Assembly: GCF_025742995.1 (NCBI RefSeq)
Contig: NZ_JAOVQM010000002.1
Location: 310,001-374,000, forward strand
From: Paracholeplasma manati
GTDB taxonomy: Bacteria; Bacillota_I; Bacilli_A; Acholeplasmatales; UBA5453
DNA: 64,000 nt
Reading direction: 5' to 3'
The notes under the pieces are model-generated. The model did no database searches. It was given only the letters and a program-made list of their open reading frames with translations, and had not been told where the DNA came from. Below, piece by piece: positions 1 to 64,000 of the stretch (position 1 is its first letter; every line of letters begins with the position of its first letter). The position numbers were made by a program, and so were the translations under genes.

Positions 1-108
1 TTTTCTTTTTTGAATTTTTGCCTGGATAACAGCTGTTTCAGTGGTGTGTATCTCCAGATGTGTGTTAAAATAACCAGTGAAGGCTATCTCTTTGAGATAT
101 TTATCCAT
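1..108 (-). CDS. Partial unidentified gene running off the left edge
   Basis: A frame opens with ATG at 108 on the minus strand (MDKYLKEIAFTG...) and stays open for 36 codons to the window edge. It would be transcribed divergently from the redox gene at 138. The upstream sequence has only a weak SD-like GGATTG. I do not recognise the protein; too little is visible to name a family. A non-coding intergenic region is the alternative. Confidence 0.4.
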   Translation of the reverse strand, partial: MDKYLKEIAFTGYFNTHLEIHTTETAVIQAKIQKRK

Positions 109-137
109 TCAATCCATCACAATCGAGGCTAAATTTT

Positions 138-1295
138 ATGACATATCGTGTTAAATTCATATTGGTTTTTAGTGTTTTATGGCTCTTGTTCATGGGGTCA
201 ACTTTAAGCATTCAAGCCGATTCTACTGTAGACGCGGTCTATTTTGGATCGTATACGTGTTTAAATTGTCAACAAGTCGAATCTTCTGGTGTCTTACAAG
301 ACATCCAAGACCAAGGTTATGTGCTTCAAAAATACATGAGTGAAGACGATTATGATTTATTTGAATCGATGTTCACCCGTTATGCGAGAACCTATGATGT
401 ACCTAAAAATAAAAACCTAGTCCCGATTTTATACGTTGGACAAACCTATTATGCTGGGGCTGAGGTCATCATTGATGGCATTCAATCGGGTGAAATCCAA
501 TTCGTCATGGATGGCAGTGCACCACTGGATCCCATTGAATTTGTCTATGGAGACATCACCTTCAGCGATTTATGGGTCTTGTTGGGTTCAACCGCTGTCT
601 TAGGTATCTTAGATGCATTTAACCCATGTGCGATTGCCATGTTATTGATGTTTTTATCGTTTTTAACCGATAAGAAACGTTCAAAACCAATTTTCTATAT
701 TTGTTTATCATATATTATCGCGATATTCGTCACCTATTTCATTTTAGGGACCTTCTTATCCAAAGCGTTGGCTCTATTGGTACCTTATATGGTGATTTTC
801 TATACCATCATCATTGTCCTATCTTTAGTCATCGCAGCTTTAAACTTCTTAGATTTCTTCGCAGCCAGACGCCAAGCGTATGGTGAGATTAAAAACCAAT
901 TGCCACGACGATTCTTTGTTGTGACGAAGAAATTGATGAACAATTTCGCTGAAAGCATTGAATCTGGCGATATTACCGTGTATTTGGTGGCTTTCTTAAT
1001 CGGAATGTTTGTCGCGATTGTTGAATTTCCATGTTCTGGACAAGCGTTCGTCGCTTGGACAGCCATCGTGGTTGATCGAACTGCCCATGTACTCTTGTTT
1101 AATGGTTTATTATTTGTTTATGTGCTCTTATTCGTATCCCCACTGATTGTTATCAGTTTGATTACATTGCGTTCACAAAATATCCATGTCGTATCCAATT
1201 TCATCCGAACCCGTTTAGACATCATCAAATTGATCAATGCTTTGGTATTCTTAGGCGTGGCCATCTATTATATTTTCAGGGTATTCATTAGGTAA
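138..1295 (+). CDS. Thioredoxin-like domain fused to CcdA/DsbD-type membrane domain
   Basis: 385 aa. An N-terminal signal/anchor (about residues 5-27) precedes an extracytoplasmic glutaredoxin/thioredoxin-like region with CLNC at 41-44. About six membrane segments follow from residue 143. Two of them carry the paired cysteines typical of the CcdA/DsbD transporter fold: FNPC near 164 and EFPC near 298. By family knowledge such proteins move reducing electrons across the membrane to extracytoplasmic thiols. Here donor and receiver seem fused in one chain. The start follows GAGG eight bases upstream. It is packed against the next two genes (2-bp gap, then overlap), so the three probably form an operon ending at the terminator at 2740. 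The exact partner is unknown. Confidence 0.75.
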   Translation: MTYRVKFILVFSVLWLLFMGSTLSIQADSTVDAVYFGSYTCLNCQQVESSGVLQDIQDQGYVLQKYMSEDDYDLFESMFTRYARTYDVPKNKNLVPILYVGQTYYAGAEVIIDGIQSGEIQFVMDGSAPLDPIEFVYGDITFSDLWVLLGSTAVLGILDAFNPCAIAMLLMFLSFLTDKKRSKPIFYICLSYIIAIFVTYFILGTFLSKALALLVPYMVIFYTIIIVLSLVIAALNFLDFFAARRQAYGEIKNQLPRRFFVVTKKLMNNFAESIESGDITVYLVAFLIGMFVAIVEFPCSGQAFVAWTAIVVDRTAHVLLFNGLLFVYVLLFVSPLIVISLITLRSQNIHVVSNFIRTRLDIIKLINALVFLGVAIYYIFRVFIR

Positions 1296-1297
1296 AT

Positions 1298-1603
1298 ATG
1301 ATGAACATTAAAAAAGTCAAAATATTGGATTCACAGGATAAAGTGGTATTCAAAGGACCCCTATCCAGTCTAAAATTTAAAACAGAGTCGATTAAAAAAA
1401 CCTCGATAGAGTTGTTTAATGACGATAACCCGTGTATCATTCATGAGTCCTATGCGATAGAACAACTAGCCAATCAAGCGGCTCAACAGTTATTGTCATT
1501 GAACCAAAATAGACTCTTGATTGACGAAGCATTGATTCAACTGCTATCCACCATGGAACTTGAAAAGTATCGAAACCATACCCTCGAATTGGAAGTGAAA
1601 TGA
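1298..1603 (+). CDS. Conserved-looking hypothetical protein upstream of cysteine desulfurase
   Basis: 101 aa with no membrane segment and no motif I recognise. The N-terminal half is beta-rich (KVKILDSQDKVVFKGPL) and the C-terminal half looks helical. It begins 2 bp after the redox gene and its TGA stop overlaps the ATGATG start of the cysteine desulfurase, so it is almost certainly co-translated with it. A role in sulfur or thiol handling is only suggested by position. ATG at 1301 is an equally possible start. Confidence 0.7.
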   Translation: MMNIKKVKILDSQDKVVFKGPLSSLKFKTESIKKTSIELFNDDNPCIIHESYAIEQLANQAAQQLLSLNQNRLLIDEALIQLLSTMELEKYRNHTLELEVK

Positions 1604-2739
1604 TGAAATTCTACGATTTGGACCACGCAGCGACCACACAACTACATCCAGATGTACTCCAAGCGATGATGCCTTATTTAACCCATGCTTATGGGAACCC
1701 ATCCTCGATGCACGCCCTAGGTATGCAAAACCAAAAAGACATCAATACAGCGAAAAAACACATCGCATCTTTACTAAAGTGTGATTTCAATGAATTGATT
1801 TTTACTGCCTCTGGGTCTGAAGCTACCAATTTAGCCATCAAAGGATACGCTGCCAAACACAAAGATAAAACAGAAATCATCACCACACCAATTGAACATG
1901 CAGCCACCAAAAACACCCTTTTATATCTTGAAAGCCAAGGCTATCAAGTGCATTATGTTCAAGTGGATCACCAAGGATTCATCGATCTAAATGACCTTAA
2001 ATCCAAACTGAATGAACAGACGCTCATGGTCAGTTTTATTTGGGGAAACAACGAAATTGGCACGATACAAAACATCGAAGCCATCACTAACTTGGCACAT
2101 CAACACGGGGTATGTGTACACGTGGATGCGGTTCAAATGCTCGCCCATGTACCCATTGATTTATCGATTTTAAATGTCGATATGATGTCATTTTCCGGTC
2201 ATAAGATCCATGGTCCAAAAGGCATTGGCTTGTTATATAAAAAAAACAACATCGACCTTGAACCATTGATTCACGGCGGTGGACATGAGTTTCATTACCG
2301 TTCAGGTACAGAACATGTCGCAGGCATCATTGGTTTTGATCGTGCGTTGTCTTTGTTGTTTCCATCCTATGATTCAAAAGCCAAAAACTTAAATGAACTT
2401 TCAAAGGCATTTTATCAAGGACTTAAAGCACAGATACCCGTTCATTTAAATGGTCCGGATCTTACTCAACACCGTATTCCTGGGTTGCTATCTTTATCCA
2501 TACCGAATATATCCGGTTTAAAATACCAATTTAAACTGAACCAACAACACATATATGTATCGACAGGCAGTGCCTGTCATACCCATGAGGTGGGTATATC
2601 CCATGTGATAGAAGCCATTCAAGCCCCTTCACCTGAAGGCGTCATTCGTATCAGTTTCGGAACCGATACGAAAATGAGCGACATCCCTTTCCTCATCGAA
2701 GCGTTTGTTGAAGCATATGAAGCCTTAAACGACGAATAA
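1600..2739 (+). CDS. Cysteine desulfurase (NifS/IscS family)
   Basis: 379 aa PLP enzyme of aminotransferase class V that takes sulfur from cysteine for Fe-S clusters or tRNA thiolation. The N-terminus is YDLDHAATTQ. HVDAVQM is the PLP aspartate region, SGHKIHGPKG near residue 203 carries the PLP lysine, and TGSACHTHE near 326 contains the persulfide cysteine. The length is normal. The start overlaps the preceding stop, so translation is coupled. No iscU/sufU or thiI lies next to it, so which sulfur pathway it feeds is not visible. A strong hairpin terminator follows directly. Confidence 0.92.
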   Translation: MMKFYDLDHAATTQLHPDVLQAMMPYLTHAYGNPSSMHALGMQNQKDINTAKKHIASLLKCDFNELIFTASGSEATNLAIKGYAAKHKDKTEIITTPIEHAATKNTLLYLESQGYQVHYVQVDHQGFIDLNDLKSKLNEQTLMVSFIWGNNEIGTIQNIEAITNLAHQHGVCVHVDAVQMLAHVPIDLSILNVDMMSFSGHKIHGPKGIGLLYKKNNIDLEPLIHGGGHEFHYRSGTEHVAGIIGFDRALSLLFPSYDSKAKNLNELSKAFYQGLKAQIPVHLNGPDLTQHRIPGLLSLSIPNISGLKYQFKLNQQHIYVSTGSACHTHEVGISHVIEAIQAPSPEGVIRISFGTDTKMSDIPFLIEAFVEAYEALNDE

Positions 2740-2764
2740 AGCTCAGTTGCCTGAGCTTTTTTTC
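2740..2764 (+). terminator. Rho-independent terminator after cysteine desulfurase
   Basis: AGCTCAG, loop TTGC, CTGAGCT, then a run of T. It begins one base after the stop codon of the cysteine desulfurase and ends at the stop of the convergent threonine aldolase gene. Confidence 0.85.
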
Positions 2765-3778
2765 TTAAAGAATAGATTCAATGTCTTTGAGCAAGGTTTG
2801 AACCATGGTCTCTGTCGTAAACCACGACGTGACCAATCGAATGGTTTGTTCAAACCCGTGGTCAGTCCAAATTTCAAAGGCATAATTTTTAGAAAGTATG
2901 TCAACTTGTGTTTTTTTCAATGTAATGAATATTTGATTGGTACTGACTGGATATATGGGAATGATGCCTAGGTGGATTAAACCCGATGTGATTTGAGCAG
3001 CCATGGCGTTGGCGTGGGTGCCTAAATCAAAGAACAGGTTGTTTTGAAATAAACCTTCGAATTGAATCGCCGCGACAAACCCTTTCGCAAGCAATCCACC
3101 GCTTTGTTTGATGGCGTGTCTAAAAAAAGGTTTTAAAGATTCGGATTTAATGACCAAAGCCTCACCCAACATCGCACCATTCTTGGTACCACCAATATAA
3201 AACGCATCTGAGTTTTCACATAGATCATTCAAGGTTAAACCAGAAGCTGCCAAGGCGACCCCCAACCTAGCCCCGTCAATAAAGAGGTATAAGTCTCGAG
3301 ATTGACAAAAGCGGTACAACGCTTGTAGTTCAGCTTTGGTATAAAAGGTACCCGTTTCAGTCGCGTTTGAAATGTACACCAATTTTGGTAAGACACGGTG
3401 TTCATCGGAAAATCCTTTTAAGGTTTCTTCAATCAAAGGGACTGTGAGTTTGCCGTTGGCGTTGGGAATTAAGAGAATTTGATGTCCCGTAGATTCAATC
3501 GCACCGGTTTCATGTACAAAAATATGGCCAGTATCAGCGGAAATCACCGCCTCATACGGTCTTAAAGCGTGGCTGATCAACACTTTATTGGTGATGGTTC
3601 CACCCACCAAAAAGTGAATATCGACGTTGGCTTGTAACATCGATTGAATGGTCTGTTTGACCGATATACTCAACGCATCCAACCCATACCCATTGAATTG
3701 GGTTTGACTGTGTTTTTGCATCAAAGTCAAGATGGATGGGTGTGCAATTTCACTGTAATCATTTTTAAAACTGATCAT
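2765..3778 (-). CDS. ltaE: Low-specificity threonine aldolase (beta-eliminating lyase family)
   Basis: 337 aa PLP enzyme, fold type I, cleaving L-threonine/allo-threonine to glycine and acetaldehyde. Recognised from the N-terminus (KNDYSEIAHPSI), the segment LFIDGARLGVAL where Asp and Arg contact PLP, and YIGGTKNGAMLGE near residue 199 with the Schiff-base lysine. The length matches the family. It is convergent with the desulfurase and divergent from the APH-like gene. A TATAAT on the minus strand (3808-3803) lies just upstream. In a mollicute it would supply glycine or recycle threonine; that role is inferred. Confidence 0.88.
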   Translation of the reverse strand: MISFKNDYSEIAHPSILTLMQKHSQTQFNGYGLDALSISVKQTIQSMLQANVDIHFLVGGTITNKVLISHALRPYEAVISADTGHIFVHETGAIESTGHQILLIPNANGKLTVPLIEETLKGFSDEHRVLPKLVYISNATETGTFYTKAELQALYRFCQSRDLYLFIDGARLGVALAASGLTLNDLCENSDAFYIGGTKNGAMLGEALVIKSESLKPFFRHAIKQSGGLLAKGFVAAIQFEGLFQNNLFFDLGTHANAMAAQITSGLIHLGIIPIYPVSTNQIFITLKKTQVDILSKNYAFEIWTDHGFEQTIRLVTSWFTTETMVQTLLKDIESIL

Positions 3779-3802
3779 GGTATCACCTGTTTCTATGTTT
3801 TT

Positions 3803-3836
3803 ATTATAACTGAAATGCCCTTAGAATGGGTATAAT
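3803..3836. promoter_or_regulatory. Divergent -10 boxes between ltaE and the APH-like gene
   Basis: ATTATA at 3803-3808 reads TATAAT on the minus strand toward ltaE, and TATAAT at 3831-3836 faces the APH-like gene. Neither has a convincing -35 box at 17 bp, so only the -10 elements are supported. Confidence 0.45.
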
Positions 3837-3857
3837 GGAATTAGTGATTTTATTGAA

Positions 3858-4631
3858 ATGGACGTGTTATCAATGGCGAGATTACCAAAACAAATCAATC
3901 AGTGTGTAAAGCATGAAAAAGGGATTAGAGACCACATTGGGGAATCGGATTCTCAAGTGATTTTATATGATACCATGGTACTAAAACAATCGACACTCAG
4001 TTTGGATGCGAGAAGAGAAGCACGAGCCCTACAATTGCTAGAGGGATCCCTACCGGTGCCTCATGTGATTGAAACCCATGAAACCAAACGGTTCTATTAC
4101 TTATTGATGTCCAAATGTTCTGGGAAGCCATTGTTTCAATGGCCACTGTCCGTGGCGATTGAACAAGCGTGTGAAGGCCTCAAGCGATTGTGGACAATAC
4201 ACATTGATGATGCCGTGTTAAATACCCCTAAAACCGCCCTAGAGACGATTAAACACAATGTCTTAAATCATCGAACAACGTTGATTGAAAACGCCGATGA
4301 AGGCACATTTACATCCGAAAGATACAAAGACCCAGAAACCCTGCTCACCTATTTGGTTGATCACTACCCATACGATGCCCCTGTGGTGTTGTCCCATGGG
4401 GATTATTACTTACCAAATGTCTTATTTGATGGGACAAAAATCACAGGGATGATTGATTTTGGTTATGTCGGTTACTTTCCAAAAGAAAGAGACATTTCAG
4501 CGCTCATAAAAAGTTTGGTTTATAACTATGGTGAGAACCCGAACTATCTCTCATGGGTAGAACAAACCTTACATGAAACATTCAATCCAAACATCATTGA
4601 ATACTTCATGTTATACGATGAATTGATATAA
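3858..4631 (+). CDS. Aminoglycoside phosphotransferase-like (APH(3')-type) kinase
   Basis: 257 aa, close to the size of APH(3') enzymes. VLSHGDYYLPNVLF near residue 180 matches the catalytic-loop motif HGDxxxxN and GMIDFGYVG near 202 is the metal-binding DFG-like motif. EARALQLLEG carries a plausible ATP-binding glutamate. The family phosphorylates aminoglycosides, or small metabolites in non-resistance homologues. Chromosomal location among housekeeping genes and no mobile flank argue against an acquired resistance gene, so substrate and resistance are unproven. The start is uncertain: ATG at 3858 or ATG at 3873 (MARLPKQ). A hairpin terminator follows. Confidence 0.75.
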   Translation: MDVLSMARLPKQINQCVKHEKGIRDHIGESDSQVILYDTMVLKQSTLSLDARREARALQLLEGSLPVPHVIETHETKRFYYLLMSKCSGKPLFQWPLSVAIEQACEGLKRLWTIHIDDAVLNTPKTALETIKHNVLNHRTTLIENADEGTFTSERYKDPETLLTYLVDHYPYDAPVVLSHGDYYLPNVLFDGTKITGMIDFGYVGYFPKERDISALIKSLVYNYGENPNYLSWVEQTLHETFNPNIIEYFMLYDELI

Positions 4632-4639
4632 AACAAGGT

Positions 4640-4662
4640 GAGAGCGTTTACGTTCTCTTTTT
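4640..4662 (+). terminator. Terminator after APH-like gene
   Basis: GAGAGCG, short loop, CGTTCTC (one G-U pair), then five or more T. It separates this gene from the MFS gene, which has its own TATAAT at 4709-4714. Confidence 0.7.
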
Positions 4663-4743
4663 GTTTGATATTCAAATGAATATAGTGGTTTAGAGGTTTC
4701 ACCTATGTTATAATGGTTAAAAAAAGAACCAAGGAAGACCAAT

Positions 4744-5913
4744 ATGCCAAAAAAACATACATTAATGATCATATCATCCATCCTCATGATGTTACTCATG
4801 GGGACTGTCTACGCCTATAGCGTATTCCGTTATCATATCGAAGACTTGTATCAAATATCCACATTAACATCAGGGTTCCCCTATATGACGTCTTTATTCT
4901 TTTATGCTTTTTCGATGATGGTAACGGGGAGACATTTAAAACCAACCCGCTTGAGGGGATTTGTTTTTTATGGTACCTTACTCATCATCTTGGGTTACTT
5001 TCTATCGGGTATCGCCACACACATTGGGATGTTGGTGTTCTCGTATGGGGTTTTGATTGGAACAGGGGTCGGGATGGTGTATGGCGTGCCGATTTACATG
5101 GTTCAAAAACTATACCCGAAAAGAAGTGGGTTGATGACAGGTATCATCCTCTTGGGTTTTGGGATGTCACCACTCATCACCGCGCCGTTAACGAGTGCCC
5201 TGATTGAATGGACCAGCATTCGTCAAACATTCTTTATATTGGGGGTTGTGTTTTTAGTCCTTCAATTACCGCTCTCATATATATTCATATTAAAAGAGCG
5301 TACTACCTTTAAACAAGAACCTGTTGAACAGCGGTTTAAAGAAAAATTAAAACCTTTTAAACGCATTTATGCCTTGTTTGTGATCGCGACATTGGTCGGT
5401 TTGATGATGATTGGGTTAACCTATCAGGTAGGGGTTCGTTATTATGGGTTGAATGAAACCCACGTCACGATCGCCTTGTCATTTTTCGCCATTTTAAATG
5501 GGTTAGCCAGACCGCTATTTGGTAAACTCATGGACAATCAAGGCTTTAAATTCTCTGGTATTTTGAGTGTTTCATTGATTGTGGTTGCGAGTGTGATTGG
5601 GTTAATCAATCGAGGGTCTACGTTCTTTTTGTTTGGCATATCGTTTGGGCTCTATTGGTTTAATTTAGGGGCTTGGTTGGCCATTGTTCCGGCAACCATC
5701 AAAGAGTTTTATGGGATTCAACAATACGCAAAAAAATACGGTTTGATGTTTACCGGGTATGGCGTAGGCGCGATTCTAGGTACACTCGCTTCAGGTTATA
5801 TTTTAGATATGTTGGGGGAAACCAGTTATATCTATGGTTTTATCCTCGCTTTGATGGTTGTTTCAGCGATTTTGTTAAGTCAAATGCCTAAAAAAATAAA
5901 ACGCTCAATTTGA
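4744..5913 (+). CDS. MFS transporter, oxalate/formate antiporter-like (OFA) family
   Basis: 389 aa, about 12 hydrophobic segments. The N-terminus MLLMGTVYAYSVFRYHIE is typical of the OFA subgroup of the major facilitator superfamily (secondary carriers for organic acid anions). GVLIGTGVGMVYGVPIYM and the central loop KPFKRIYALFVIATL fit. AAGGAAG precedes the ATG by a good distance and a TATAAT box sits at 4709. The gene stands alone, so the substrate cannot be told. The last codons and stop form the hairpin that serves the convergent gene. Confidence 0.8.
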   Translation: MPKKHTLMIISSILMMLLMGTVYAYSVFRYHIEDLYQISTLTSGFPYMTSLFFYAFSMMVTGRHLKPTRLRGFVFYGTLLIILGYFLSGIATHIGMLVFSYGVLIGTGVGMVYGVPIYMVQKLYPKRSGLMTGIILLGFGMSPLITAPLTSALIEWTSIRQTFFILGVVFLVLQLPLSYIFILKERTTFKQEPVEQRFKEKLKPFKRIYALFVIATLVGLMMIGLTYQVGVRYYGLNETHVTIALSFFAILNGLARPLFGKLMDNQGFKFSGILSVSLIVVASVIGLINRGSTFFLFGISFGLYWFNLGAWLAIVPATIKEFYGIQQYAKKYGLMFTGYGVGAILGTLASGYILDMLGETSYIYGFILALMVVSAILLSQMPKKIKRSI

Positions 5914-5918
5914 GCGTT
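5890..5918 (-). terminator. Terminator of the small membrane-protein pair
   Basis: AACGCTC / GAGCGTT stem whose T-rich tail lies on the minus strand (the plus strand has an A run at 5891-5900). It overlaps the last codons of the convergent MFS gene, so one hairpin is shared by coding and stop sequence. Confidence 0.75.
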
Positions 5919-6347
5919 CTAAATATTAACAAGAAATCCTACCAGGAAAATCAGTACGAGATATAAACCGACCATCGCAGATAAAACCATACCATCCGCG
6001 ACATGGGTAATAACCATCATGAATGCGAAAGGACCTTTGGGTTCATACTCGAATTCAAGTTTGTGAATCACGACGAATTCATAAATAATAGCGACCAACA
6101 ATAATGGCAAATGAATGATGGACACCACACCACGAATCCCCATGGATTCAGATAATAAAAAGCTTGTTATCAATACGATGATGGTTAAAATGAGATACAT
6201 AACAAAATAATGTAGCAATGTCTTTTTGGAATAACTGAATTCAAAATACCTTAAGATCAACACTTTAACCCCAACCAGTGTGACTGGAATGAGTAGAAGG
6301 AAAATTAGGTTGAATAAAACGACAATTAACTGACCGAAACTAAACAT
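5919..6347 (-). CDS. Four-helix membrane protein, unidentified
   Basis: 142 aa with four clear hydrophobic helices (about 5-30, 44-66, 74-92, 108-140). No polar signature or cysteine pair is seen. I do not recognise a family. The start overlaps the end of the upstream gene by 8 bp, so the two are translationally coupled and probably work together in the membrane. Confidence 0.65.
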   Translation of the reverse strand: MFSFGQLIVVLFNLIFLLLIPVTLVGVKVLILRYFEFSYSKKTLLHYFVMYLILTIIVLITSFLLSESMGIRGVVSIIHLPLLLVAIIYEFVVIHKLEFEYEPKGPFAFMMVITHVADGMVLSAMVGLYLVLIFLVGFLVNI

Positions 6348-6582
6348 ACATATACGCTCCTATCTGTGGTAAAGACATGCCAATCGCAATCATTCCAATA
6401 ATAATACCCAATACAATGACTAGCATAATGAGGGGTAATATGAGGTATGATTTTAAGGATGGATTGGTGGTACTACTAAACAATAAAACAATATAAACTA
6501 CAATGTTAACGAGTGGAATCGCCATCAATAGGTGAAAGACAAACCAGTCACCCACCGTCATATGGCCATTTGAATTGAACAT
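6340..6582 (-). CDS. Small two- or three-helix membrane protein, unidentified
   Basis: 80 aa from ATG at 6582 (MFNSNGHMTVGDW). The longer frame from 6597 is rejected because the SD sequence GGAGG (6595-6591) overlaps that ATG and is correctly spaced from 6582. It contains hydrophobic helices around residues 11-37 and 47-75. It heads a two-gene operon with the 142-aa membrane protein. Its layout resembles DUF4190/DUF805-like small membrane proteins, but no assignment is safe. Confidence 0.65.
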   Translation of the reverse strand: MFNSNGHMTVGDWFVFHLLMAIPLVNIVVYIVLLFSSTTNPSLKSYLILPLIMLVIVLGIIIGMIAIGMSLPQIGAYMYV

Positions 6583-6650
6583 ATTTAAGTCCTCCATTGT
6601 ATCAAGTATAACATACCATAAAAGTGAATTCCATCACAAATTAAATTAAA

Positions 6651-6676
6651 ATGTCTCCAATCATGGAGACATTTTT
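6651..6676. terminator. Bidirectional-looking terminator downstream of rsmH
   Basis: ATGTCTCC / GGAGACAT perfect 8-bp stem, flanked by A on one side and T on the other on both strands. It ends the rsmH transcript before the separately promoted membrane-protein pair. Confidence 0.8.
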
Positions 6677-6679
6677 GTA

Positions 6680-7717
6680 TTATTTGGCTTTGATTGCACA
6701 ACGGAGTTTCGCTGAACGTGCTCGAGGGTTGTCATGCACTTCTTGAAGGGATGGTAAATCCGGGCCTGTCACCACGGAATATACCCCTTGACGTTGGTAA
6801 TACTGGAAGGCTTTTTTGACCAATCGGTCTTCACCAGAGTGGAAGGTTAATATCGCCACACGGCCACCGGGTTTTAATAATAGTGGCAATTTCTCCATCA
6901 AATCATAAAGCGCTTCATACTCTTGATTGACATCAATTCTAAGGGCTTGAAAAGTGCGTTGAGAGGCTTTCTTGATGGCTTCTTCCTGAATGGATTTAGG
7001 TAACTTAGATAACGCCTTTTGAATCACTTTATGCAAGTCCTTGGTTGACTCAATGAGCTCACCTCTTGCGGTTGATTTCGTGATTTCAGTGGCGATTTCT
7101 TTCGCATAGACTTCGTCGGCATTCTCGATGAGCATGCCTTCGATTTCATCCGCAGTCAGTTCAAGTAGACGAATATTGGCTGGTATGCCGATATGGGGAT
7201 TCATCCGTAAATCCAGTGGACCATCAAACTTAAACGTAAATCCCCTCGTTGGGTCATCGATTTGCATCGAAGAGACACCTAAATCAGCCAATACGAAATC
7301 GAACCCATCGACTGGGATTTGATCCAAATCTCTGAAATTGATGTTATGTAACGAAAAATCATCTTTGGTGAATCCAGCATCAATCAAACGCTGTTCTGTT
7401 TTAGGTAATTCTATGGGGTCTAAATCAGTTGCGTGAAGGTGTCCTGTGTGATTTAAGACGGTTAACATATGTTTAGAGTGACCACCGAATCCAAGGGTAC
7501 AGTCTAAACCAACCTCGCCAGGTTGGATATTTAAAAACGATAAAATCTCATCTACCATGATGGATCGGTGCATGCCAGCAGGGGTATTGCCTTTCTCCAT
7601 AACATGAGCAATCACATCTTGATATTTATCGGGTTGTTGTTCTTTGTATTTTTCCTCAAAGGTTTTTGGATATTTACCTGAATAACGTTTACGTCTTTTA
7701 GGCTTTTGTTCTTCCAT
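6680..7717 (-). CDS. rsmH: 16S rRNA (cytosine-1402 N4)-methyltransferase RsmH
   Basis: 345 aa. SAM-dependent enzyme methylating C1402 in the ribosomal P site. Seen: MHRSIMVDEIL, the SAM motif CTLGFGGHS near residue 75, DFVLADLGVSSMQ, NPHIGIPA, FQALRIDVNQE and LTFHSGEDR near the C-terminus. About 45 basic residues precede the usual start, a lysine/arginine-rich extension that may help RNA binding. It is not in an mraZ-ftsL cell-division cluster here. SD AAGGAC lies upstream of the ATG. A hairpin terminator follows. Confidence 0.93.
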   Translation of the reverse strand: MEEQKPKRRKRYSGKYPKTFEEKYKEQQPDKYQDVIAHVMEKGNTPAGMHRSIMVDEILSFLNIQPGEVGLDCTLGFGGHSKHMLTVLNHTGHLHATDLDPIELPKTEQRLIDAGFTKDDFSLHNINFRDLDQIPVDGFDFVLADLGVSSMQIDDPTRGFTFKFDGPLDLRMNPHIGIPANIRLLELTADEIEGMLIENADEVYAKEIATEITKSTARGELIESTKDLHKVIQKALSKLPKSIQEEAIKKASQRTFQALRIDVNQEYEALYDLMEKLPLLLKPGGRVAILTFHSGEDRLVKKAFQYYQRQGVYSVVTGPDLPSLQEVHDNPRARSAKLRCAIKAK

Positions 7718-7992
7718 GTTATCAGTCCTTACTAAAGTATATTACCAAAAAACCGTATAATACACAATTCATCTAGTGGATAACTTTTTGTAATACATAA
7801 TGATGAAATATCATAATTGCGCTTTAAGTCGAGTAATGGTTGTTTAACAACACAATCAAGAAGTCACCTTCCTCTTTAAGCAGTGGAATGAATTGATTTT
7901 TTCTTTTGATTTATGTATATAAACACCCATAAATAATGTTATAATATAGTTGAATAATCTCTATACATAAACACTATGAAAGGGTGAACCGG
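7718..7992. other. Intergenic region: rsmH promoter side and left flank of the TnpB element
   Basis: No gene. It holds a GTTGTT/AACAAC dyad (7839-7851), TTGAT at 7893-7897 and 7906-7910 (candidate left-end target motifs), two related stretches containing ATAAACAC (about 7914 and 7965), and TATAAT at 7940-7945, likely the tnpB -10 box. An SD (AAAGGGTG) precedes tnpB. Confidence 0.5.
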
Positions 7993-9093
7993 ATGAACAA
8001 AGCCTTTAAGTTTCGAATCTATCCAAATGAATCTCAAAAGACTTTAATCCATATGACTCTAGGCCATAATCGCTTTCTCTGGAATAAGATGTTAGAAGAT
8101 AAACAGAAACAGTATGAACTCACTAAAAACATCCTTCATCCCACACCTGCACAATATAAAGATGCTTATCCATTTCTAAAAGACATAGACTCTTTATCTC
8201 TAGCCAATACGCAACTCAATCTAGAAAAAGCTTTTAAACAATTCTTCAATCATAAACAAGACTTTCCTAAATTTCATTCTAAGAAACAAGACTATGGTTA
8301 TACGACCAATCTTGTTAACAATAATATCGTTCTATTGAAAGGTTATATCAAACTACCTAAACTCGGTGAAGTAAAGATCAAACAACATAGATCTATACCT
8401 AGTGATATGACTTTAAAGAACGTAACTGTTTCTAAGAGTAGTACAGGTAAGTATTATGTCTCTATTCTATATGAATACCAAAAAGAGATTAAGAAAAAAG
8501 ATGTAAAAGAATCGATTGGATTAGATTTCTCCATGACTCATTTCTATATCGATCATGAAGGATTTAAATTGGATTATCCTAAAGACATCCAAACAGACTT
8601 CAATAAACTCAGAGTCCTTCAAAGAAGTTTATCTAGAAGAATCAAGGGTTCTAGTAACTATCATCAGAAAGTATTAGAAATCGCCTTATTACATGAAAGA
8701 ATCAGACATAAAAGAGATGACTTTTTACATAAACTATCTAACGCGATAACCAAGCGTTATGATTTGGTGAGTGTCGAAGGATTGAATCTTAAAGATATGT
8801 CTCAAACAAGTCCATATTACGCTAAGCAAATATCACGGTTTGGTTGGACTAGGTTTATATCATTCTTGAAGTACAAGTTAGAAACACAAGGTAAGACTTT
8901 GATGGTGATGGACGAGTGGTATCCATCGTCAAAGACATGTAGCTGTTGTGGGGACATCAAAACAGATTTGAAGTTATCTGAGAGAGTCTATCATTGTTCA
9001 AATTGTGAGTTACATTTGGATAGAGATCATAACGCAGCGATCAATATCAACAAAGAAGGGTTTAGAAAGTATAAGTTAGCTTTTCAGTTATAA
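7993..9093 (+). CDS. tnpB: RNA-guided endonuclease TnpB (IS200/IS605 OrfB)
   Basis: 366 aa from ATG at 7993. A GTG at 7984 is in frame but lies inside the SD (AAAGGGTG), so ATG is preferred. N-terminal helix-turn-helix region starts MNKAFKFRIYPNESQ. RuvC-like nuclease residues are visible: IGLDFS (Asp178), SVEGLN (Glu262) and DRDHNAA (Asp345). Zinc ribbon cysteines are C316/C319 and C335/C338. All catalytic parts look intact and the length is standard for compact TnpB. By family knowledge it cuts DNA guided by the omega-RNA made from the element's right end, which helps keep the element at its locus. Confidence 0.92.
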   Translation: MNKAFKFRIYPNESQKTLIHMTLGHNRFLWNKMLEDKQKQYELTKNILHPTPAQYKDAYPFLKDIDSLSLANTQLNLEKAFKQFFNHKQDFPKFHSKKQDYGYTTNLVNNNIVLLKGYIKLPKLGEVKIKQHRSIPSDMTLKNVTVSKSSTGKYYVSILYEYQKEIKKKDVKESIGLDFSMTHFYIDHEGFKLDYPKDIQTDFNKLRVLQRSLSRRIKGSSNYHQKVLEIALLHERIRHKRDDFLHKLSNAITKRYDLVSVEGLNLKDMSQTSPYYAKQISRFGWTRFISFLKYKLETQGKTLMVMDEWYPSSKTCSCCGDIKTDLKLSERVYHCSNCELHLDRDHNAAININKEGFRKYKLAFQL

Positions 9094-9094
9094 A

Positions 9095-9199
9095 TGAATA
9101 AGAACCGTAGGGACTACGGGGATAGCCTATTGAGTCACTGGCGGGTACGCTGGTATGGATAGGAAGCCCCCACTTCTATTTAAGTGGTGGGTAGTTCAC
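9095..9199 (+). ncRNA. Omega-RNA (reRNA) scaffold at the TnpB element right end
   Basis: Downstream of tnpB are the stems expected for a TnpB guide RNA: CCGTAG/CTACGG (9105-9119), a GGATAGCC...GGATAGG region, and CCCCACTT/AAGTGG (9168-9187) followed by GGGTAGTTCAC. By family knowledge the transcript begins inside the 3' end of tnpB and the guide is the flanking sequence after the element end, so here it would start at 9200 (ctgttataaaagactt...). The 5' end is not visible from sequence. Confidence 0.75.
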
Positions 9200-9460
9200 C
9201 TGTTATAAAAGACTTTTGCCATCGAATGATTAGTCGTCAATATTCCATTTTTGACTTCAAATATCTTAAGTAATATACGTCAAATTTAGATGGTTTTATA
9301 TAGTTAGATATGATAATATTAAAATATATACCAATGATTAACTAAAAAATGATTATTCCACTTACTAAAAAATGAATATAAATATCCGATGATTTGAAAA
9401 ATGAGTAAAGACGATTTTACCAATAAGATGTCGTACAGAAGTTTGGAGGATTGACCATTC

Positions 9461-9883
9461 ATGAAAAAGCATTATGTAGTGTTTATACTTTTATTTTCCA
9501 TTATGATGTCAAGCTGTTCTAAGATAGTTAATTTCTCAAAAGATGATTTAGTAACCGATACACAGCGTATAGAATTGATGATTTATAATGAATCAATAAC
9601 TGGTGTTACGGTTAAGGTGATTGAAGAAGTAAATCTATCGTCATTCATAGATGATTTCCTTCAATTGAATATAAAGACTACATTTGGGGCACCTGGAACG
9701 CTCGATGGATATGCCATCAAGATTATCTATCACAACGGTGATTACCACCTAATCTCTAAATATCATATGGAGTATCGTAATGGAGATGATAAACTCATAA
9801 GAGAAGATAGAATATCTCTAGATGTCGATATATTTGATAACATAATGATCAAATATTCAGCTGACGGAAGTAGCACCAACTAG
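9461..9883 (+). CDS. Small lipoprotein, unidentified
   Basis: 140 aa. Signal peptide ending in lipobox MMSSC (Cys19 would be lipidated), then a mixed alpha/beta domain with no family I can name. GGAGG at 9443-9450 lies upstream of the ATG. It is the first gene after the TnpB element and its codon usage is AT-richer than the core genes. The preceding 260 bp hold no gene, only AT-rich sequence with a short direct repeat (CTAAAAAATGA near 9340 and 9365). Confidence 0.65.
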   Translation: MKKHYVVFILLFSIMMSSCSKIVNFSKDDLVTDTQRIELMIYNESITGVTVKVIEEVNLSSFIDDFLQLNIKTTFGAPGTLDGYAIKIIYHNGDYHLISKYHMEYRNGDDKLIREDRISLDVDIFDNIMIKYSADGSSTN

Positions 9884-9971
9884 GAAGAATGATTAAGGTT
9901 ACCATATTTTTTATGCGAAATGACGGTTTATAACCAATCAAATCGTATGATGAATAGGAGAAAATAAGTTT

Positions 9972-10316
9972 ATGAAAATGACAACAAAATCAACAAATGA
10001 TGGTTTTTTTCTCGATGACATCACTGGTATTTTTGGTATAGATTATAAAATCGAGTTAAATGAGGCATATGATTATCAATCAAATTTACTCATCCATTTT
10101 AAGACAATAAGTAATGGCGATTTAAGAATCAAATTTTATAATGTTACAGATTTCAATCTAAAATATATTGGCGGTCGTTTTAATTGTTTGTCTAGTGTTC
10201 AGATTACAAAGCACAATAGCTATGAAAAAGAACATCAATTCCATGTTGATGATTATGAAAATGGTATGATTGGCTTTTATTGTGAATCCTATGAAGAAGT
10301 ATTCGACAAATCTTGA
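9972..10316 (+). CDS. Hypothetical soluble protein, possibly immunity-like
   Basis: 114 aa, no membrane segment or signal peptide. It is rich in beta strands and aromatic residues (FKTISNGDLRIKFYNVTDFNLKYIGGRFNC) and reads like a small binding domain. An SD (AGGAGAA) precedes it. It lies in a stretch of orphan toxin/immunity-type genes, which makes an immunity role thinkable, but no motif shows it. It ends about 25 bp before an IS3-family end remnant. Confidence 0.5.
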   Translation: MKMTTKSTNDGFFLDDITGIFGIDYKIELNEAYDYQSNLLIHFKTISNGDLRIKFYNVTDFNLKYIGGRFNCLSSVQITKHNSYEKEHQFHVDDYENGMIGFYCESYEEVFDKS

Positions 10317-10339
10317 AATCCAGTATGAATATAGAGTAA

Positions 10340-10380
10340 TGAATTTCACGTAATTGTGTACACTTTAAGGTATTAAAAGC
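10340..10380 (+). repeat. Solo end of an IS3-family element (copy 1, facing right)
   Basis: The 25 bases at 10356-10380 match 15360-15384 in inverted orientation with one mismatch, and weaker similarity extends about 15 bp further left. At the other copy this sequence follows an IS3-type transposase C-terminus, which identifies it as an IS terminal repeat. Here no transposase sequence remains. Confidence 0.7.
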
Positions 10381-10403
10381 AAAATGAAGTAAGTGAGGAA
10401 AAA

Positions 10404-10571
10404 ATGAAGCTAGAAAAAATTAAAAAGTTATCAAAGTTATTATTACCTTATGCTTTGATCTTGCTCGCAATGAATAGCGATTATTTCATTAAGGACGTAA
10501 TCATTCAAATCATATTCAATTGTTCACTTATAATAATCGTGATAATTTTAACAATAAAAGAAATAAAATGA
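10404..10571 (+). CDS. Very small two-helix membrane protein
   Basis: 55 aa starting MKLEKIKKLSKLLL, with GAGGAA seven bases or so upstream. Two hydrophobic helices (about 10-24 and 31-51) and a lysine-rich N-terminus. No family recognised. It could be a short immunity or bacteriocin-like membrane peptide, or an unrelated leader; the good SD is the main support. Confidence 0.45.
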   Translation: MKLEKIKKLSKLLLPYALILLAMNSDYFIKDVIIQIIFNCSLIIIVIILTIKEIK

Positions 10572-10613
10572 CTATTTCACATAACGAGTATTGAACAGGG
10601 AGTGAGAAATGAT

Positions 10614-10928
10614 ATGACGAATTCGGATAGTAAAATGAGAAAAATAAGACAAATAGCTTTTATACCTTTAGTTGGACCCTACACAGCTGCAACCATTCTA
10701 TATTTTAATCGATACAAGTTAGAAAAATACTCTGAAAAAAGATTTAATTTATTGCTTATTTTGTTAGCCATAGTTCTTGCAGTTGTAAATATGATTAGAC
10801 TTTGGTTGTTACAAATCTATAATTTATTATGGCTGATTAATGGATCAACATTTATTATTAGTAGCATTCTTTGGTTTTTTTGGTTTACAGTTTCGGCTAA
10901 AGACGTCACATTCAAAAAGATAGAATAA
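10614..10928 (+). CDS. Small three-helix membrane protein
   Basis: 104 aa from ATG at 10614. GTG at 10602 extends the frame by four codons but overlaps the SD-like GGGAGTGAG. Hydrophobic helices lie at about 15-31, 42-65 and 70-92 with a charged C-terminal tail. Unidentified. It sits between the 55-aa membrane peptide and a decayed reading frame in the accessory stretch. Confidence 0.55.
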   Translation: MTNSDSKMRKIRQIAFIPLVGPYTAATILYFNRYKLEKYSEKRFNLLLILLAIVLAVVNMIRLWLLQIYNLLWLINGSTFIISSILWFFWFTVSAKDVTFKKIE

Positions 10929-10959
10929 AGAAACAAAATATCGGTATTAACATTTGTGA

Positions 10960-11197
10960 AATCCTATTGAGTTATTTATACATTCGTATCAGCGCATTGT
11001 TATTTCTACTGTTAAAAGAGGAGTAATCGGTGCAGGATTTGAATTTTCATTTCATCCAATAAACAAAACAAGTGAACCTTTTAAACAAAATGAATGTTGG
11101 GTATTATGATAGTCCTAAAGTGAGTGTACCATTTAGTGCTGAGAAGATATTTATTATGACTCAGTATCCTTTACTAGAAAAAGGACTGCTTAATTAA
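10960..11197 (+). pseudogene. Decayed reading frame, possibly a toxin-tip remnant
   Basis: Frame 10960-11109 is open from a preceding TGA (NPIELFIHSYQRIVIS...GVIGAGFEFSFHPI) without a credible start. A second frame continues it at ATG 11090-11197 (MNVGYYDSPKVSVPF...). The protein-like texture of both and the frame switch near 11090 suggest one broken gene. The opening NP and beta-rich character recall toxin tips elsewhere in this stretch, but this is a weak inference. Confidence 0.35.
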
Positions 11198-11225
11198 AAT
11201 TTTAAAAGGAAATGAAGGAGAAAAA

Positions 11226-11690
11226 ATGGCGTTTTCATATTACGAATATTTTAATAACTTATTTATCCTACCATTGGTAATGTGTGCAATTTCAGTAGTA
11301 GTCATACTAGGTATGATAATTTACTCTTTAAATTTAAAGACACCTTTAACTATTAAATTTAAGTTTGACTTTTCAATTTCAGTAATTATTTGTATTATAT
11401 TGCTTATAGTATTCGCTCCATCGTTAAGATATGGTGTGAAGATGTTAAATGATAATAAAAATAGCGCAATTATAATCGATGGGGAAATCGAAGAGATTGA
11501 AAAAGTTACATTTTCACCACGCTACATGCATAAAGATAGAGTAGTATTTGCAAAAATGATAACGATTAATGGTGAAAAATACTATTGTATGACAGTTGGT
11601 GATTTAGCTGTGGGTGATTATGTTAAAGCTTCGTATTTAAAAAACAGTAGATTAATAATTAAAATTGATTTTTATGGTGTTAATCAATGA
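11226..11690 (+). CDS. Membrane protein with C-terminal cytoplasmic/extracellular beta domain
   Basis: 154 aa. Two hydrophobic helices (about 11-36 and 51-66), then a domain with GEIEEIEKVTFSPRYMHKD and VGDYVKASYLKNSRLIIKID. The SD GAAGGAG lies just upstream. No sure family. The C-terminal pattern (VGDYV..SYL...I.KID) is similar in layout to the neighbour at 11781 and to the C-terminus of the 60372 protein, like DUF3592-type beta domains. Its setting among toxin-tip remnants suggests an immunity-type role, which is an inference. Confidence 0.55.
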   Translation: MAFSYYEYFNNLFILPLVMCAISVVVILGMIIYSLNLKTPLTIKFKFDFSISVIICIILLIVFAPSLRYGVKMLNDNKNSAIIIDGEIEEIEKVTFSPRYMHKDRVVFAKMITINGEKYYCMTVGDLAVGDYVKASYLKNSRLIIKIDFYGVNQ

Positions 11691-11780
11691 TTGTGGAATA
11701 ACAAGAGGATTTTGGAACGATTTTGAAGAGACATACTTAAATGGATGATGAGGTTTTTCGATTAAAGAAAAGGAGAAAGC

Positions 11781-12245
11781 ATGAGTCCAATTGATAGAAT
11801 CAAAAAAGAATATTACGCAACATTAGTCATAGATTTATTCGTTTTAATTGTATCATTCATGGCAATGGTATGGTCACTTATCGACGATTTTGAAGTACCA
11901 AATTATGACATTGAAGCAATGATACGTGTTTTCTTCCTTCCGTTCACATGTTTCTTTGTAATAGTTGTATTTACAAATTTTCTCGTAAAACTATTAAAAG
12001 ACTTTAAACAAATACGTTCAAATAATTATAAACAACTGGTTGGAAGAGTTGTTGGGTTTGCTAAAAACCAAACAGAAACAGGTGACCAGATTAATAATTT
12101 TCCAAAGATTTATATAAGAGAAACTAAAAAAACAATAGAACTCCATGTTAATGATCATGTTAATTTAAATCAAGAATATACTTTTTTGTATCTAGAACAC
12201 ACGAGAATCGGAGCTGTGAAGTGTGGAGAGATTGATGATAAGTAA
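11781..12245 (+). CDS. Membrane protein with C-terminal beta domain, relative in layout of 11226 gene
   Basis: 154 aa, the same length as the previous gene. Two hydrophobic helices (about 14-35 and 48-71) are followed by KQLVGRVVGFAKNQ...NQEYTFLYLEHTRIGAV. An SD (AAAGGAG) precedes ATG. The order, two helices then a small beta domain, and the equal size suggest a divergent duplicate of the 11226 protein, though identity is low. Function unknown; immunity-like role inferred from setting only. Confidence 0.55.
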   Translation: MSPIDRIKKEYYATLVIDLFVLIVSFMAMVWSLIDDFEVPNYDIEAMIRVFFLPFTCFFVIVVFTNFLVKLLKDFKQIRSNNYKQLVGRVVGFAKNQTETGDQINNFPKIYIRETKKTIELHVNDHVNLNQEYTFLYLEHTRIGAVKCGEIDDK

Positions 12246-12288
12246 TAATGAAATATGGAATTTGATAAATCCATAGAAAGAGGACCAT

Positions 12289-13124
12289 ATGGGAGCATGG
12301 GGTACAGGATTATATTCAGATGACGTCGCACAAGATGTTAAATTTTTATACAAAGAATTATTAATGGTAGGATTATCAAATGAAGAGCGACCAAAAAACT
12401 AATCAAGGATAGTCAATGGCTGATCAATGATATGTATGATGGCCCTGTGTTTTGGTTTGTTTTAGCGGATACACAATGGAAATTAGGTAGATTACTCCCT
12501 GAAGTTAAAGAAAAAGCAGTGAAATACATTCAAGACGGCGAACATCTAAAAATGTGGTCTGAAGAAAATCCTAAATTAGGATTAAAGAGAAAAGAAGTCT
12601 TGGATAAATTAATGAATCAACTGAACTCTCCAATGCCAGAAAAGAAGAAGATATCTCCTTACAAATACTACCGAAATGCTTGGAAGTTGGGCGATACATA
12701 TGCATACCAGTTAAATGGAGATTTCGCTAAAGAAAACGGTCTTGATGGTAGGTATATTATCATTCATAAAATCGGTGATCATGATTTTAATAAAGGAATG
12801 GATAAGGATGTTTTTCCAATTATTCATATGAAAATCACACCAGATAAGAATCTTCCGAAGAATGTCAATGAAATAGAAGCGTGTGAATATATCAGACTTA
12901 ATCGGAACAGTAACGATAAAAAGTTTGACTATACCTCTTATCTTTGGGAAACATCAAGTAGATTTTTTAACAAATTGATATATGTTGGTAATTATTCTAT
13001 TACACCACCTACTTATGAGTGTACAACGAGATATTATGGAATTCTATTTACCACTCTATCTAAAAAAAGAGAAGATATCCTTTTAAGGTATTACATTAGT
13101 AATAAGGATTATCAATTTAAGTAG
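12289..13124 (+). pseudogene. Frameshifted MGAWG-type (DUF4259-like) gene
   Basis: The start is MGAWGTGLYSDDVAQDVKFL (SD AGAGGA upstream), the N-terminal hallmark of DUF4259-like proteins. The frame stops at 12399 after NEERPKN. Dropping back one base at 12387-12388 restores NEE(A)TKKLIKDSQWLIND, joining the frame that runs MYDGPVFWFVLADTQW to 13124. One deleted base therefore splits a gene of about 278 codons. Such proteins often lie near polymorphic toxins. Sequencing error is the alternative to a real pseudogene. An internal ATG at 12432 could give a truncated product. Confidence 0.75.
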
Positions 13125-13537
13125 TTCTTTCTATTAAAAGTGCTACAGGCTGGTATGTTTGGTGGGTAATTGATAGTAAAGGTAATCAAGGTTTATTGAT
13201 TACGGCCGGTTCTGGAATAGGTTCTCCATCAGTAAGTGTCACATGGTCTCCATTTTTCTCGTGGAGAAAAACAATTTACGATCTGAGTGGATTAAGCATC
13301 GTAGCTGGTGGTTCAATTGATTTAGGGCTTAGTGGTGGTGTTGAACTCATGTTTGATAAAAACGGACCACTTGGAATAACATTAAATTTAGGTCTTGGAA
13401 TTTCAGGAGCTGAAGGGCACCTACATGGATGTGTTACAGCTTTAATACCAATTAGGAAAAACTATCGTGCGTCGCGTTCAGATATAAATAGAATAATAAA
13501 TTCAATTAGAAGTTTTATTCAGACAATTTATATTTAA
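13121..13537 (+). pseudogene. Promoterless toxin-tip fragment (RHS/polymorphic toxin-like C-terminus)
   Basis: An open frame from just after a TAA at 13118-13120 reads SATGWYVWWVIDSKGNQG..., then a glycine-rich part (VAGGSIDLGLSGGVELMFDK) and GLGISGAEGHLHG. It has no start or SD; the only in-frame candidate is a TTG at 13196 inside the conserved-looking part. This looks like the C-terminal tip of a larger secreted protein displaced by recombination. A membrane protein gene follows at once, the order expected for toxin tip then immunity. The link to RHS is by resemblance and context, not by a decisive motif. Confidence 0.5.
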
Positions 13538-13562
13538 ATTTCCTTATCAGGAGGACATTAAA

Positions 13563-13997
13563 ATGATTAGAATCAGTCAATATAGTGTAACAAATATACG
13601 AATGTTGTTTGTAATCATATTCTCCCCAATTATAGCAATCGCTAATTTTCTACCTAATGTACAAGAAGCGTGGAACTTTATAGTTTATCTGCAAATATTA
13701 GTATCAGGATGGGGTATATGGGTGTTAATTATTATTTTAAAAGGAAGTCGAAGAAAGATTATATTCACATCAAATAATATTCATATTACGGATTTATTTC
13801 ATGCTACAAAAGAATTTACTTGGACACAAATAAATGGAATCGAGTATAATTATCGATATATTATAAAAAGGTATAAAATAGCGTTTGATAAAAATTATGA
13901 CTTTCTCTTTGAAGCAAATGACAAAACTATTAAGAAAATTATTGAGATTTGTCCAGTTTTAGAAGTAAAAAATCAATTTAAAACGATGATAAGTTAG
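13563..13997 (+). CDS. Membrane protein with PH-like domain, candidate immunity protein
   Basis: 144 aa. Two helices (about 12-29 and 40-60) are followed by a domain RKIIFTSNNIHITDLF...EFTWTQINGIEYNYRY with the look of a bacterial PH-like domain. SD CAGGAGG precedes ATG 13563. It begins 25 bp after the toxin-tip fragment, the usual position of an immunity gene. No specific immunity family is recognised. Confidence 0.5.
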   Translation: MIRISQYSVTNIRMLFVIIFSPIIAIANFLPNVQEAWNFIVYLQILVSGWGIWVLIIILKGSRRKIIFTSNNIHITDLFHATKEFTWTQINGIEYNYRYIIKRYKIAFDKNYDFLFEANDKTIKKIIEICPVLEVKNQFKTMIS

Positions 13998-14109
13998 CAA
14001 TTATCGTCTTATTAACTAATTTTTTTCTCGGTAGGTGGAATTATTGCCATGATATGCTTAAAATCTGACTGGAAACTCGATGGTTGGATTACCATATAGG
14101 AGGCTTTAT

Positions 14110-14592
14110 ATGAGTAAAATCACAGTGTTAAGAAATAAATGCACTAATACAATAAACGATGAGATATTGTTATCTATTGATAATAAAAAAATTGATGATA
14201 TTAACGACATAACAATAGACAATGGATTACATAGATTTGAAATCTCACAATTCCATTTTTACAATAACAAGTTTTTCTTTTTTGCAGCCTTATTAACGTT
14301 GTTTGACTTACTAATAAATACAGTTGATGCAGGATATTTACCCAGAAGATGGGGAAAATATGCTAAGCTCGAATTTGAATTGAACGTTACTGATGATGTT
14401 ACGCTATCAATTGAAATGAAACGTGTAAGGAAAAACATCATATGTGATCAATATTTCTTTGAAACTAATAATTTATGTGGTTTCAATGTTGTAACCTATG
14501 AGGAAAGAAGTATTTTTACAGTATTAGGCGCTATTACATTTTGGGTCACGATTTGTACCTTGTTAACATTTATAGTACTGATATGTTTCTAA
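14110..14592 (+). CDS. Membrane protein, unidentified
   Basis: 160 aa from ATG 14110. The frame is open from 14080 but AGGAGG (14098-14103) lies inside it and is spaced six bases from 14110. A beta-rich N-terminal half (KITVLRNKCTNTINDEILLS) surrounds one hydrophobic segment (about 56-72), and a strong helix ends the protein (about 136-160). It precedes the RHS tip by 28 bp. Function unknown. Confidence 0.55.
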   Translation: MSKITVLRNKCTNTINDEILLSIDNKKIDDINDITIDNGLHRFEISQFHFYNNKFFFFAALLTLFDLLINTVDAGYLPRRWGKYAKLEFELNVTDDVTLSIEMKRVRKNIICDQYFFETNNLCGFNVVTYEERSIFTVLGAITFWVTICTLLTFIVLICF

Positions 14593-14620
14593 AATCAATA
14601 AGTAATATTTAAATAGTTGA

Positions 14621-15064
14621 TATTACAACCCCGAAATAAGCAGATTCATAAGTAGTGATGGTTATTTTTGTCAACAAGGCGATATTCTAACAACTAATAT
14701 GTATGCTTATAGGGTAAACAATCCAATCACTAATATTGATATGAGCGGTTTAGCACCTGCTAAAACTTACATAGGTGGTTCCGCATGGATACAAATAGCT
14801 AAAATGTGTTTTGGACAATATTCTTCTGTAGCTATGGTGCATTTGCTTCTTTGGGGTCTAAGTCTGATAAGAACTGGTGTGTTATCTACATTAGGAGCTG
14901 CTATCATTGCGATAGGTATAGCACTTTTAATTATTTCTGTTGTTTGGAATATACCACAGATTGCAGCAGCTATTTATTACACAATAAAGGATGGTGGATT
15001 TAAGTTGAAGACACATTATTGGATTGTCGTTTTGGTATACAGTGGAGGATTTGTATTAATATGA
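14621..15064 (+). pseudogene. Orphan RHS-core C-terminal tip with membrane-seeking toxin-like domain
   Basis: Directly after a TGA the frame reads YYNPEISRFISSDGY...TNMYAYRVNNPITNIDMSG, the conserved end of the RHS-repeat core (normally R-YYDP-x-x-GRF...NNP-x-x-x-x-D-x-x-G). The rest of the RHS gene and any start are missing; ATG at 14699 is a core methionine. After the core come about 100 residues with three hydrophobic helices (WIQIAKMCFG...; STLGAAIIAIGIALLIISVV; HYWIVVLVYSGGFVLI), possibly a pore-forming or membrane toxin, or a normal linker. The stop overlaps the next ATG (ATGA). Silent unless recombined onto a full RHS gene. Confidence 0.8.
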
Positions 15065-15354
15065 CTAAAGAAAAGAGAAATCAGGGAATTCTAATTATAA
15101 TGGCATTGTCATTTTCGGTGTTTGGTTATATTATTACTGATAAAATGGGAATGGGCTGGAGTAATGCTCCATTTCTGTTTACAATCCTTATGATTAGTTC
15201 AGCGTTAATTATTGTTTCTTCTAATCCTATATATAAATACTTATGTGAAATAAGCTATAAAAAAAGAACAATCATAATTGCAATCATCGTGTTCATAATA
15301 AGCATAATCTCAATAGTCTTACATGTTGTTTTCTTTATCCAATATGCGAGTTAA
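15061..15354 (+). CDS. Three-helix membrane protein, candidate immunity to the RHS tip
   Basis: 97 aa from ATG 15061, which overlaps the stop of the RHS tip as ATGA. GGAGG at 15044-15048 is 12 bases upstream. Three hydrophobic helices (about 9-25, 33-50, 66-92). By known organisation of polymorphic toxins the gene next to the toxin tip is its immunity gene, and a membrane immunity partner would suit a membrane-acting toxin. No immunity family is recognised. It ends 5 bp before the IS3-family end. Confidence 0.6.
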   Translation: MTKEKRNQGILIIMALSFSVFGYIITDKMGMGWSNAPFLFTILMISSALIIVSSNPIYKYLCEISYKKRTIIIAIIVFIISIISIVLHVVFFIQYAS

Positions 15355-15359
15355 AAAGT

Positions 15360-15496
15360 GCTTTTAATACCTTAAAGTGGACACGATAAGTGAGAATTTC
15401 TTACTTTGAGTAATACATTTGATCAGGTTTTTGATAATCGATTGAACTATGGATTCTATTTTGATTATAAAACCCTTTAACATATTCAAATATAAA
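15360..15496 (-). mobile_element. IS3-family right end with transposase C-terminal remnant (copy 2, facing left)
   Basis: On the minus strand the frame ending at TAA 15403-15401 reads IFEYVKGFYNQNRIHSSIDY then QKPDQMYYSK, the C-terminus of an IS3/IS150-type OrfB (YNxxRxHSxxxYxxP). About 16 bp further is the 25-base end at 15384-15360 that matches 10356-10380. Only about 32 codons of transposase remain; the rest is replaced by AT-rich sequence, so it is a dead remnant. Confidence 0.8.
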
Positions 15497-15544
15497 TATA
15501 TAAAATGTCAATTAAAATAATAATTATAAACCTAAAAAAACATT

Positions 15545-15570
15545 AAAACGGCTTAGTTAAGCCGTTTCAT
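15545..15570 (-). terminator. Displaced original ssrA-type terminator next to att copy A
   Basis: AAACGGCTTA, GT, TAAGCCGTTT with T on the minus strand after it. It lies just beyond the CCA end of the degenerate tmRNA 3' fragment at 15577, the position a tmRNA terminator would have, so it may be the terminator that belonged to ssrA before integration. Confidence 0.65.
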
Positions 15571-15576
15571 TCGTCT

Positions 15577-15600
15577 TGGTGGAGATGAGGGAGTTGAACC
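15577..15600 (-). repeat. att copy A: displaced, decayed tmRNA 3' end
   Basis: Minus strand reads GGTTCAACTCCCTCATCTCC followed by ACCA, matching the last 24 bases of ssrA (23131-23154) except for one missing G and one C/T change. It is the outermost of three copies of this sequence (15577, 16803, 23131) in the same orientation, as left by successive site-specific integrations. Confidence 0.75.
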
Positions 15601-15749
15601 ACCAAATAAGTATAGCTTTCTTTTCTTTTTTATAGATTGTATAATTATAAAATGAAACCATGTCGTTATACAAATGAAAAATAAGATATGAAATTAGATA
15701 TAAGCCTATGATATAATTATTATAAGTATAATATTTAGGGGTGGATTTC

Positions 15750-16661
15750 ATGAAGAATAAATTTGTGTACTTAATTGGATTATTCATTTGTTTTTTTGTG
15801 ATTTTATATAGTGCAATTTTTGCTTCTAGTGGATTTGATATAACATCTTTTACCACCTATAACTTAATAGATTATCCAATAATTTATATCATTTCATTTA
15901 ATCTACTGATTATATACCCTCTGTACTATCATAAAAATAATTTTTTTGAAGTGGTTTTTTCCACTGTGCTTTTATTCAATTTAATAATTAATTATACTTT
16001 GATTGCATCTTTTAGTCATATTGGTATTGGTGACTATTTTTTTCCTATTTTAATGAATTCACAAAATATTATTACTGCCTTAACATTTAATATAATCATT
16101 GCATTATTCATAGCCGTCATACTCCTAATTATGAAATTCAAAGATAGAAAATACTATTTGATTGTCCATGTTTTATTTTTAATCATATTGAGTATTATTC
16201 ACCTTTTATGGTTTTTAGGAGTTAAATACGAGAGTATTAACACACCAAATTTATTTGAACCTAGACCATTTGACTTCATTTATCAATTGCTTATTTTATT
16301 AAAGGGAGGTTATCTTTTCATTTCTTCAGTTGTTATTCTATATGTATTTTTTAATAGTATAATAAGTAAAATGCAAAAAATAGTAAACATAGACCTTACA
16401 AAACTATCTAAAATTCTTGTTTGGTTTTTCTTTGGTTTTTTTGGAATTGAAAGATTATTTGAAAAAACTAATAAGTGGATCTTTCATTTCCAAATACTAT
16501 CTGCAGCACTCATGATTGGATATTATTTTACAATGAATACTATGTATTTTAATATAAGATTAAATATGTTATTTTTTGTAGTTTTTATTGTTTCAGGGAT
16601 TTTAAAAATTCTAGTTTCTGTATATAGTTTGGTAAGTATATTAAAAAATAAAAAATTTTAG
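15750..16661 (+). CDS. Polytopic membrane protein with C-terminal TM2-like region
   Basis: 303 aa from ATG 15750; a GTG at 15741 lies inside the SD AGGGGTG and is rejected. About eight hydrophobic helices. Near residue 220, KILVWFFFGFFGIERLFE recalls the TM2 domain (glycine-rich hairpin of membrane proteins). It is the only gene between att copies A and B, has its own terminator at 16660 and is very AT-rich. Function unknown; as sole cargo of a decayed ssrA element it could be a defence or exclusion membrane protein, which is speculative. Confidence 0.65.
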   Translation: MKNKFVYLIGLFICFFVILYSAIFASSGFDITSFTTYNLIDYPIIYIISFNLLIIYPLYYHKNNFFEVVFSTVLLFNLIINYTLIASFSHIGIGDYFFPILMNSQNIITALTFNIIIALFIAVILLIMKFKDRKYYLIVHVLFLIILSIIHLLWFLGVKYESINTPNLFEPRPFDFIYQLLILLKGGYLFISSVVILYVFFNSIISKMQKIVNIDLTKLSKILVWFFFGFFGIERLFEKTNKWIFHFQILSAALMIGYYFTMNTMYFNIRLNMLFFVVFIVSGILKILVSVYSLVSILKNKKF

Positions 16662-16700
16662 ACTTATTGTTCTATCATTCGTCAAACAATAAGTCTTTTT
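16660..16700 (+). terminator. Terminator of the 15750 membrane gene
   Basis: AGACTTATTGTT / AACAATAAGTCT, a 12-bp perfect stem followed by TTTTTATTT. It begins within the TAG stop codon. Confidence 0.85.
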
Positions 16701-16719
16701 ATTTGTATTTTAACAGATC

Positions 16720-16743
16720 AAAAATAAAAGACCCTAATGGGGC
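16720..16743 (-). terminator. Minus-strand terminator beyond att copy B
   Basis: On the minus strand GGCCC, CATTA, GGGTC (one G-U) followed by TTTTATTTTT. It lies about 60 bp past the CCA-like end of att copy B, so it may be the terminator brought by the outer element to close ssrA transcription. Confidence 0.5.
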
Positions 16744-16802
16744 CTAGTATTTAATACATATCACCTGATAAGATAATCAGTTAATATGAATGTTGTGCCT
16801 GT

Positions 16803-16821
16803 TGGTGGAGATGAGGGGAGT
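16803..16821 (-). repeat. att copy B: 19-bp ssrA 3'-end core
   Basis: TGGTGGAGATGAGGGGAGT is identical to the ssrA 3' end at 23131-23149 and then diverges (TATTAAT instead of CGAACCC). It marks the left boundary of the 6.3-kb inner island. Confidence 0.8.
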
Positions 16822-16856
16822 TATTAATAATAAATATACATTTTTCTAGTGTAATT

Positions 16857-16880
16857 AAAACGGCTTATGTAAGCCGTTTT
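16857..16880. terminator. Terminator after the island repressor gene
   Basis: AAAACGGCTTA / TAAGCCGTTTT, an 11-bp stem with T-rich tails on both strands. It closes the minus-strand repressor transcript. The stem is nearly identical to that at 15545, suggesting common origin. Confidence 0.75.
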
Positions 16881-16932
16881 ATATTTTTATTGTTTAAAAT
16901 GCATAGTTTAGTAGACATATGAAATAAGAGTA

Positions 16933-16952
16933 TTTAAGGGCGTTTTAAGGGT
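16933..16952 (+). repeat. Paired AAGGGC repeat, candidate integrase arm site (left)
   Basis: TTTAAGGGC at 16933-16941 and TTTAAGGGT at 16944-16952, 11 bp apart, about 110 bp inside att copy B. The same paired motif occurs at 20273-20290 (inverted) and 23066-23084. Confidence 0.5.
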
Positions 16953-16959
16953 GAGTTTT

Positions 16960-17631
16960 TCAATCTAAAACAATTATCTCATAATTTGAATCTAGATAGT
17001 GATTTATTGTTTCATAGTGCATAACTATGGAAACTTTACCAATTACTACAGTATTGTCATCAATCAATCTATTCAGTGTAACGAATGTAATGTTATCAGG
17101 ATCATCATCATCTTTAGCAAATTTAAGAACTTGATTGTCAATGTTGATAATTCTTATATAAGGTTCTGATTTATACATTACAAGACAAATATCATTATTT
17201 TTGATTTTTGCAGTGGTATCGACAAATACAATATCATTTCTTGTTATCTTTTTGTTTAACATTGTGTCATCTTTGACTTGAAAAACGATGTAAGGATTGA
17301 AATCCTTTCTAACATTAATAGATGGATACTGATCTCTTATATACCCATTTGATATTGATTTGTATACATGAACTACCTGATTAATATCATTGAAGTGAAT
17401 CATGTCACCAATTTGGAAATTATCCAAAATATAAACATCAGTTCCTAATATATAATCCGCAGATACTCCGTAAAAATTGGCAAGATTGGTTAAGTTTGTT
17501 TGATTAAGTCCGAATATCCCAGACTCTATTTTTGACAACGTTCCAATATCTATTAATGTTTCAAGGCTTACATCATGTAATGTGAGCATATTCTCTTTCC
17601 TAAGCAATTTTAGCTTTTCACCAGGGGTCAT
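16960..17631 (-). CDS. XRE-family repressor with degenerate S24 (LexA/CI-like) domain
   Basis: 223 aa. N-terminal XRE helix-turn-helix (GEKLKLLRKENMLTLHDVSLE through GVSADYILG, residues 4-63) and a C-terminal S24-like fold (VKDDTMLNKKITRNDIVFVD; EPYIRIINIDNQVLKF). In active LexA/CI proteins the catalytic pair is Ser in G-D-S-M and Lys in v-K-r. Here these positions read D-T-M and Y-I-R, so autocleavage is doubtful. Its place, divergent from an HTH gene with shared upstream motifs, is that of a prophage-type master repressor. SOS-independent control is inferred. Confidence 0.8.
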   Translation of the reverse strand: MTPGEKLKLLRKENMLTLHDVSLETLIDIGTLSKIESGIFGLNQTNLTNLANFYGVSADYILGTDVYILDNFQIGDMIHFNDINQVVHVYKSISNGYIRDQYPSINVRKDFNPYIVFQVKDDTMLNKKITRNDIVFVDTTAKIKNNDICLVMYKSEPYIRIINIDNQVLKFAKDDDDPDNITFVTLNRLIDDNTVVIGKVSIVMHYETINHYLDSNYEIIVLD

Positions 17632-17646
17632 AATATCACCAACTTA

Positions 17647-17788
17647 AGTATACTAAAAATTTGTAGTTATTACAATAATTCTAATAAAATTTAGGTGAAA
17701 TCACAATATATTTGTAAAAAATCCAAAAATGTTGTTGAATTGTTTTTTTCTATGTAGTAAAATATATGTGAATATTTGGAGTAATTAC
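17647..17788. promoter_or_regulatory. Repressor/HTH divergent control region with candidate operators
   Basis: Plus-strand promoter: TTGAAT (17735-17740), 17 bp, TAAAAT (17758-17763). Candidate operators are the palindrome AGTATACT (17647-17654) near the repressor start, GTAGTTATTAC (17663-17673) and the palindrome GTAATTAC (17781-17788) just before the HTH gene's SD. The last two share a TTATTAC/TAATTAC core, which could be the repressor's half-site. Confidence 0.55.
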
Positions 17789-17809
17789 AAAAAAAAGGAG
17801 GATACCCAA

Positions 17810-18040
17810 ATGAAAAAAAGAAGTACAGGTTTAAATTTGGATTACATTAGAGGATGTTTAGCACAAAGTAGAATTAGTCAGAAACAATTAGCTAAGTTTT
17901 TGAACAAATCAGAAAATTCTATTAATGCAGCATTAAATGGCAAAACACTATTCAGTAGTATTGAGATTAAAATGATGTCTGAACTGTTTGGTGTGAGTGT
18001 TGAATCGTTATTTGTTGATAATAAGGAAGGTTCAAAATGA
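17810..18040 (+). CDS. Small HTH (XRE-like) regulator of the island
   Basis: 76 aa from ATG 17810, eight bases after a perfect AGGAGG (17796-17801); the open frame from 17729 is rejected as it spans the promoter. The segment ISQKQLAKFLNKSENSINAALNGK is a helix-turn-helix and LFGVSVESLF ends it as in XRE proteins. By position it resembles a Cro/excisionase-type regulator transcribed away from the repressor. Its stop overlaps the next start (ATGA). Confidence 0.75.
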   Translation: MKKRSTGLNLDYIRGCLAQSRISQKQLAKFLNKSENSINAALNGKTLFSSIEIKMMSELFGVSVESLFVDNKEGSK

Positions 18041-18315
18041 TTATTACAATTGATGATAGTTTCACAATTGAAATTGATGGAATTGGTAATCATACACTAA
18101 TTGAATCTTTGCCAGTTCAAAGGGTTGATCGTAAGAATGATACGAGAAAAATTTATCATGGATACTACTCTAACATTGCAAATGCCTTAAAAAAATATGC
18201 AATGATTAAAGTATTGAGTGATTCAGAAAAAAGCACGATTGATAGATATATATCTTCATTCAATGAAATATTAAATTCTGCAATGAAAAAAATTCTAGCG
18301 GAAGTGAAGAAATGA
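18037..18315 (+). CDS. Hypothetical island protein
   Basis: 92 aa, soluble, beginning MIITIDDSFTIEIDGIGNHTL and ending in an amphipathic helix. It overlaps the HTH gene by 4 bp, so the two are co-translated. No family recognised. The order repressor, HTH, small acidic protein, replication-like protein is common in Gram-positive integrative elements. Confidence 0.6.
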   Translation: MIITIDDSFTIEIDGIGNHTLIESLPVQRVDRKNDTRKIYHGYYSNIANALKKYAMIKVLSDSEKSTIDRYISSFNEILNSAMKKILAEVKK

Positions 18316-18382
18316 TTATCTTTTTATTTCATGACTTGTATGAATAGTATTCGTAAAAACAAAATGAAAGGAGGTTCATTAT

Positions 18383-19042
18383 GTGGTTAAGACTGGGTAT
18401 ATTAAAATCTATCCGAAAGTTGTCGAAGAGACAAACTTATCTGGTAATGCATTGCTAATATTCTCGATAATTAGAGAGTTTACGCTGCATAGTAATGAAA
18501 AGCAATTCAACAATACATATTCATATTTTACTAATTGGTTGAATATTACCAGGCAACAAGTAGATAAGATATTGAATCAATTAATCAGTGAAAAGTTAGT
18601 TTCAAAGCAACGCAATGGAGTAAAGAGTATTCTATGCGCACTTGCAAGATCAGATGCATATATAGAACGTTCATTTCAATACAGACATCTTGCATCAAAC
18701 CTTGATTTAGAACAGCTTAACGAAGATAAATATATTTGGGTAGAACCATATATGGTAAATGAATTTAATCTTTCCTCACACGAATTAATTTTATTTGCTT
18801 TAATATCTGGTTATTCTAGAAGTAATGAATATGCTTTTCAATCAAGTGATAACTATTATAGATCGTGGTTAACTGTACACACAAAAACCTATTATAAGAC
18901 ATTAAGGAGTCTTTTAAACAAGAAACTAATATATTATGGTAGTTCATCAAAAGATGATAATCGAAGAGTATATGTATCTTGTAAACACTTAGATTACTTT
19001 GTTAGTGAAAGAGCATTCAAAGAGTTGCCATTCTCAAAATAG
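18383..19042 (+). CDS. Duplicated winged-helix protein, replication-initiator-like
   Basis: 219 aa from GTG 18383 with AAAGGAGG eight bases upstream. An ATG two bases earlier (18381) is out of frame and soon stops. Two copies of one domain are visible: residues 4-95 (YIKIYPKVVEETNLSGNALL... QQVDKILNQLISEKLVSK) and 112-205 (YIWVEPYMVNEFNLSSHELI... KTYYKTLRSLLNKKLIYY). Each resembles the winged-helix domains of phage and plasmid replication proteins from Firmicutes. The iterons immediately downstream support a replication-initiation or partition role, by inference. Confidence 0.65.
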   Translation: MVKTGYIKIYPKVVEETNLSGNALLIFSIIREFTLHSNEKQFNNTYSYFTNWLNITRQQVDKILNQLISEKLVSKQRNGVKSILCALARSDAYIERSFQYRHLASNLDLEQLNEDKYIWVEPYMVNEFNLSSHELILFALISGYSRSNEYAFQSSDNYYRSWLTVHTKTYYKTLRSLLNKKLIYYGSSSKDDNRRVYVSCKHLDYFVSERAFKELPFSK

Positions 19043-19072
19043 ATATGTAAAATAATTTCCAATATTTGGAAT

Positions 19073-19245
19073 AAAGTTTACATATTAGACCATCAGTAAA
19101 TAGGCTCCCCATAGGCCCTCCTATGCCCCATGGATAGGGTATAGATAGGGTATAGATAGGGTATCATATGAAAAAAGGTTACATGACAATGGAAAAATGT
19201 TTACATAAAATGTTACTTTTGTATAAGAAAAATGGAAATAAGTTT
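19073..19245 (+). repeat. Iteron-like repeats and hairpin, candidate origin of the island
   Basis: Three tandem 11-bp copies of GATAGGGTATA (19133-19165, last base differs), preceded by a CATAGG/CCTATG hairpin (19110-19125) in a locally GC-rich patch, and surrounded by four dispersed (G)TTTACA/GTTACA elements (about 19077, 19177, 19199, 19234). The region 19043-19383 holds no gene. Direct repeats next to a Rep-like gene are the usual form of a theta-type origin. Confidence 0.55.
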
Positions 19246-19383
19246 ACACACTATATCTTTATAGCCTTTTAGAATCTTTGTTAGTACATCTTTTTATATT
19301 ATGTGCTGGATAAATCCATCACCGTGTAAAAAAAGGATTTATAATTATTTAAATCTAAAAATCAAAACATAAAGAGGTAAATC

Positions 19384-19605
19384 GTGGTTAATAAAACAGG
19401 ATACATCATATATCGAGTAAAATACGATCAATCATTATCCGTATTTGGATTTTGTGACAATCTTTTAAAAGTTAAAGAATGGGTTAGATTTTTAAAAAGA
19501 AGACATCATTCAAATTTCATATATTCGATATCGGATAAAAAAAGTTTCGTAAATGCAGAAAAATATCAACATACAAGGAGAAATAAAAATGCAAGCTGCA
19601 ATTAA
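19384..19605 (+). CDS. Small hypothetical island protein
   Basis: 73 aa from GTG 19384 with AGAGGT upstream. It starts MVNKTGYIIYRVKYDQ and has a basic middle (FLKRRHHSNF). No family recognised. The N-terminal GYI motif echoes the start of the winged-helix protein (VKTGYIKIY), which may be chance. It overlaps the next gene by 17 bp. Confidence 0.5.
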   Translation: MVNKTGYIIYRVKYDQSLSVFGFCDNLLKVKEWVRFLKRRHHSNFIYSISDKKSFVNAEKYQHTRRNKNASCN

Positions 19606-20008
19606 TGTTTTAAATAACAACATCGAAGTAATCACATTATCAAAAAGAGACGTGTATCTAATGAATAATAAATATGAGTGGTCAGAAGAAAATCGTCCTT
19701 TGCACACTTTCAAAATTAATTTAGATTTACTTGCATATCGTGAAATGCACTATTTTAAAAATGACTCTGTAGTATTTGATTCAAGTATAACAGCTGAGAG
19801 TTTAAAAGCTGGAGATCATGTAGTATTGATTAACAAAAAAACTGGTTTTGTGAGTTTAAGAGAAGTTCGCATGGTAGCAGGTAGATTACAGTATTCATTT
19901 AGTGATTACTATGATCAGTTCTTAAGCGATAATACAATATCTATGAAAACAAAAAGATACGATTTGCTCGGTAAAATTGTTTATAGAATTTGGTCCGTGT
20001 CCAAATAG
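19589..20008 (+). CDS. Hypothetical island protein
   Basis: 139 aa from ATG 19589, eight bases after AAGGAG; the frame opens earlier at 19553 but lacks an SD. A beta-rich soluble protein with KAGDHVVLINKKTGFVSLREV, which reads like a small barrel domain. Unidentified. It sits between the iterons and the integrase and may belong to the replication/excision module. Confidence 0.55.
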   Translation: MQAAINVLNNNIEVITLSKRDVYLMNNKYEWSEENRPLHTFKINLDLLAYREMHYFKNDSVVFDSSITAESLKAGDHVVLINKKTGFVSLREVRMVAGRLQYSFSDYYDQFLSDNTISMKTKRYDLLGKIVYRIWSVSK

Positions 20009-20103
20009 TATGTATTGAAAGTAATCAACAATCAGCTTTTGTTAGTTTAATCAACTATGATTATTTGATAATCGAAGAAAGAATAAAAATCTTATAGAGT
20101 TAG

Positions 20104-20290
20104 TGTACACACAATATGATTTATCATATTTGTGTTCACACTTCACACTATCTTACACGGCGGTTATATCATGCATTAATACATGTTGAAAATTAATGAT
20201 AGTTCAAATAATCTCCGCCATTTTTCTTATATTGGCTTTGCTATCGTGTTTTAATTGAATCAATAATTATTTGCCCTTAAAAATGCCCTC
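20104..20290. repeat. Dyad-rich region before the integrase with third AAGGGC pair
   Basis: AATATGAT TT ATCATATT (20113-20130) lies inside a longer imperfect GTGT...ACAC dyad (20104-20142). GGCGG (20159-20163) and CCGCC (20215-20219) can close a long loop. GCCCTT (20273-20278) and GCCCTC (20285-20290) are the inverted form of the paired AAGGGC motif found at both island ends. No gene is present in 20009-20315. Confidence 0.45.
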
Positions 20291-20315
20291 ATAAACATAG
20301 AAACGAGGTGATTTC

Positions 20316-21410
20316 ATGGCAGTTTGTAAACGTGGTGATAAGTATTCATATCGAGTTTATGTATATGATCATGAACGTGGTAAAAATAGACAGATTGAGA
20401 AACGTGGATTTACAACACGAAAAGCAGCGAGACAAGCAGAAGTAGAATTCTTATCAAAGTATGAATTAACAAATAGTTTAAAAAAACATGAACTTAGTTT
20501 TAAAACGGTTTATGATTTCTATTTGTATCAAAAGAAAAAAGAATGGAAAGCAACCACATATTATGGTATTAAAAAGATATTGGATAAATGGCTACTTGAA
20601 CCATTTAAAAATTTAGACTTCACAAAGATTACTAAATCGCACATTAACAAGTGGAGAAATGAATTAGACAATCATGGTTTTTCATCCAGGTATAAGAATA
20701 AGTTATTAACTAATCTCAAATCGATGTTTTCATTGGCCATGGATGAGTTTGATATTCAACATAATGTAGTCAAAAGTGAGCCATCTTTTAGAGATGATAA
20801 ATTAAGCGTAGAATCTGGTATATATACTGAAGATGAATTTAAGATGTTTCAAAGTGTAATTAATGATAACCAATATAAGTTATTGTTTACGATGCTATTC
20901 TATACTGGTTTAAGAATTGGTGAAATCAGAGCATTAAAATGGAATGACATCGATACGGATAAAGGATCAATAGTAATCAATAAACAAATTAGCAATAAAA
21001 CCTTTGATAGAAAACCAATACTAGTACAACCAAAAACTAAAAGTTCAAATCGTGAAGTATTCTATCCAAAGAAAGAGATTAATCCACTACTAGAGTTGAA
21101 TGTATCGGTTTTGAGCGACTTTTATGGAAATAATAAATCCTTATTCGTCTTCGGTTATAAAAAGCCTCTATCGGAAACAACCATTAGAAGAAAGAACGAA
21201 CATTATTCAAAGGCTGCATGTTTACATACTATTCGGATTCATGACTTTAGACATTCATATATAACCATGCTGTTTTATAAAAATGTCGATCCATTAACAA
21301 CAAAAGATCAAGTCGGTCATTCATCAGTTAAAACGACTTTAGATATTTACACTAAGCTAGAAAAAGATACAAGAAAAAATAGAATCAATTCAGCTTTTGA
21401 TGATGAATAA
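20316..21410 (+). CDS. Tyrosine recombinase / integrase of the ssrA island
   Basis: 364 aa. An N-terminal arm-binding domain (AP2-like, YSYRVYVYDHERGKN, about 1-50), a SAM-like core-binding domain (about 60-165) and a catalytic domain. Catalytic residues are visible: Arg in TGLRIGEIR near 201, H-x-x-R in HDFRHSY near 309-312, His in VGHSS near 335 and Tyr in DIYTKL near 345. This is the Tn916/phage-type layout. It is expected to recombine the 19-bp ssrA core. SD GAGGTGA precedes the ATG. All catalytic residues are intact. Confidence 0.93.
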   Translation: MAVCKRGDKYSYRVYVYDHERGKNRQIEKRGFTTRKAARQAEVEFLSKYELTNSLKKHELSFKTVYDFYLYQKKKEWKATTYYGIKKILDKWLLEPFKNLDFTKITKSHINKWRNELDNHGFSSRYKNKLLTNLKSMFSLAMDEFDIQHNVVKSEPSFRDDKLSVESGIYTEDEFKMFQSVINDNQYKLLFTMLFYTGLRIGEIRALKWNDIDTDKGSIVINKQISNKTFDRKPILVQPKTKSSNREVFYPKKEINPLLELNVSVLSDFYGNNKSLFVFGYKKPLSETTIRRKNEHYSKAACLHTIRIHDFRHSYITMLFYKNVDPLTTKDQVGHSSVKTTLDIYTKLEKDTRKNRINSAFDDE

Positions 21411-21414
21411 AGAT

Positions 21415-21438
21415 AGAGTGTAAAAGCACTCTTTTTTA
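21415..21438 (+). terminator. Integrase terminator
   Basis: AGAGTG, loop TAAAAG, CACTCT then TTTTTTATTT, directly after the integrase stop. Confidence 0.8.
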
Positions 21439-21839
21439 TTTCTTAGATTCTAAATGTGATATCGAGTAGTATCAATAAATGACAATTATTTATGTTTTTT
21501 TGTGAAAAACTGTCTTTGTCAATAAATGATTATATATAATCATTATTTATACACAAAAAAATTTTTTCGGAAATATTTATCCATTAGAAAAGACATCAGA
21601 ATTTCTATCATAAATACATAAGAACGATGTTATGGATTATAAATTAATGTGATGTTGTGCATCTAATCCATTATTATTGAACATACGAGAATAATTTAAA
21701 CCAATAAAACGATAATTTAACTAATCTATCATGATTCAAACCCTATGTAATTGGATTGTGAACAATTTGTGATGCATCCTTATTATTTTATAATAAGTAT
21801 TGCTATTCATTCGTGTATTCAAAATATGAAATTTGAGCA
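21439..21839. other. AT-rich intergenic region between integrase and AbiH gene
   Basis: About 400 bp with no gene. It has a perfect 20-bp palindrome at 21525-21544 (AATGATTATA and its complement) and a direct repeat TCAATAAATGA at 21472-21482 and 21519-21529, the second leading into the palindrome. No other signal is seen. Confidence 0.5.
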
Positions 21840-21864
21840 ATAAAAAAACAACCTTGATGGTTGT
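21840..21864 (-). terminator. Terminator of the AbiH-like gene
   Basis: Minus strand: ACAACC, short loop, GGTTGT then TTTTTTTATT, immediately after the TAG stop. Confidence 0.85.
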
Positions 21865-23037
21865 CTATTTTGTAATAAATTGAAGTGTATCAATGTCAGG
21901 CAAAAAAATTATATTGATTCGATTTTGATTAATCATGCGGTGAAGTAAATTCTTCCCTTGATATTTATTATTCAAAGTCTTTCCATAACTCTCTATAAGT
22001 TTTGTTATAGCTTTCACTTGATCCATTTCTATATCATTTTTTTCTTTACCCTCATAAAATGAATAATAAAAAGTTAATGCGATAGAACTGTTATATAAAT
22101 CAAACTTATCGAAAATAGTTTGAAAGTAAGAATAATCCTGTTCATTTAAAGAATGCCCAAAAAACATTATGTGGCTATACTTATTTTCCATAATGTCAAA
22201 TTGATTTTTTTTAGAAGGCAACAGAAGTTGTTCTACCTTTTTGTATGTTTTACTAAATAAGTAACCGTGCTGATTATAATCAAATTTAGAACTATCAATA
22301 CCAATTATTATCCTATTATGACTTAATTTGCCATGAACATAAGTTGTAACTGAATCATATGGTGATGGAGCATCAGTATAGTTAAATGATAAGACTCTAA
22401 AATTACTATGGATATCCAATCCTTGGCCAATAGTGGAAAAAAAGAAATCATATAATTTAATAGAATTATTCTTATATAATTCATTGTTCTCAGATTGAGC
22501 ATATAAATATTCTTTAAAGTTGTCTTCAAACCTATGTACCTCTTTGTTGAGGAACCTCACCCATGAATCAGGACTTTCTGTTTTTTCTTGATCCAATAAT
22601 GAGTAATAAATCATAGTCATCAGTATGAATTTATCTTTATCTAAAGCCGTTGTTAAAATGTCTTTATTGTTGATTAAGTGATCGTAACTATAAATTTCAC
22701 GATTAAGTATTATTCTAAGATTTTCCCAGTAAGAATTAACTAATAGTCCATTAGAGTCTGATTTTTGATAAACAAGATGAAAGATGTACATTTCGACATC
22801 TGACCATAACGGATCTTTATCATAATAAGCATTCATTAATAGAATGTCAATTATATTCATACTGGACAAATTTTTTTTATTTGCAACAATAAAACCTCTA
22901 ATACTTGAAGCTGATATTCTGCCGGTTAAAAATCCAAAATCAATTTTGTTAGTAATTGAACTTTCAAAGTAATCTTTAAAACTTGAATTGAGTTTGCATT
23001 TTTTATCAAATCCATTGCCAATAATTAAGAGTTTCAT
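21865..23037 (-). CDS. AbiH-family abortive infection protein
   Basis: 390 aa. The N-terminus MKLLIIGNGFDKKCKLNSSF is the hallmark of the AbiH family (GNGFD, Rossmann-like nucleotide-binding start, then D-x-x-x-x-L-x-x-S-F/Y). A second family-type motif, MFFGHSLNEQDYSYF, appears near residue 296, and VLSFNYTD and VHGKLS fit in between. AbiH proteins stop phage growth by an unknown mechanism; some resemble SIR2-type NAD-binding folds. It has its own SD (AAGGAGAA), runs opposite to the integrase, and ends the island beside the att site, the classic place for defence cargo. Confidence 0.8.
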   Translation of the reverse strand: MKLLIIGNGFDKKCKLNSSFKDYFESSITNKIDFGFLTGRISASSIRGFIVANKKNLSSMNIIDILLMNAYYDKDPLWSDVEMYIFHLVYQKSDSNGLLVNSYWENLRIILNREIYSYDHLINNKDILTTALDKDKFILMTMIYYSLLDQEKTESPDSWVRFLNKEVHRFEDNFKEYLYAQSENNELYKNNSIKLYDFFFSTIGQGLDIHSNFRVLSFNYTDAPSPYDSVTTYVHGKLSHNRIIIGIDSSKFDYNQHGYLFSKTYKKVEQLLLPSKKNQFDIMENKYSHIMFFGHSLNEQDYSYFQTIFDKFDLYNSSIALTFYYSFYEGKEKNDIEMDQVKAITKLIESYGKTLNNKYQGKNLLHRMINQNRINIIFLPDIDTLQFITK

Positions 23038-23064
23038 TACACGTTCTCCTTACGATTTCTAGAA

Positions 23065-23084
23065 TAAGGGCAGATTTAAAGGGC
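23065..23084 (+). repeat. Paired AAGGGC repeat, candidate integrase arm site (right)
   Basis: TAAGGGC at 23065-23071 and TTTAAAGGGC at 23075-23084, about 50 bp inside att copy C and within the AbiH upstream region. It mirrors the pair at 16933-16952. Confidence 0.5.
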
Positions 23085-23099
23085 AATACATTTATATAC

Positions 23100-23122
23100 A
23101 CAAAATGGCTCTATAGAGCCAT
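23100..23122 (-). terminator. ssrA terminator (brought by the island)
   Basis: Minus strand ATGGCTC, TATA, GAGCCAT then TTTTG, eight bases past the CCA end of ssrA. It differs from the terminators next to att copies A and B, as expected if each element carries its own. Confidence 0.8.
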
Positions 23123-23130
23123 GAAATTAC

Positions 23131-23149
23131 TGGTGGAGATGAGGGGAGT
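23131..23149 (-). repeat. att copy C: ssrA 3' end core
   Basis: The same 19 bases as copy B, here as part of the intact tmRNA acceptor/T-arm region. Confidence 0.8.
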
Positions 23150-23478
23150 CGAACCCCTGTGCATGATTTTTCCTGTGATACTTTCTACATGTTTAGTCAA
23201 TCAGTTGTTTTCATCTAGCAATCATAGATTGACATATTATCACTAGACTAACCTTATTGATTCATTGAATTGCTTAAGGTGGCAACAATACAATATATCT
23301 TACTGTTTTGTGCCTTAGACTAAGTCGTAAGAAAACCTAGCGTTGGCTCGCACTTTTTCTTAAGCAGCGAATTGTAAATTTTGGTTTCCGGTTATTAATA
23401 ACCTCGGTGTTTTTACTTGCACAACCAAGACATGCTTATATCACATTTAAAACCCTGACGAATCCAGAGAACATCCCC
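23131..23478 (-). ncRNA. ssrA: Transfer-messenger RNA (tmRNA)
   Basis: 348 nt. The 5' end reads GGGGATGTTCTCTGGATTCG and the 3' end GGGGTTCGACTCCCCTCATC plus TCCACCA, giving the tRNA-like acceptor and T-arm. The tag frame follows ATAACC: GGA AAC CAA AAT TTA CAA TTC GCT GCT TAA (23389-23360), i.e. tag (A)GNQNLQFAA. tmRNA with SmpB rescues stalled ribosomes and tags the product for proteolysis. It has its own promoter. The gene is kept intact although its 3' end is the integration site. Confidence 0.95.
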
Positions 23479-23488
23479 ATGCGCAATC

Positions 23489-23517
23489 ATTATATAAGAA
23501 TTGGTTAAGTAAATCAA
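23489..23517 (-). promoter_or_regulatory. ssrA promoter
   Basis: Minus strand TTGATT (23517-23512), 17-bp spacer, TATAAT (23494-23489). Start at 23478 lies 10 bases downstream. Confidence 0.8.
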
Positions 23518-23532
23518 GAATAAATAACCAAT

Positions 23533-24246
23533 CTATTTAGATTGTCTAAGTCTAGCTACCCTAGAATACTTTGGGTTATCACCATAGCGAACCAAATAAT
23601 CACTCGCACTTTGGATATTACAACTGTTTCTCGCAACCAAAGGCATTACATAGCCTATATGGGATGCGACCAGGGTGGCTAACGTCACTAAAGAAGGCAC
23701 ATGTAAACCTGCCGATACCACAGCATTATTCATCGCGTTTTGGATGGATAAGGGTTTATTTTGAATGGTGTCACGTATTCTATCTAGCCATGCTTTTGAG
23801 TAAACAGTATCGATCAACTCCAGTGGTTGTGATCTGAAATAACTCGAAAGTAATGCGAAAAAGGCATATTCAAGGTGTTCATTAGTAGCAATCGAGAGCG
23901 TTTTGAGTATTGAGTCGGCATCGTTTAAATCCAAAAAGAAGTTTGCAATCCCTTGATCGACGATGTTACTTGAGTTTGCTTTTAAGCACCAATCAACCAC
24001 TCTGGTGGAATCCAATGTGTTTGGATCAACAATCATGGTTGCTAATAACATGGTTTCATAGTAATTCAATTCGAACAACGCATCAGCCAATGCGTTGTTT
24101 TTTGGTAGTTTCGATGCGTATTGTCTCAAGTCACCCATTTTCACGCCGATGTATTGAAAAGGTTTAGGCTGTTTAGAAAGTCTTTTATATGTGCCTTCAT
24201 CTATCAAGGTTAATAAGTCATTATATATTCGATTTAGTTCGGTCAA
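23533..24246 (-). CDS. AlkD-like DNA alkylation repair protein
   Basis: 237 aa from TTG 24246, with AGGAGT (24258-24253) six bases upstream. The open frame reaches 24558 but that part overlaps the divergent pot promoter and looks non-coding. The protein is all-helical with repeats of HEAT type; YIGVKMGDLRQYASKL and the following YETMLLATMIVD match the AlkD/DNA alkylation repair family, which removes bulky alkylated bases. Catalytic Asp/Trp positions could not be checked by alignment. Confidence 0.65.
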   Translation of the reverse strand: MTELNRIYNDLLTLIDEGTYKRLSKQPKPFQYIGVKMGDLRQYASKLPKNNALADALFELNYYETMLLATMIVDPNTLDSTRVVDWCLKANSSNIVDQGIANFFLDLNDADSILKTLSIATNEHLEYAFFALLSSYFRSQPLELIDTVYSKAWLDRIRDTIQNKPLSIQNAMNNAVVSAGLHVPSLVTLATLVASHIGYVMPLVARNSCNIQSASDYLVRYGDNPKYSRVARLRQSK

Positions 24247-24348
24247 AGTATCACTCCTAACTAACCACATCATATCATAAAAACAATCGAAATCATTCAG
24301 GGAAGGATTGGATTTGTAAGGGGATCTATATAATTTTTTGTTTTTGGG

Positions 24349-24376
24349 TTGACAATGAAACACATTACTATATAAT
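24349..24376 (+). promoter_or_regulatory. Consensus promoter of the pot operon
   Basis: TTGACA (24349-24354), 16-bp spacer, TATAAT (24371-24376): both boxes are perfect sigma-A consensus. The leader to the potA start is about 125 nt and shows no riboswitch I recognise. Confidence 0.8.
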
Positions 24377-24507
24377 AGTATTGACTTAGGTTTATTATTG
24401 CTTAACCCGAAGTTTATATATACTAAACATTGGCGGAATGACTGACCTATCGGTTTATGGTTATTCTTGTTAATGAAAAACGGATAACGTCTTATTGGGG
24501 GTATTGT

Positions 24508-25566
24508 ATGAAAAAATTGATTGAATTGAAAGGTATCACCAAGGCGTTTGGTGGTCAAGTGGTACTAAAGGGCATCGATTTGGACATCTATGAAAACGAA
24601 TTTGTTACCCTCTTAGGTCCATCGGGTTGTGGAAAAACAACCACACTTCGCATCATTGGTGGGTTTGAAAAACCATCCTCCGGTGAAGTGCTATTTAATG
24701 GCGAATCTGTGGCGGATTTGCCGCCACATAAAAGACCAACCAATACGGTCTTTCAACGCTATGCATTGTTTCCCCATTTAGATGTGTATGAAAATGTTGC
24801 TTTTGGATTGAGATTGAAAAAAGAATATCAAAAGATGCCAGCTAAAGCGCGTGAAGCTTTGATCGAACAAAAGGTGTCTAAATACCTTCAAATGGTTGGT
24901 TTGGTTGGCTATGAAAACCGAAGTGTCCATAAGATGTCTGGGGGTCAACAACAAAGGGTCGCGATTGCGAGGGCTTTGATCAATGAACCTCAAGTATTGT
25001 TACTGGATGAACCACTCGCTGCACTCGATTTAAAACTCCGCCAGGAGATGCAATATGAGCTTAAAGAAATCCAACGCAATGCGGGTATTACTTTTATATT
25101 TGTTACCCATGACCAAGAAGAAGCGCTAACTATGAGCGACAAAATCGTGGTCATGAATGAGGGTGAAATCCTTCAAGTAGGCACACCAGAAGATATCTAC
25201 AATGAACCTAGTAGCCGATTTGTCGCGGGTTTCATTGGCGAATCGAACATCATCGAAGGCATCATGAAAGACGACTATTTGGTTCACTTTGATGGTAAAG
25301 ATTATGTTTGTGTTGACTATGGATTCAAAAAGAATGAAGTGGTCGACATTGTCTTAAGACCAGAGGATTTAGATATTGTCGAACCAGGCCAAGGTTTCAT
25401 TGAAGGCATTGTAGATTCCATCATTTTCAAAGGTGTTCATTATGAGATTGATGTGAAAACACCAGAACGTATTTACACGATTCATACCATCAAGTACCAC
25501 GCGGAAGGGTCACAGGTATCCATCGTATTCGACAAAGAAGATGTCCACGTGATGGAAAAATGGTAA
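24508..25566 (+). CDS. potA: Spermidine/putrescine ABC transporter ATP-binding protein PotA
   Basis: 352 aa from ATG 24508 (SD GGGGGT); the frame opens at 24457 but has no SD there. ABC ATPase: Walker [11 protein letters not shown], signature MSGGQQQR, Walker [12 protein letters not shown] and switch His in [11 protein letters not shown]-terminal TOBE-like regulatory domain ([13 protein letters not shown]) is present, as in PotA. It energises polyamine import with PotB/PotC. The next gene overlaps its last codons. First gene of potABCD. Confidence 0.93.
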
Positions 25567-26390
25567 GCATGAAAAAGGCGATACCACTGAAGAATAAACT
25601 CAGTTTAAGGGATTTAAACCTGATGGGGAGCCCTTATTATGTGGTTTTATTCTTCCTCATCCTCATTCCGCTCATATTGATATTGTTTTACGCGTTTTCA
25701 GAACGCGTTAATGACTTATTTATTTCCTTTTCATTTAACTATTTTAGACAGTTTTTAAACGAACCTGCCTTCATTAAAACAATGTTAGATTCCATTAAAC
25801 TCGCGATTTATACCACATTGGTCACGTTATTTATTGGGTATCCAACCGCATATTTGATTACCAAATCGAATAAGAAAACACAAACATTACTGATTCTCAT
25901 GATTACCGCACCGATGTGGGTCAATATGTTGTTAAGGACCCTCGCTTGGAAGCAAATCTTTGAAATGCTAAATGCATCCTTGTTAGGTACAGATATCGCT
26001 ATCATTACTGGGATGGTGTATGTATTTTTACCATTCATGGTATTACCGATTTATACCGTTTTGTCCAAGATTGATCCAAAACTCTATGAAGCAGCCGATG
26101 ATTTGGGTGCGAATAAGTTTCAAACATTTTTAAAAGTTACCTTACCATTATCGATTACAGGTGTCTTATCAGGCATCACGATGGTATTACTCCCAGCAGC
26201 AACCACGCTAGTCATCCCTAAATATTTGGGTAAAAACCGATATTTGATAGGCAATCTCATCGAAGACCGTTTCCTCACTGCAGGTAACTGGGGTTATGGT
26301 TCAGCCATCGCCATCATCCTATCTTTGGTCATCATGGCGATGGTCATCTTCACCAAGAAACTCGATCGAAATAAGGGGGCTAAAGAATGA
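25560..26390 (+). CDS. potB: Spermidine/putrescine ABC transporter permease PotB
   Basis: 276 aa (273 if ATG 25569 is used; both overlap or abut the potA stop and neither has a strong SD). Six membrane helices. The inner-loop EAA motif is visible as [20 protein letters not shown], which contacts the PotA ATPase. It forms the channel with PotC. Overlaps potC by 4 bp (ATGA). Confidence 0.92.
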
Positions 26391-27172
26391 AATCCCTTAA
26401 AAACTGGATATCCAAATCTTATATTGGGATCATCCTCGCGTTTTGTTACGCACCAATTTTTTCACTAATCATTTTCTCTTTTAATGAGAATAAGAGTTTG
26501 ACCAATTGGGGTGGATTTTCACTCAAATGGTATGAAAAATTATTTGATTCGACCGATATCATGACAGCGGTCATTATGACCATTGTCATCGCGGTCCTCG
26601 CAACATTGATTTCAGTATTCATCGGAACCCTCGCAGCGATTTCACTGTCGAAATCGAAAAAGGTATTTAAAGATGTGATGCTTGGGGTCAATAACGTGCC
26701 TATCGTTAACCCAGAGATTGTCACTGCCGTGGGATTATTGTTACTATTTGTTTCATTCCAGATTGACCGTGGTTACACGACCATGTTGCTAGCCCATGTG
26801 GCGTTTTGTACCCCATATGTCGTGATTACGGTGTATCCAAAGGTTAAAAGTTTGGATCCTAATCTCGCGGAAGCAGCGAACGATTTGGGGGCAACCCCAG
26901 TTCAAGCTTTATGGTTGGTCGTGTTCCCACAAATCAAGGTCGCGATTTTCGCTGCAGCAGCCATCGCATTCACCATGAGTTTTGATGATTTCGTCATCTC
27001 GTACTTTACCGCTGGGTCGGCTACCAACATCAGCATCTACTTATATACATTAAGACGTGGGGTTGAACCCACCATCAATGCGTTATCTACCATCATCATC
27101 GTCATCATTGGCGTGGTGGTGACTTATCGATATTTGAAATCGAACCAAAACAACGAACAGGAGATTGAATAA
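26387..27172 (+). CDS. potC: Spermidine/putrescine ABC transporter permease PotC
   Basis: 261 aa, six helices, EAA motif EAANDLGATPVQALWLVVFP. FTMSFDDFVISYFTAG is typical of PotC. Start overlaps the potB stop. Second membrane subunit of the polyamine importer. Confidence 0.92.
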   Translation: MKSLKNWISKSYIGIILAFCYAPIFSLIIFSFNENKSLTNWGGFSLKWYEKLFDSTDIMTAVIMTIVIAVLATLISVFIGTLAAISLSKSKKVFKDVMLGVNNVPIVNPEIVTAVGLLLLFVSFQIDRGYTTMLLAHVAFCTPYVVITVYPKVKSLDPNLAEAANDLGATPVQALWLVVFPQIKVAIFAAAAIAFTMSFDDFVISYFTAGSATNISIYLYTLRRGVEPTINALSTIIIVIIGVVVTYRYLKSNQNNEQEIE

Positions 27173-27173
27173 C

Positions 27174-28250
27174 ATGAAAAAAACATTGGTTTTAGCATTA
27201 CTCACGTTGGTGAGTGTGACATTGTCTGGTTGTGGTGTGGTCAGAAGCATCACCTGCATCAATAAAGAAAAACTCAACCTATTTAACTGGGGTGAATACA
27301 TTGACCCAGCCATTTTAAGGGGATTTGAAGAAGAGCACAACGTCTGTGTGACGATGTCTACTTTCGCATCCAATGAATCGGCCATCACTAAAATGAAAAC
27401 ACAAGCGTTTGATTTGGTGATCCCTTCCGATTATGCCATTGAACAAATGGTACAAGAAGACCTCATTCAAACATTGGATTGGTCAAAGATTGAAAACTTC
27501 AATCCGAACACCGATTTAGCACCAGGGTTGGTATCTATATTAAATGCGCTTGATTTTGATTTACTCGATTATGGGGTCCCGTATTTTTGGGGGAATGTCG
27601 GTATTTTATACAACAAGGATGTCGTATCCCAAAGTGAACTTGAAGCCCAAGAATGGGATATATTCAAATCATCCTCCTATGAAATTGCGTTTTATGATTC
27701 AGCTCGAGATGGCTTCATGGTCGCGTTAAAGAGTTTAGGTTATTCGATGAATACATCGACTCAAACCGAACTTAATGAAGCGGAAAACTGGTTGATGGAT
27801 TTGGCCAATAAAAACAATGTGGTCTTTTTAACCGATGAAATCCTCGATGACATGGTTTCACTCACCTACGATTTAGCCCTAACGTATTCAGGGGATGCCA
27901 TCTATTTGATGAGTGAACAAGAAAAACTCGATTTCTTCGTACCAAACAGTGGGACAAACGTTTGGGTAGACGCGTTGGTCATTCCGAAGAATGCGAAAAA
28001 TGTCGATTTGGCTTACGCATTCATCAATTATGTCCTCACAGCAGAATCAGCGACTCTCAACACCGAATATGTCATGTATTCCAGTCCAAGAAAAGATGTT
28101 TATGAAGCGATGATTTCGGAAAGCTCAGATTTCTACGAATACCGTAATGCATATAATGTTGTGATCCACACGAATGATGAAGTGTTCCGTTATGTACCAA
28201 CGACCAAAGCATTCATTTCAGATGCTTGGGCGAGAATTCGTGCATTGTAA
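27174..28250 (+). CDS. potD: Polyamine-binding lipoprotein PotD
   Basis: 358 aa from ATG 27174 (SD CAGGAG). Signal peptide with lipobox LSGC (Cys at about 20-21), then an extracellular solute-binding domain: NLFNWGEYIDPAILRGFEEE is the PotD/PotF start, AFDLVIPSDYAIEQM and PYFWGNVGILYN follow. It captures spermidine/putrescine outside the cell for PotBC. A second Cys shortly after the lipobox (SITCINKE) is unusual but probably neutral. A terminator closes the operon. Confidence 0.92.
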   Translation: MKKTLVLALLTLVSVTLSGCGVVRSITCINKEKLNLFNWGEYIDPAILRGFEEEHNVCVTMSTFASNESAITKMKTQAFDLVIPSDYAIEQMVQEDLIQTLDWSKIENFNPNTDLAPGLVSILNALDFDLLDYGVPYFWGNVGILYNKDVVSQSELEAQEWDIFKSSSYEIAFYDSARDGFMVALKSLGYSMNTSTQTELNEAENWLMDLANKNNVVFLTDEILDDMVSLTYDLALTYSGDAIYLMSEQEKLDFFVPNSGTNVWVDALVIPKNAKNVDLAYAFINYVLTAESATLNTEYVMYSSPRKDVYEAMISESSDFYEYRNAYNVVIHTNDEVFRYVPTTKAFISDAWARIRAL

Positions 28251-28264
28251 TAGATAAAGCCTAT

Positions 28265-28294
28265 AGGATGTCACTTTAGTGACGTCCTTTTTTA
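28265..28294 (+). terminator. potABCD terminator
   Basis: GGATGTCAC, TTTA, GTGACGTCC (one G-U pair) followed by TTTTTTATT. Confidence 0.88.
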
Positions 28295-28353
28295 TTAAAG
28301 AATTAAATAATTCCCTTTCTTATGGTAAAATGGAAAAGAATTGAGGTTTACTT

Positions 28354-28722
28354 ATGCAAACAAGACACGAAATCAGAATCGAAACCATGACATTTTTATA
28401 TCAACAAGACCTTCGTGGGGATATTGTTGTTGAACCATTTAAAGAATCCTATGATTTGTACCACGCGGTTTTAGCCCATTTAGCTGAAATTGACCAATTA
28501 ATCAAAGATACCTTGGTCAACTACACCATTGAACGATTGTCCTTTGTTGACCGTGCCATCATTCGACTAGCTGTATATGAAATGATGTATACCGATACAC
28601 CGAAACCAATCGTCATCAATGAAGCCATAAAACTCACCAAAGCTTACTCTAATTTAGAAGATGAAAAACAATCCGCTTTTACCAACCGCTTACTAGACAA
28701 CATCTCCAAACGACTCGGGTGA
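28354..28722 (+). CDS. nusB: Transcription antitermination/ribosome biogenesis factor NusB
   Basis: 122 aa, all-helical. RHEIRIETMTFLYQ, LSFVDRAIIRLAVYEM and VINEAIKLTKAYS are the conserved NusB signatures. It binds boxA RNA with NusE (S10) in rRNA antitermination. SD GAGGT precedes ATG. It opens a close-packed operon nusB-xseA-xseB-dxs-tlyA-recN, an order conserved in Firmicutes. Confidence 0.93.
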   Translation: MQTRHEIRIETMTFLYQQDLRGDIVVEPFKESYDLYHAVLAHLAEIDQLIKDTLVNYTIERLSFVDRAIIRLAVYEMMYTDTPKPIVINEAIKLTKAYSNLEDEKQSAFTNRLLDNISKRLG

Positions 28723-28726
28723 TACC

Positions 28727-30076
28727 ATGCAAGACGTTAGATACCTAACGGTTTCCGCGTTAACCAAATACATTAAGCAAATCCTTGAAAACGATAAGCA
28801 CTTAGGCCAAATCTATATCAAGGGTGAAATCTCGAATTTGACCAAACATAGCCGTGGTCATTTTTACTTTACGCTCAAAGACGAGTCCGCTCAAATTCGT
28901 GTGACGATGTTTTCAAACTACGTTAAGAATTTGGTGTTTAGTCCTAAAGATGGCGACAAAGTCAGACTCTTTGGTTCGATGAGCGTGTATGAAGCTGGTG
29001 GGTCTTACGCCATCAATGCATATACCATGGAACAAGATGGTATTGGCAGTTTGTATCTCGCTTATGAAAAGCTCAAAAGAGAACTACAAGACAAGGGCTA
29101 TTTTGACGCCATAAGAAAAAAAACCATTCCAACTTATCCAAAAGCCATCGGGGTCATCACGTCACCAACCGGGGCAGCCATTCGAGACATCATTCATACC
29201 ATTGAAAGACGTTATCCAACCACCAGACTTTATTTATACCCAGCCTTGGTTCAAGGCGAAGAAGCGAAATATTCGATTGAAAAACAAATCAAACAAGCCA
29301 ACCAAGATGGCTTAGTCGATGTCCTCATTGTGGGTCGTGGCGGTGGGTCGATTGAAGACCTGTGGGCATTCAATGAAATGCCAGTCATCGAAGCGATTTA
29401 TCGTTCAAAGATACCCATCATTTCAGCGGTTGGGCACGAAACAGATTTTACCTTGGCTGATTTTGTATCCGACTTAAGGGCACCGACCCCTACCGCAGCC
29501 GGTGAACTCGCTACCCCAAGCAAAGACAATTTATTAGAAACGGTCTTAGGGTATCAGCGCGGCTTACAAGTTTATATTCAAAAATACCTCGAACAACAAA
29601 AAACGACCCTCATTCATTTGGATGAACGCTTGATGGTGAACGGACCAGAAGCGCTCATCAAGCAATTGAAAGACCGGTACACGGTTTCGCAAGAAAACCT
29701 CAACAAAACCATGAATCAACTGCTGATGCATAAAAGAAATCAAGCACAGATGTTGGCTCAACTCGTCACATCGTTTGATGTGGTCGCTTTGGTCCAATAC
29801 AAAAAAGAGAAAAATGCTTACTTGGTCAGTCAATTAGAGAGTCATTATGAACGCATAGTATCTAAAAAAGACGATCATTTTCAACGGTTATTACAAGCGT
29901 TGAAGCACCAAAATCCACTCACATTGATGGATAAAGGGTATACCTATACAACGAAAAATCAAAAACGCATCGAATCGATCGATGATATTGATATCAATGA
30001 CACCATCGAAACCACACTCAAAGATGGAAAACTCACCTCCGTGGTGAAACACAAGGAGACACACACATGGAAATGA
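28727..30076 (+). CDS. xseA: Exodeoxyribonuclease VII large subunit
   Basis: 449 aa. N-terminal OB-fold (YLTVSALTKYIKQILENDKH; IYIKGEISNLTKHSRGHFYF), catalytic middle (GVITSPTGAAIRDI; DVLIVGRGGGSIEDLWAFN; PIISAVGHETDFTLADFVSD; RAPTPTAAGE) and a long coiled coil. With XseB it degrades single-stranded DNA processively. Four bp from nusB; overlaps xseB by 10 bp. Confidence 0.94.
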   Translation: MQDVRYLTVSALTKYIKQILENDKHLGQIYIKGEISNLTKHSRGHFYFTLKDESAQIRVTMFSNYVKNLVFSPKDGDKVRLFGSMSVYEAGGSYAINAYTMEQDGIGSLYLAYEKLKRELQDKGYFDAIRKKTIPTYPKAIGVITSPTGAAIRDIIHTIERRYPTTRLYLYPALVQGEEAKYSIEKQIKQANQDGLVDVLIVGRGGGSIEDLWAFNEMPVIEAIYRSKIPIISAVGHETDFTLADFVSDLRAPTPTAAGELATPSKDNLLETVLGYQRGLQVYIQKYLEQQKTTLIHLDERLMVNGPEALIKQLKDRYTVSQENLNKTMNQLLMHKRNQAQMLAQLVTSFDVVALVQYKKEKNAYLVSQLESHYERIVSKKDDHFQRLLQALKHQNPLTLMDKGYTYTTKNQKRIESIDDIDINDTIETTLKDGKLTSVVKHKETHTWK

Positions 30077-30276
30077 CATTTGAACAAGCCATTCAAGCGT
30101 TAGAAAAAACCGTTAAAGCGCTTGAGAACAAGGACATCGCATTAGATGAAGCTGTCCGTCTATACAATGAAGGACTCAAGCTATCTAAAATTTGTTATGA
30201 ATTATTAACAGCATCCGAAAAATTGGTGGTTAAAACCATCACGCCCAATGGTAGTGAGGATTTTAAACTAGAATAA
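30067..30276 (+). CDS. xseB: Exodeoxyribonuclease VII small subunit
   Basis: 69 aa helical hairpin: MTFEQAIQALEKTVKALENK and LDEAVRLYNEGLKLSKIC are characteristic. SD AAGGAG (30053-30058) favours ATG 30067; ATG 30073 is an alternative. It coats the XseA coiled coil. In many Firmicutes ispA follows here; in this window dxs follows directly. Confidence 0.93.
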   Translation: MEMTFEQAIQALEKTVKALENKDIALDEAVRLYNEGLKLSKICYELLTASEKLVVKTITPNGSEDFKLE

Positions 30277-30285
30277 GAGGTTTTT

Positions 30286-32121
30286 ATGCAGCTAAAAGAC
30301 ATCAAAGACCCAAAAGACATCAAAACATTATCGATCAAAGAACTCGAAAGTTTATCTCAAGAGATACGCCATTTTTTGGTGGATTCTATCAGCAAAACCG
30401 GTGGTCACCTCGCCTCAAACTTAGGGGCGGTAGAATTATCGATTGCGTTACATTATGTCTTTGAGTCACCCAAGGATCAGTTCATCTTTGACGTTGGACA
30501 TCAATCCTATACCCACAAAATTTTAACCGGCAGAGCCAGTCAATTCGAAACCTTGAGACAACATCAGGGTCTTTCAGGTTATATCAATTACCAAGAATCC
30601 ATCCACGATGTGTGGGAATCAGGACATGCAGGAACTGCTGTATCTGCTTTACATGGGGTTTTAAAGGCCAAGCAATTGAAACAAGAAGCGGGCACTGCCA
30701 TCGCTTTGGTTGGTGATGGTTCCATCACATCGGGGATGAGTTTTGAAGCCCTCAACCTGTTGGGTTCAGACCCATCTTTAAAAGGCATCGTCATTTTAAA
30801 CGACAACAACATGTCGATTTCTAAAAATGTCGGTGCGCTTTCTAAAGTATTGACCCTCCTTCGAGGCAATCGTTTCTTGATGAAACTCAGAAATGGGATT
30901 GCGAGAATTACCCCCAACCTATTGGTCCGTGTCTATCGCCGATTCAAACGCATGATCAAAGCGTTCTTCCAATCTGGGAATGTCTTTGAAGAATTGGGTT
31001 ATGTCTATATCGGTCCAATCGATGGAAACGATTTGAAAACCGTCATTAAAACCTTAAAACAAGCGCAGAAAATGAAAAAAAGTGTCGTCATCCACGCCGT
31101 GACTGAAAAGGGTAAAGGCTATGAAGTTGCCGCTACCGATAACGATGGTAAGTTTCATGGGGTGGGTTCATTTGACAAATCTACAGGTAATCCGACCAAA
31201 ATTAACCATCACGGGATGACATCCTTCTCTGAAGTGATCTCAACTGCGATGATTGCTTATCAACATATCCAAAAGACATTCGTCGTCATGCCAGCGATGT
31301 TGGTTGGTACGAAGTTTGAAAAATTCTACCAACAATTCCCGGACCGTTTGATCGATGTCGGGATTGCTGAAGAACATGCAGCGACGATGGCTTCAGCCTT
31401 ATCACGTAATGGCATTCAAGTATTCTTACCACTGTACGCCACCTTCAGCCAACGTGCGTATGATCAAATCATGAATGACATCGCGAGAAGCGATACCAAA
31501 GTCATCTTTGGCATCGACCGTGCTGGGTTTGTCGGCGACGATGGGTCTACCCATCAAGGCTTATACGACGTATCGATGTTCTATTCGATGCCAAACGTGG
31601 TCATCACGATGCCTTATGATGCGAAAGAAGCGTTTGACCTATTACATTATGGGTTTAGTCAATCTCACCCATTTGTCATTCGCTATCCTCGTTTAGAAAC
31701 CCCGTTTGATTCTAATCATTTACCATCATTTGATCCGATCACACTTTCCTGGCCAATATTGAGCGAAGGGATTGCTCAAGTCTGGATATCATATGGTCCT
31801 GGTTTGGATTTATTACAAAAAGCCAAATCGACTTTACATATCGATGCGAGAATCATCAACGCCCGTTTCATTCGACCGATGGATTTAACTACCTTAAAAG
31901 AAGCTTTAGATTTAAATGTGCCCGTATTTGTGTACGAAGAAGCCTTCGGTTCTGGCACATTGTATCATCATATCTTAGACTATATGGCTAAAGAAGGCTA
32001 CCATCAAAAAATTCGTAACATGTCCGTGAAAGACATCATCCACCATGGGTCAAGAACCCACAACCAAATGGATGCGAAAATGGATCTTACAGCCCTCATG
32101 GAGGCTTTAAAAGACTTATGA
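30286..32121 (+). CDS. dxs: 1-deoxy-D-xylulose-5-phosphate synthase
   Basis: 611 aa thiamine-diphosphate enzyme condensing pyruvate with glyceraldehyde-3-phosphate, the first step of the MEP pathway to isoprenoids. Motifs: GGHLASNLGAVELSIALHYV, FDVGHQSYTHKILTGR, GDGSITSGMSFEALN (TPP binding, near 143), VTEKGKGYEVAATD and DVGIAEEHAATMASAL. Normal length. Together with ispH at 40430 it indicates a working MEP route. The stop region overlaps the tlyA start. Confidence 0.94.
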   Translation: MQLKDIKDPKDIKTLSIKELESLSQEIRHFLVDSISKTGGHLASNLGAVELSIALHYVFESPKDQFIFDVGHQSYTHKILTGRASQFETLRQHQGLSGYINYQESIHDVWESGHAGTAVSALHGVLKAKQLKQEAGTAIALVGDGSITSGMSFEALNLLGSDPSLKGIVILNDNNMSISKNVGALSKVLTLLRGNRFLMKLRNGIARITPNLLVRVYRRFKRMIKAFFQSGNVFEELGYVYIGPIDGNDLKTVIKTLKQAQKMKKSVVIHAVTEKGKGYEVAATDNDGKFHGVGSFDKSTGNPTKINHHGMTSFSEVISTAMIAYQHIQKTFVVMPAMLVGTKFEKFYQQFPDRLIDVGIAEEHAATMASALSRNGIQVFLPLYATFSQRAYDQIMNDIARSDTKVIFGIDRAGFVGDDGSTHQGLYDVSMFYSMPNVVITMPYDAKEAFDLLHYGFSQSHPFVIRYPRLETPFDSNHLPSFDPITLSWPILSEGIAQVWISYGPGLDLLQKAKSTLHIDARIINARFIRPMDLTTLKEALDLNVPVFVYEEAFGSGTLYHHILDYMAKEGYHQKIRNMSVKDIIHHGSRTHNQMDAKMDLTALMEALKDL

Positions 32122-32810
32122 GGCTCGATCACTACATGGTAGAAACCTACCTCAAAACCCGTTCTCAAGCGCAGGACCTCATCCGTCAAGGGAAAGTCAT
32201 GGTGGGTAGTCAAATCATCACCAAAACGGGTTATGATTTAAAACAAGAAAAAGTGACTATCCTCGAAGACAATCTATATGTCTCGAGGGGTGGTTTAAAA
32301 TTATTAGACGCCATTACAGCGTTTAACATCGACTTTAACCATCAAGTCGTTTGTGATATTGGTTCTTCCACCGGTGGATTCACCGATTGTGCTTTACAAC
32401 ACGGCGCTCAAAAGGTTTATGCTTACGATGTGGGTACGCTGCAGATGCATGATCGTCTTAGACAACACCCTCAGGTTGAATTACATGAACAAACCAATAT
32501 TTTAGACGTAGAATTGCCATCGGATATCGATATCTATACCATCGATGTCTCATTCACCTCTGTAAAACCCATCTTAAAACACCTTGAACTTAACCACGGC
32601 CGTTTCATCGTATTGGTTAAACCACAGTTTGAAGTTGGACCAGAATACATCAAAGATGGCATCGTCAAAGACACAAAAAAGCAATTAGAGGCTTTAGACG
32701 GTATTATACATTATGCCAAGCAGTTGAATTTTCAAATCCTTGCTCATAAAACCTCAGACTTACTCGGTAAAATGGGCAACCAAGAATTTTTACTCTTTCT
32801 TTCAAAGTAA
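32118..32810 (+). CDS. tlyA: TlyA-family rRNA 2'-O-methyltransferase/hemolysin-like protein
   Basis: 230 aa. N-terminal S4 RNA-binding domain (MRLDHYMVETYLKTRSQAQD) and FtsJ-like Rossmann methyltransferase (VSRGGLKLLDAI; VCDIGSSTGGFTDCAL near 78; DVSFTSVKPIL; VLVKPQFEVG near 167). By homology it 2'-O-methylates 16S and/or 23S rRNA. It is somewhat shorter than the usual 260-270 aa. Overlaps dxs by 4 bp. The usual argR/ahrC between tlyA and recN is absent. Confidence 0.9.
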   Translation: MRLDHYMVETYLKTRSQAQDLIRQGKVMVGSQIITKTGYDLKQEKVTILEDNLYVSRGGLKLLDAITAFNIDFNHQVVCDIGSSTGGFTDCALQHGAQKVYAYDVGTLQMHDRLRQHPQVELHEQTNILDVELPSDIDIYTIDVSFTSVKPILKHLELNHGRFIVLVKPQFEVGPEYIKDGIVKDTKKQLEALDGIIHYAKQLNFQILAHKTSDLLGKMGNQEFLLFLSK

Positions 32811-32819
32811 GGTGATGTT

Positions 32820-34481
32820 ATGTTAAAAACCCTCAAAATCGAAAATCTCGCCATCATCGAGGATTTAAGTGTCGACTTCAACCCATCGATGACTGCTTTA
32901 ACGGGTCAAACCGGGGCAGGTAAAAGTTTACTCATCGACTCCTTGAAGTTGTTGTTTGGCGCGAGAGCCGATGCAGACCTCATCCGTTATGGGGCAGACA
33001 ACGCCACCGTTTTGGGTGTTTTTACCGATATTCGAAAGCCTTTAGGGGATTATTTGAAAACCTTGGATATCGATCAAACCACATTAACCATCAAACGAGA
33101 AATCAGTCGAAACAATAAAAATCAAATTACGGTGAATCAAAAAAACATCACCCTATCAGAACTCAAGCGTATCGCGTTTTTCTTAGGCGATATCCATGAA
33201 CAACATGATATATCCAAACTATTGGATCCTAAACTCCAATTGTCCTTGATTGACCAAATGGACCCAGATGGGATTTCACCGTTATTCAATCAATATTTGC
33301 TCACGAAAGAAAACTACTTAACACAACTTAAAAAATACGAACAAGCCAAAAAAGAACAACAATCCAAAACAGAAGCGTTAGAACGACTCAAAGACGAACA
33401 AGATGAACTTAAAAAGTTTGGTTTAAACCTAACGGAAGCGGCTGAACTGGCTGAGAAAATTGAAAAACTATCCCATGAAGAAAAAATCGTCTCCCGTGTA
33501 TCTAGAGCGTATGAGATTTTAGATGAATTGTATCAAAAAGGCGATTTATACGAAGCCGCGGATGCTTTATCGGAAATTAAAGTCTACGATGGTTTGTACG
33601 CGACAGGTAGCGAATCCCTCAAAAATGTGTATTATGAACTCGAAGGTTTAAGAAGTGATCTCAAGAAGAGCTTGGATATATTTGAGTACCGCTCTGAATT
33701 CGAACTCGATCAACTCCAAGAACGTTTGTTCGCGATTCACCAACTCGAAAAGAAATATCGGATGAGCGTAGAAGCACTGATCACTTATTTGAAAGACATC
33801 GAAGAAAAAATCCTCATGACTGAGGACTATGAAGGGTATTTAAAATCACTCAAGGCCGATTTGGATCAAAAACACAAACAAACCTTGGATGCGGGGTTAA
33901 AACTCCACCAAGCCAGAGAAAAACTCGCCAAGAAATTAACCACTGAGATCATCGATGAACTACAATTATTGGATTTAGAAAAAGTCCGTTTTGAGATTGT
34001 TTTTGAAAAACAAGAACCCACCCCAGTATTGTATGAAGATGGTTTAGACATCGTCACTTTTTACATTGGTTTGAACCAAGGAGAACCTCTCAAACCTTTG
34101 TATAAAACCGCGTCTGGTGGGGAACTATCTCGTTTTATGTTGGCGCTAAAAATCATTTTCGCTAAATTCCAATCGTTGGGATTGGTGGTATTTGACGAGA
34201 TTGATATGGGGATTTCTGGAAAGACCGCTTCCAAAGTCGCTACGAGAATTCACGCCCTCAGTGAACACACCCAAGTGTTGACCATCACCCATCTCGCTCA
34301 AGTCGCTGCGAAAGCAGACCATCATTACCACATATTAAAACGAATCAAAGACAATCGAACCGTCACACAAATCGATGTGTTGAATACAGAAAAGCGGATT
34401 GAAATCATCGCCGAGATGTTGTCTGGGGAACGCATGGATGCGTATGCAATACAACATGCGAAAGCATTGCTAGACAAATAA
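32820..34481 (+). CDS. recN: DNA repair protein RecN
   Basis: 553 aa SMC-like ATPase. MLKTLKIENLAIIEDLSVDF, Walker A GQTGAGKS near 36, long coiled coils, signature SGGELSRFMLALK, Walker B LVVFDEIDMGISG and D-loop TITHLAQVAAKAD. It acts at double-strand breaks with RecA. SD AAGGTGA. Last gene of the nusB operon. Confidence 0.95.
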   Translation: MLKTLKIENLAIIEDLSVDFNPSMTALTGQTGAGKSLLIDSLKLLFGARADADLIRYGADNATVLGVFTDIRKPLGDYLKTLDIDQTTLTIKREISRNNKNQITVNQKNITLSELKRIAFFLGDIHEQHDISKLLDPKLQLSLIDQMDPDGISPLFNQYLLTKENYLTQLKKYEQAKKEQQSKTEALERLKDEQDELKKFGLNLTEAAELAEKIEKLSHEEKIVSRVSRAYEILDELYQKGDLYEAADALSEIKVYDGLYATGSESLKNVYYELEGLRSDLKKSLDIFEYRSEFELDQLQERLFAIHQLEKKYRMSVEALITYLKDIEEKILMTEDYEGYLKSLKADLDQKHKQTLDAGLKLHQAREKLAKKLTTEIIDELQLLDLEKVRFEIVFEKQEPTPVLYEDGLDIVTFYIGLNQGEPLKPLYKTASGGELSRFMLALKIIFAKFQSLGLVVFDEIDMGISGKTASKVATRIHALSEHTQVLTITHLAQVAAKADHHYHILKRIKDNRTVTQIDVLNTEKRIEIIAEMLSGERMDAYAIQHAKALLDK

Positions 34482-34485
34482 AAAA

Positions 34486-34499
34486 AGGCCTTCGCCTTC
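34486..34499. terminator. Shared terminator between recN and the small minus-strand gene
   Basis: AAGGC, CTTC, GCCTT hairpin; T-run of seven on the minus strand, a weaker CTCTTATTG on the plus strand. It closes the convergent pair. Confidence 0.7.
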
Positions 34500-34501
34500 T
34501 C

Positions 34502-34690
34502 TTATTGTTTTTCAATCAACATAATTACTAATGCAATAAACGGTAGAATGATCATCCCTAAAACGAGAATAACTACAATCGTTTTACCCCACCAAGTCTT
34601 AAGTGGATTTCTTAGGGTTGGCACTTCAAAAGTGTTTGAATTGGATTCGGGTTTCTTCGTTTTTGGTTTATTTGTTTTATTTTCAGCCAT
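34502..34690 (-). CDS. Small single-pass membrane protein
   Basis: 62 aa from ATG 34690; a GTG at 34699 is inside the SD GAGGTG and is rejected. A lysine/proline-rich cytoplasmic N-terminus (MAENKTNKPKTKKPESNSN) is followed by one long hydrophobic helix (about 36-60). Unidentified; size and layout suggest a membrane-associated regulator or a small structural protein. Confidence 0.6.
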   Translation of the reverse strand: MAENKTNKPKTKKPESNSNTFEVPTLRNPLKTWWGKTIVVILVLGMIILPFIALVIMLIEKQ

Positions 34691-34760
34691 AATTATCACC
34701 TCAACTTGATTTCATCATTATGATTATAATACATAACCCCTGAAAAAGAAAGTGATTTCC

Positions 34761-35939
34761 ATGAAAAGTAGTGTAAGAATCATTTTTCACATCGATTTAA
34801 ATGCGTTTTTCGCATCCGTCGAAATGATTGAAAACCCATCCTTGAAAAATAAAGTTTTCGCTGTTGGTGGCGGCCTTGGATTCAATCGAGGTGGCATTTT
34901 AACCACGGCATCTTATAAAGCGCGTCGATACGGCATCCGAAGTGGGATGACGATTGCGAACGCGCTTCATTTATATCCGAAGCTCATCGTAGTACCGAAC
35001 CGCCATGGTGTGTATCATCAGTACTCGATGAAATTCATCCAATATTTGAAAACCTATACCCACCTCGTCTGGCAAGTTTCGGTCGATGAAGCGTATATGG
35101 ATGTCACCGACATTGAAGGCATTCATCCCTTAGCGCTTGCGAAAAAAATCCAATCCGAATTGGTATCGAAGTACCAACTCCCCTCATCGATTGGCATTGC
35201 ACCGACGCTTTTTCTCGCAAAAATGGGTTCAGACATGAAAAAACCAATGGGGATAACCGTGATAAGAAAACGGGATGTCAAATCAAAAATATACCCGCTA
35301 CCCATCAAAGATATGTATGGGTTAGGCAAGAAGACCTACCCTAAACTAGAAAAGATTGGGATCAATACCATCGCTGATTTTGTAAACCCCGATCATCATT
35401 CAAAAATTTTAGAAGTCATCAGTCAAAAGAGTTATGATGCTTATATATTAGATATTCATGGCTTATCATCGAATAAAGTGGATCCCTACAAGTATGCTTT
35501 ACCTAAAAGCATCTCTAATGAAACCACGTTATCCTTTGATACCGATATGGAAAGTGTCATCAAAGATACATTAATTTCACAATTGAAAGAAGCTTACCCA
35601 CGGATGCTTCATGACCACCTTCAAACCAAAACAGTGGGGATTCGGTTACGTTATCACAATTTTGAAACCACACAAAAAGTGAGAAGCATTGCCAATTATA
35701 CCGATGATTATCAAACCATTCTAGACATCATTCTAGAACTGTTCGAAGCTTTTTATACCGGAAAGCCTGTGCGTTTAATTGGCGTATCCTTGAATAACTT
35801 AAAACCCAAAGACAGCATCGAAAAGCCATTTGATCTTTTTGAATATCAAGCTATGGAAGAAAAAAAAGACCGCATTTCAGAAGCCTTAAAAGCCGTAAAT
35901 GAAAAAATATCGAAAGAAACCAAGGATTCTATCGATTGA
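34761..35939 (+). CDS. dinB: DNA polymerase IV-type Y-family polymerase
   Basis: 392 aa from ATG 34761 (GTG 34752 also in frame). IIFHIDLNAFFASVEMIENP holds the first catalytic Asp; VSVDEAYMDVTD near 107 holds the Asp-Glu pair. A helix-hairpin-helix region (MYGLGKKTYPKLEKIGINTI) and little-finger domain follow. Error-prone translesion synthesis. The C-terminus lacks a recognisable beta-clamp-binding peptide at the very end, though one could lie in DSIEKPFDLFEYQ. Confidence 0.9.
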   Translation: MKSSVRIIFHIDLNAFFASVEMIENPSLKNKVFAVGGGLGFNRGGILTTASYKARRYGIRSGMTIANALHLYPKLIVVPNRHGVYHQYSMKFIQYLKTYTHLVWQVSVDEAYMDVTDIEGIHPLALAKKIQSELVSKYQLPSSIGIAPTLFLAKMGSDMKKPMGITVIRKRDVKSKIYPLPIKDMYGLGKKTYPKLEKIGINTIADFVNPDHHSKILEVISQKSYDAYILDIHGLSSNKVDPYKYALPKSISNETTLSFDTDMESVIKDTLISQLKEAYPRMLHDHLQTKTVGIRLRYHNFETTQKVRSIANYTDDYQTILDIILELFEAFYTGKPVRLIGVSLNNLKPKDSIEKPFDLFEYQAMEEKKDRISEALKAVNEKISKETKDSID

Positions 35940-35982
35940 TAATATAAAAAAAGTATATAATAGAACCTAAAGGGGTGAATCT

Positions 35983-38184
35983 ATGATTCGATTAGAAGGC
36001 GTATCCAAGTATTACAATACCGATAATAATGTCGTCTTAGGGTTAAGACGCGTCAACTTAGAGTTTAAACTAGGCGAATTTGTCGCGATTACTGGGGAAT
36101 CAGGTAGTGGTAAATCCACACTACTCAATGTCATATCCGGTTTAGATAAATACGATGAAGGTGAACTGTATGTCAACGGTGAAGAAACCAGTTATTACTC
36201 TGTTGAAGAGTTTGAACAATACCGTAAACAATACATCGGATTTGTTTTTCAGAACTACAACATCATCGACTCCTATACCGTTTATCAAAATGTGATGGCT
36301 GCTTTGATGATTCAAGGCTATGACCCTGAAAAAAGAAAAGCACGTGCATTAGAACTCATTGAGCGGGTGGGTTTAACTTCCCATAAAAACCACCGTGCAT
36401 CGAAACTATCGGGCGGTCAAAAACAAAGAGCGGTCATCGCGAGAGCGCTCGCGAAGGATTGTCCTGTCATTGTTGCAGACGAACCGACGGGTAACTTAGA
36501 TAGTGAGACCGGTAAGAAAATATTAGAATTGTTAAAAGAAGTATCCAAAGACAAATTGGTTCTAATCGTTACCCATAACTATGAACAAGTCGAACCTTAC
36601 GCCACCCGTAAAATTCGTATGTTTGATGGTGAAGTGGTTGAGGATAAACCCATTAAATCGGTTACACCTTACGAAGCGAAACCAACCATATCTTCAAAAA
36701 ACATCAGTCCTTTAGATGTGTTGAAATTGGCCTTTGTCTCGCTCTTTAGTGTGCCTAAGAAAACATTTTTAGTGTTCATTACGTTAATGTTCGCATTTAC
36801 GGCCATCGCTTCGATTTATAGTTTGAATGAATGGGTGAAGAATTTAGGCAGTATCAATAATTATAATCCTGTATTTCGTTCTAACTTTGAAGGTCGAATC
36901 GTCGTCACGAAAGCAGATGAATCTGCGTTTACTCAAACCGAACTGAACGACTTACTCAATAAGAGTAAAGTCCAATCCATCATTCATAACGACATACTTT
37001 TAGATCAAGAGTTTCAAGTCAGTTCGAATGGGATGTTCACCTATGGTACCTTAAGACCTTATTTTGGGCAGTCTTTACCTTTAGAAGAAGGCAGAATGCC
37101 AGAAGCGATGAATGAAATCGTATTGTACCCTAACTATTATGGTGAGTTTTACCGCGTTGGTGATGTCATTGATTTATCTTACGCGATGAACAATCGAGAT
37201 GGGTTCTATCTTAACCCAGCGACATCCTATGAAATGACTGTGGTCGGTTTATTGAAAGAGTCCTATTACAATTACGTTGGGGTAGTTCACCCAAGTTTCT
37301 TCAATCAAGGTATCACCAACACCTACAATCAAAATAACTTGATGCCTGCTTACGCCATTCATCAAAACATGCTCATTACTGTGAATAAATCGACCGATAA
37401 TAGTCAAGTATTGGGGCTTATGAAAAATTATATTTTCATTGATGATACATTGCCAGATGGACAAGTGATTTTATCCAAATCATTTTATGACATATTGATC
37501 GCTGAGTACACCACTTTAGCAAACCTTCAGGCTCAAACCTTTAAATTGACCAAACCAGCCATTAAGTATTCACCGTTAAAAACAGTCGATATCCAAATCA
37601 TTGGTGAAAAAGATGGCGATGTTTGGGCACAAGAAGTTTACATCAACAAACAAACCTACATGGACTTGTTCTATGAAGGCCCATATCAAATTACTTTATT
37701 GACGAATGACACATTCGATGCGAGACAAGTGATGAATGGTTTAGGTTCGAATTACGTATCCGTTCATCCGTTTGAGTATGTCGGTTACGACTATGGCATC
37801 GGGTTAGGCGGTTTGATTGGATTCGTCTATTTCTTGGTCGGTGGATTCATTTACATTATCCTCAACCTCGTCATTAAATCCATCATCCAATCTAGACGTA
37901 AAGACTTCGTGATATTCCGTTCGATCGGTGCGTCTAAATCTGACTTGAGAAAACTATTATCCATTGAACAAGCCTTATTCAATACCTTTGGATTTGTGTT
38001 ATCCTTTATCCCACTCATCCTAATGAATATATACATACCACAGTTCAAGGTTATGAGATACATTCCAATCCTCATGTATGGGGTATTCTTCCTCATATTC
38101 TTACTGGTATTGTTAAGTATTAATGCGAAATTCGCCAACAAATTGTTTGGTAAGAGTGTCATCACGACACTGAAGAGTGAGTAG
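35983..38184 (+). CDS. MacB-like ABC exporter, fused ATPase-permease (first of pair)
   Basis: 733 aa. Residues 1-220: ABC ATPase with GESGSGKST, LSGGQKQRAVIARAL and VIVADEPTGNLDSETG (LolD/MacB class). One helix at about 247-268, a large extracytoplasmic domain (about 270-600), then three helices in an FtsX-like C-terminus (GLIGFVYFLVGGF...; FRSIGASKSDLRKLL). The fusion of ATPase before permease is the MacB order. These act as mechanotransmission-type exporters or lipoprotein/peptide resistance systems. Substrate unknown. Nine bp from its paralogue. Confidence 0.85.
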   Translation: MIRLEGVSKYYNTDNNVVLGLRRVNLEFKLGEFVAITGESGSGKSTLLNVISGLDKYDEGELYVNGEETSYYSVEEFEQYRKQYIGFVFQNYNIIDSYTVYQNVMAALMIQGYDPEKRKARALELIERVGLTSHKNHRASKLSGGQKQRAVIARALAKDCPVIVADEPTGNLDSETGKKILELLKEVSKDKLVLIVTHNYEQVEPYATRKIRMFDGEVVEDKPIKSVTPYEAKPTISSKNISPLDVLKLAFVSLFSVPKKTFLVFITLMFAFTAIASIYSLNEWVKNLGSINNYNPVFRSNFEGRIVVTKADESAFTQTELNDLLNKSKVQSIIHNDILLDQEFQVSSNGMFTYGTLRPYFGQSLPLEEGRMPEAMNEIVLYPNYYGEFYRVGDVIDLSYAMNNRDGFYLNPATSYEMTVVGLLKESYYNYVGVVHPSFFNQGITNTYNQNNLMPAYAIHQNMLITVNKSTDNSQVLGLMKNYIFIDDTLPDGQVILSKSFYDILIAEYTTLANLQAQTFKLTKPAIKYSPLKTVDIQIIGEKDGDVWAQEVYINKQTYMDLFYEGPYQITLLTNDTFDARQVMNGLGSNYVSVHPFEYVGYDYGIGLGGLIGFVYFLVGGFIYIILNLVIKSIIQSRRKDFVIFRSIGASKSDLRKLLSIEQALFNTFGFVLSFIPLILMNIYIPQFKVMRYIPILMYGVFFLIFLLVLLSINAKFANKLFGKSVITTLKSE

Positions 38185-38192
38185 GTGAGACC

Positions 38193-40406
38193 ATGATTAA
38201 AGCGAATAAAATAGACAAATTTTTCAATCGTGGTAAACGGAATGAAATCCACGTCATCAATCAAATCTCTGTCGATTTACCAGACCATGGGTTGGTGGTA
38301 TTGTTTGGACCTTCTGGTTCTGGGAAAACCACGCTACTCAATGTATTAGGGGGTCTAGATCGCGCCAAAGGTGAAATCCAATTCAATGATGTGTCATTGC
38401 ATGGGTATTCCATGGCACAATGGGATAAAATCCGTAATCGTCATATCGGCTATATTTTCCAAAACTATATGTTATTGGAAAATATTTCGATTCATGAAAA
38501 TATCCAGTTAACGCTCAATATGATTGGCATTACCGATAAGGATGAAATCAACAAACGCGTTGAGTACTTGTTGGAAAAAGTAGGGTTAAAAAACTATAAG
38601 AAACGTAAAGCTGGTTTGTTATCGGGTGGTCAACAACAAAGGGTAGCCATCGCACGTGCTTTGGCTAAAAATCCAGATGTCATCATCGCGGATGAACCTA
38701 CCGGGAATCTCGATTCGAAAAATACCGTTGAAATCATGAACATCATTAAAACCATCTCCAAAGAAAAGTTGGTTTTACTCGTGACACACGAACGTGAACT
38801 CGCCACTTTCTACGCTGACCGTATCATTGAACTCAAAGATGGCCAAATCGTTAGTGATACCAAAAACAGTAACGAATCTGGTAGTTTAGACTTAAAACAC
38901 GATACCGATATTTATTTAAAAGATATGACCGCGATGAATTTATCCAGCGAAGCACTCGATGTTTCATTATATACGGATAAACCAGTCGATCAAATCAAAC
39001 TTAAATTGGTGTTAAAGAATGGTACACTCTATTTGGACATCGATCAAAAACACGCACAAAAAGTGAACCTATTAACCGATAAGAGCGAAGTCAAATTGAT
39101 CGATGACCACTATAAAGACTTTGATAAAGGGATGGTTGATAATCTTGATTCATTTCAATTTGGATCCATTATCGATGAATCCAAGGTAGAAAAATCACAA
39201 CCAGTCATCACGTGGAAACACGCCTTTAGATTGGCTTTTAATAAAGTCATCAATTCTACCACCAAACGAAAATTCCTATTTTTAGGGTTTATCTTGGCTG
39301 GGTTCTTGTTGTTGATTGCGTTCGGATTTGTTTCTCGCATGCTTATTTTGGATGAAACCTTGTTCATGCCATACGATAAAAACTATGTGCTTGTGAATAA
39401 TATTGCCAATCGAAATGAACTGGACAGTATCATCAACGATGAACATACCCTATATGTATCCTATCGACCAAATTATAACGTCGAATTTGAATTGCCAATT
39501 TACTATCAAGAATCCTATAGTTTAACCAGTTATCTTCAAACGGATTTCTTAAGTGTGGTTCAAAACGGCGATATTATCCATGGTCGTTCCATCGAAAATG
39601 ATGGTGAAGTCTTGTTGGATTATAAGATGTTTGAGGGTGAATATAACGAACTCAATCAAGTTCTGAGGGCGTATGGGGTTTCCACACCAACCGAACTATT
39701 GAATCAAAAAATCTACTTAAATCAAAAAGAATTTGTATTGGTTGGTTTTGTTGACCGTGGATATAACGCAGTGATTATGCAAGAAATTGATTTTTATCGC
39801 AGTATCAATCCAAACCCTGGAACCAAAACATTGGCTGTGCTTCAAGATGAATTTTTTGATACAGTGACGTATCCTGTGTTTGATGATATATATGTGTTAT
39901 CTTCTAATCCAGCCCAAAGTGTAAAAAACATTGGTAATATTTCAGCCAACATCGATGTGTCACACCCGTATTTAGAATATCGTGATAACTATATCACCAA
40001 TATGGCATTGGTGTATAGCTTCTTATGGGTATTCTCACTGGTCATCGTGATCATCACACTGATTGCGTTATTCTTCGTACTTCGCGCATCACTCGCTGAA
40101 CGTATCAATGAGATTGCGGTATTTAGAGCGCTGGGTGTCAGAAGAATTGACATTACAAAAACATTTATGGTTGAAATTTTTGTCATAACAACGGTATCAT
40201 TCATCGTTGGATATATCTTTGGTATGTATTATTTCACCAATATGAATACCGCTTTGTATGACAGTAACTTGATCATATTCCCACCATTATTCATGGTACT
40301 GGGTGGGCTATTCATTTATGGCATGAGCCAATTGATTGGACTCATTCCAGTATGGGGCTTGTTGAGTAAAACACCAGCCCAAATCATGAGTTCATACGAT
40401 CTATAA
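38193..40406 (+). CDS. MacB-like ABC exporter, fused ATPase-permease (second of pair)
   Basis: 737 aa, same plan as its neighbour: [39 protein letters not shown], then a longer insertion (about 225-345), one helix (about 363-388), an extracytoplasmic domain and three C-terminal helices with FRALGVRRIDITKTFMVEI. The two adjacent full-length paralogues probably pair as a heterodimer, since a MacB-type transporter needs two copies. The terminator follows the stop. Confidence 0.85.
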   Translation: MIKANKIDKFFNRGKRNEIHVINQISVDLPDHGLVVLFGPSGSGKTTLLNVLGGLDRAKGEIQFNDVSLHGYSMAQWDKIRNRHIGYIFQNYMLLENISIHENIQLTLNMIGITDKDEINKRVEYLLEKVGLKNYKKRKAGLLSGGQQQRVAIARALAKNPDVIIADEPTGNLDSKNTVEIMNIIKTISKEKLVLLVTHERELATFYADRIIELKDGQIVSDTKNSNESGSLDLKHDTDIYLKDMTAMNLSSEALDVSLYTDKPVDQIKLKLVLKNGTLYLDIDQKHAQKVNLLTDKSEVKLIDDHYKDFDKGMVDNLDSFQFGSIIDESKVEKSQPVITWKHAFRLAFNKVINSTTKRKFLFLGFILAGFLLLIAFGFVSRMLILDETLFMPYDKNYVLVNNIANRNELDSIINDEHTLYVSYRPNYNVEFELPIYYQESYSLTSYLQTDFLSVVQNGDIIHGRSIENDGEVLLDYKMFEGEYNELNQVLRAYGVSTPTELLNQKIYLNQKEFVLVGFVDRGYNAVIMQEIDFYRSINPNPGTKTLAVLQDEFFDTVTYPVFDDIYVLSSNPAQSVKNIGNISANIDVSHPYLEYRDNYITNMALVYSFLWVFSLVIVIITLIALFFVLRASLAERINEIAVFRALGVRRIDITKTFMVEIFVITTVSFIVGYIFGMYYFTNMNTALYDSNLIIFPPLFMVLGGLFIYGMSQLIGLIPVWGLLSKTPAQIMSSYDL

Positions 40407-40408
40407 AA

Positions 40409-40431
40409 AAAACCAAGTTGGACTTGGTTTT
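40409..40431. terminator. Bidirectional terminator between the ABC pair and ispH
   Basis: AAAACCAAGT, TGG, ACTTGGTTTT: a 10-bp stem with A/T tails on both strands. It overlaps the ispH stop codon. Confidence 0.85.
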
Positions 40432-41362
40432 AGGCGAGTATGTCTAAATAAGTTAAGGAAGAAACGTGCTCCCACGTTTCTTTTTTGTCATAATCAAACT
40501 GTTTTAAATAAGCGATGACTTCATTGGTAACTTTGGTCGGGGTGGATGCGCCTGAGGTTACGGAAATACTATTTATCCCTTTGAACCATTCAGGGTCAAT
40601 GTCCGTGATGCCCTCAACTCGATAACTCGGAATATGTCTTTCATGTTGAGAAACAAAAGCCAATTTGTTGGAGTTGCTGGATAAACTGTCTCCCACCACA
40701 ATACATAAGTCAACAGGGGCTTGTTCAATCACCGCTTGTTGTCTTGTCGTGGTTGCGTCACAAATATCATCATCAAATAACAAATCAGGGTATTTCACTT
40801 TTAAGACGTTTAAGACCACATCGATATCGTATCGAGATAAGGTGGTTTGATTGGTGACAAACAAAGGTTTATCAGGATATTTTTGAATAAAGTTGAGTGC
40901 ATCGACCGCACTGGTTAGAAATGATATGTCGTTTGAAATCCCTAAGATGCCTTCGGGTTCAGGGTGGTTTTTATGACCGATATAAGCGACTTCATACCCT
41001 AAGCTTAAATGATTTTTCACAGCGTCGTGGACTTTACTCACATCTTTACAGGTGGCATTCACAATCGTAAGTCCTTTTTGTTGGGCTTTTTGGATGACTT
41101 GATCAGATACACCGTGGGCAGTCATAATGACTGTGCCACTGTGAATGTCATCCAACAGTTCGAGTCTGGTTTTGAGTGGGTTATCTAAAGAAATGACACC
41201 GAAATGTCTAAACGCTTCGGTAATCTTTTTATTGTGAACAATTAAACCTAAAATATGGATGGGTCTGGGGTAGTTATCGTCTTCAATGGTTTTTTTAACC
41301 ATATGGAGTGCTTTCGCAACCCCGTGACAGTAACCCCTAGGGCGTAAATCAATGACTTTCAT
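40430..41362 (-). CDS. ispH: 4-hydroxy-3-methylbut-2-enyl diphosphate reductase
   Basis: 310 aa from ATG 41362 (SD AGGTGAT; the open frame begins at 41392). Fe-S enzyme of the last MEP step, giving IPP and DMAPP. The three cluster cysteines are seen in RGYCHGV, VNATCKDV and DDICDATTTRQ; TAHGVSD and GHKNHPEPEGI are family motifs. It lies divergent from a CshB-like helicase followed by nfo; ispH, cshB and nfo are also neighbours in Bacillus. Confidence 0.94.
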   Translation of the reverse strand: MKVIDLRPRGYCHGVAKALHMVKKTIEDDNYPRPIHILGLIVHNKKITEAFRHFGVISLDNPLKTRLELLDDIHSGTVIMTAHGVSDQVIQKAQQKGLTIVNATCKDVSKVHDAVKNHLSLGYEVAYIGHKNHPEPEGILGISNDISFLTSAVDALNFIQKYPDKPLFVTNQTTLSRYDIDVVLNVLKVKYPDLLFDDDICDATTTRQQAVIEQAPVDLCIVVGDSLSSNSNKLAFVSQHERHIPSYRVEGITDIDPEWFKGINSISVTSGASTPTKVTNEVIAYLKQFDYDKKETWEHVSSLTYLDILA

Positions 41363-41457
41363 GGTATCACCTGAATTCATTATAACAAACAAGCCAGTTA
41401 AATTCTAATATTAGGTTATATGGACAAAATAGAGTATAATAGAACCGGTGATTTTTT

Positions 41458-42702
41458 ATGTTTAAAACAAGTATACAAGAAAAAATAAATGCATTGGGAT
41501 ACAAGACCTTTACACCGATTCAAGAAGCGGTGTTTAAAGCGTACCCTAAAGAACAACACATCATTGGATTGGCACCGACAGGCACAGGGAAAACCCATGC
41601 TTATTTGATCCCAATCGTCAATGAATTGGATTTAAATTATGAAGCCGTTCAAGCGGTTATTTGTGTACCAACCAATGAGTTGGTCGCACAAGTCGAAAAC
41701 ATGTTAAAAAGTGTCAATATTGGGTTTTCAGTCAAGGCGTTTACGACCTCTAAAGACCGTTTAAGAGAACTTGACGCTTTATCCAAAAAACAACCACAAA
41801 TCGTAATTTCTACCCCAGGTCGTCTGGAAGACTACGCCATCAAGGAAGGCAAATTGAAAATTCATACCGCCAAGGTATTCGTTTTAGATGAAGCCGATAT
41901 GATGCTCGATATGGACTTCATGACCACCTTAGACCGTGTATTTTACGCCGTTAGGGATGCGAAAATGTTGTTATTTTCCGCTACCCTACCAGAGGGATTG
42001 ACCAAATGGATCGATACCTATTTTGGAAAAGCATTCAAAATCGATTTAAAAGACCCTTCGGTTTTAAAAATAACCCACGGTTTGGTCTATACCCGATTTG
42101 AAACCAGAGATCATGACTTTAAGCGATTGGTTAAAACCATCAACCCATTCTTATGCATGGTATTCGTTTCTAAAAAAGAACAAGTTGACCATGTGTATCA
42201 ACAACTGATGGATGTTGGAATCAAAGCGATTCGTATCTCAGGCGATACACCACCTAGAGAACGTAAAACCATTTTAGATGACATCAAACAATTGAAGTAT
42301 ACCTATATTGTATCTTCGGATTTAGGTAGTAGAGGGTTGGATATCATTGGGGTATCTCATGTCATTCACTATGAACTGCCTTACCATTTAGAATATTATA
42401 TCCACCGTTCAGGTCGAACCGGTAGAGCCAATCAAACCGGGGTTTCCTTAGCACTCGTGACCAATGAAAATTCGCGCAAGATTGAAAACTTGGTGAAACG
42501 TGGCATTACATTCCAACGATTCCAAATCGATGGAGAAACGTTGGTACCGGTGATCAAGAAAGCCAAAAGCAATCTATCAGAAGAAGAACTACAAGCCATT
42601 CGTAAAGTTAAGAAACCAACCAAAGTCTCCCCAAACTATAAAAAGAAAAATAAAAAATTAGTCAAAAAAGCACGAAACGCTGTGCGATTTGGAGGTAAAT
42701 AA
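41458..42702 (+). CDS. DEAD-box RNA helicase, CshB-like
   Basis: 414 aa. Q motif FTPIQEAVFK, motif I APTGTGKT, motif II LDEADMMLD, motif III FSATLP, GSRGLDI and motif VI HRSGRTGR, then a lysine-rich tail (SPNYKKKNKKLVKKARN) that fits RNA binding. The setting between ispH and nfo matches Bacillus cshB, a helicase of RNA cold adaptation and ribosome assembly. The stop overlaps the nfo start as TAATG. TATAAT at 41435 lies upstream. Confidence 0.9.
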   Translation: MFKTSIQEKINALGYKTFTPIQEAVFKAYPKEQHIIGLAPTGTGKTHAYLIPIVNELDLNYEAVQAVICVPTNELVAQVENMLKSVNIGFSVKAFTTSKDRLRELDALSKKQPQIVISTPGRLEDYAIKEGKLKIHTAKVFVLDEADMMLDMDFMTTLDRVFYAVRDAKMLLFSATLPEGLTKWIDTYFGKAFKIDLKDPSVLKITHGLVYTRFETRDHDFKRLVKTINPFLCMVFVSKKEQVDHVYQQLMDVGIKAIRISGDTPPRERKTILDDIKQLKYTYIVSSDLGSRGLDIIGVSHVIHYELPYHLEYYIHRSGRTGRANQTGVSLALVTNENSRKIENLVKRGITFQRFQIDGETLVPVIKKAKSNLSEEELQAIRKVKKPTKVSPNYKKKNKKLVKKARNAVRFGGK

Positions 42703-43589
42703 TGTTAAAAATTGGTTCTCACGTCGGATTATCCGGCAGCGATATGTATGAAGGTTCCGTATTAGAAGCCATCAGCTATGGCGCCACAGCCTTCATGGTC
42801 TATACCGGTGCCCCACAAAACACCATCCGTAAATCCATCAAAGATTTGAATATTGCGGGGGCTGAAAAGCAGATGCAAGCCCATGGGCTATCCTTTGATG
42901 ATGTGGTTGTTCACGCACCTTATATCATCAATTTAGCGAATCCTGATCCAGAAAAACGCGCTTTCGCTGTGGAATTTCTCACCAAAGAAGTGGAAAGAAC
43001 CCATGCCATGCACGTCAAACAAATCGTTCTACACCCAGGTTCTGCTGTGGGTAAAGACCGAGCAGAAGCGTTGAAATGGATTGCAGAAGGGATTAACCAA
43101 GTCATACAAAATACCAAGCAATTACCAGTCAAAATCGCCTTAGAAACGATGGCAGGTAAAGGCAATGAGATGGGTAAAACCTTTGAAGAAATCCGTGATA
43201 TGATCACGTTAATCGAAGATAAAAACCGCATTTCTGTTTGTTTTGATACTTGTCACACCTCGGATGCGGGTTATGATATCCAAAACGATTTCGAAGGGGT
43301 CATCCAACACTTTGATCAAGTGGTTGGTAAACAATACATCTCCGTTTTTCATGTCAATGATTCAAAGAACCCAAGAGGGGCTGCGAAAGATAGGCATGCT
43401 AACTTAGGATTTGGTGAAATTGGATTTGACGCGTTGTTAAAGGTCATCTATCACCCAGATTTTAATCATATCCCAAAAATCCTTGAAACACCTTATATTG
43501 ACGACAAAGCTCCATATAAACACGAAATTCAAATGATCAAAAACCGTACATTTAACCCGAATTTAGAGTTAGATGTGAAAAATAGTTGA
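42702..43589 (+). CDS. nfo: Endonuclease IV (AP endonuclease)
   Basis: 295 aa TIM-barrel zinc enzyme of base excision repair. LKIGSHVGLSGSDM, VVHAPYIINLANPD, LHPGSAVG, ALETMAGKGNEMG, VCFDTCHTSDAGYD, FHVNDSKNPRGAAKDRH and ILETPYID supply the metal-binding His, Glu and Asp residues. SD GGAGG lies in the end of the helicase gene. Complete. Confidence 0.96.
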   Translation: MLKIGSHVGLSGSDMYEGSVLEAISYGATAFMVYTGAPQNTIRKSIKDLNIAGAEKQMQAHGLSFDDVVVHAPYIINLANPDPEKRAFAVEFLTKEVERTHAMHVKQIVLHPGSAVGKDRAEALKWIAEGINQVIQNTKQLPVKIALETMAGKGNEMGKTFEEIRDMITLIEDKNRISVCFDTCHTSDAGYDIQNDFEGVIQHFDQVVGKQYISVFHVNDSKNPRGAAKDRHANLGFGEIGFDALLKVIYHPDFNHIPKILETPYIDDKAPYKHEIQMIKNRTFNPNLELDVKNS

Positions 43590-43615
43590 AAGGTTTTTCA
43601 ATAGTCCGTTATAAT
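43586..43615 (+). promoter_or_regulatory. degV-like gene promoter
   Basis: TTGAAA (43586-43591) overlapping the nfo stop, 18-bp spacer, TATAAT (43610-43615). Confidence 0.7.
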
Positions 43616-43644
43616 ATTTATAAAACATAAAGGAGAAGTACATT

Positions 43645-44517
43645 ATGAGAGATTTCATCATTGTTACCGATTCAGCCTGTGATTTATCAAATGATATCGC
43701 GAAATCACTGGATTTAGAAGTGTTACCATTAAAGGTCGTCATTGAAGGGGTAGAATACCCAGATTATCTCGACCATCGTTCGATGTCACCAGAAGATTTT
43801 TATAGCCGCGTACGTAAAGGTATGATGCCTTCAACCGCACAAGTCAATGTTCAAGAGTATTTAGATGTTTGTGAAAAACTGATCAAGGCTCAAAAAGATA
43901 TTTTGATTTTAACTTTCTCCAGTGCCCTTTCAGGCACTTATAATAGTGCACGTTTAGCCGTTGAACAACTTCAAGAAACCTACCCAACGTTTAAAATCAT
44001 GTTGGTAGATACCTTAGCTGCTTCCTTGGGTGAAGGCTTAATTGTTTATAAAGCAGGACAAATGCGTAAACAAGGGTACTCGATTGAACAAGTCAGAGAT
44101 GAAGTTGAAAAAACCAAGCTGAACGTAGCCCATTGGTTTACTGTATCCGACATCAACCACCTCAAACGTGGTGGTAGAATCAGTTCCACCGCCGCTGTGG
44201 TTGCGAACCTACTCAACATCAATCCGATTTTACACGTATCCGATGAAGGTAAATTGATTGCGAGAACCAAAGTCATTGGACGTAAGAAAGCATTACATGC
44301 ATTATTCAATAAGATGAAAGAAACGTATAACCCATTGTTACACAAAACGGTATTCATTTCACATGGCGATGATTTAGATGCTGCGAACATGTTAAAAAAC
44401 ATGATATTGGACGAATTAGACTGTGATGTTGAACTCATCAACTTCATTGGCCCTGTCATTGGCGCGCACTCCGGTCCAAATACCATTGCCCTATTCTTTT
44501 ACGCCACTTCAAGATAA
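43645..44517 (+). CDS. DegV family fatty-acid-binding protein
   Basis: 290 aa. IVTDSACDLSNDIAKSL, DHRSMSPEDFYSRVRKG, PSTAQVNVQEYLD, LTFSSALSGTYNSARLA and HWFTVSDINHLKRGGRIS are the DegV signatures. The Ser/Thr of PSTAQ and the Ser of SSALSGTY hold the fatty-acid carboxylate. In Gram-positives these proteins (FakB) present fatty acids to the kinase FakA for acyl-phosphate formation. No fakA is nearby. SD AAGGAGAA. Confidence 0.92.
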   Translation: MRDFIIVTDSACDLSNDIAKSLDLEVLPLKVVIEGVEYPDYLDHRSMSPEDFYSRVRKGMMPSTAQVNVQEYLDVCEKLIKAQKDILILTFSSALSGTYNSARLAVEQLQETYPTFKIMLVDTLAASLGEGLIVYKAGQMRKQGYSIEQVRDEVEKTKLNVAHWFTVSDINHLKRGGRISSTAAVVANLLNINPILHVSDEGKLIARTKVIGRKKALHALFNKMKETYNPLLHKTVFISHGDDLDAANMLKNMILDELDCDVELINFIGPVIGAHSGPNTIALFFYATSR

Positions 44518-44540
44518 ACACCTGCGGGTGTTTTCTTTTT
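44517..44540 (+). terminator. Terminator after degV-like gene
   Basis: AACACC, TGCG, GGTGTT then TTCTTTTT, starting at the last base of the stop codon. Confidence 0.8.
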
Positions 44541-44573
44541 ACCCGTTAATATTTCGAATTCGAAGCAATATGT

Positions 44574-44602
44574 TTGAAATGGCAGTTAGACCCCTATATA
44601 AT
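44574..44602 (+). promoter_or_regulatory. Promoter of the dioxygenase/hydrolase pair
   Basis: TTGAAA (44574-44579), 17 bp, TATAAT (44597-44602); the ATG follows 22 bases later with GGAGGGG in between. Confidence 0.8.
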
Positions 44603-44623
44603 GAAGACATGGAGGGGATGTTT

Positions 44624-45613
44624 ATGAAACCACTATTAGGCATACACCATGTCACTGCGATGACGAGCAGTGCGGAACGCATTTATGAATTTTTTACATT
44701 TATTCTAGGATTACGCTTGGTTAAAAAAACCGTGAATCAAGACGACATTCAAACGTACCATCTCTTTTTCGCGGATGACCGCGGAAGTGCTGGTACAGAC
44801 ATGACATTCTTTGATTTTAAAGGTCAATCCAAAGCGATTCGCGGTTCAAACGAAATATCCAAGACGGGTTTTCGTGTACCTAATGACGATGCATTAGAGT
44901 ACTTTCAAAAACGATTTGCCCATTATCAAGTGGATGCAGAACCGATTCAAACGTTGTTTGGCAAAAAGATATTGCCATTTAAGGATTTTGATGATCAAGC
45001 TTATGTCCTTATTTCAGATGAACACAACACCGGGGTTAAAGCCGGAATACCATGGCAACAGGGTCCTGTACCGAACGAATATGCCATTTATGGGTTGGGT
45101 CCGATTTTCTTTAGGGTCAATCATTTAACGTGGATGAACCAAGTACTCACGGAACGTCTTACCTTTAAACAAACCCAAACCGAAGGCAGTTACACATTGT
45201 ATGAAACAGGCTTAGGTGGGAATGGGGGTAGTGTGATTGTCGAACACACACCGAACTTACCTCAAGCCCGACAAGGTTTTGGTGGGGTCCACCATGTCGC
45301 TTTTGGGGTAGAAGATACCACCGATATCCAAGCGTGGATTACACACCTCAATCAACAACAAATCATGCATTCAGGATTGGTGGATCGTTTCTATTTTAGA
45401 TCACTGTATACCCGCATGTATCCTGGTATTCTCTTTGAATTCGCGACCGAAGGTCCAGGGTTCATCGATGATGAAGAACCGTATGAAACCCTCGGTGAAC
45501 TGCTCGCACTACCACCGAAATACCGTCATTTGAGAAATGACATTACCAAGATGGTCAGACACATCGATACCAAACGTTCAGATAAAAGATTTAAGAAGGA
45601 GTACACCTTCTAG
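44624..45613 (+). CDS. Ring-cleaving (glyoxalase-fold) dioxygenase, MhqO-like
   Basis: 329 aa from ATG 44624. GGAGG at 44611-44615 excludes ATG 44618 and the long upstream frame that overlaps degV. Two vicinal-oxygen-chelate modules: GIHHVTAMTSSAERIYEFF (metal His) and GFGGVHHVAFGVEDTTDIQ (second metal His), with LFEFATEGPGF holding the metal Glu. By homology to Bacillus MhqO/MhqA it opens hydroquinone or catechol-type rings and protects against quinones. The next gene begins 2 bp later. Confidence 0.85.
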   Translation: MKPLLGIHHVTAMTSSAERIYEFFTFILGLRLVKKTVNQDDIQTYHLFFADDRGSAGTDMTFFDFKGQSKAIRGSNEISKTGFRVPNDDALEYFQKRFAHYQVDAEPIQTLFGKKILPFKDFDDQAYVLISDEHNTGVKAGIPWQQGPVPNEYAIYGLGPIFFRVNHLTWMNQVLTERLTFKQTQTEGSYTLYETGLGGNGGSVIVEHTPNLPQARQGFGGVHHVAFGVEDTTDIQAWITHLNQQQIMHSGLVDRFYFRSLYTRMYPGILFEFATEGPGFIDDEEPYETLGELLALPPKYRHLRNDITKMVRHIDTKRSDKRFKKEYTF

Positions 45614-45614
45614 T

Positions 45615-46205
45615 ATGAAACACATCTATCAAAAAGGCGATACCCATACACTCATTTTATTGCATGGTACGGGTGGGGACGAAAACGATTTAATCCCGCT
45701 CGCAAAAATGGTATCCCCGCAATCGAGCATTCTATCCATCCGCGGGAATGTTTTAGAAAACGGCATGCCTCGATTCTTTAGACGCTTAGCCATGGGTGTA
45801 TTTGATCAAGAGAACTTAAAAGAAGAAACCCGAAATCTATATCATTTTTTATTAGAGGCTGCTCAAACCTACCAATTTGATTTAAACAAATCCACCATCA
45901 TCGGTTTTTCCAATGGGGCGAATATCGCGATATCCTTATTATTCACATACAATAATCCAGTGGGACAAGCCATCCTATTGCGTCCGATGATTCCGAATGA
46001 AGTGATTTTATCAAAATCGTTGAACCAAACAGATGTGATCATCATTACAGGTAACTACGATACCATCGTACCGCCTGCTCATGGCCAACGATTGACGACT
46101 TTATTTCAAGGCCTTCAAGCAAATACGACCCTATTTCAGTTGGATGCCACCCATCGATTGACCGAAGAAGACGTCAAAATCATTAAAGAAAACATAAAAA
46201 AATGA
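45615..46205 (+). CDS. Phospholipase/carboxylesterase family hydrolase, MhqD-like
   Basis: 196 aa from ATG 45615; AAGGAG (45596-45601) is a little far (13 bases). Alpha/beta hydrolase: LLHGTGGDENDLIPLAK oxyanion region, GFSNGANIA nucleophile Ser, TGNYDTIVP Asp and DATHRLTEED His. The catalytic triad is complete. Pairing with an MhqO-like dioxygenase matches the Bacillus mhq genes for quinone/hydroquinone detoxification; this function is inferred. Terminator follows. Confidence 0.85.
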   Translation: MKHIYQKGDTHTLILLHGTGGDENDLIPLAKMVSPQSSILSIRGNVLENGMPRFFRRLAMGVFDQENLKEETRNLYHFLLEAAQTYQFDLNKSTIIGFSNGANIAISLLFTYNNPVGQAILLRPMIPNEVILSKSLNQTDVIIITGNYDTIVPPAHGQRLTTLFQGLQANTTLFQLDATHRLTEEDVKIIKENIKK

Positions 46206-46227
46206 GTTCATCATGAACTCATTTTTT
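46202..46227. terminator. Terminator between mhqD-like gene and glgC
   Basis: ATGAGTTC / GAACTCAT stem (8 bp or more) overlapping the stop codon, followed by TTTTTT. It also lies just past the convergent glgC end. Confidence 0.85.
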
Positions 46228-46231
46228 ACTA

Positions 46232-47461
46232 TTATCGTATAGTTGAACCAGATTTAACAAAGAGATTATCAAACTTCGCGTGGCGATAAATACGACAGTT
46301 TCTCGCAATCTTCGCGTTATCAGGCACGTAGCCATGTTTTTCAATGACGTTGATGCCGGAGGACAATACCGTTGGTCTTTCTTCATTTGGGGTATAATCA
46401 TCGGAATAACCGACAATGGCATTTCTACCAATATAGACTTTCTTATCTAAAATGGCTCTTTCAACGATGGCGTTTTCGGAAATGATGGTGTTATTTAAAA
46501 TAACGGAATCTCTCACAATCGCGCCTTTTTCAACGCGAACACCAGGGCTTAGAACACTGTTGATGACGGTACCGTCAATGACCGAACCGTTGGAAATCAA
46601 TGAGTTAACGATGTGTGCATTCGAACCCACCCTCACTGGTGGCATTTCTTCGGAACGGGTATATATTTTCCAAGTATCGGAATATAAGTCTAGTCTAGGT
46701 TCAGCCATGTTGAGCAATTCAATGTTGGTTTGTAGATAGGAGTCATAGGTACCTACATCTCTCCAATAGCCACTGAATTCATAAGCATAAATCTTACTTT
46801 CGGCTTCCTTGATTAAGGTTGGTAAAATATGCTTACCAAAGTCTAAATTTGGGTCTTTAATGGTATCTAAAGCACGGTAAAGCATATCGGCTGAAAAGAC
46901 ATAAATACCCATGGATGCTTGATCAGATTTTGGTTGTTTAGGTTTTTCTTCAAAACCAACGATGCGCATCTCTTCGTTGGTTTCCATGATGCCAAAACGG
47001 TGGGCTTCAGCCAAAGGTACACGTTGGGTAGCGATGGTGACCGTCGCGCCTTTTTCAATATGGAAATTGATCATTTTACGGTAATTCATTTTATAGATAT
47101 GATCACCGGATAGAATGAGGATGAATTTGGGTTCTCTGCGTCTGACAAACTCGATGTTTTTTAACACAGAGTCAGCGGTACCCATGTACCATTCATTGTG
47201 TGGTTGTAAGAGGGTAACCTGAGAGTCTCTACGGTCTAGGTCCCAAGGTTTGCCGGTACCGATATGTTCATTTAAGGATAATGGTAAGTATTGGGTTAAG
47301 ATACCAATGTCATAAATGCCTGAATTGGCACAGTTGGATAGAGAAAAGTCAATGATTCTAAATTTACCTGCAAATGGCACAGCAGGTTTACTGCGTTTTT
47401 CAGCGAGTAGGTCAAGTCTTGACCCTTTACCGCCAGCTAAGATTAGAGCTAAAGTTTCCAT
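46232..47461 (-). CDS. glgC: Glucose-1-phosphate adenylyltransferase
   Basis: 409 aa. Nucleotidyltransferase domain (LALILAGGKGSRLDLLAEKR; KPAVPFAGKFRIIDFSLSN; GTADSVLKN; LILSGDHIYKMNY; GFEEKPKQP) and a C-terminal left-handed beta-helix with hexapeptide repeats (GSNAHIVNSLISNGSVIDG). It makes ADP-glucose for glycogen from ATP and glucose-1-phosphate. SD GGGGGAA; 12 bp after glgA, so the two are one transcript. No glgB, glgP or glgX is seen in the window. Confidence 0.93.
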   Translation of the reverse strand: METLALILAGGKGSRLDLLAEKRSKPAVPFAGKFRIIDFSLSNCANSGIYDIGILTQYLPLSLNEHIGTGKPWDLDRRDSQVTLLQPHNEWYMGTADSVLKNIEFVRRREPKFILILSGDHIYKMNYRKMINFHIEKGATVTIATQRVPLAEAHRFGIMETNEEMRIVGFEEKPKQPKSDQASMGIYVFSADMLYRALDTIKDPNLDFGKHILPTLIKEAESKIYAYEFSGYWRDVGTYDSYLQTNIELLNMAEPRLDLYSDTWKIYTRSEEMPPVRVGSNAHIVNSLISNGSVIDGTVINSVLSPGVRVEKGAIVRDSVILNNTIISENAIVERAILDKKVYIGRNAIVGYSDDYTPNEERPTVLSSGINVIEKHGYVPDNAKIARNCRIYRHAKFDNLFVKSGSTIR

Positions 47462-47473
47462 AAAAGATTCCCC

Positions 47474-48898
47474 CTATTTATTTAATATTTGATGATACAA
47501 CTGTAGATATGCTTCACCCATGTGTTCTAATGAATGGTTTTGAGACATCGCAGATTGAACCAATAATCGCCAGTCCGATGGGTTATTGGTATATAGCAAT
47601 ATCGCATCCAATAAGACTTGTTTGAGTTCATGGGCATTGTAGTTTGCGAAACTAAAGCCATTGCCTTCTTTGGTGTATTTATTGTATGGCATGACAGTGT
47701 CTTTTAATCCACCCGTTTCTCTCACCAATGGTAAGCACCCATAACGCATCGCGATGAGTTGACCTAACCCGCACGGTTCAAATTGGCTTGGCATCAACAA
47801 CAGGTCCGCGGAAGCGTACAGTTGATGTGCCAAGGCATTATTGAAACCGATGAAGGTGTATACACGGTTTCGATACTTATCTTGTAAGTAGCGTAAGAAG
47901 TTTTCATAATGCAAGTCACCACTACCGATGAAGACAAATTTCGCTGTGCTTTCTGCGATGGCTTCTTCTAAAGTGGTCATCATCAAATCGATGCCTTTTT
48001 GTTTTGCAAGACGGCCGATGTAAGCGACCAATGCAGTATCGGTCGATAACTCTAAGTTGAGTTTTTGAAGTAACGCGAATTTGTTTTTCTTTTTGGCTTG
48101 AACAAAATGCTTATCATTGAACGTTTTTTCCAAATAAGTGTCGGTTTCAGGGTTGTAAATGTCATAATCTATCCCATTTAATATCCCAGTAAAGTTGTTT
48201 AACCTCGACTTGAGTGCACCATCTAAAGTAAACCCATAGTATTCGGTTTGAACTTCTTGCATATAGGTTGGTGAAACGGTGTTGATGTGATTCGCACGCA
48301 TGATCGCAGCTTTCAAGAAGTTCAATCGATCAAAGTGAATGTACGCATAATTGAATGGTCTGCCAATCAATCGATAAGCATCTTTAGGGAAGGACCCTTG
48401 ATACTCTAAATTATGGATGGTTAACAAGGTTTTAACGGTTTTGAACATTTCCTTTTGACGGTATATTTCGTCTAATAAATAGGGAATTAAACCAGTTTGC
48501 CAATCATTGATGTGCAGCAAATCAAACGGTTTTTGAATGAGTTCAATGTATTCCAAAACAGCGAAATCATAAAATAAAAACCGCTTATCATCGTCGTAGT
48601 ATCCATAATAATTTGCGCGTTTGAAAAATAATTCATTTTCAACGAAAATATAGGTTACACCGTCATGAATAGTTTCATAGTATTTCGCTTTGAAGTGTTC
48701 ATCAGCAATTTTAATGTTTCGTTCACCAATGTATTTGAATGTATTCAGTTTTGGATAAATAGAATCATAGAGTGGTGTAATCACGGCTGTGAATTCACCC
48801 AATTGATTCATGATTTTTGGTAGAGCAGAAGCCATATCGGCCAAACCACCAGATTTGGAGAATGGATAAGCTTCACTGGAACAAAATAAAATGCGCAT
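47474..48898 (-). CDS. glgA: Glycogen synthase (ADP-glucose dependent)
   Basis: 474 aa GT5 enzyme. ILFCSSEAYPFSKSGGLADM holds the nucleotide-sugar KxGGL motif; HINDWQTGLIPYLL, LTIHNLEYQG, NTVSPTYMQEV, VAYIGRLAKQKGIDLM and MPSQFEPCGLGQLIAMRYG are all typical. It extends alpha-1,4-glucan from ADP-glucose. First gene of glgA-glgC, with a clear promoter. Length is standard. Confidence 0.94.
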   Translation of the reverse strand: MRILFCSSEAYPFSKSGGLADMASALPKIMNQLGEFTAVITPLYDSIYPKLNTFKYIGERNIKIADEHFKAKYYETIHDGVTYIFVENELFFKRANYYGYYDDDKRFLFYDFAVLEYIELIQKPFDLLHINDWQTGLIPYLLDEIYRQKEMFKTVKTLLTIHNLEYQGSFPKDAYRLIGRPFNYAYIHFDRLNFLKAAIMRANHINTVSPTYMQEVQTEYYGFTLDGALKSRLNNFTGILNGIDYDIYNPETDTYLEKTFNDKHFVQAKKKNKFALLQKLNLELSTDTALVAYIGRLAKQKGIDLMMTTLEEAIAESTAKFVFIGSGDLHYENFLRYLQDKYRNRVYTFIGFNNALAHQLYASADLLLMPSQFEPCGLGQLIAMRYGCLPLVRETGGLKDTVMPYNKYTKEGNGFSFANYNAHELKQVLLDAILLYTNNPSDWRLLVQSAMSQNHSLEHMGEAYLQLYHQILNK

Positions 48899-48915
48899 AG
48901 CGTCACCCCATAAAC

Positions 48916-48944
48916 ATTATAACCTAATGAAACGGGTTACACAA
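48916..48944 (-). promoter_or_regulatory. glgA-glgC promoter
   Basis: Minus strand TTGTGT (48944-48939), 17-bp spacer, TATAAT (48921-48916). SD GGTGA precedes the glgA start. Confidence 0.7.
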
Positions 48945-49000
48945 TAACGCCAACATGGATTTTACTTTCATGACGCAAATTTACCATATTCATAAATGAA

Positions 49001-49029
49001 TTGATAAAAGAAAACCCCCGTGTTATAAT
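49001..49029 (+). promoter_or_regulatory. Promoter of the membrane thioredoxin-like gene
   Basis: TTGATA (49001-49006), 17-bp spacer, TATAAT (49024-49029); AAGGAG lies 25 bases on. Confidence 0.8.
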
Positions 49030-49059
49030 GTTACTAGTCATTTAAAGGAGATTCAAATT

Positions 49060-49611
49060 ATGTCTAAAAAACCCTATGCAAGACCACAGTATAAAGTAAA
49101 ACCTGCAGTGATTATCATTATCGCTGTCATCGTGTTTGTTTTTTCAGCACTCATCGTGATCATTCAACCATCTGATCAAGAAAAGATTTACAAGGCTTAC
49201 AACAGTGCAGGTTCACCAAACCTGTCACAAAATCACGTGATTGAATCCATCAGCGTATCGAAATTAGGACGCCTAATTGATTCAGGTGCACCAGTGGTTG
49301 TATTCTTTGGAACCACAACATGTTCAGTGTGTGTCAGTGAAATTGGCTGGTATGATATTGAATTTAAAGGTGCAGGGTTGGTTTCTGAACTATCTGTCAT
49401 TTACTATGTGAACCGTACAAATATGAGTCAAAGTGATGTTGAAAAATTCCAAACTAAATACGCAATGACTTTAACTGGTACACCAGAATTATATTATTTG
49501 AATGATGGTGACATCGTAGCAAGAAGATCTGATTTTAATAGCGATACACAACCGATGGCAGGTCAAATCAGAAGTTTCTTCACAGCCGTTAAAAACGATT
49601 TAGCAGAATAA
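49060..49611 (+). CDS. Membrane-anchored thioredoxin-fold protein
   Basis: 183 aa. Short basic N-terminus, one anchor helix (about 17-37), then a thioredoxin-like domain outside: PVVVFFGTTTCSVCVSEI with CSVC near residue 87 as the redox pair, and the cis-proline region TGTPELYYL. Such proteins reduce or isomerise extracytoplasmic disulfides. It might receive electrons from the CcdA-type protein at 138; this is only a guess. Own promoter and terminator. Confidence 0.75.
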   Translation: MSKKPYARPQYKVKPAVIIIIAVIVFVFSALIVIIQPSDQEKIYKAYNSAGSPNLSQNHVIESISVSKLGRLIDSGAPVVVFFGTTTCSVCVSEIGWYDIEFKGAGLVSELSVIYYVNRTNMSQSDVEKFQTKYAMTLTGTPELYYLNDGDIVARRSDFNSDTQPMAGQIRSFFTAVKNDLAE

Positions 49612-49634
49612 AGCACCTCACACGTGCTTTTTTT
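49611..49634 (+). terminator. Terminator after the thioredoxin-like gene
   Basis: AAGCAC, CTCACAC, GTGCTT then TTTTT, starting at the stop codon. Confidence 0.8.
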
Positions 49635-49660
49635 CTACTTAAGGAAAGATTGGTAAACAT

Positions 49661-51328
49661 ATGATTCAACAGATTAAACAACAACTAAAAGAACGCGTCA
49701 TTGCGCATTTTCAACTAGAAAATCTCAATGTCGTCGTGGAAGAACCCAAAAGAGGAACAGCCGATTTAGCCATTCCCCTTTTTGCGTTGGTAAAACAACT
49801 CTCTAAACCCATGCCAGTGGTATTAGAAGAAGTCAAAAAAGCCATTGAATCCTACGACATGGTGAGTGAAATTCAATTTCTCAACGGCTTTTTAAATATC
49901 AGCATCAATCGTGCGGTATTTGCGAAAACAGTAGTGGACCAAGTGCTTGAAGAACAAGCCTTGTTTGGTAACCAACAAACCGAACAAACAGTTTGTATTG
50001 ATTACTCCGCACCAAATATTGCGAAAAGTTTCTCCATTGGACACTTGCGCTCGACCATGATAGGGAATGCCCTCAAAAACATTTATCAAAAATTAGGGTA
50101 TCGCGTGGTTGGCATCAACCATTTAGGTGACTGGGGTACGCAATTTGGTAAAATGATTGTTGCCTATAAAAAATGGGGTAACCGTGCAGATATAGAACAA
50201 AACCCAATTGTTGAACTTCAAAAATTATACGTCAAATTTCACGATGAAGTCGTGAATGACCCTACACTAGAAGACCAAGCCAGAGCTGTCTTCAAGGCCT
50301 TAGAAGATGGGGATGCAGAAATGCTCGAACTTTGGCGTTATTTCAGAGATGAATCCTTAAAAGAATTCATGTCGATGTATGATTTATTGGGGGTCAGTTT
50401 TGACTCTTATGATGGTGAATCCTTCTACAACGATAAGATGGCAGCGGTTGCGGATGAATTGGAACAAAAAGGACTCCTCGTTGAAGACGATGGGGCGATG
50501 ATTGTTCGAATTGACCCACTACCACCAGCGCTCATCAAACGTCGTGATGGTGCCACCCTATATATTACCCGCGATTTAGCAGCGTTGTTGTATCGATATA
50601 AAACATATCGTTTTGATAAGGTATTGTATGTCGTTGGCAACGAACAAAAACTCCACTTTGACCAATTAAAATCGGTATCCAAGCTCATGGGATACGATTT
50701 AGATATTCATCACGTGAACTTCGGTCTTGTCATGCAAGATGGTAAGAAGATGTCCACCCGTGGTGGTCGAGTAGTTAAACTATACGATGTGATTAAAGAA
50801 GCCATCTCGAGTGCGTCACAAGCCATCTTCGATAAAAATCCAAACCTTCAAAATCAAGCAGCGGTTGCGAAAGCGGTTGGGATTGGGGCAGTCATATTTA
50901 ATGATTTAAAGAATGACAGAAATCTAGATATCGAATTTAACCTCGAAAACATGTTGGCTTTTGAAGGACAAACCGGACCGTATTTACAATACAGCAGTGT
51001 TCGTATCGCATCCATCCTTAAAAATCAAACTTTAACAAATGATTATCCAGTCGATTCATATACCTCTGATTTACCGTTTGAACTCATCAAACAGTTATCC
51101 GGTTTTGAAGATGCTTTATTAAAGGCAGCGGAACTCAATGGCCCTCACGTCATTAGCCGTTACCTTTTACAACTCGCACAAACATTTAACCAGTTTTATG
51201 GTCAGTATAAAATCATTACGGAGGACGAAGCACTCAAACAAGCCAACCTTCACCTCATTCAAGCCGTACGTATCGTCTTGAACGAAGGCATGAGATTGCT
51301 TGGCATGATTGCACTCGATGAAATGTAA
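49661..51328 (+). CDS. argS: Arginyl-tRNA synthetase
   Basis: 555 aa class I synthetase. N-terminal additional domain (EPKRGTADLAIPLFALVK), HIGH-like SIGHLRSTMIG near 126, HLGDWGTQFGKM, and KMSTR-type QDGKKMSTRGG near 363; the DALR anticodon-binding C-terminus ends ...IVLNEGMRLLGMIALDEM. Charges tRNA-Arg. SD AAGGAAAG. Shares one base with the next start (TAATG). Confidence 0.96.
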   Translation: MIQQIKQQLKERVIAHFQLENLNVVVEEPKRGTADLAIPLFALVKQLSKPMPVVLEEVKKAIESYDMVSEIQFLNGFLNISINRAVFAKTVVDQVLEEQALFGNQQTEQTVCIDYSAPNIAKSFSIGHLRSTMIGNALKNIYQKLGYRVVGINHLGDWGTQFGKMIVAYKKWGNRADIEQNPIVELQKLYVKFHDEVVNDPTLEDQARAVFKALEDGDAEMLELWRYFRDESLKEFMSMYDLLGVSFDSYDGESFYNDKMAAVADELEQKGLLVEDDGAMIVRIDPLPPALIKRRDGATLYITRDLAALLYRYKTYRFDKVLYVVGNEQKLHFDQLKSVSKLMGYDLDIHHVNFGLVMQDGKKMSTRGGRVVKLYDVIKEAISSASQAIFDKNPNLQNQAAVAKAVGIGAVIFNDLKNDRNLDIEFNLENMLAFEGQTGPYLQYSSVRIASILKNQTLTNDYPVDSYTSDLPFELIKQLSGFEDALLKAAELNGPHVISRYLLQLAQTFNQFYGQYKIITEDEALKQANLHLIQAVRIVLNEGMRLLGMIALDEM

Positions 51329-52356
51329 TGGAAGGCAAAAAGACAAGCATAGCTAAAAACCTATTATTCGTGTTCATCATGCTTGCCGTAGTCCTTACAG
51401 TTGTATTCAGTTTAAATGACATTGGTTTAATCTTAGAAGCGGTTAAACAAGCAAATGCTGGTTTAATTGCTCTCGCTGCGTTGGTGTTTCTACTTTATAT
51501 GTTAACGACCAACTTTGCGCTTCATTTTGTCACGACCGGGTTAGGCATCAAATTACCATTTTTAGATACCATGGCCATCGGATCAGCTGAATATTTCTTT
51601 AATGCGATTACGCCTTTTTCCTCTGGAGGTCAACCTTTTCAAGCTTACTTCTATATGAAAAAGGGTGTTAGTGGCGATAATGCGATGTCCATCTTGATGT
51701 CAAACTTCATTGTCTATCAAGTGATTATGACGGTATTATCAACCATTGGTTTAATCCTATTTTATGGTGAAATTAAAGCCGTATTGAATCAGTACATGTT
51801 CTTAATATTGATTGGTTATGTCGCGAACATGTCTGTATTAGGTATCTTAATATCGATATCAACCATTCCAGGGATAGCTACCATCTTTGAATGGATTTTT
51901 AGAACCATCGGTAAAATCAAGTTTTTATCGAAAACGATGATCAAACTAGAACACCGTACCTTTGATTTTGTCAAAGAGTTTCAAGTTGGTATTGGATTAT
52001 TATTTAAACGTAAACGCGTATTGATTGGGGCTTCCTTATTGCGCGTTTTAGGATTATCATTATTACATGCAGTTCCATTCGTAGTCTTTTTGGCATTAGG
52101 TGTGCCACTCGATATGCATGACTTAATTTTCGTCATATCGATGAGTTTATTCTCGACCACATTCATGATGTGGGTACCAACACCAGGCGCGTCTGGTGGG
52201 ACAGAATGGGCATTTACTGTCATATTTACTGTGTTGGTATCTGGCTCGACAGCACTGTTGGTTACCGCCATGTTGATTTGGCGTTTTGTCACTTATTATT
52301 TAGGTATGTTTATCGGATTCATCGCGTATATGATTTTACGTAAAAGGGGAATTTAA
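51328..52356 (+). CDS. Flippase-like membrane protein (LPG synthetase TM / YbhN family)
   Basis: 342 aa with about eight helices. LIALAALVFLLYMLTTNFAL, FFNAITPFSSGGQPFQAYF and MWVPTPGASGGTEWAF are characteristic of the lysylphosphatidylglycerol synthetase TM region/UPF0104 family. These proteins are thought to move lipids or lipid-linked sugars across the membrane. Directly upstream of a glycolipid glycosyltransferase (2-bp gap), so a role with its lipid product is likely. Start overlaps the argS stop. Confidence 0.8.
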   Translation: MEGKKTSIAKNLLFVFIMLAVVLTVVFSLNDIGLILEAVKQANAGLIALAALVFLLYMLTTNFALHFVTTGLGIKLPFLDTMAIGSAEYFFNAITPFSSGGQPFQAYFYMKKGVSGDNAMSILMSNFIVYQVIMTVLSTIGLILFYGEIKAVLNQYMFLILIGYVANMSVLGILISISTIPGIATIFEWIFRTIGKIKFLSKTMIKLEHRTFDFVKEFQVGIGLLFKRKRVLIGASLLRVLGLSLLHAVPFVVFLALGVPLDMHDLIFVISMSLFSTTFMMWVPTPGASGGTEWAFTVIFTVLVSGSTALLVTAMLIWRFVTYYLGMFIGFIAYMILRKRGI

Positions 52357-52358
52357 TC

Positions 52359-53534
52359 ATGAGGATTGGGCTATTTACCGATGCTTATTTACCACTCATC
52401 AGTGGTGTTACGACATCCATTTATATGTTGGCCGAAGGACTTCGTAAAGAAGGCCATGAAGTCTACATCATTACGACATCAGGCAAAAATGTCGTAGAAG
52501 AACCATATGTGATCAGATTAAAAGGGATGCCTATCCCTAAAAAGGGTCTAAAAACCTTTAGAATTGTGCCATTTACTAAAACGCACATCAAGCGAATTGA
52601 AGCGCTAAAACTCGATGTTATGCATGTCCATACAGAATTCTCCATTGGCTCTGTGGCTGTTCATATGCGAGATAAATACGGCATACCAATGGTATTTACC
52701 GTACATACCATGTATGAAGAATATTTGCACTATGTGTCGAAGTTTTTAGCACGTTTCTTAAGAAAACCACTCATGCATTATTTAAAGAAACTCATGAAGC
52801 GTTTCATCTTAAGAGCAGATGTTACCATCACACCGACACAAAAAGTGAAAGACTTGATGCAAAGCTATGACATCAATGGTCATTATGAAATCATTCCTAC
52901 GGGTATTAAATTAGATAAATTTGTTGGTTCCAATTATGCCAAAGAACAAGTATCCAATTTAAAAGCATCCTTAGGGATTCAACCAGATGAATTCGTATAC
53001 TTATTTTTAGGCAGAATATCTAAAGAAAAATCCATTCCTGTGTTGATCAATGCGTTCGCAGAAATTCATCAAGAAGTCAAAGCCAAGTTCTTAATCATTG
53101 GTGATGGTCCAGCCATGAATGAATTGAAAGCCTTGGTTGAAGAACTAGGTATTCAAAATAAAGTCATATTTACAGGCTTCATCAATTGGAATGATGTGGG
53201 TTTATACTATCAAGTCGGGGATGCTTTCTTAAACGCGTCTGTAACAGAAACCCAAGGTTTAACCTATATTGAAGCCCTCGCAGCAAGCTTACCAGTGATC
53301 GTAAAATACGACAGTTGTTTATTAGAAGTAGTCAACGAATTTGAAAATGGTTTGTTCTTTAGACAAAACAATGAATTGCCATTCTTAATGAAACGTATTT
53401 ATGAAGATCCTGAGCTCAGAAATAAACTTACAAAAAATGCGTATAAATCTATTGAAAAATATTCTCAAGAATGTTATTCTAGTAGTGCACTCAAAGCTTA
53501 TCAAAAAGCGATTGAGATTAAAAAAGCTGAATAA
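52359..53534 (+). CDS. GT4 glycosyltransferase, diacylglycerol glucosyltransferase-like
   Basis: 391 aa. MRIGLFTDAYLPLISGVTTS and GHEVYIIT start the GT-B N-domain; HVHTEFSIGSVAVHM and TVHTMYEEYLHYV follow. The C-domain has FLGRISKEKSIPVLI and the E-x7-E motif in SVTETQGLTYIEALAA. This matches Acholeplasma-type monoglucosyldiacylglycerol synthases (1,2-diacylglycerol 3-glucosyltransferase), which make the main non-bilayer membrane glycolipid. Basic patches (RFLRKPLMHYLKKLMKRF) would bind acidic lipids. SD GGGGAA. Confidence 0.82.
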   Translation: MRIGLFTDAYLPLISGVTTSIYMLAEGLRKEGHEVYIITTSGKNVVEEPYVIRLKGMPIPKKGLKTFRIVPFTKTHIKRIEALKLDVMHVHTEFSIGSVAVHMRDKYGIPMVFTVHTMYEEYLHYVSKFLARFLRKPLMHYLKKLMKRFILRADVTITPTQKVKDLMQSYDINGHYEIIPTGIKLDKFVGSNYAKEQVSNLKASLGIQPDEFVYLFLGRISKEKSIPVLINAFAEIHQEVKAKFLIIGDGPAMNELKALVEELGIQNKVIFTGFINWNDVGLYYQVGDAFLNASVTETQGLTYIEALAASLPVIVKYDSCLLEVVNEFENGLFFRQNNELPFLMKRIYEDPELRNKLTKNAYKSIEKYSQECYSSSALKAYQKAIEIKKAE

Positions 53535-53546
53535 GCTTTTTATAAT

Positions 53547-53631
53547 GCCCGAGTGGTGAAATTGGTAGACGCGCTGGACTCAAAATCCAGTGGGGAGACT
53601 CATGCCGGTTCGAGTCCGGCCTCGGGCACCA
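53547..53631 (+). tRNA. tRNA-Leu (anticodon CAA)
   Basis: Acceptor GCCCGAG/CTCGGGC, D-arm GGTGAAATTGGTAGAC, anticodon arm CTGGA-CTCAAAA-TCCAG giving CAA, a variable arm of class II type, T-arm GCCGG-TTCGAGT-CCGGC and encoded CCA. It reads UUG leucine codons. Confidence 0.96.
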
Positions 53632-53641
53632 ACTCGTATAT

Positions 53642-53666
53642 AACGGCTCTGTTGAGCCGTTTTTTA
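53642..53666 (+). terminator. Terminator after tRNA-Leu
   Basis: AACGGCTC, TGTT, GAGCCGTT then TTTTA. Confidence 0.88.
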
Positions 53667-53746
53667 CTTTTTTTATTGCCTAAGCTAGGTAATTAGAAAA
53701 TCAACAGTACCGCTTGATTAATAAAATTCAACACTTTTATGCTGAT

Positions 53747-53781
53747 TTACAGTGCATGTTGTGGTAATATATGCACTGTAA
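53747..53781. promoter_or_regulatory. Perfect 11-bp inverted repeat upstream of the FlaR-like gene
   Basis: TTACAGTGCAT (53747-53757) and ATGCACTGTAA (53771-53781) with a 13-base spacer. No T-run follows, so it is not a terminator. The shape suits a dimeric regulator's operator; TAATAT in the spacer could be a -10 box covered by it. The rest of 53667-53836 shows no gene. Confidence 0.5.
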
Positions 53782-53836
53782 ATAATACATGAATATTTTA
53801 GTGCCCCTTACAATACATAAACTATGAGGATACAAC

Positions 53837-54358
53837 ATGAAAATTCAAATCATCGGCTTTAGTGGCAGTGGAAAGTCAACATTAGCTAAAATATTATCAG
53901 AACATCATAATATAAGTGTACTACACTTAGATTCAGTCCATTTTTACGGGGATTGGCAAGAACGTACTCTTGAGGAACAAAACGCTATTGTGCTAGACTT
54001 TATGCATCAACATTCGGATTGGGTCATCGATGGCAATTATTCTCGTGTCGCACCAAAACGATTTGAAGAAAGTGATTTGACCATCTTCCTAGCATACAAC
54101 CGATTTGTCTGTTACTGGAATGCCTGGCGAAGGTATCGAAAACACCGTGGGATTCACCGTTTTGATTGTCCTTGTATAGAAAAATTCGATTTAGAGTTTA
54201 GGTATTGGATTTTGGTTCAAGGTAGAAAGCGAAAACGTGTTCAAAACATGTATGTCAACTTCCATAAGACTCATGGCACTAGACTTTTATTCAAAAATAG
54301 AAAACAATTGAACCAATGGTTGAAGGAACAAAATATTCAAAATAATTTGACTAAATAA
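53837..54358 (+). CDS. P-loop kinase, FlaR/topology-modulation-like family
   Basis: 173 aa. Walker A GFSGSGKST at 7-15, then LHLDSVHFYGDW and WVIDGNYSRVAPKRFEESDL, WNAWRRYRKHRG. This is the pattern of the adenylate-kinase-like family annotated as DNA topology modulation protein FlaR. True substrate is unknown for the family. SD ATGAGGATA is weak. A striking inverted repeat lies upstream. Confidence 0.78.
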   Translation: MKIQIIGFSGSGKSTLAKILSEHHNISVLHLDSVHFYGDWQERTLEEQNAIVLDFMHQHSDWVIDGNYSRVAPKRFEESDLTIFLAYNRFVCYWNAWRRYRKHRGIHRFDCPCIEKFDLEFRYWILVQGRKRKRVQNMYVNFHKTHGTRLLFKNRKQLNQWLKEQNIQNNLTK

Positions 54359-54362
54359 TCTG

Positions 54363-54391
54363 TTGTCAGGTATTAAAAAATGCTGTATAAT
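54363..54391 (+). promoter_or_regulatory. Promoter of the PH-like membrane protein gene
   Basis: TTGTCA (54363-54368), 17-bp spacer, TATAAT (54386-54391). Confidence 0.7.
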
Positions 54392-54418
54392 AAACCATAT
54401 AAAGGTTAGGTAACTTAA

Positions 54419-54877
54419 ATGAAAACCATTGGTAAAAAAACGTATGGAGAATTCATCATTGCTTTAATATTATCAGCAATCGTTTTACCATTATTTATTT
54501 TACTATCGGTATTGGCACTAACCAGCACGATGGAAGGTAATCAAAACCTAACATTGATTACTGCAGGACTATTCACGATCGTTTGTCTCATGTATTTAGT
54601 AACGACTGCCAGTAGACCAAGAGAACTGGTCAAATATGACAATGAACATTTCTATTTCATATACCGAACAAAAACGGTCACCATCCCTATGTCAACGATC
54701 GTGGGTATCACCCCGAGAATTGCTCAAGCCAGAGGGATTCGTTATACCTTTGGGAAAATCATCATTAGAACATTCACTAGACGTCATGTGATCGATGGCG
54801 TCGCCGATTGTGAGAATGTTGCGATAGAAATGAACTTTATCAAAGAAGAACATCGTTCAAGAAATCAAGAATCATAA
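54419..54877 (+). CDS. Membrane protein with PH-like domain
   Basis: 152 aa. Two helices (about 10-33 and 43-62), then a domain RELVKYDNEHFYFIYRTKTVTIPMSTIVGIT resembling bacterial PH domains, with a basic end. Function unknown. Short SD-like AGGT. It has its own promoter and terminator, so it is a single-gene unit. Confidence 0.65.
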   Translation: MKTIGKKTYGEFIIALILSAIVLPLFILLSVLALTSTMEGNQNLTLITAGLFTIVCLMYLVTTASRPRELVKYDNEHFYFIYRTKTVTIPMSTIVGITPRIAQARGIRYTFGKIIIRTFTRRHVIDGVADCENVAIEMNFIKEEHRSRNQES

Positions 54878-54897
54878 CGCCATTTTGGCGTTTTTCT
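54876..54897 (+). terminator. Terminator after the PH-like gene
   Basis: AACGCC, ATTTT, GGCGTT then TTTCTTTT, overlapping the TAA stop. Confidence 0.82.
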
Positions 54898-54927
54898 TTT
54901 ATAATGAGAAGTATGGAGGATTTATCT

Positions 54928-55434
54928 ATGTCATATTCAGTCGTTTTAGCTCAAAAAGAAGATGCGAAAGGTCTCTTAGATTATTTGAAACAAGTCGGTT
55001 CCGAAACAGACTATCTATTATTTGATCATCAAGGGGTACCGATGACGATTGAACAAGAAGAAGCCTTTTTGAATACGGTTAACTCTACACCCTACAGTCG
55101 AATGTTTTTAATCAAAGATGGGGATAAAGTCATCGCGAATGGTTATATCTATGGTAGTCCAAGAGCGCGTATCCAACATAAATTTCAAATCGCTGTTTCT
55201 GTGCTTAAAGCCTATTGGGGCACAGGTGTTAGCCACATTTTGATGGAAACTTTGATTGATTATGCTAAAAGTACGGGGTTTACTGAAACCATTTTTCTTG
55301 AAGTGGTATCTGAAAATATCCGCGCGATAAAACTTTATGAACGATTTGGTTTTGTATCCTATGGTCAGGTATTAAAAGCCATAAAATTAGAGAATCGATA
55401 TCTTGATTGGACCCTCATGAGGTTAGATTTATGA
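54928..55434 (+). CDS. GNAT-family N-acetyltransferase
   Basis: 168 aa from ATG 54928, seven bases after GGAGGA; the longer frame from 54904 contains that SD. The acetyl-CoA site is in VLKAYWGTGVSHILMETLI (variant of R/Q-x-x-G-x-G/A) and ETIFLEVVSENIRAIKLYERFGF is the typical beta5-alpha segment. Substrate unknown. The stop overlaps the Nudix start (ATGA), so they are coupled. Confidence 0.85.
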   Translation: MSYSVVLAQKEDAKGLLDYLKQVGSETDYLLFDHQGVPMTIEQEEAFLNTVNSTPYSRMFLIKDGDKVIANGYIYGSPRARIQHKFQIAVSVLKAYWGTGVSHILMETLIDYAKSTGFTETIFLEVVSENIRAIKLYERFGFVSYGQVLKAIKLENRYLDWTLMRLDL

Positions 55435-55868
55435 TTGAAACGGTTCTCGTATACATTGAAAAGAATCAACAATATCTTTTGATTCATAAGCAAAAAAAGG
55501 ATATGAATCAAGGTAAGTATTTAGGCATTGGTGGGAAAATTGAACCCAATGAAACCATCGAACAAGCCTTATTGCGTGAAACCTATGAAGAAACAGGTCT
55601 CACGCTTTTAGCGTATAAACACCGAGCAAACATCTTTTTCCATAGTGGAGACTATACTGAAAAAATGTATTTGTATACATCTAATTCATTTAAAGGCAGT
55701 ATCCAACCATCCGATGAAGGCAATCTCGTTTGGGTGCCCATCGAACAAATAAAAAACCTACCCATGTGGGCAGGTGACTATCTATTTTTAGACAAACTTC
55801 AAACATCGGATGCTTGGTTTGAAATGCATTTGGTTTATCAAGGGGAAACCCTGATTCATCACTATTGA
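55431..55868 (+). CDS. Nudix hydrolase, MutT/8-oxo-dGTPase-like
   Basis: 145 aa from ATG 55431. Complete Nudix box: G-KIEPN-E, seven residues, RE-T-Y-EE-T-GL (about 36-58). The N-terminus ETVLVYIEKNQQYLLIHKQK and GKYLGIGGKIE resemble 8-oxo-dGTP diphosphatases that clean the nucleotide pool. Translationally coupled to a GNAT gene; convergent with the YdeI-like gene one base later. Confidence 0.88.
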   Translation: MIETVLVYIEKNQQYLLIHKQKKDMNQGKYLGIGGKIEPNETIEQALLRETYEETGLTLLAYKHRANIFFHSGDYTEKMYLYTSNSFKGSIQPSDEGNLVWVPIEQIKNLPMWAGDYLFLDKLQTSDAWFEMHLVYQGETLIHHY

Positions 55869-56417
55869 TTACATGGGTTTTAGGTTTTGTTCTAAGCGTG
55901 CGATAATTACGGCAAAACGTCTTTGTCGAGCGACATCTGTCTTCAGTGTGTAGTAGCTCATCGCGTATGTTTTTTGAATCGATGGGGACATGGCTACATA
56001 ATTAGCATAAGCTTTGGGTGTTTGGGTAAGTCGTGCCTTGAATCCCTCCAGATCAAAATCTTCTGGTGGTAAATCAGCACGGTCCCAGCACCCATTTTTT
56101 TTCGCAATCTTTACTGCTTCATACCCGGGGGCTTTCATCTTATTTTCTCTAATTAAACGTTCAATCGTCTTTTTGTTCTTCGTAGACCAAACACTTTTGG
56201 TACGTCTTTGTGCGAAATACTTTAAATAGTAATCAGCGTCTAAACGCTTGTTTGTGCTATCAATCCAACCATAGCATAACGCAATTTCAACCGCCAAGTC
56301 GGCGGTTAATTTGGGTTCGTTCTTTTTAGAGATTTTCAGCCAAAAACTCGGACCATTGACATGTGAATTTAAGTAATCTTCAAAGTCGATTGTATTTTCA
56401 AAATAAAGAATATCCAT
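55869..56417 (-). CDS. YdeI/OmpD-associated family protein
   Basis: 182 aa. FWLKISKKN, IALCYGWIDSTNKRLD, YFAQRRTKSVWSTKNKKTIE and the C-terminal region ARQRRFAVIIARL are hallmarks of the YdeI/OmpD-associated (bacteriocin-protection-type) family. Biochemical role is not established. SD AAGGAGGG precedes the start. It is divergent from the immunity-like gene. Confidence 0.85.
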   Translation of the reverse strand: MDILYFENTIDFEDYLNSHVNGPSFWLKISKKNEPKLTADLAVEIALCYGWIDSTNKRLDADYYLKYFAQRRTKSVWSTKNKKTIERLIRENKMKAPGYEAVKIAKKNGCWDRADLPPEDFDLEGFKARLTQTPKAYANYVAMSPSIQKTYAMSYYTLKTDVARQRRFAVIIARLEQNLKPM

Positions 56418-56468
56418 ATGTACCCTCCTTTAAACCTATTTAGTGATATGATAAATCTAGGTGATTGG

Positions 56469-56999
56469 ATGAACTATATAGATATTATAGAACAAAGACA
56501 ACAGAAAAAACGGAAAATTTTAGTCGAACAAACAGATGTTCTACTAGAACCACTGAAAACAGCTTTAGAACAGGCATCACACAAGGTACAAGTATTGTTT
56601 GCTTTTAGGTGTGTTGAGTCCCTTAAAGAGGTACTAGATGACTTTCACACCGATCATGGATTGTTAAAAAGGGCTTTGGAAAATGGTAGAAGATGGGCTC
56701 GTGGTGAAATCAAAATGACGTTGGTGAGGCCCGATATCCTAGCCATTCACCAATTGGCTAAAGAAACCACTAGCCCCATCCTTACGGCCTATTTACATGC
56801 CTATGCACAAGGATTATCCGTCATTCATACCCCTAAACATGCTTTGGGCTTACCCATTTATGAATTGACAGGACTCATTTTACAACAACCCAATAATCTG
56901 AGCCTTTTAGAAGAGAAAGTTAGAACTTATCTACATCTATTGAATGAAGCTAAGGCACAACCCTTCACAGGTACTTGGGCAAAGTTCATTCAAGGATGA
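56469..56999 (+). CDS. Putative immunity-type protein (Imm5-like)
   Basis: 176 aa from ATG 56469 with AGGTGA just upstream; the frame opens at 56418 without an SD. RRWARGEIKMTLVRPDILAIHQLAKE and HAYAQGLSVIHTPKHALGLPIYE recall the putative immunity proteins of Actinobacteria and Firmicutes (W-x-x-G-E-I...H-x-x-A-K...H-A-x-G). No toxin gene is adjacent. The alternative is an unrelated helical protein. Confidence 0.6.
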   Translation: MNYIDIIEQRQQKKRKILVEQTDVLLEPLKTALEQASHKVQVLFAFRCVESLKEVLDDFHTDHGLLKRALENGRRWARGEIKMTLVRPDILAIHQLAKETTSPILTAYLHAYAQGLSVIHTPKHALGLPIYELTGLILQQPNNLSLLEEKVRTYLHLLNEAKAQPFTGTWAKFIQG

Positions 57000-57072
57000 A
57001 AGCATTTTTGTTATTTACTATGTAAATATCCTAAGGCTACATGTTATACTAAATGAGAAGAAGGTGTATGAT

Positions 57073-57867
57073 ATGAAAGACTATACAATCCGATTTAAAG
57101 ATTGTTCAATATATTATGAGATGCATGAAAATAAGACCAAACCAACCTTGGTTTTTTTACATGGGTATACGTCTAGTTTAAACGTGTTTGAATCCATCAT
57201 CGTAACCTTTAAAAAAGATTATCAACTACTATTGATAGATTTACCAGGTCACGGCAAGAGTGGTGTTTCTAGTGCAGTGGGTTTCAAGGATATGCCTGAA
57301 ATCATGAAAAGTATATTGGATTACCAAGAAATTTCGAGTGCCTATTTTTTAGGCGTAGATGTGGGTTCTTTGGTTGCGCAAGGGTTTGGTCATATTTATC
57401 CTGAACATGTGAATGCCTTGGTATCTGTAGGCAGTTACTCCATCTACCACGATTCTTGTAAAAAAGTGAGCAATGAACATGTCTTCTCTAATGCTTTGTT
57501 GTCATTCAAATGGCTCTTTGCATTTAAAAAATACCTTCATCATTATGCCAATATCGCAGCGATTACAGAAACAGGATTGACAAAGTTTAAAACATCCCAA
57601 ACCCAATTCAAACGTTCTGGTTTAAAAGCGTATAAAGGATTGAATCGTTTTTACAAATGGGACAAACCAACCAAGCATTATCCCATTTATGTGGTATGTG
57701 GTGAATTTGAAGAAGAAGTCATCAAAGACGCATCGATTCAATTTGAACAAAAAGTACCAAATGCCTTATTGGAAGGTTTTAATAAGAGTAAACGTGTTGT
57801 ATTTTTAGATCAACCGAGATTATTTATTGAACATGTCCAAACATTTTTGAAATCACATTTGAAATGA
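57073..57867 (+). CDS. Alpha/beta hydrolase-fold protein with atypical nucleophile
   Basis: 264 aa from ATG 57073 (SD GAAGGTG). LVFLHGYTSSLNVFE is the oxyanion-hole region and LLIDLPGHGKSG the next strand. At the nucleophile elbow, where G-x-S-x-G is expected, the sequence is FLGVDVGSLVA with Asp in place of Ser. The usual G-H near the C-terminus reads FLDQPRLFIEHV. It may be an Asp-nucleophile hydrolase like haloalkane dehalogenases, or inactive. Substrate unknown. Confidence 0.75.
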   Translation: MKDYTIRFKDCSIYYEMHENKTKPTLVFLHGYTSSLNVFESIIVTFKKDYQLLLIDLPGHGKSGVSSAVGFKDMPEIMKSILDYQEISSAYFLGVDVGSLVAQGFGHIYPEHVNALVSVGSYSIYHDSCKKVSNEHVFSNALLSFKWLFAFKKYLHHYANIAAITETGLTKFKTSQTQFKRSGLKAYKGLNRFYKWDKPTKHYPIYVVCGEFEEEVIKDASIQFEQKVPNALLEGFNKSKRVVFLDQPRLFIEHVQTFLKSHLK

Positions 57868-57905
57868 TTTGATACAATATAATAGACACATATATACGGG
57901 GGTAT

Positions 57906-58928
57906 ATGAACCATATGGAAAATAAACGCAAATTAGTATTGAATTTCTTTATTACCAGCTTTAATGGGATGGCCATCGGGTTATTCTCGACACTCATCAT
58001 CGGGGTCATTTTAGGACAATTTTCTAAATTGTTTGGGTATTTACCAGGTTTTGATTTCGCGAGTCAAGGGCTATTAGACTTATCCAATATATTAAAACCA
58101 TTCATGGGCATTGGTATTGGCTTTGGTGTGGCCATCGCTTTGAAGATGGATGGCATCAAATTGGTGGTGGCTGGGGTATCTGGCGGGATCGCAACCAAAC
58201 TATATAACGACCCAATGGTCGCTTATATCGTCACCATCTCTGTTTATTTAGCATTCAAAGGCGTATTATCCAATAAAACACCGATTGATATTTTATTGGT
58301 ACCACTCTTAGGTACGCTAGTCGCATACATGGTCGCTTCATTGATTGGGGCACCGATTCAAGAAACCATGCAAGCGATTGGTAGATTCATCGACGCAGCA
58401 ACCACTTTACAACCATTCCTCATGGGCGTTGTCATCGCAGTCATCATGGGCATGGCACTAACCGCACCGATTTCATCTGCCGCCATCGCCATCGCCATTT
58501 CATTGGGCGGGATTGCGGGAGGGGCAGCGGTTGTCGGTTGTTCCGTTCAAATGCTTGGATTCGCAGTCATGTCACGTAAAGATAACAATATTGGTACAGT
58601 GATTTCCATCGCCATAGGCACATCGATGTTACAGTTTAAAAACATCCTCAAAAAACCGATTATTTGGTTACCAACCATCTTGGTGTCAGCCATCTTAGGT
58701 CCTGTATCCACGTTGATCTTTAAAACACAAACCGTTCCAACGGGTTCAGGTATGGGTACTTCTGGATTGGTAGGTCAATTCGCAACACTTGAAGCGATGG
58801 GCACCAACGCTGCAGCATTCTCTGCTATTTTGGTTTTACAAATCGCATTACCGATTGTTTTGGTCTATGTTACAGATGTTCTTTTTAGGAAGTATAACCT
58901 AATTCAACCAGGCGATTTGAAGTTATAA
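57906..58928 (+). CDS. PTS EIIC-like / PfoR-type membrane protein
   Basis: 340 aa, about nine helices with many glycines: GMAIGLFSTLIIGVILGQF, GVAIALKMDGIKLVVAGVSG, MALTAPISSAAIAIAISLGG and VPTGSGMGTSGLVGQ. This matches the PTS_EIIC_2/PfoR family, sugar-permease-like proteins often without EIIA/EIIB partners. No PTS partners are next to it. Starts at ATG 57906 or 57915; GGGGG lies just upstream. Confidence 0.8.
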   Translation: MNHMENKRKLVLNFFITSFNGMAIGLFSTLIIGVILGQFSKLFGYLPGFDFASQGLLDLSNILKPFMGIGIGFGVAIALKMDGIKLVVAGVSGGIATKLYNDPMVAYIVTISVYLAFKGVLSNKTPIDILLVPLLGTLVAYMVASLIGAPIQETMQAIGRFIDAATTLQPFLMGVVIAVIMGMALTAPISSAAIAIAISLGGIAGGAAVVGCSVQMLGFAVMSRKDNNIGTVISIAIGTSMLQFKNILKKPIIWLPTILVSAILGPVSTLIFKTQTVPTGSGMGTSGLVGQFATLEAMGTNAAAFSAILVLQIALPIVLVYVTDVLFRKYNLIQPGDLKL

Positions 58929-58946
58929 AAAAAATTACAATTAGGA

Positions 58947-58975
58947 TTGATTAACCTGCCATTTTACGATATAAT
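58947..58975 (+). promoter_or_regulatory. tRNA-Ser promoter
   Basis: TTGATT (58947-58952), 17-bp spacer, TATAAT (58970-58975), 13 bases before the tRNA 5' end. Confidence 0.8.
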
Positions 58976-58988
58976 ATAATGGCTGTTT

Positions 58989-59079
58989 GGAGAAATACCC
59001 AAGTGGTTGAAGGGGCGGGCTTGGAAAGCTCGTAGGTCGGTAACACGGCGCTGGGGTTCAAATCCCCATTTCTCCGCCA
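58989..59079 (+). tRNA. tRNA-Ser (anticodon GGA)
   Basis: Acceptor GGAGAAA/TTTCTCC, anticodon arm CGGGC-TTGGAAA-GCTCG giving GGA, a long variable arm typical of tRNA-Ser, T-arm TGGGG-TTCAAAT-CCCCA, discriminator G and encoded CCA. Confidence 0.96.
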
Positions 59080-59092
59080 TCTAACTAGAATA

Positions 59093-59121
59093 GGCTTGAT
59101 ATCACTATCAAGTCTTTTTTT
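59093..59121 (+). terminator. Terminator after tRNA-Ser
   Basis: CTTGATA, TCAC, TATCAAG then TCTTTTTTT. Confidence 0.85.
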
Positions 59122-59384
59122 GTACCTGAATTTAACAAAAATAGTCAAATTTTATTCGTTTTTGGCTGTTTTTCGTGATTATATACTTTAATATCAATAA
59201 AGACCTGCAAATATTAATGAGTAAAATTTTATTTTCTACTTCATTGCTTACGCGATTTGGAGTGGGGTGCTAAAAATTTACACGACTACTTTTTATATGA
59301 TAATTTTTTATGTTATAATTTTAATAATATTATACTAAAAAATATTTATACAAGTCTTGGATAATACTGATAGGAGAGAATGAT

Positions 59385-60119
59385 GTGAAAAAAATACTGA
59401 TTTTATTTGTTACGGTTTTAATGCTTTCTCTTGTTGGTTGTTCAGATGGAGATCCATATGATTCTATAGTTTCTGGCGATTTCATATATACTAAATGGAG
59501 TATGTCTGAGGGTGAAATAGCAATCATTGGATTAAGTGATGAAGGAAAGCAAAAGGATACACTCATTTTCCCTTTTATGCTTGATGGGTTTAAAGTTACT
59601 CAAATTGGCTCTACATTTGGGCTTAAGGATAGTGGTCCTTTGATAATAGAGAGTGCTAATAACATTTATTTTGCAAATTCGATTATAAATGTTGAGACAA
59701 GTATAGAGTACTTGCAAAATAATGACGATATTATAGTAAATGTTTATCTAGGTGGATTGAATTTTGATTCAAGAATGTATGCATGGACATACAACATTCC
59801 TAATTCGAAAGTATATCTAGAAGAATCAATTTACTTTGATTTAGTTAATAGTGAACTAGTATATGGTAATTTTATAGCAGCAAACATTGAATATTATATC
59901 GATGAAAACACTTTGTATTTTGTAGACAATGCAGAGGGTACTTTAGTAAATGTAGTACCACCTACACCATATAAAGATGGTTATGAATTTGTTGGCTGGT
60001 TTAAAGATACCGATTTTAATCAACCTTTTAATTTCGATGAAGATGTTATACCAGTAAAACAATTTGATGATGAAAATAAACTGATTAATATAACCAAGAT
60101 TTATTCAAAATGGCAGTAA
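59385..60119 (+). CDS. Lipoprotein with C-terminal InlB-type (Flg_new) repeat
   Basis: 244 aa from GTG 59385, eight bases after TAGGAGAG; the ATG at 59380 stops at once. Signal peptide with lipobox LVGC (Cys19). The middle is beta-rich. The last 55 residues, PTPYKDGYEFVGWFKDTDFN through IYSKWQ, form one Listeria-Bacteroides (InlB B) repeat, a beta-grasp module common in surface proteins. Likely surface-exposed; ligand unknown. First gene of the accessory stretch after tRNA-Ser. Confidence 0.75.
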   Translation: MKKILILFVTVLMLSLVGCSDGDPYDSIVSGDFIYTKWSMSEGEIAIIGLSDEGKQKDTLIFPFMLDGFKVTQIGSTFGLKDSGPLIIESANNIYFANSIINVETSIEYLQNNDDIIVNVYLGGLNFDSRMYAWTYNIPNSKVYLEESIYFDLVNSELVYGNFIAANIEYYIDENTLYFVDNAEGTLVNVVPPTPYKDGYEFVGWFKDTDFNQPFNFDEDVIPVKQFDDENKLINITKIYSKWQ

Positions 60120-60371
60120 AGTAATCACAGCAAATCTAATAATGGTTCATCTATATGAAGTGCCTATAAGGCAAATACGACAGTCATTTTGAAAATTTCA
60201 CTTTGTTAAGCCATTTTGTGGAGGTGCTAAAATTGTATCAAACCTTTATATATTAGACATAATTTCAAAATGAAAGTTGCATCTTGCTATTTTTATATCG
60301 AGGGTGGTAGCTATGTGTCTTAGAAAATCATAGCAGAGCAATAAGATGGTACGTGCAGTGAGGAGAATTTT

Positions 60372-61469
60372 ATGGGGTATTGGAAGAGTAGAAATATAAA
60401 TGCATTTGTCTTTTTATTTGGGTTGTTGATTATATCGCTATCGGTATTTCTAGTAAATGTTTTTCGACTAAGTGGATTTATTTCAGTTATTCCTATTTTT
60501 GGATTTATTTTAATTGTTGGAAGTTTATTGCACTTGATAGTAACTCGCAAAAGTATGATTGGTGAGAGTTCATTATATATGAAAAGTAAAGGTATAAACT
60601 ACATTCCTGCAATTCAATCTAGAATAACACTCAACAGGGGTAAATGGGTTTTGTATTTGGTTGGTTTTGTTTTCACAATAATTTCGTTAATAGCAATAAG
60701 ATTTGATTCCTTATTAATAACAATAATTCTAATTTTTTTATACGTTTTATATTGCATTTTAGTTTCGATTCTTGATTCAAAATCTGTTACTAAAAAAGAG
60801 AAAATAATGGTGTTTCTGAGTATCCCAATCTATCTTTTTGTTGTATTTTCTTCAAATATGAGAATACCTTCAGGAATAGCGATGTCGTGGGTAATGGCTT
60901 CTGTAATTCTTGTTATATTAACTTATATAAAAATTTATAAATCGGATAACAAAGAACACTTGTCAAGATTAATTCCAATATTTGGAGGATATATTGCTTA
61001 TCTTTCAATTATTCAAGATGATTATTATGTGTTCAATCATGTTGGTATAACAGCGTTTGTCTGTTCTGTAGTACTTGTTGTGGCTATTATTGTTTTATAT
61101 TTTCTTTATAAGAAACAACCAGCTTTAATAACACCGACAGGTTATTTTGTCAGTATCACAATATTCCCTTTAATCATTGGGTTAGCAGTATCGTTTGCTT
61201 TTCTTCAACTTAATTATAGTTTTGACTTCAGTCAACAAACAACTGACATTGTTGACATTCTAGGTAAAGATACTTATATTTATGATGGAGATGAAAATTT
61301 CTACTTCACATATGATTTTTATGAAAGAGATAGAGTATTTATAACAGAAGAAGAATATGCTAATATCATTGTTGGAGATACCTTTGAAATGAGGTATTAT
61401 AATGGACTGTTTGGAATCAAGTATTATATATATAAGGAAAACCAATACATAGTTGATCGAGATCACTAA
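60372..61469 (+). CDS. Polytopic membrane protein with C-terminal extracytoplasmic domain
   Basis: 365 aa. About nine hydrophobic helices up to residue 290, then a polar domain (TDIVDILGKDTYIYDGDENF; VGDTFEMRYYNGLFGIKYYI). SD GAGGAG. The C-terminal pattern VGDTFEMRYY...I resembles the ends of the 11226 and 11781 proteins in layout. Unidentified. The 250 bp before it hold no gene and no clear signal. Confidence 0.6.
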   Translation: MGYWKSRNINAFVFLFGLLIISLSVFLVNVFRLSGFISVIPIFGFILIVGSLLHLIVTRKSMIGESSLYMKSKGINYIPAIQSRITLNRGKWVLYLVGFVFTIISLIAIRFDSLLITIILIFLYVLYCILVSILDSKSVTKKEKIMVFLSIPIYLFVVFSSNMRIPSGIAMSWVMASVILVILTYIKIYKSDNKEHLSRLIPIFGGYIAYLSIIQDDYYVFNHVGITAFVCSVVLVVAIIVLYFLYKKQPALITPTGYFVSITIFPLIIGLAVSFAFLQLNYSFDFSQQTTDIVDILGKDTYIYDGDENFYFTYDFYERDRVFITEEEYANIIVGDTFEMRYYNGLFGIKYYIYKENQYIVDRDH

Positions 61470-61569
61470 TTGAACCGATTTGGGTAAAGGAAGATAATTA
61501 GATGTTATAGTGTAAATAAAGGTTCGATACCAGTTATAATAGAACGCATTTGAAAGGTTGGCAATAATA

Positions 61570-61896
61570 ATGAAAGACACTAATAAAAACAAATCATTTC
61601 TACAAATTGTATTCGATATTTATTGGTACATAAAAAAAAGAATTAAAATTTTCTTTTGGTTAACAACATTATTTCTGATTATTGTGATAAGCTTGTTGAT
61701 CTATCTTGACACACATTCTTTTCGAAATATCTGGATTGCCTTTTTGGTTGGTCCTGGGATAATGTTATTTGTATTTATAGGTTATAAGATGCAACAATAT
61801 GAAGATAAACACGACTTAACTCACTACAAGTTCTATAATGGTGGATTTATTCGAACCACATTCCCAATGAGAAAGCATACTAAAAAGAAAAAATAG
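61570..61896 (+). CDS. Small two-helix membrane protein
   Basis: 108 aa from ATG 61570 (a TTG at 61558 is in frame but adjoins the AAAGG). Two helices (about 27-48 and 54-73) and basic ends (MRKHTKKKK). Unidentified. Part of the accessory run of membrane proteins after tRNA-Ser. Confidence 0.55.
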   Translation: MKDTNKNKSFLQIVFDIYWYIKKRIKIFFWLTTLFLIIVISLLIYLDTHSFRNIWIAFLVGPGIMLFVFIGYKMQQYEDKHDLTHYKFYNGGFIRTTFPMRKHTKKKK

Positions 61897-61985
61897 GGAC
61901 TCGATACGATACTGTAAAATGATTTTGTCTTTAATTGCAGGTAATAAAAAGTACACTTCGGTTTATAAAGTAAGGGGAGTAACAA

Positions 61986-62654
61986 ATGAGACATTTCAAA
62001 TACCCGTTTACAAAGTCCATTAATAAGAAACTACGTATAAAAAGAATTGGATTGTTGGATAAATCAGCTCGACAAAGGTATATATCTAATAGACTTTTCA
62101 TTTCGTTTATTGGAGTCTCATATTGGGTTTTATTTTTTCTATGCCTTATTAGTATGATTCTCCTTGAGAAAACGATTGAACCCATGATGGGAAAAACGCT
62201 TAATATGATTTTGAATATATTAATCAGTCTTGTAATGCCTTTATTGATACTAATCTATCCATATATCAAATTAGAAAAAAAGTATCCGAGACAGTTTTTA
62301 GAACCTATACCGAGAGAGCTCATTTCTTCAGTTAACATTAAGCTATTTCAATATTATAAAATTCCAGAAAACTATTTGGTCACGAAGTGCTATGATTGTT
62401 CAAATCCGCAATTGATTGATAAGGACGTACTATTGTTCTTTCATAATGAGAAACTAAGAATGGTTAACGATTTTACATCAACAATTAAGGATTTTGGATG
62501 TTATGAAATGGATCTTAATGAGTTGGACTTGTCTTATGGAACGAATGATTGTATTATTACAACTGAAATCAGACTAAGAAAGTTTAGTTGCTCATTAGGA
62601 AAAAGAGCGAAATCATTCATTTCAAGAAGAGGTATTTCTAATAAAAACAAGTAA
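61986..62654 (+). CDS. Two-helix membrane protein with C-terminal soluble domain
   Basis: 222 aa. Basic N-terminus, helices at about 36-58 and 70-94, then a cytoplasmic-looking domain: YYKIPENYLVTKCYDCSNP, DKDVLLFFHNEKLRMVNDF and KDFGCYEMDLNELDLSYG. Four cysteines are present but no zinc motif is clear. SD AGGGGAG. The domain could be PH-like (membrane-lipid sensing); not recognised with confidence. Confidence 0.55.
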   Translation: MRHFKYPFTKSINKKLRIKRIGLLDKSARQRYISNRLFISFIGVSYWVLFFLCLISMILLEKTIEPMMGKTLNMILNILISLVMPLLILIYPYIKLEKKYPRQFLEPIPRELISSVNIKLFQYYKIPENYLVTKCYDCSNPQLIDKDVLLFFHNEKLRMVNDFTSTIKDFGCYEMDLNELDLSYGTNDCIITTEIRLRKFSCSLGKRAKSFISRRGISNKNK

Positions 62655-62707
62655 ATATACTTAACGAAAATGTTGATTGTCTAAGATGTATTGATTGAGG
62701 TATTGAG

Positions 62708-63151
62708 ATGGAATTCAATCGTAATTTTGAAACAATTATCGGAGAAACACTGACACTAAAACTGATTGAAACCTGTGATGGCGATGATCAAGTTATCCCA
62801 TTTTATTATTATGCTATTTATCTAAACTCGATATCCAGCACGATTGGTAAGATTAGTATTCGCATTGGACACAACGAACATGCCTATATTAATGGGAATA
62901 TAGGTTACGAAATTGATGAATCTTTTCGTGGAAACGGTTATGCTAAAATGGCTGTTATGATGACTTACCCTATCGCTAGGTATCATGGTATGACACATCT
63001 GATTATTTCTTGTGATGAGGATAATGATGCCTCTAAGCGTGTAATTAACAAACTTGGTGGTGTTTATTTAGAGACAATTTTTCCACCTAAAAGCTACGTG
63101 TTTTATTATGAGGGTATATCCAAGCAGAGTATTTATCGAATGGATATTTAG
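62708..63151 (+). CDS. GNAT-family N-acetyltransferase
   Basis: 147 aa. NIGYEIDESFRGNGYAKMAV contains the acetyl-CoA motif R-G-N-G-Y-A, and LIISCDEDNDASKRVINKLGG the conserved Asn region of RimJ/RimL-type acetyltransferases. SD GAGGT. Substrate unknown. Confidence 0.85.
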   Translation: MEFNRNFETIIGETLTLKLIETCDGDDQVIPFYYYAIYLNSISSTIGKISIRIGHNEHAYINGNIGYEIDESFRGNGYAKMAVMMTYPIARYHGMTHLIISCDEDNDASKRVINKLGGVYLETIFPPKSYVFYYEGISKQSIYRMDI

Positions 63152-63253
63152 TTTATGTGAAGTGGTAGTTTTTTCAGAAAGGGTAATTTTAACTTGACAA
63201 AACATAAAATCAATTTATGAATCGTCGTAAAAAATCGTAAAGGATGGATCTAA

Positions 63254-64000
63254 ATGACAAAAGTCTATTTATTTAAAGCGTTGGTGGTTTTGTTTTATGT
63301 ATTCGTTCTGGTCTTTAACTATCTCGCTAATATCTTACCTTTAAACAATCGAACAACTGGCGCAATATCGGATGCTTACCCATCCTATTTCACACCAGCA
63401 GGGTTTACTTTTTCAATTTGGGGTATCATATATCTTTTAATTGGAGTATTTGTCTTTCGATTGGTAACTTCTAACCCAAACCAATACTTTTCAAATCACT
63501 CTGTTTTATTTCACATGCTATTTTGGACAACCTGTGTACTCAACATTTCATGGTTATTCGCGTGGCATTATGACAAGATTGGATTATCTTTACTCATCAT
63601 GTCTGTATTTTTGATTACATTGTTGTTCATCGTGTTTTATGTGAAAGATTTGCCCTATTTTACGAATATTACATTCAGTGTATATGCAGGTTGGATAGCG
63701 ATTGCTTTTATCGCGAATGTCACCATTTATTTGGTCAAATTAGATCTGCCAATATTTCAAAATCATGAGATATCTTGGTATATTCTTGTGATGATTATTG
63801 GGGTGATCATAGGCTTATTGACGATGCTGATGACCAAAAACCTAGTATTTGTGGCGGTATTTATTTGGGCTTATTTTGGTATTTATATGAAACACTTTCA
63901 ACAAATGGGTACTTATTTACCGCGAACCTATAACCTTTTCAATCTCAGCTTACTGATGATTTTGATGATTGGATGGTTGGTTATCTGGATAACTAACCAC
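63254..64000 (+). CDS. TspO/MBR-like tryptophan-rich membrane protein (3' partial)
   Basis: 249 codons, open to the right edge. NYLANILPLNNRTTGAISDA, YPSYFTPAGFTFSIWGIIYL and many later helices with Trp (FWTTCVLNISWLFAWHYD; VYAGWIAIAFIANVTIYL) match the long tryptophan-rich TspO/MBR-like proteins of Firmicutes. Family members bind porphyrins or lipids; this subgroup is uncharacterised. SD AAAGGA. The end of the protein is probably close, as homologues are about 250-270 aa. Confidence 0.8.
   Translation, partial: MTKVYLFKALVVLFYVFVLVFNYLANILPLNNRTTGAISDAYPSYFTPAGFTFSIWGIIYLLIGVFVFRLVTSNPNQYFSNHSVLFHMLFWTTCVLNISWLFAWHYDKIGLSLLIMSVFLITLLFIVFYVKDLPYFTNITFSVYAGWIAIAFIANVTIYLVKLDLPIFQNHEISWYILVMIIGVIIGLLTMLMTKNLVFVAVFIWAYFGIYMKHFQQMGTYLPRTYNLFNLSLLMILMIGWLVIWITNH

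Follow-up and report, generated by a model that had tools for sequence, protein, structure and literature searches.

We analysed a window of 64 kb from Paracholeplasma manati (assembly GCF_025742995.1, NZ_JAOVQM010000002.1 positions 310,001-374,000, forward strand), and the whole assembly (1.87 Mb) was scanned for repeat copies. The window carries an intact ssrA gene, encoding tmRNA, with an Rfam RF00023 score of 143.5 bits compared with 141-150 in its family relatives. On the 3' side of this gene lie two further copies of its 3' end, A and B; the gene end itself is copy C. Two intervals are bounded in this way, an outer segment (A-B) and an inner element (B-C). The features of the site are listed below in window positions; G159 is a genome of the same species and G004 that of a congener.

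15544-15569, minus strand: ancestral tmRNA terminator hairpin, remaining on the chromosome (adjoins ssrA at the empty site in both G159 and G004)
15577-15600, plus strand: copy A, the displaced original ssrA 3' end, at the junction of chromosome and outer segment (alignment to the G159 empty site)
15601-16801, unstranded: outer segment A-B, 1.2 kb, 23% GC, without an integrase (absent at ssrA in G159 and G004)
15750-16661, plus strand: membrane-protein gene, 303 aa, preceded by AGGGGTGG (hydropathy)
16729-16745, minus strand: weak terminator-like hairpin, possibly from the outer element (fold)
16802-16821, plus strand: copy B, exact ssrA 3' end TTGGTGGAGATGAGGGGAGT, the composite att site between outer and inner parts (20-bp match)
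16822-23130, unstranded: inner integrative element B-C, 6.3 kb (flanked by the exact 19-bp repeats B and C, with a paired motif near both ends)
16856-16881, strand not given: second AACGGCTT..AAGCCGTT hairpin, at the left end of the inner element (genome search)
23105-23122, minus strand: hairpin that is now the tmRNA terminator, supplied by the inner element (fold; not in the empty sites)
23131-23478, minus strand: ssrA, intact, its 3' end being copy C (ARAGORN; Rfam RF00023)

The 15-mer TGGTGGAGATGAGGG occurs exactly at 15577, 16803 and 23131, each time on the plus strand, where the chance mean is 0.04 per 64 kb, and no further copy was found elsewhere in the 1.87-Mb assembly. The three copies in one orientation that had been described earlier from the sequence are thus present and unique in the genome, and copy B, given then as exact over 19 bp, matches the ssrA end over 20 bp. 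Copies B and C are identical to each other over 19 bp. The attachment site would be the part of ssrA that runs from the T-loop to the CCA end.

One hundred and sixty genomes of the order were pattern-searched for the ssrA end, and the same-species genome G159 was found to have one copy. From ssrA rightwards, its contig L089 and the window share 97% identity, and the sequences corresponding to window positions 15531-15600 and 23131-33592 are adjacent there at one ssrA 3' end. When window positions 15501-15576 were joined to 23131 onwards and compared with G159, we observed 243 identities, 3 mismatches and no gap. The AACGGCTTAGCTAAGCCGTT hairpin lies about 10 bp from the CCA end of ssrA in G159, and the congener G004 also has an empty site, where ssrA runs directly into a terminator of the 15545 type. 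From the empty sites in these two genomes, we concluded that the DNA between 15.60 and 23.13 kb is inserted, that copy A is the displaced original end and that the 15545 hairpin is the ancestral terminator; the ancestral locus is ssrA followed by this terminator. This is the order for which the preliminary description had proposed to check relatives without the island, and the conditions that it named as refuting did not arise. The genes of 15.6-23.1 kb are not fixed, as no other genome of the genus examined has the ORF of the outer segment and the replication-like gene of B-C has no match in any other of 41 genomes. The locus therefore has the make-up of an ssrA island: an intact tmRNA, 3' of which lies a displaced fragment of its 3' end in matching orientation, an integrase within the interval (in B-C; A-B alone has none) and close relatives with an empty site (G159 and G004).

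G004 carries a displaced ssrA 3' end with its terminator (L095, G004:C3:17000-34000, positions 7714-7760), on the same contig as ssrA and 139 kb apart; its neighbours are an ORF of 2067 aa and a gene paralogous to the one that flanks ssrA. In the window, the left flank of the island (9461-15354) holds many small orphan ORFs and varies among relatives; the ORF at 14699-15064 ends Rhs-core-like.

Copy A departs from the empty site. Its alignment to G159 runs from the ancestral terminator through GGAGTtGAACC (T-loop), with one 1-bp gap and one substitution within the ssrA part. These differences bear out the earlier view of copy A as altered, but its reading as decay is one of two: they may reflect age or, equally, an attP that was already imperfect when it arrived with the outer element.

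Next, we compared the hairpins by folding them against shuffled sequences. The ancestral terminator (15569-15544) has a free energy of −14.5 kcal/mol (z −5.1) and the present one (23122-23105) of −9.9 kcal/mol (z −3.0); in the alignment, the latter does not occur at the empty ssrA site of relatives. The hairpin on the outer side of copy B (16745-16729) has −10.5 kcal/mol with a z of only −1.7, as 12 of 200 shuffles fold equally well, and it lies nearly 60 bp from copy B instead of about 8 bp. Hence, of the earlier proposal that a hairpin stands beyond each ssrA copy, the existence of all three holds, but that of copy B is weak and distant. The ssrA terminator would have switched from the 15545 hairpin to the 23105 hairpin through the insertions, and the hairpin to the left of copy B, weak as it is, would have been the interim terminator between them. 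Another hairpin, at 16856-16881, is near-identical to the ancestral ssrA terminator, and these two are the only such hairpins in the genome; it was ruled out as a displaced ssrA terminator, since it stands on the wrong side of copy B.

The genes and sites inside the inner element are as follows.

16936-16952, plus strand: arm-type-like paired site AAGGGC(N5)AAGGGT, left end (motif search)
16960-17631, minus strand: CI-like repressor, HTH and S24 peptidase (PF12844, PF00717; phrog_4)
17810-18040, plus strand: Cro-like HTH regulator (PF01381; phrog_4583)
18037-18315, plus strand: small phage-type protein, no function assigned (phrog_14203; weak match to phrog_154)
18383-19042, plus strand: replication-initiation or DnaD-like winged-helix protein, DnaD/O-like (phrog_678, 186, 270, 19658)
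19043-19383, unstranded: non-coding stretch in which GTTTACATA and GGGTATAGATA units recur (sequence, repeat listing)
19589-20008, plus strand: ORF, no function assigned (Pfam/PHROG profile searches)
20273-20290, minus strand: paired site of the AAGGGC type, the third one, lying upstream of int (motif search)
20316-21410, plus strand: tyrosine integrase (PF00589, PF14657, PF14659; phrog_1, 1.2e-65)
21865-23037, minus strand: AbiH-family cargo, phage abortive infection (PF14253)
23066-23084, plus strand: arm-type-like paired site AAGGGC(N7)AAGGGC, right end (motif search)

The integrase has all three Pfam domains (Arm-DNA-bind_4, SAM-like and catalytic), and by inspection the R (TGLRIGE), HxxR (HDFRHS), H (GHSS) and Y (DIYTKL) motifs are present, in agreement with the intact integrase noted before. 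The AbiH match scores 63.5 bits over a curated cut-off of 30.9, and the PADLOC models gave no match for this gene. The repeat-bearing stretch that follows the replication-like gene is a possible replication origin. We recognised no structural, packaging, relaxase or conjugation genes among the Pfam/PHROG matches of the B-C ORFs, and as a relaxase or conjugation gene is lacking, B-C is not a demonstrated ICE or IME. From its gene content (CI/Cro control, an initiator-like gene, an integrase and the AbiH cargo), it looks like a small temperate or satellite-type element. It shares with the PICI-like satellites this control, an initiator-like gene, an integrase, its small size and the position of a defence gene between int and att, and, as in PICIs, an integrase, a repressor and a replication gene occur together with no structural genes. 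The usual PICI layout is int-first, from which the gene order of B-C differs, and no helper-interference or packaging genes were recognised in it.

A search with the pattern [AG]AGGG[CT]N4-8A[AG]GGG[CT] found the paired motif three times in the 64 kb (0.08 expected under a first-order Markov model), every one within B-C: one 114 bp inward of copy B, one 46 bp inward of copy C and one beside int. The restriction of the motif to B-C, near both of its ends, indicates that B-C is one unit from which A-B is excluded. Integrases whose N-terminal part has domains of this type bind such arm sites, and we therefore infer from position that the paired sites, which were recognised post hoc, may serve as arm sites. 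The same distribution argues against a single element A-C in which copy B would be an ssrA end present by accident, as the motif flanks B-C, not A-C; moreover, a match of 19-20 bp, exact and in the right orientation, is not expected by chance, and we consider this explanation extremely unlikely.

The outer segment contains one gene and no integrase, as first described. Its single ORF is predicted from hydropathy to have about seven to nine hydrophobic helices, and it gave no match in Pfam, PHROG, PADLOC or NCBIfam, nor in plasmid or viral contig collections. An AlphaFold model made without an alignment is all-helical, with a pLDDT of 53 that is too poor for a fold search. The sole relative of this ORF in the 160 genomes (31–32% identity) is in G108, where it directly adjoins a radical-SAM gene (L154, G108:C46, 2143-4401); this hints at a possible role near a modified-peptide system. 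A-B has att-like sites at both ends (copies A and B) and no integration or transfer genes, and no ICE/IME remnant genes were seen within its 1.2 kb. Since it holds a single membrane-protein gene and lacks an integrase, the segment is similar to a cis-mobilizable remnant (CIME).

Taken together, the region of 15.6–23.1 kb (7.5 kb, A to C) very probably arose by tandem accretion of two elements at one ssrA site. There is good support for two accretion events having taken place, while the order of these events, or their joint arrival, is only weakly constrained. The small A-B would have been inserted at the ssrA 3' end first, displacing the original end and the 15545 terminator outward and supplying a new end. 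Next, the tyrosine integrase of the complete B-C would have inserted this element at the regenerated end; copy B would remain as a composite att site, and the present ssrA end and terminator would come from B-C. The tmRNA would have stayed intact throughout, since each element would carry the last ~20 bp of the gene. At present, recombination of B x C could release B-C by itself and that of A x C could release A-C together, and A-B would be cis-mobilizable at best.

The two successive insertions of the preliminary description accord with the empty sites and the three copies; the older-outward order given there is the likeliest, but topology alone is insufficient for it. We favour outer first and inner second as copy B is exact and copy A altered. 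We found no genome with A-B alone or B-C alone, so that the insertions were not seen separately. If B-C had come first and A-B had entered its distal att site later, an identical A-B-C arrangement would result; core B should then be at least as old as A, yet B is the exact copy and A the altered one, by two small changes only, and this reversed order appears decidedly improbable. Alternatively, the composite A-C might have been accreted in an earlier host and have come here as one unit by a single insertion. The same topology is expected from such an arrival, G159 is without both parts together, and CIME-ICE tandems have been seen to transfer jointly (review PMC5704250). On the other hand, it needs recombination with the diverged A-type site, the well-matched pair being B and C; the sequence itself speaks neither for nor against it, and we regard it as unlikely, though to be taken seriously. 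Accretion of the two elements at this site, outer before inner, is hence our preferred reading.

We found no tyrosine integrase in the sequence 3' of some 50 further ssrA genes of the order, which reached to about 15 kb or stopped earlier at a contig end; ssrA is thus no common hotspot for integrases in this order. Relatives of the integrase comprised one distant match (26%) in genome contigs and none in viral contigs, and identities to phage records were at most ~33%. The nearest relative in the genus (35%, G001) lies at tRNA-Thr, not at ssrA (L084, G001:C113, 13061-14309), and a similar hairpin is found in G001 between int and the tRNA-Thr.

Displaced ssrA ends were observed in other genomes as well. 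G116 (L090, G116:C1:885000-903000) has ssrA-end copies at 7230, 9638 and 10750, a second, independent tandem without an integrase, among whose cargo are an APH-like kinase and an ORF resembling a PBECR4 nuclease. In G056 (L110, 13290-14632), a displaced end with one mismatch stands 1.3 kb from ssrA, with no integrase between. A 92-bp left end, 90% identical, lies beside displaced ssrA ends in G116 (L090, 9635-9726) and G023 (L112, 10558-10648, reverse strand); the cargo next to it is the APH-like kinase in one and a GNAT-like ORF (assigned by eye) in the other. Among 395 genomes of the class, a sample to which G116 does not belong, only G023 matched this end. A right-end motif common to G116 and G056 was dropped as evidence, since it also flanks the ssrA of G057, which has no displaced copy, and may be a native ssrA flank.

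These loci bear on whether A-B could be a non-autonomous cassette that never had an integrase and was moved in trans by ssrA-specific integrases. Integrase-less ssrA segments of comparable kind occur in G116 (2.4 and 1.1 kb), G056 (1.3 kb) and G023 (4.0 kb), and G116 and G023, of different genera, have the 92-bp end in common with different cargo. However, A-B lacks the ends of those segments, and no helper integrase was found near the ssrA genes of G116, G056 and G023, which makes this origin of A-B improbable. The wider proposal, that the ssrA 3' end in this order captures minimal integrase-less cassettes (1–4 kb) whose short ends are conserved and which ssrA-specific integrases move in trans, A-B being one with its own kind of ends, seems more doubtful still. 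The end shared by G116 and G023 gives a lead, short of a demonstration, that non-autonomous ssrA cassettes may form a family.

Tandem ssrA islands, some without integration genes, are already known. In Dehalococcoides, tandem islands lie downstream of ssrA, each bounded by ~20-bp direct repeats of the ssrA 3' end, and 15 of these islands are without the integration module and were read as possible cis-mobilizable elements (PMC3146451). The arrangement of multiple repeat-bounded islands, some without integration genes, is the same here, whereas the enzymes and cargo differ: a CcrB-like serine recombinase (DsiB) and reductive dehalogenases there, a phage-type tyrosine integrase and AbiH in the window. 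In CIME-IME/ICE accretion (Pavlovic 2004; reviewed in PMC5704250), an att-bearing element without integration genes also lies beside a complete one at the end of the same gene, with a composite att site between them, and arises by a three-step route (PMC5704250); the complete element here differs in having no relaxase or conjugation gene. The Islander resource lists 125 tandem tDNA islands, with tmRNA as the most enriched target (PMC4383910), and its islands, like this one, are integrase-bearing and bounded by an intact tmRNA and a displaced 3' fragment. As it rejects candidates that lack an integrase or are below 2 kb (PMC4383910), A-B would escape it as a separate unit. In view of these precedents, the locus is a well-supported further example of a known pattern.

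The locus offers a clean case, with an empty site in the same species, of stacked insertions that exchange the terminator of a ribosome-rescue RNA gene at every step but leave the gene itself intact. The range of tandem accretion at ssrA now includes an Acholeplasma-like lineage, and the locus illustrates that an integrase-less unit of one gene can adjoin a complete, defence-carrying element, by which it could be carried along.
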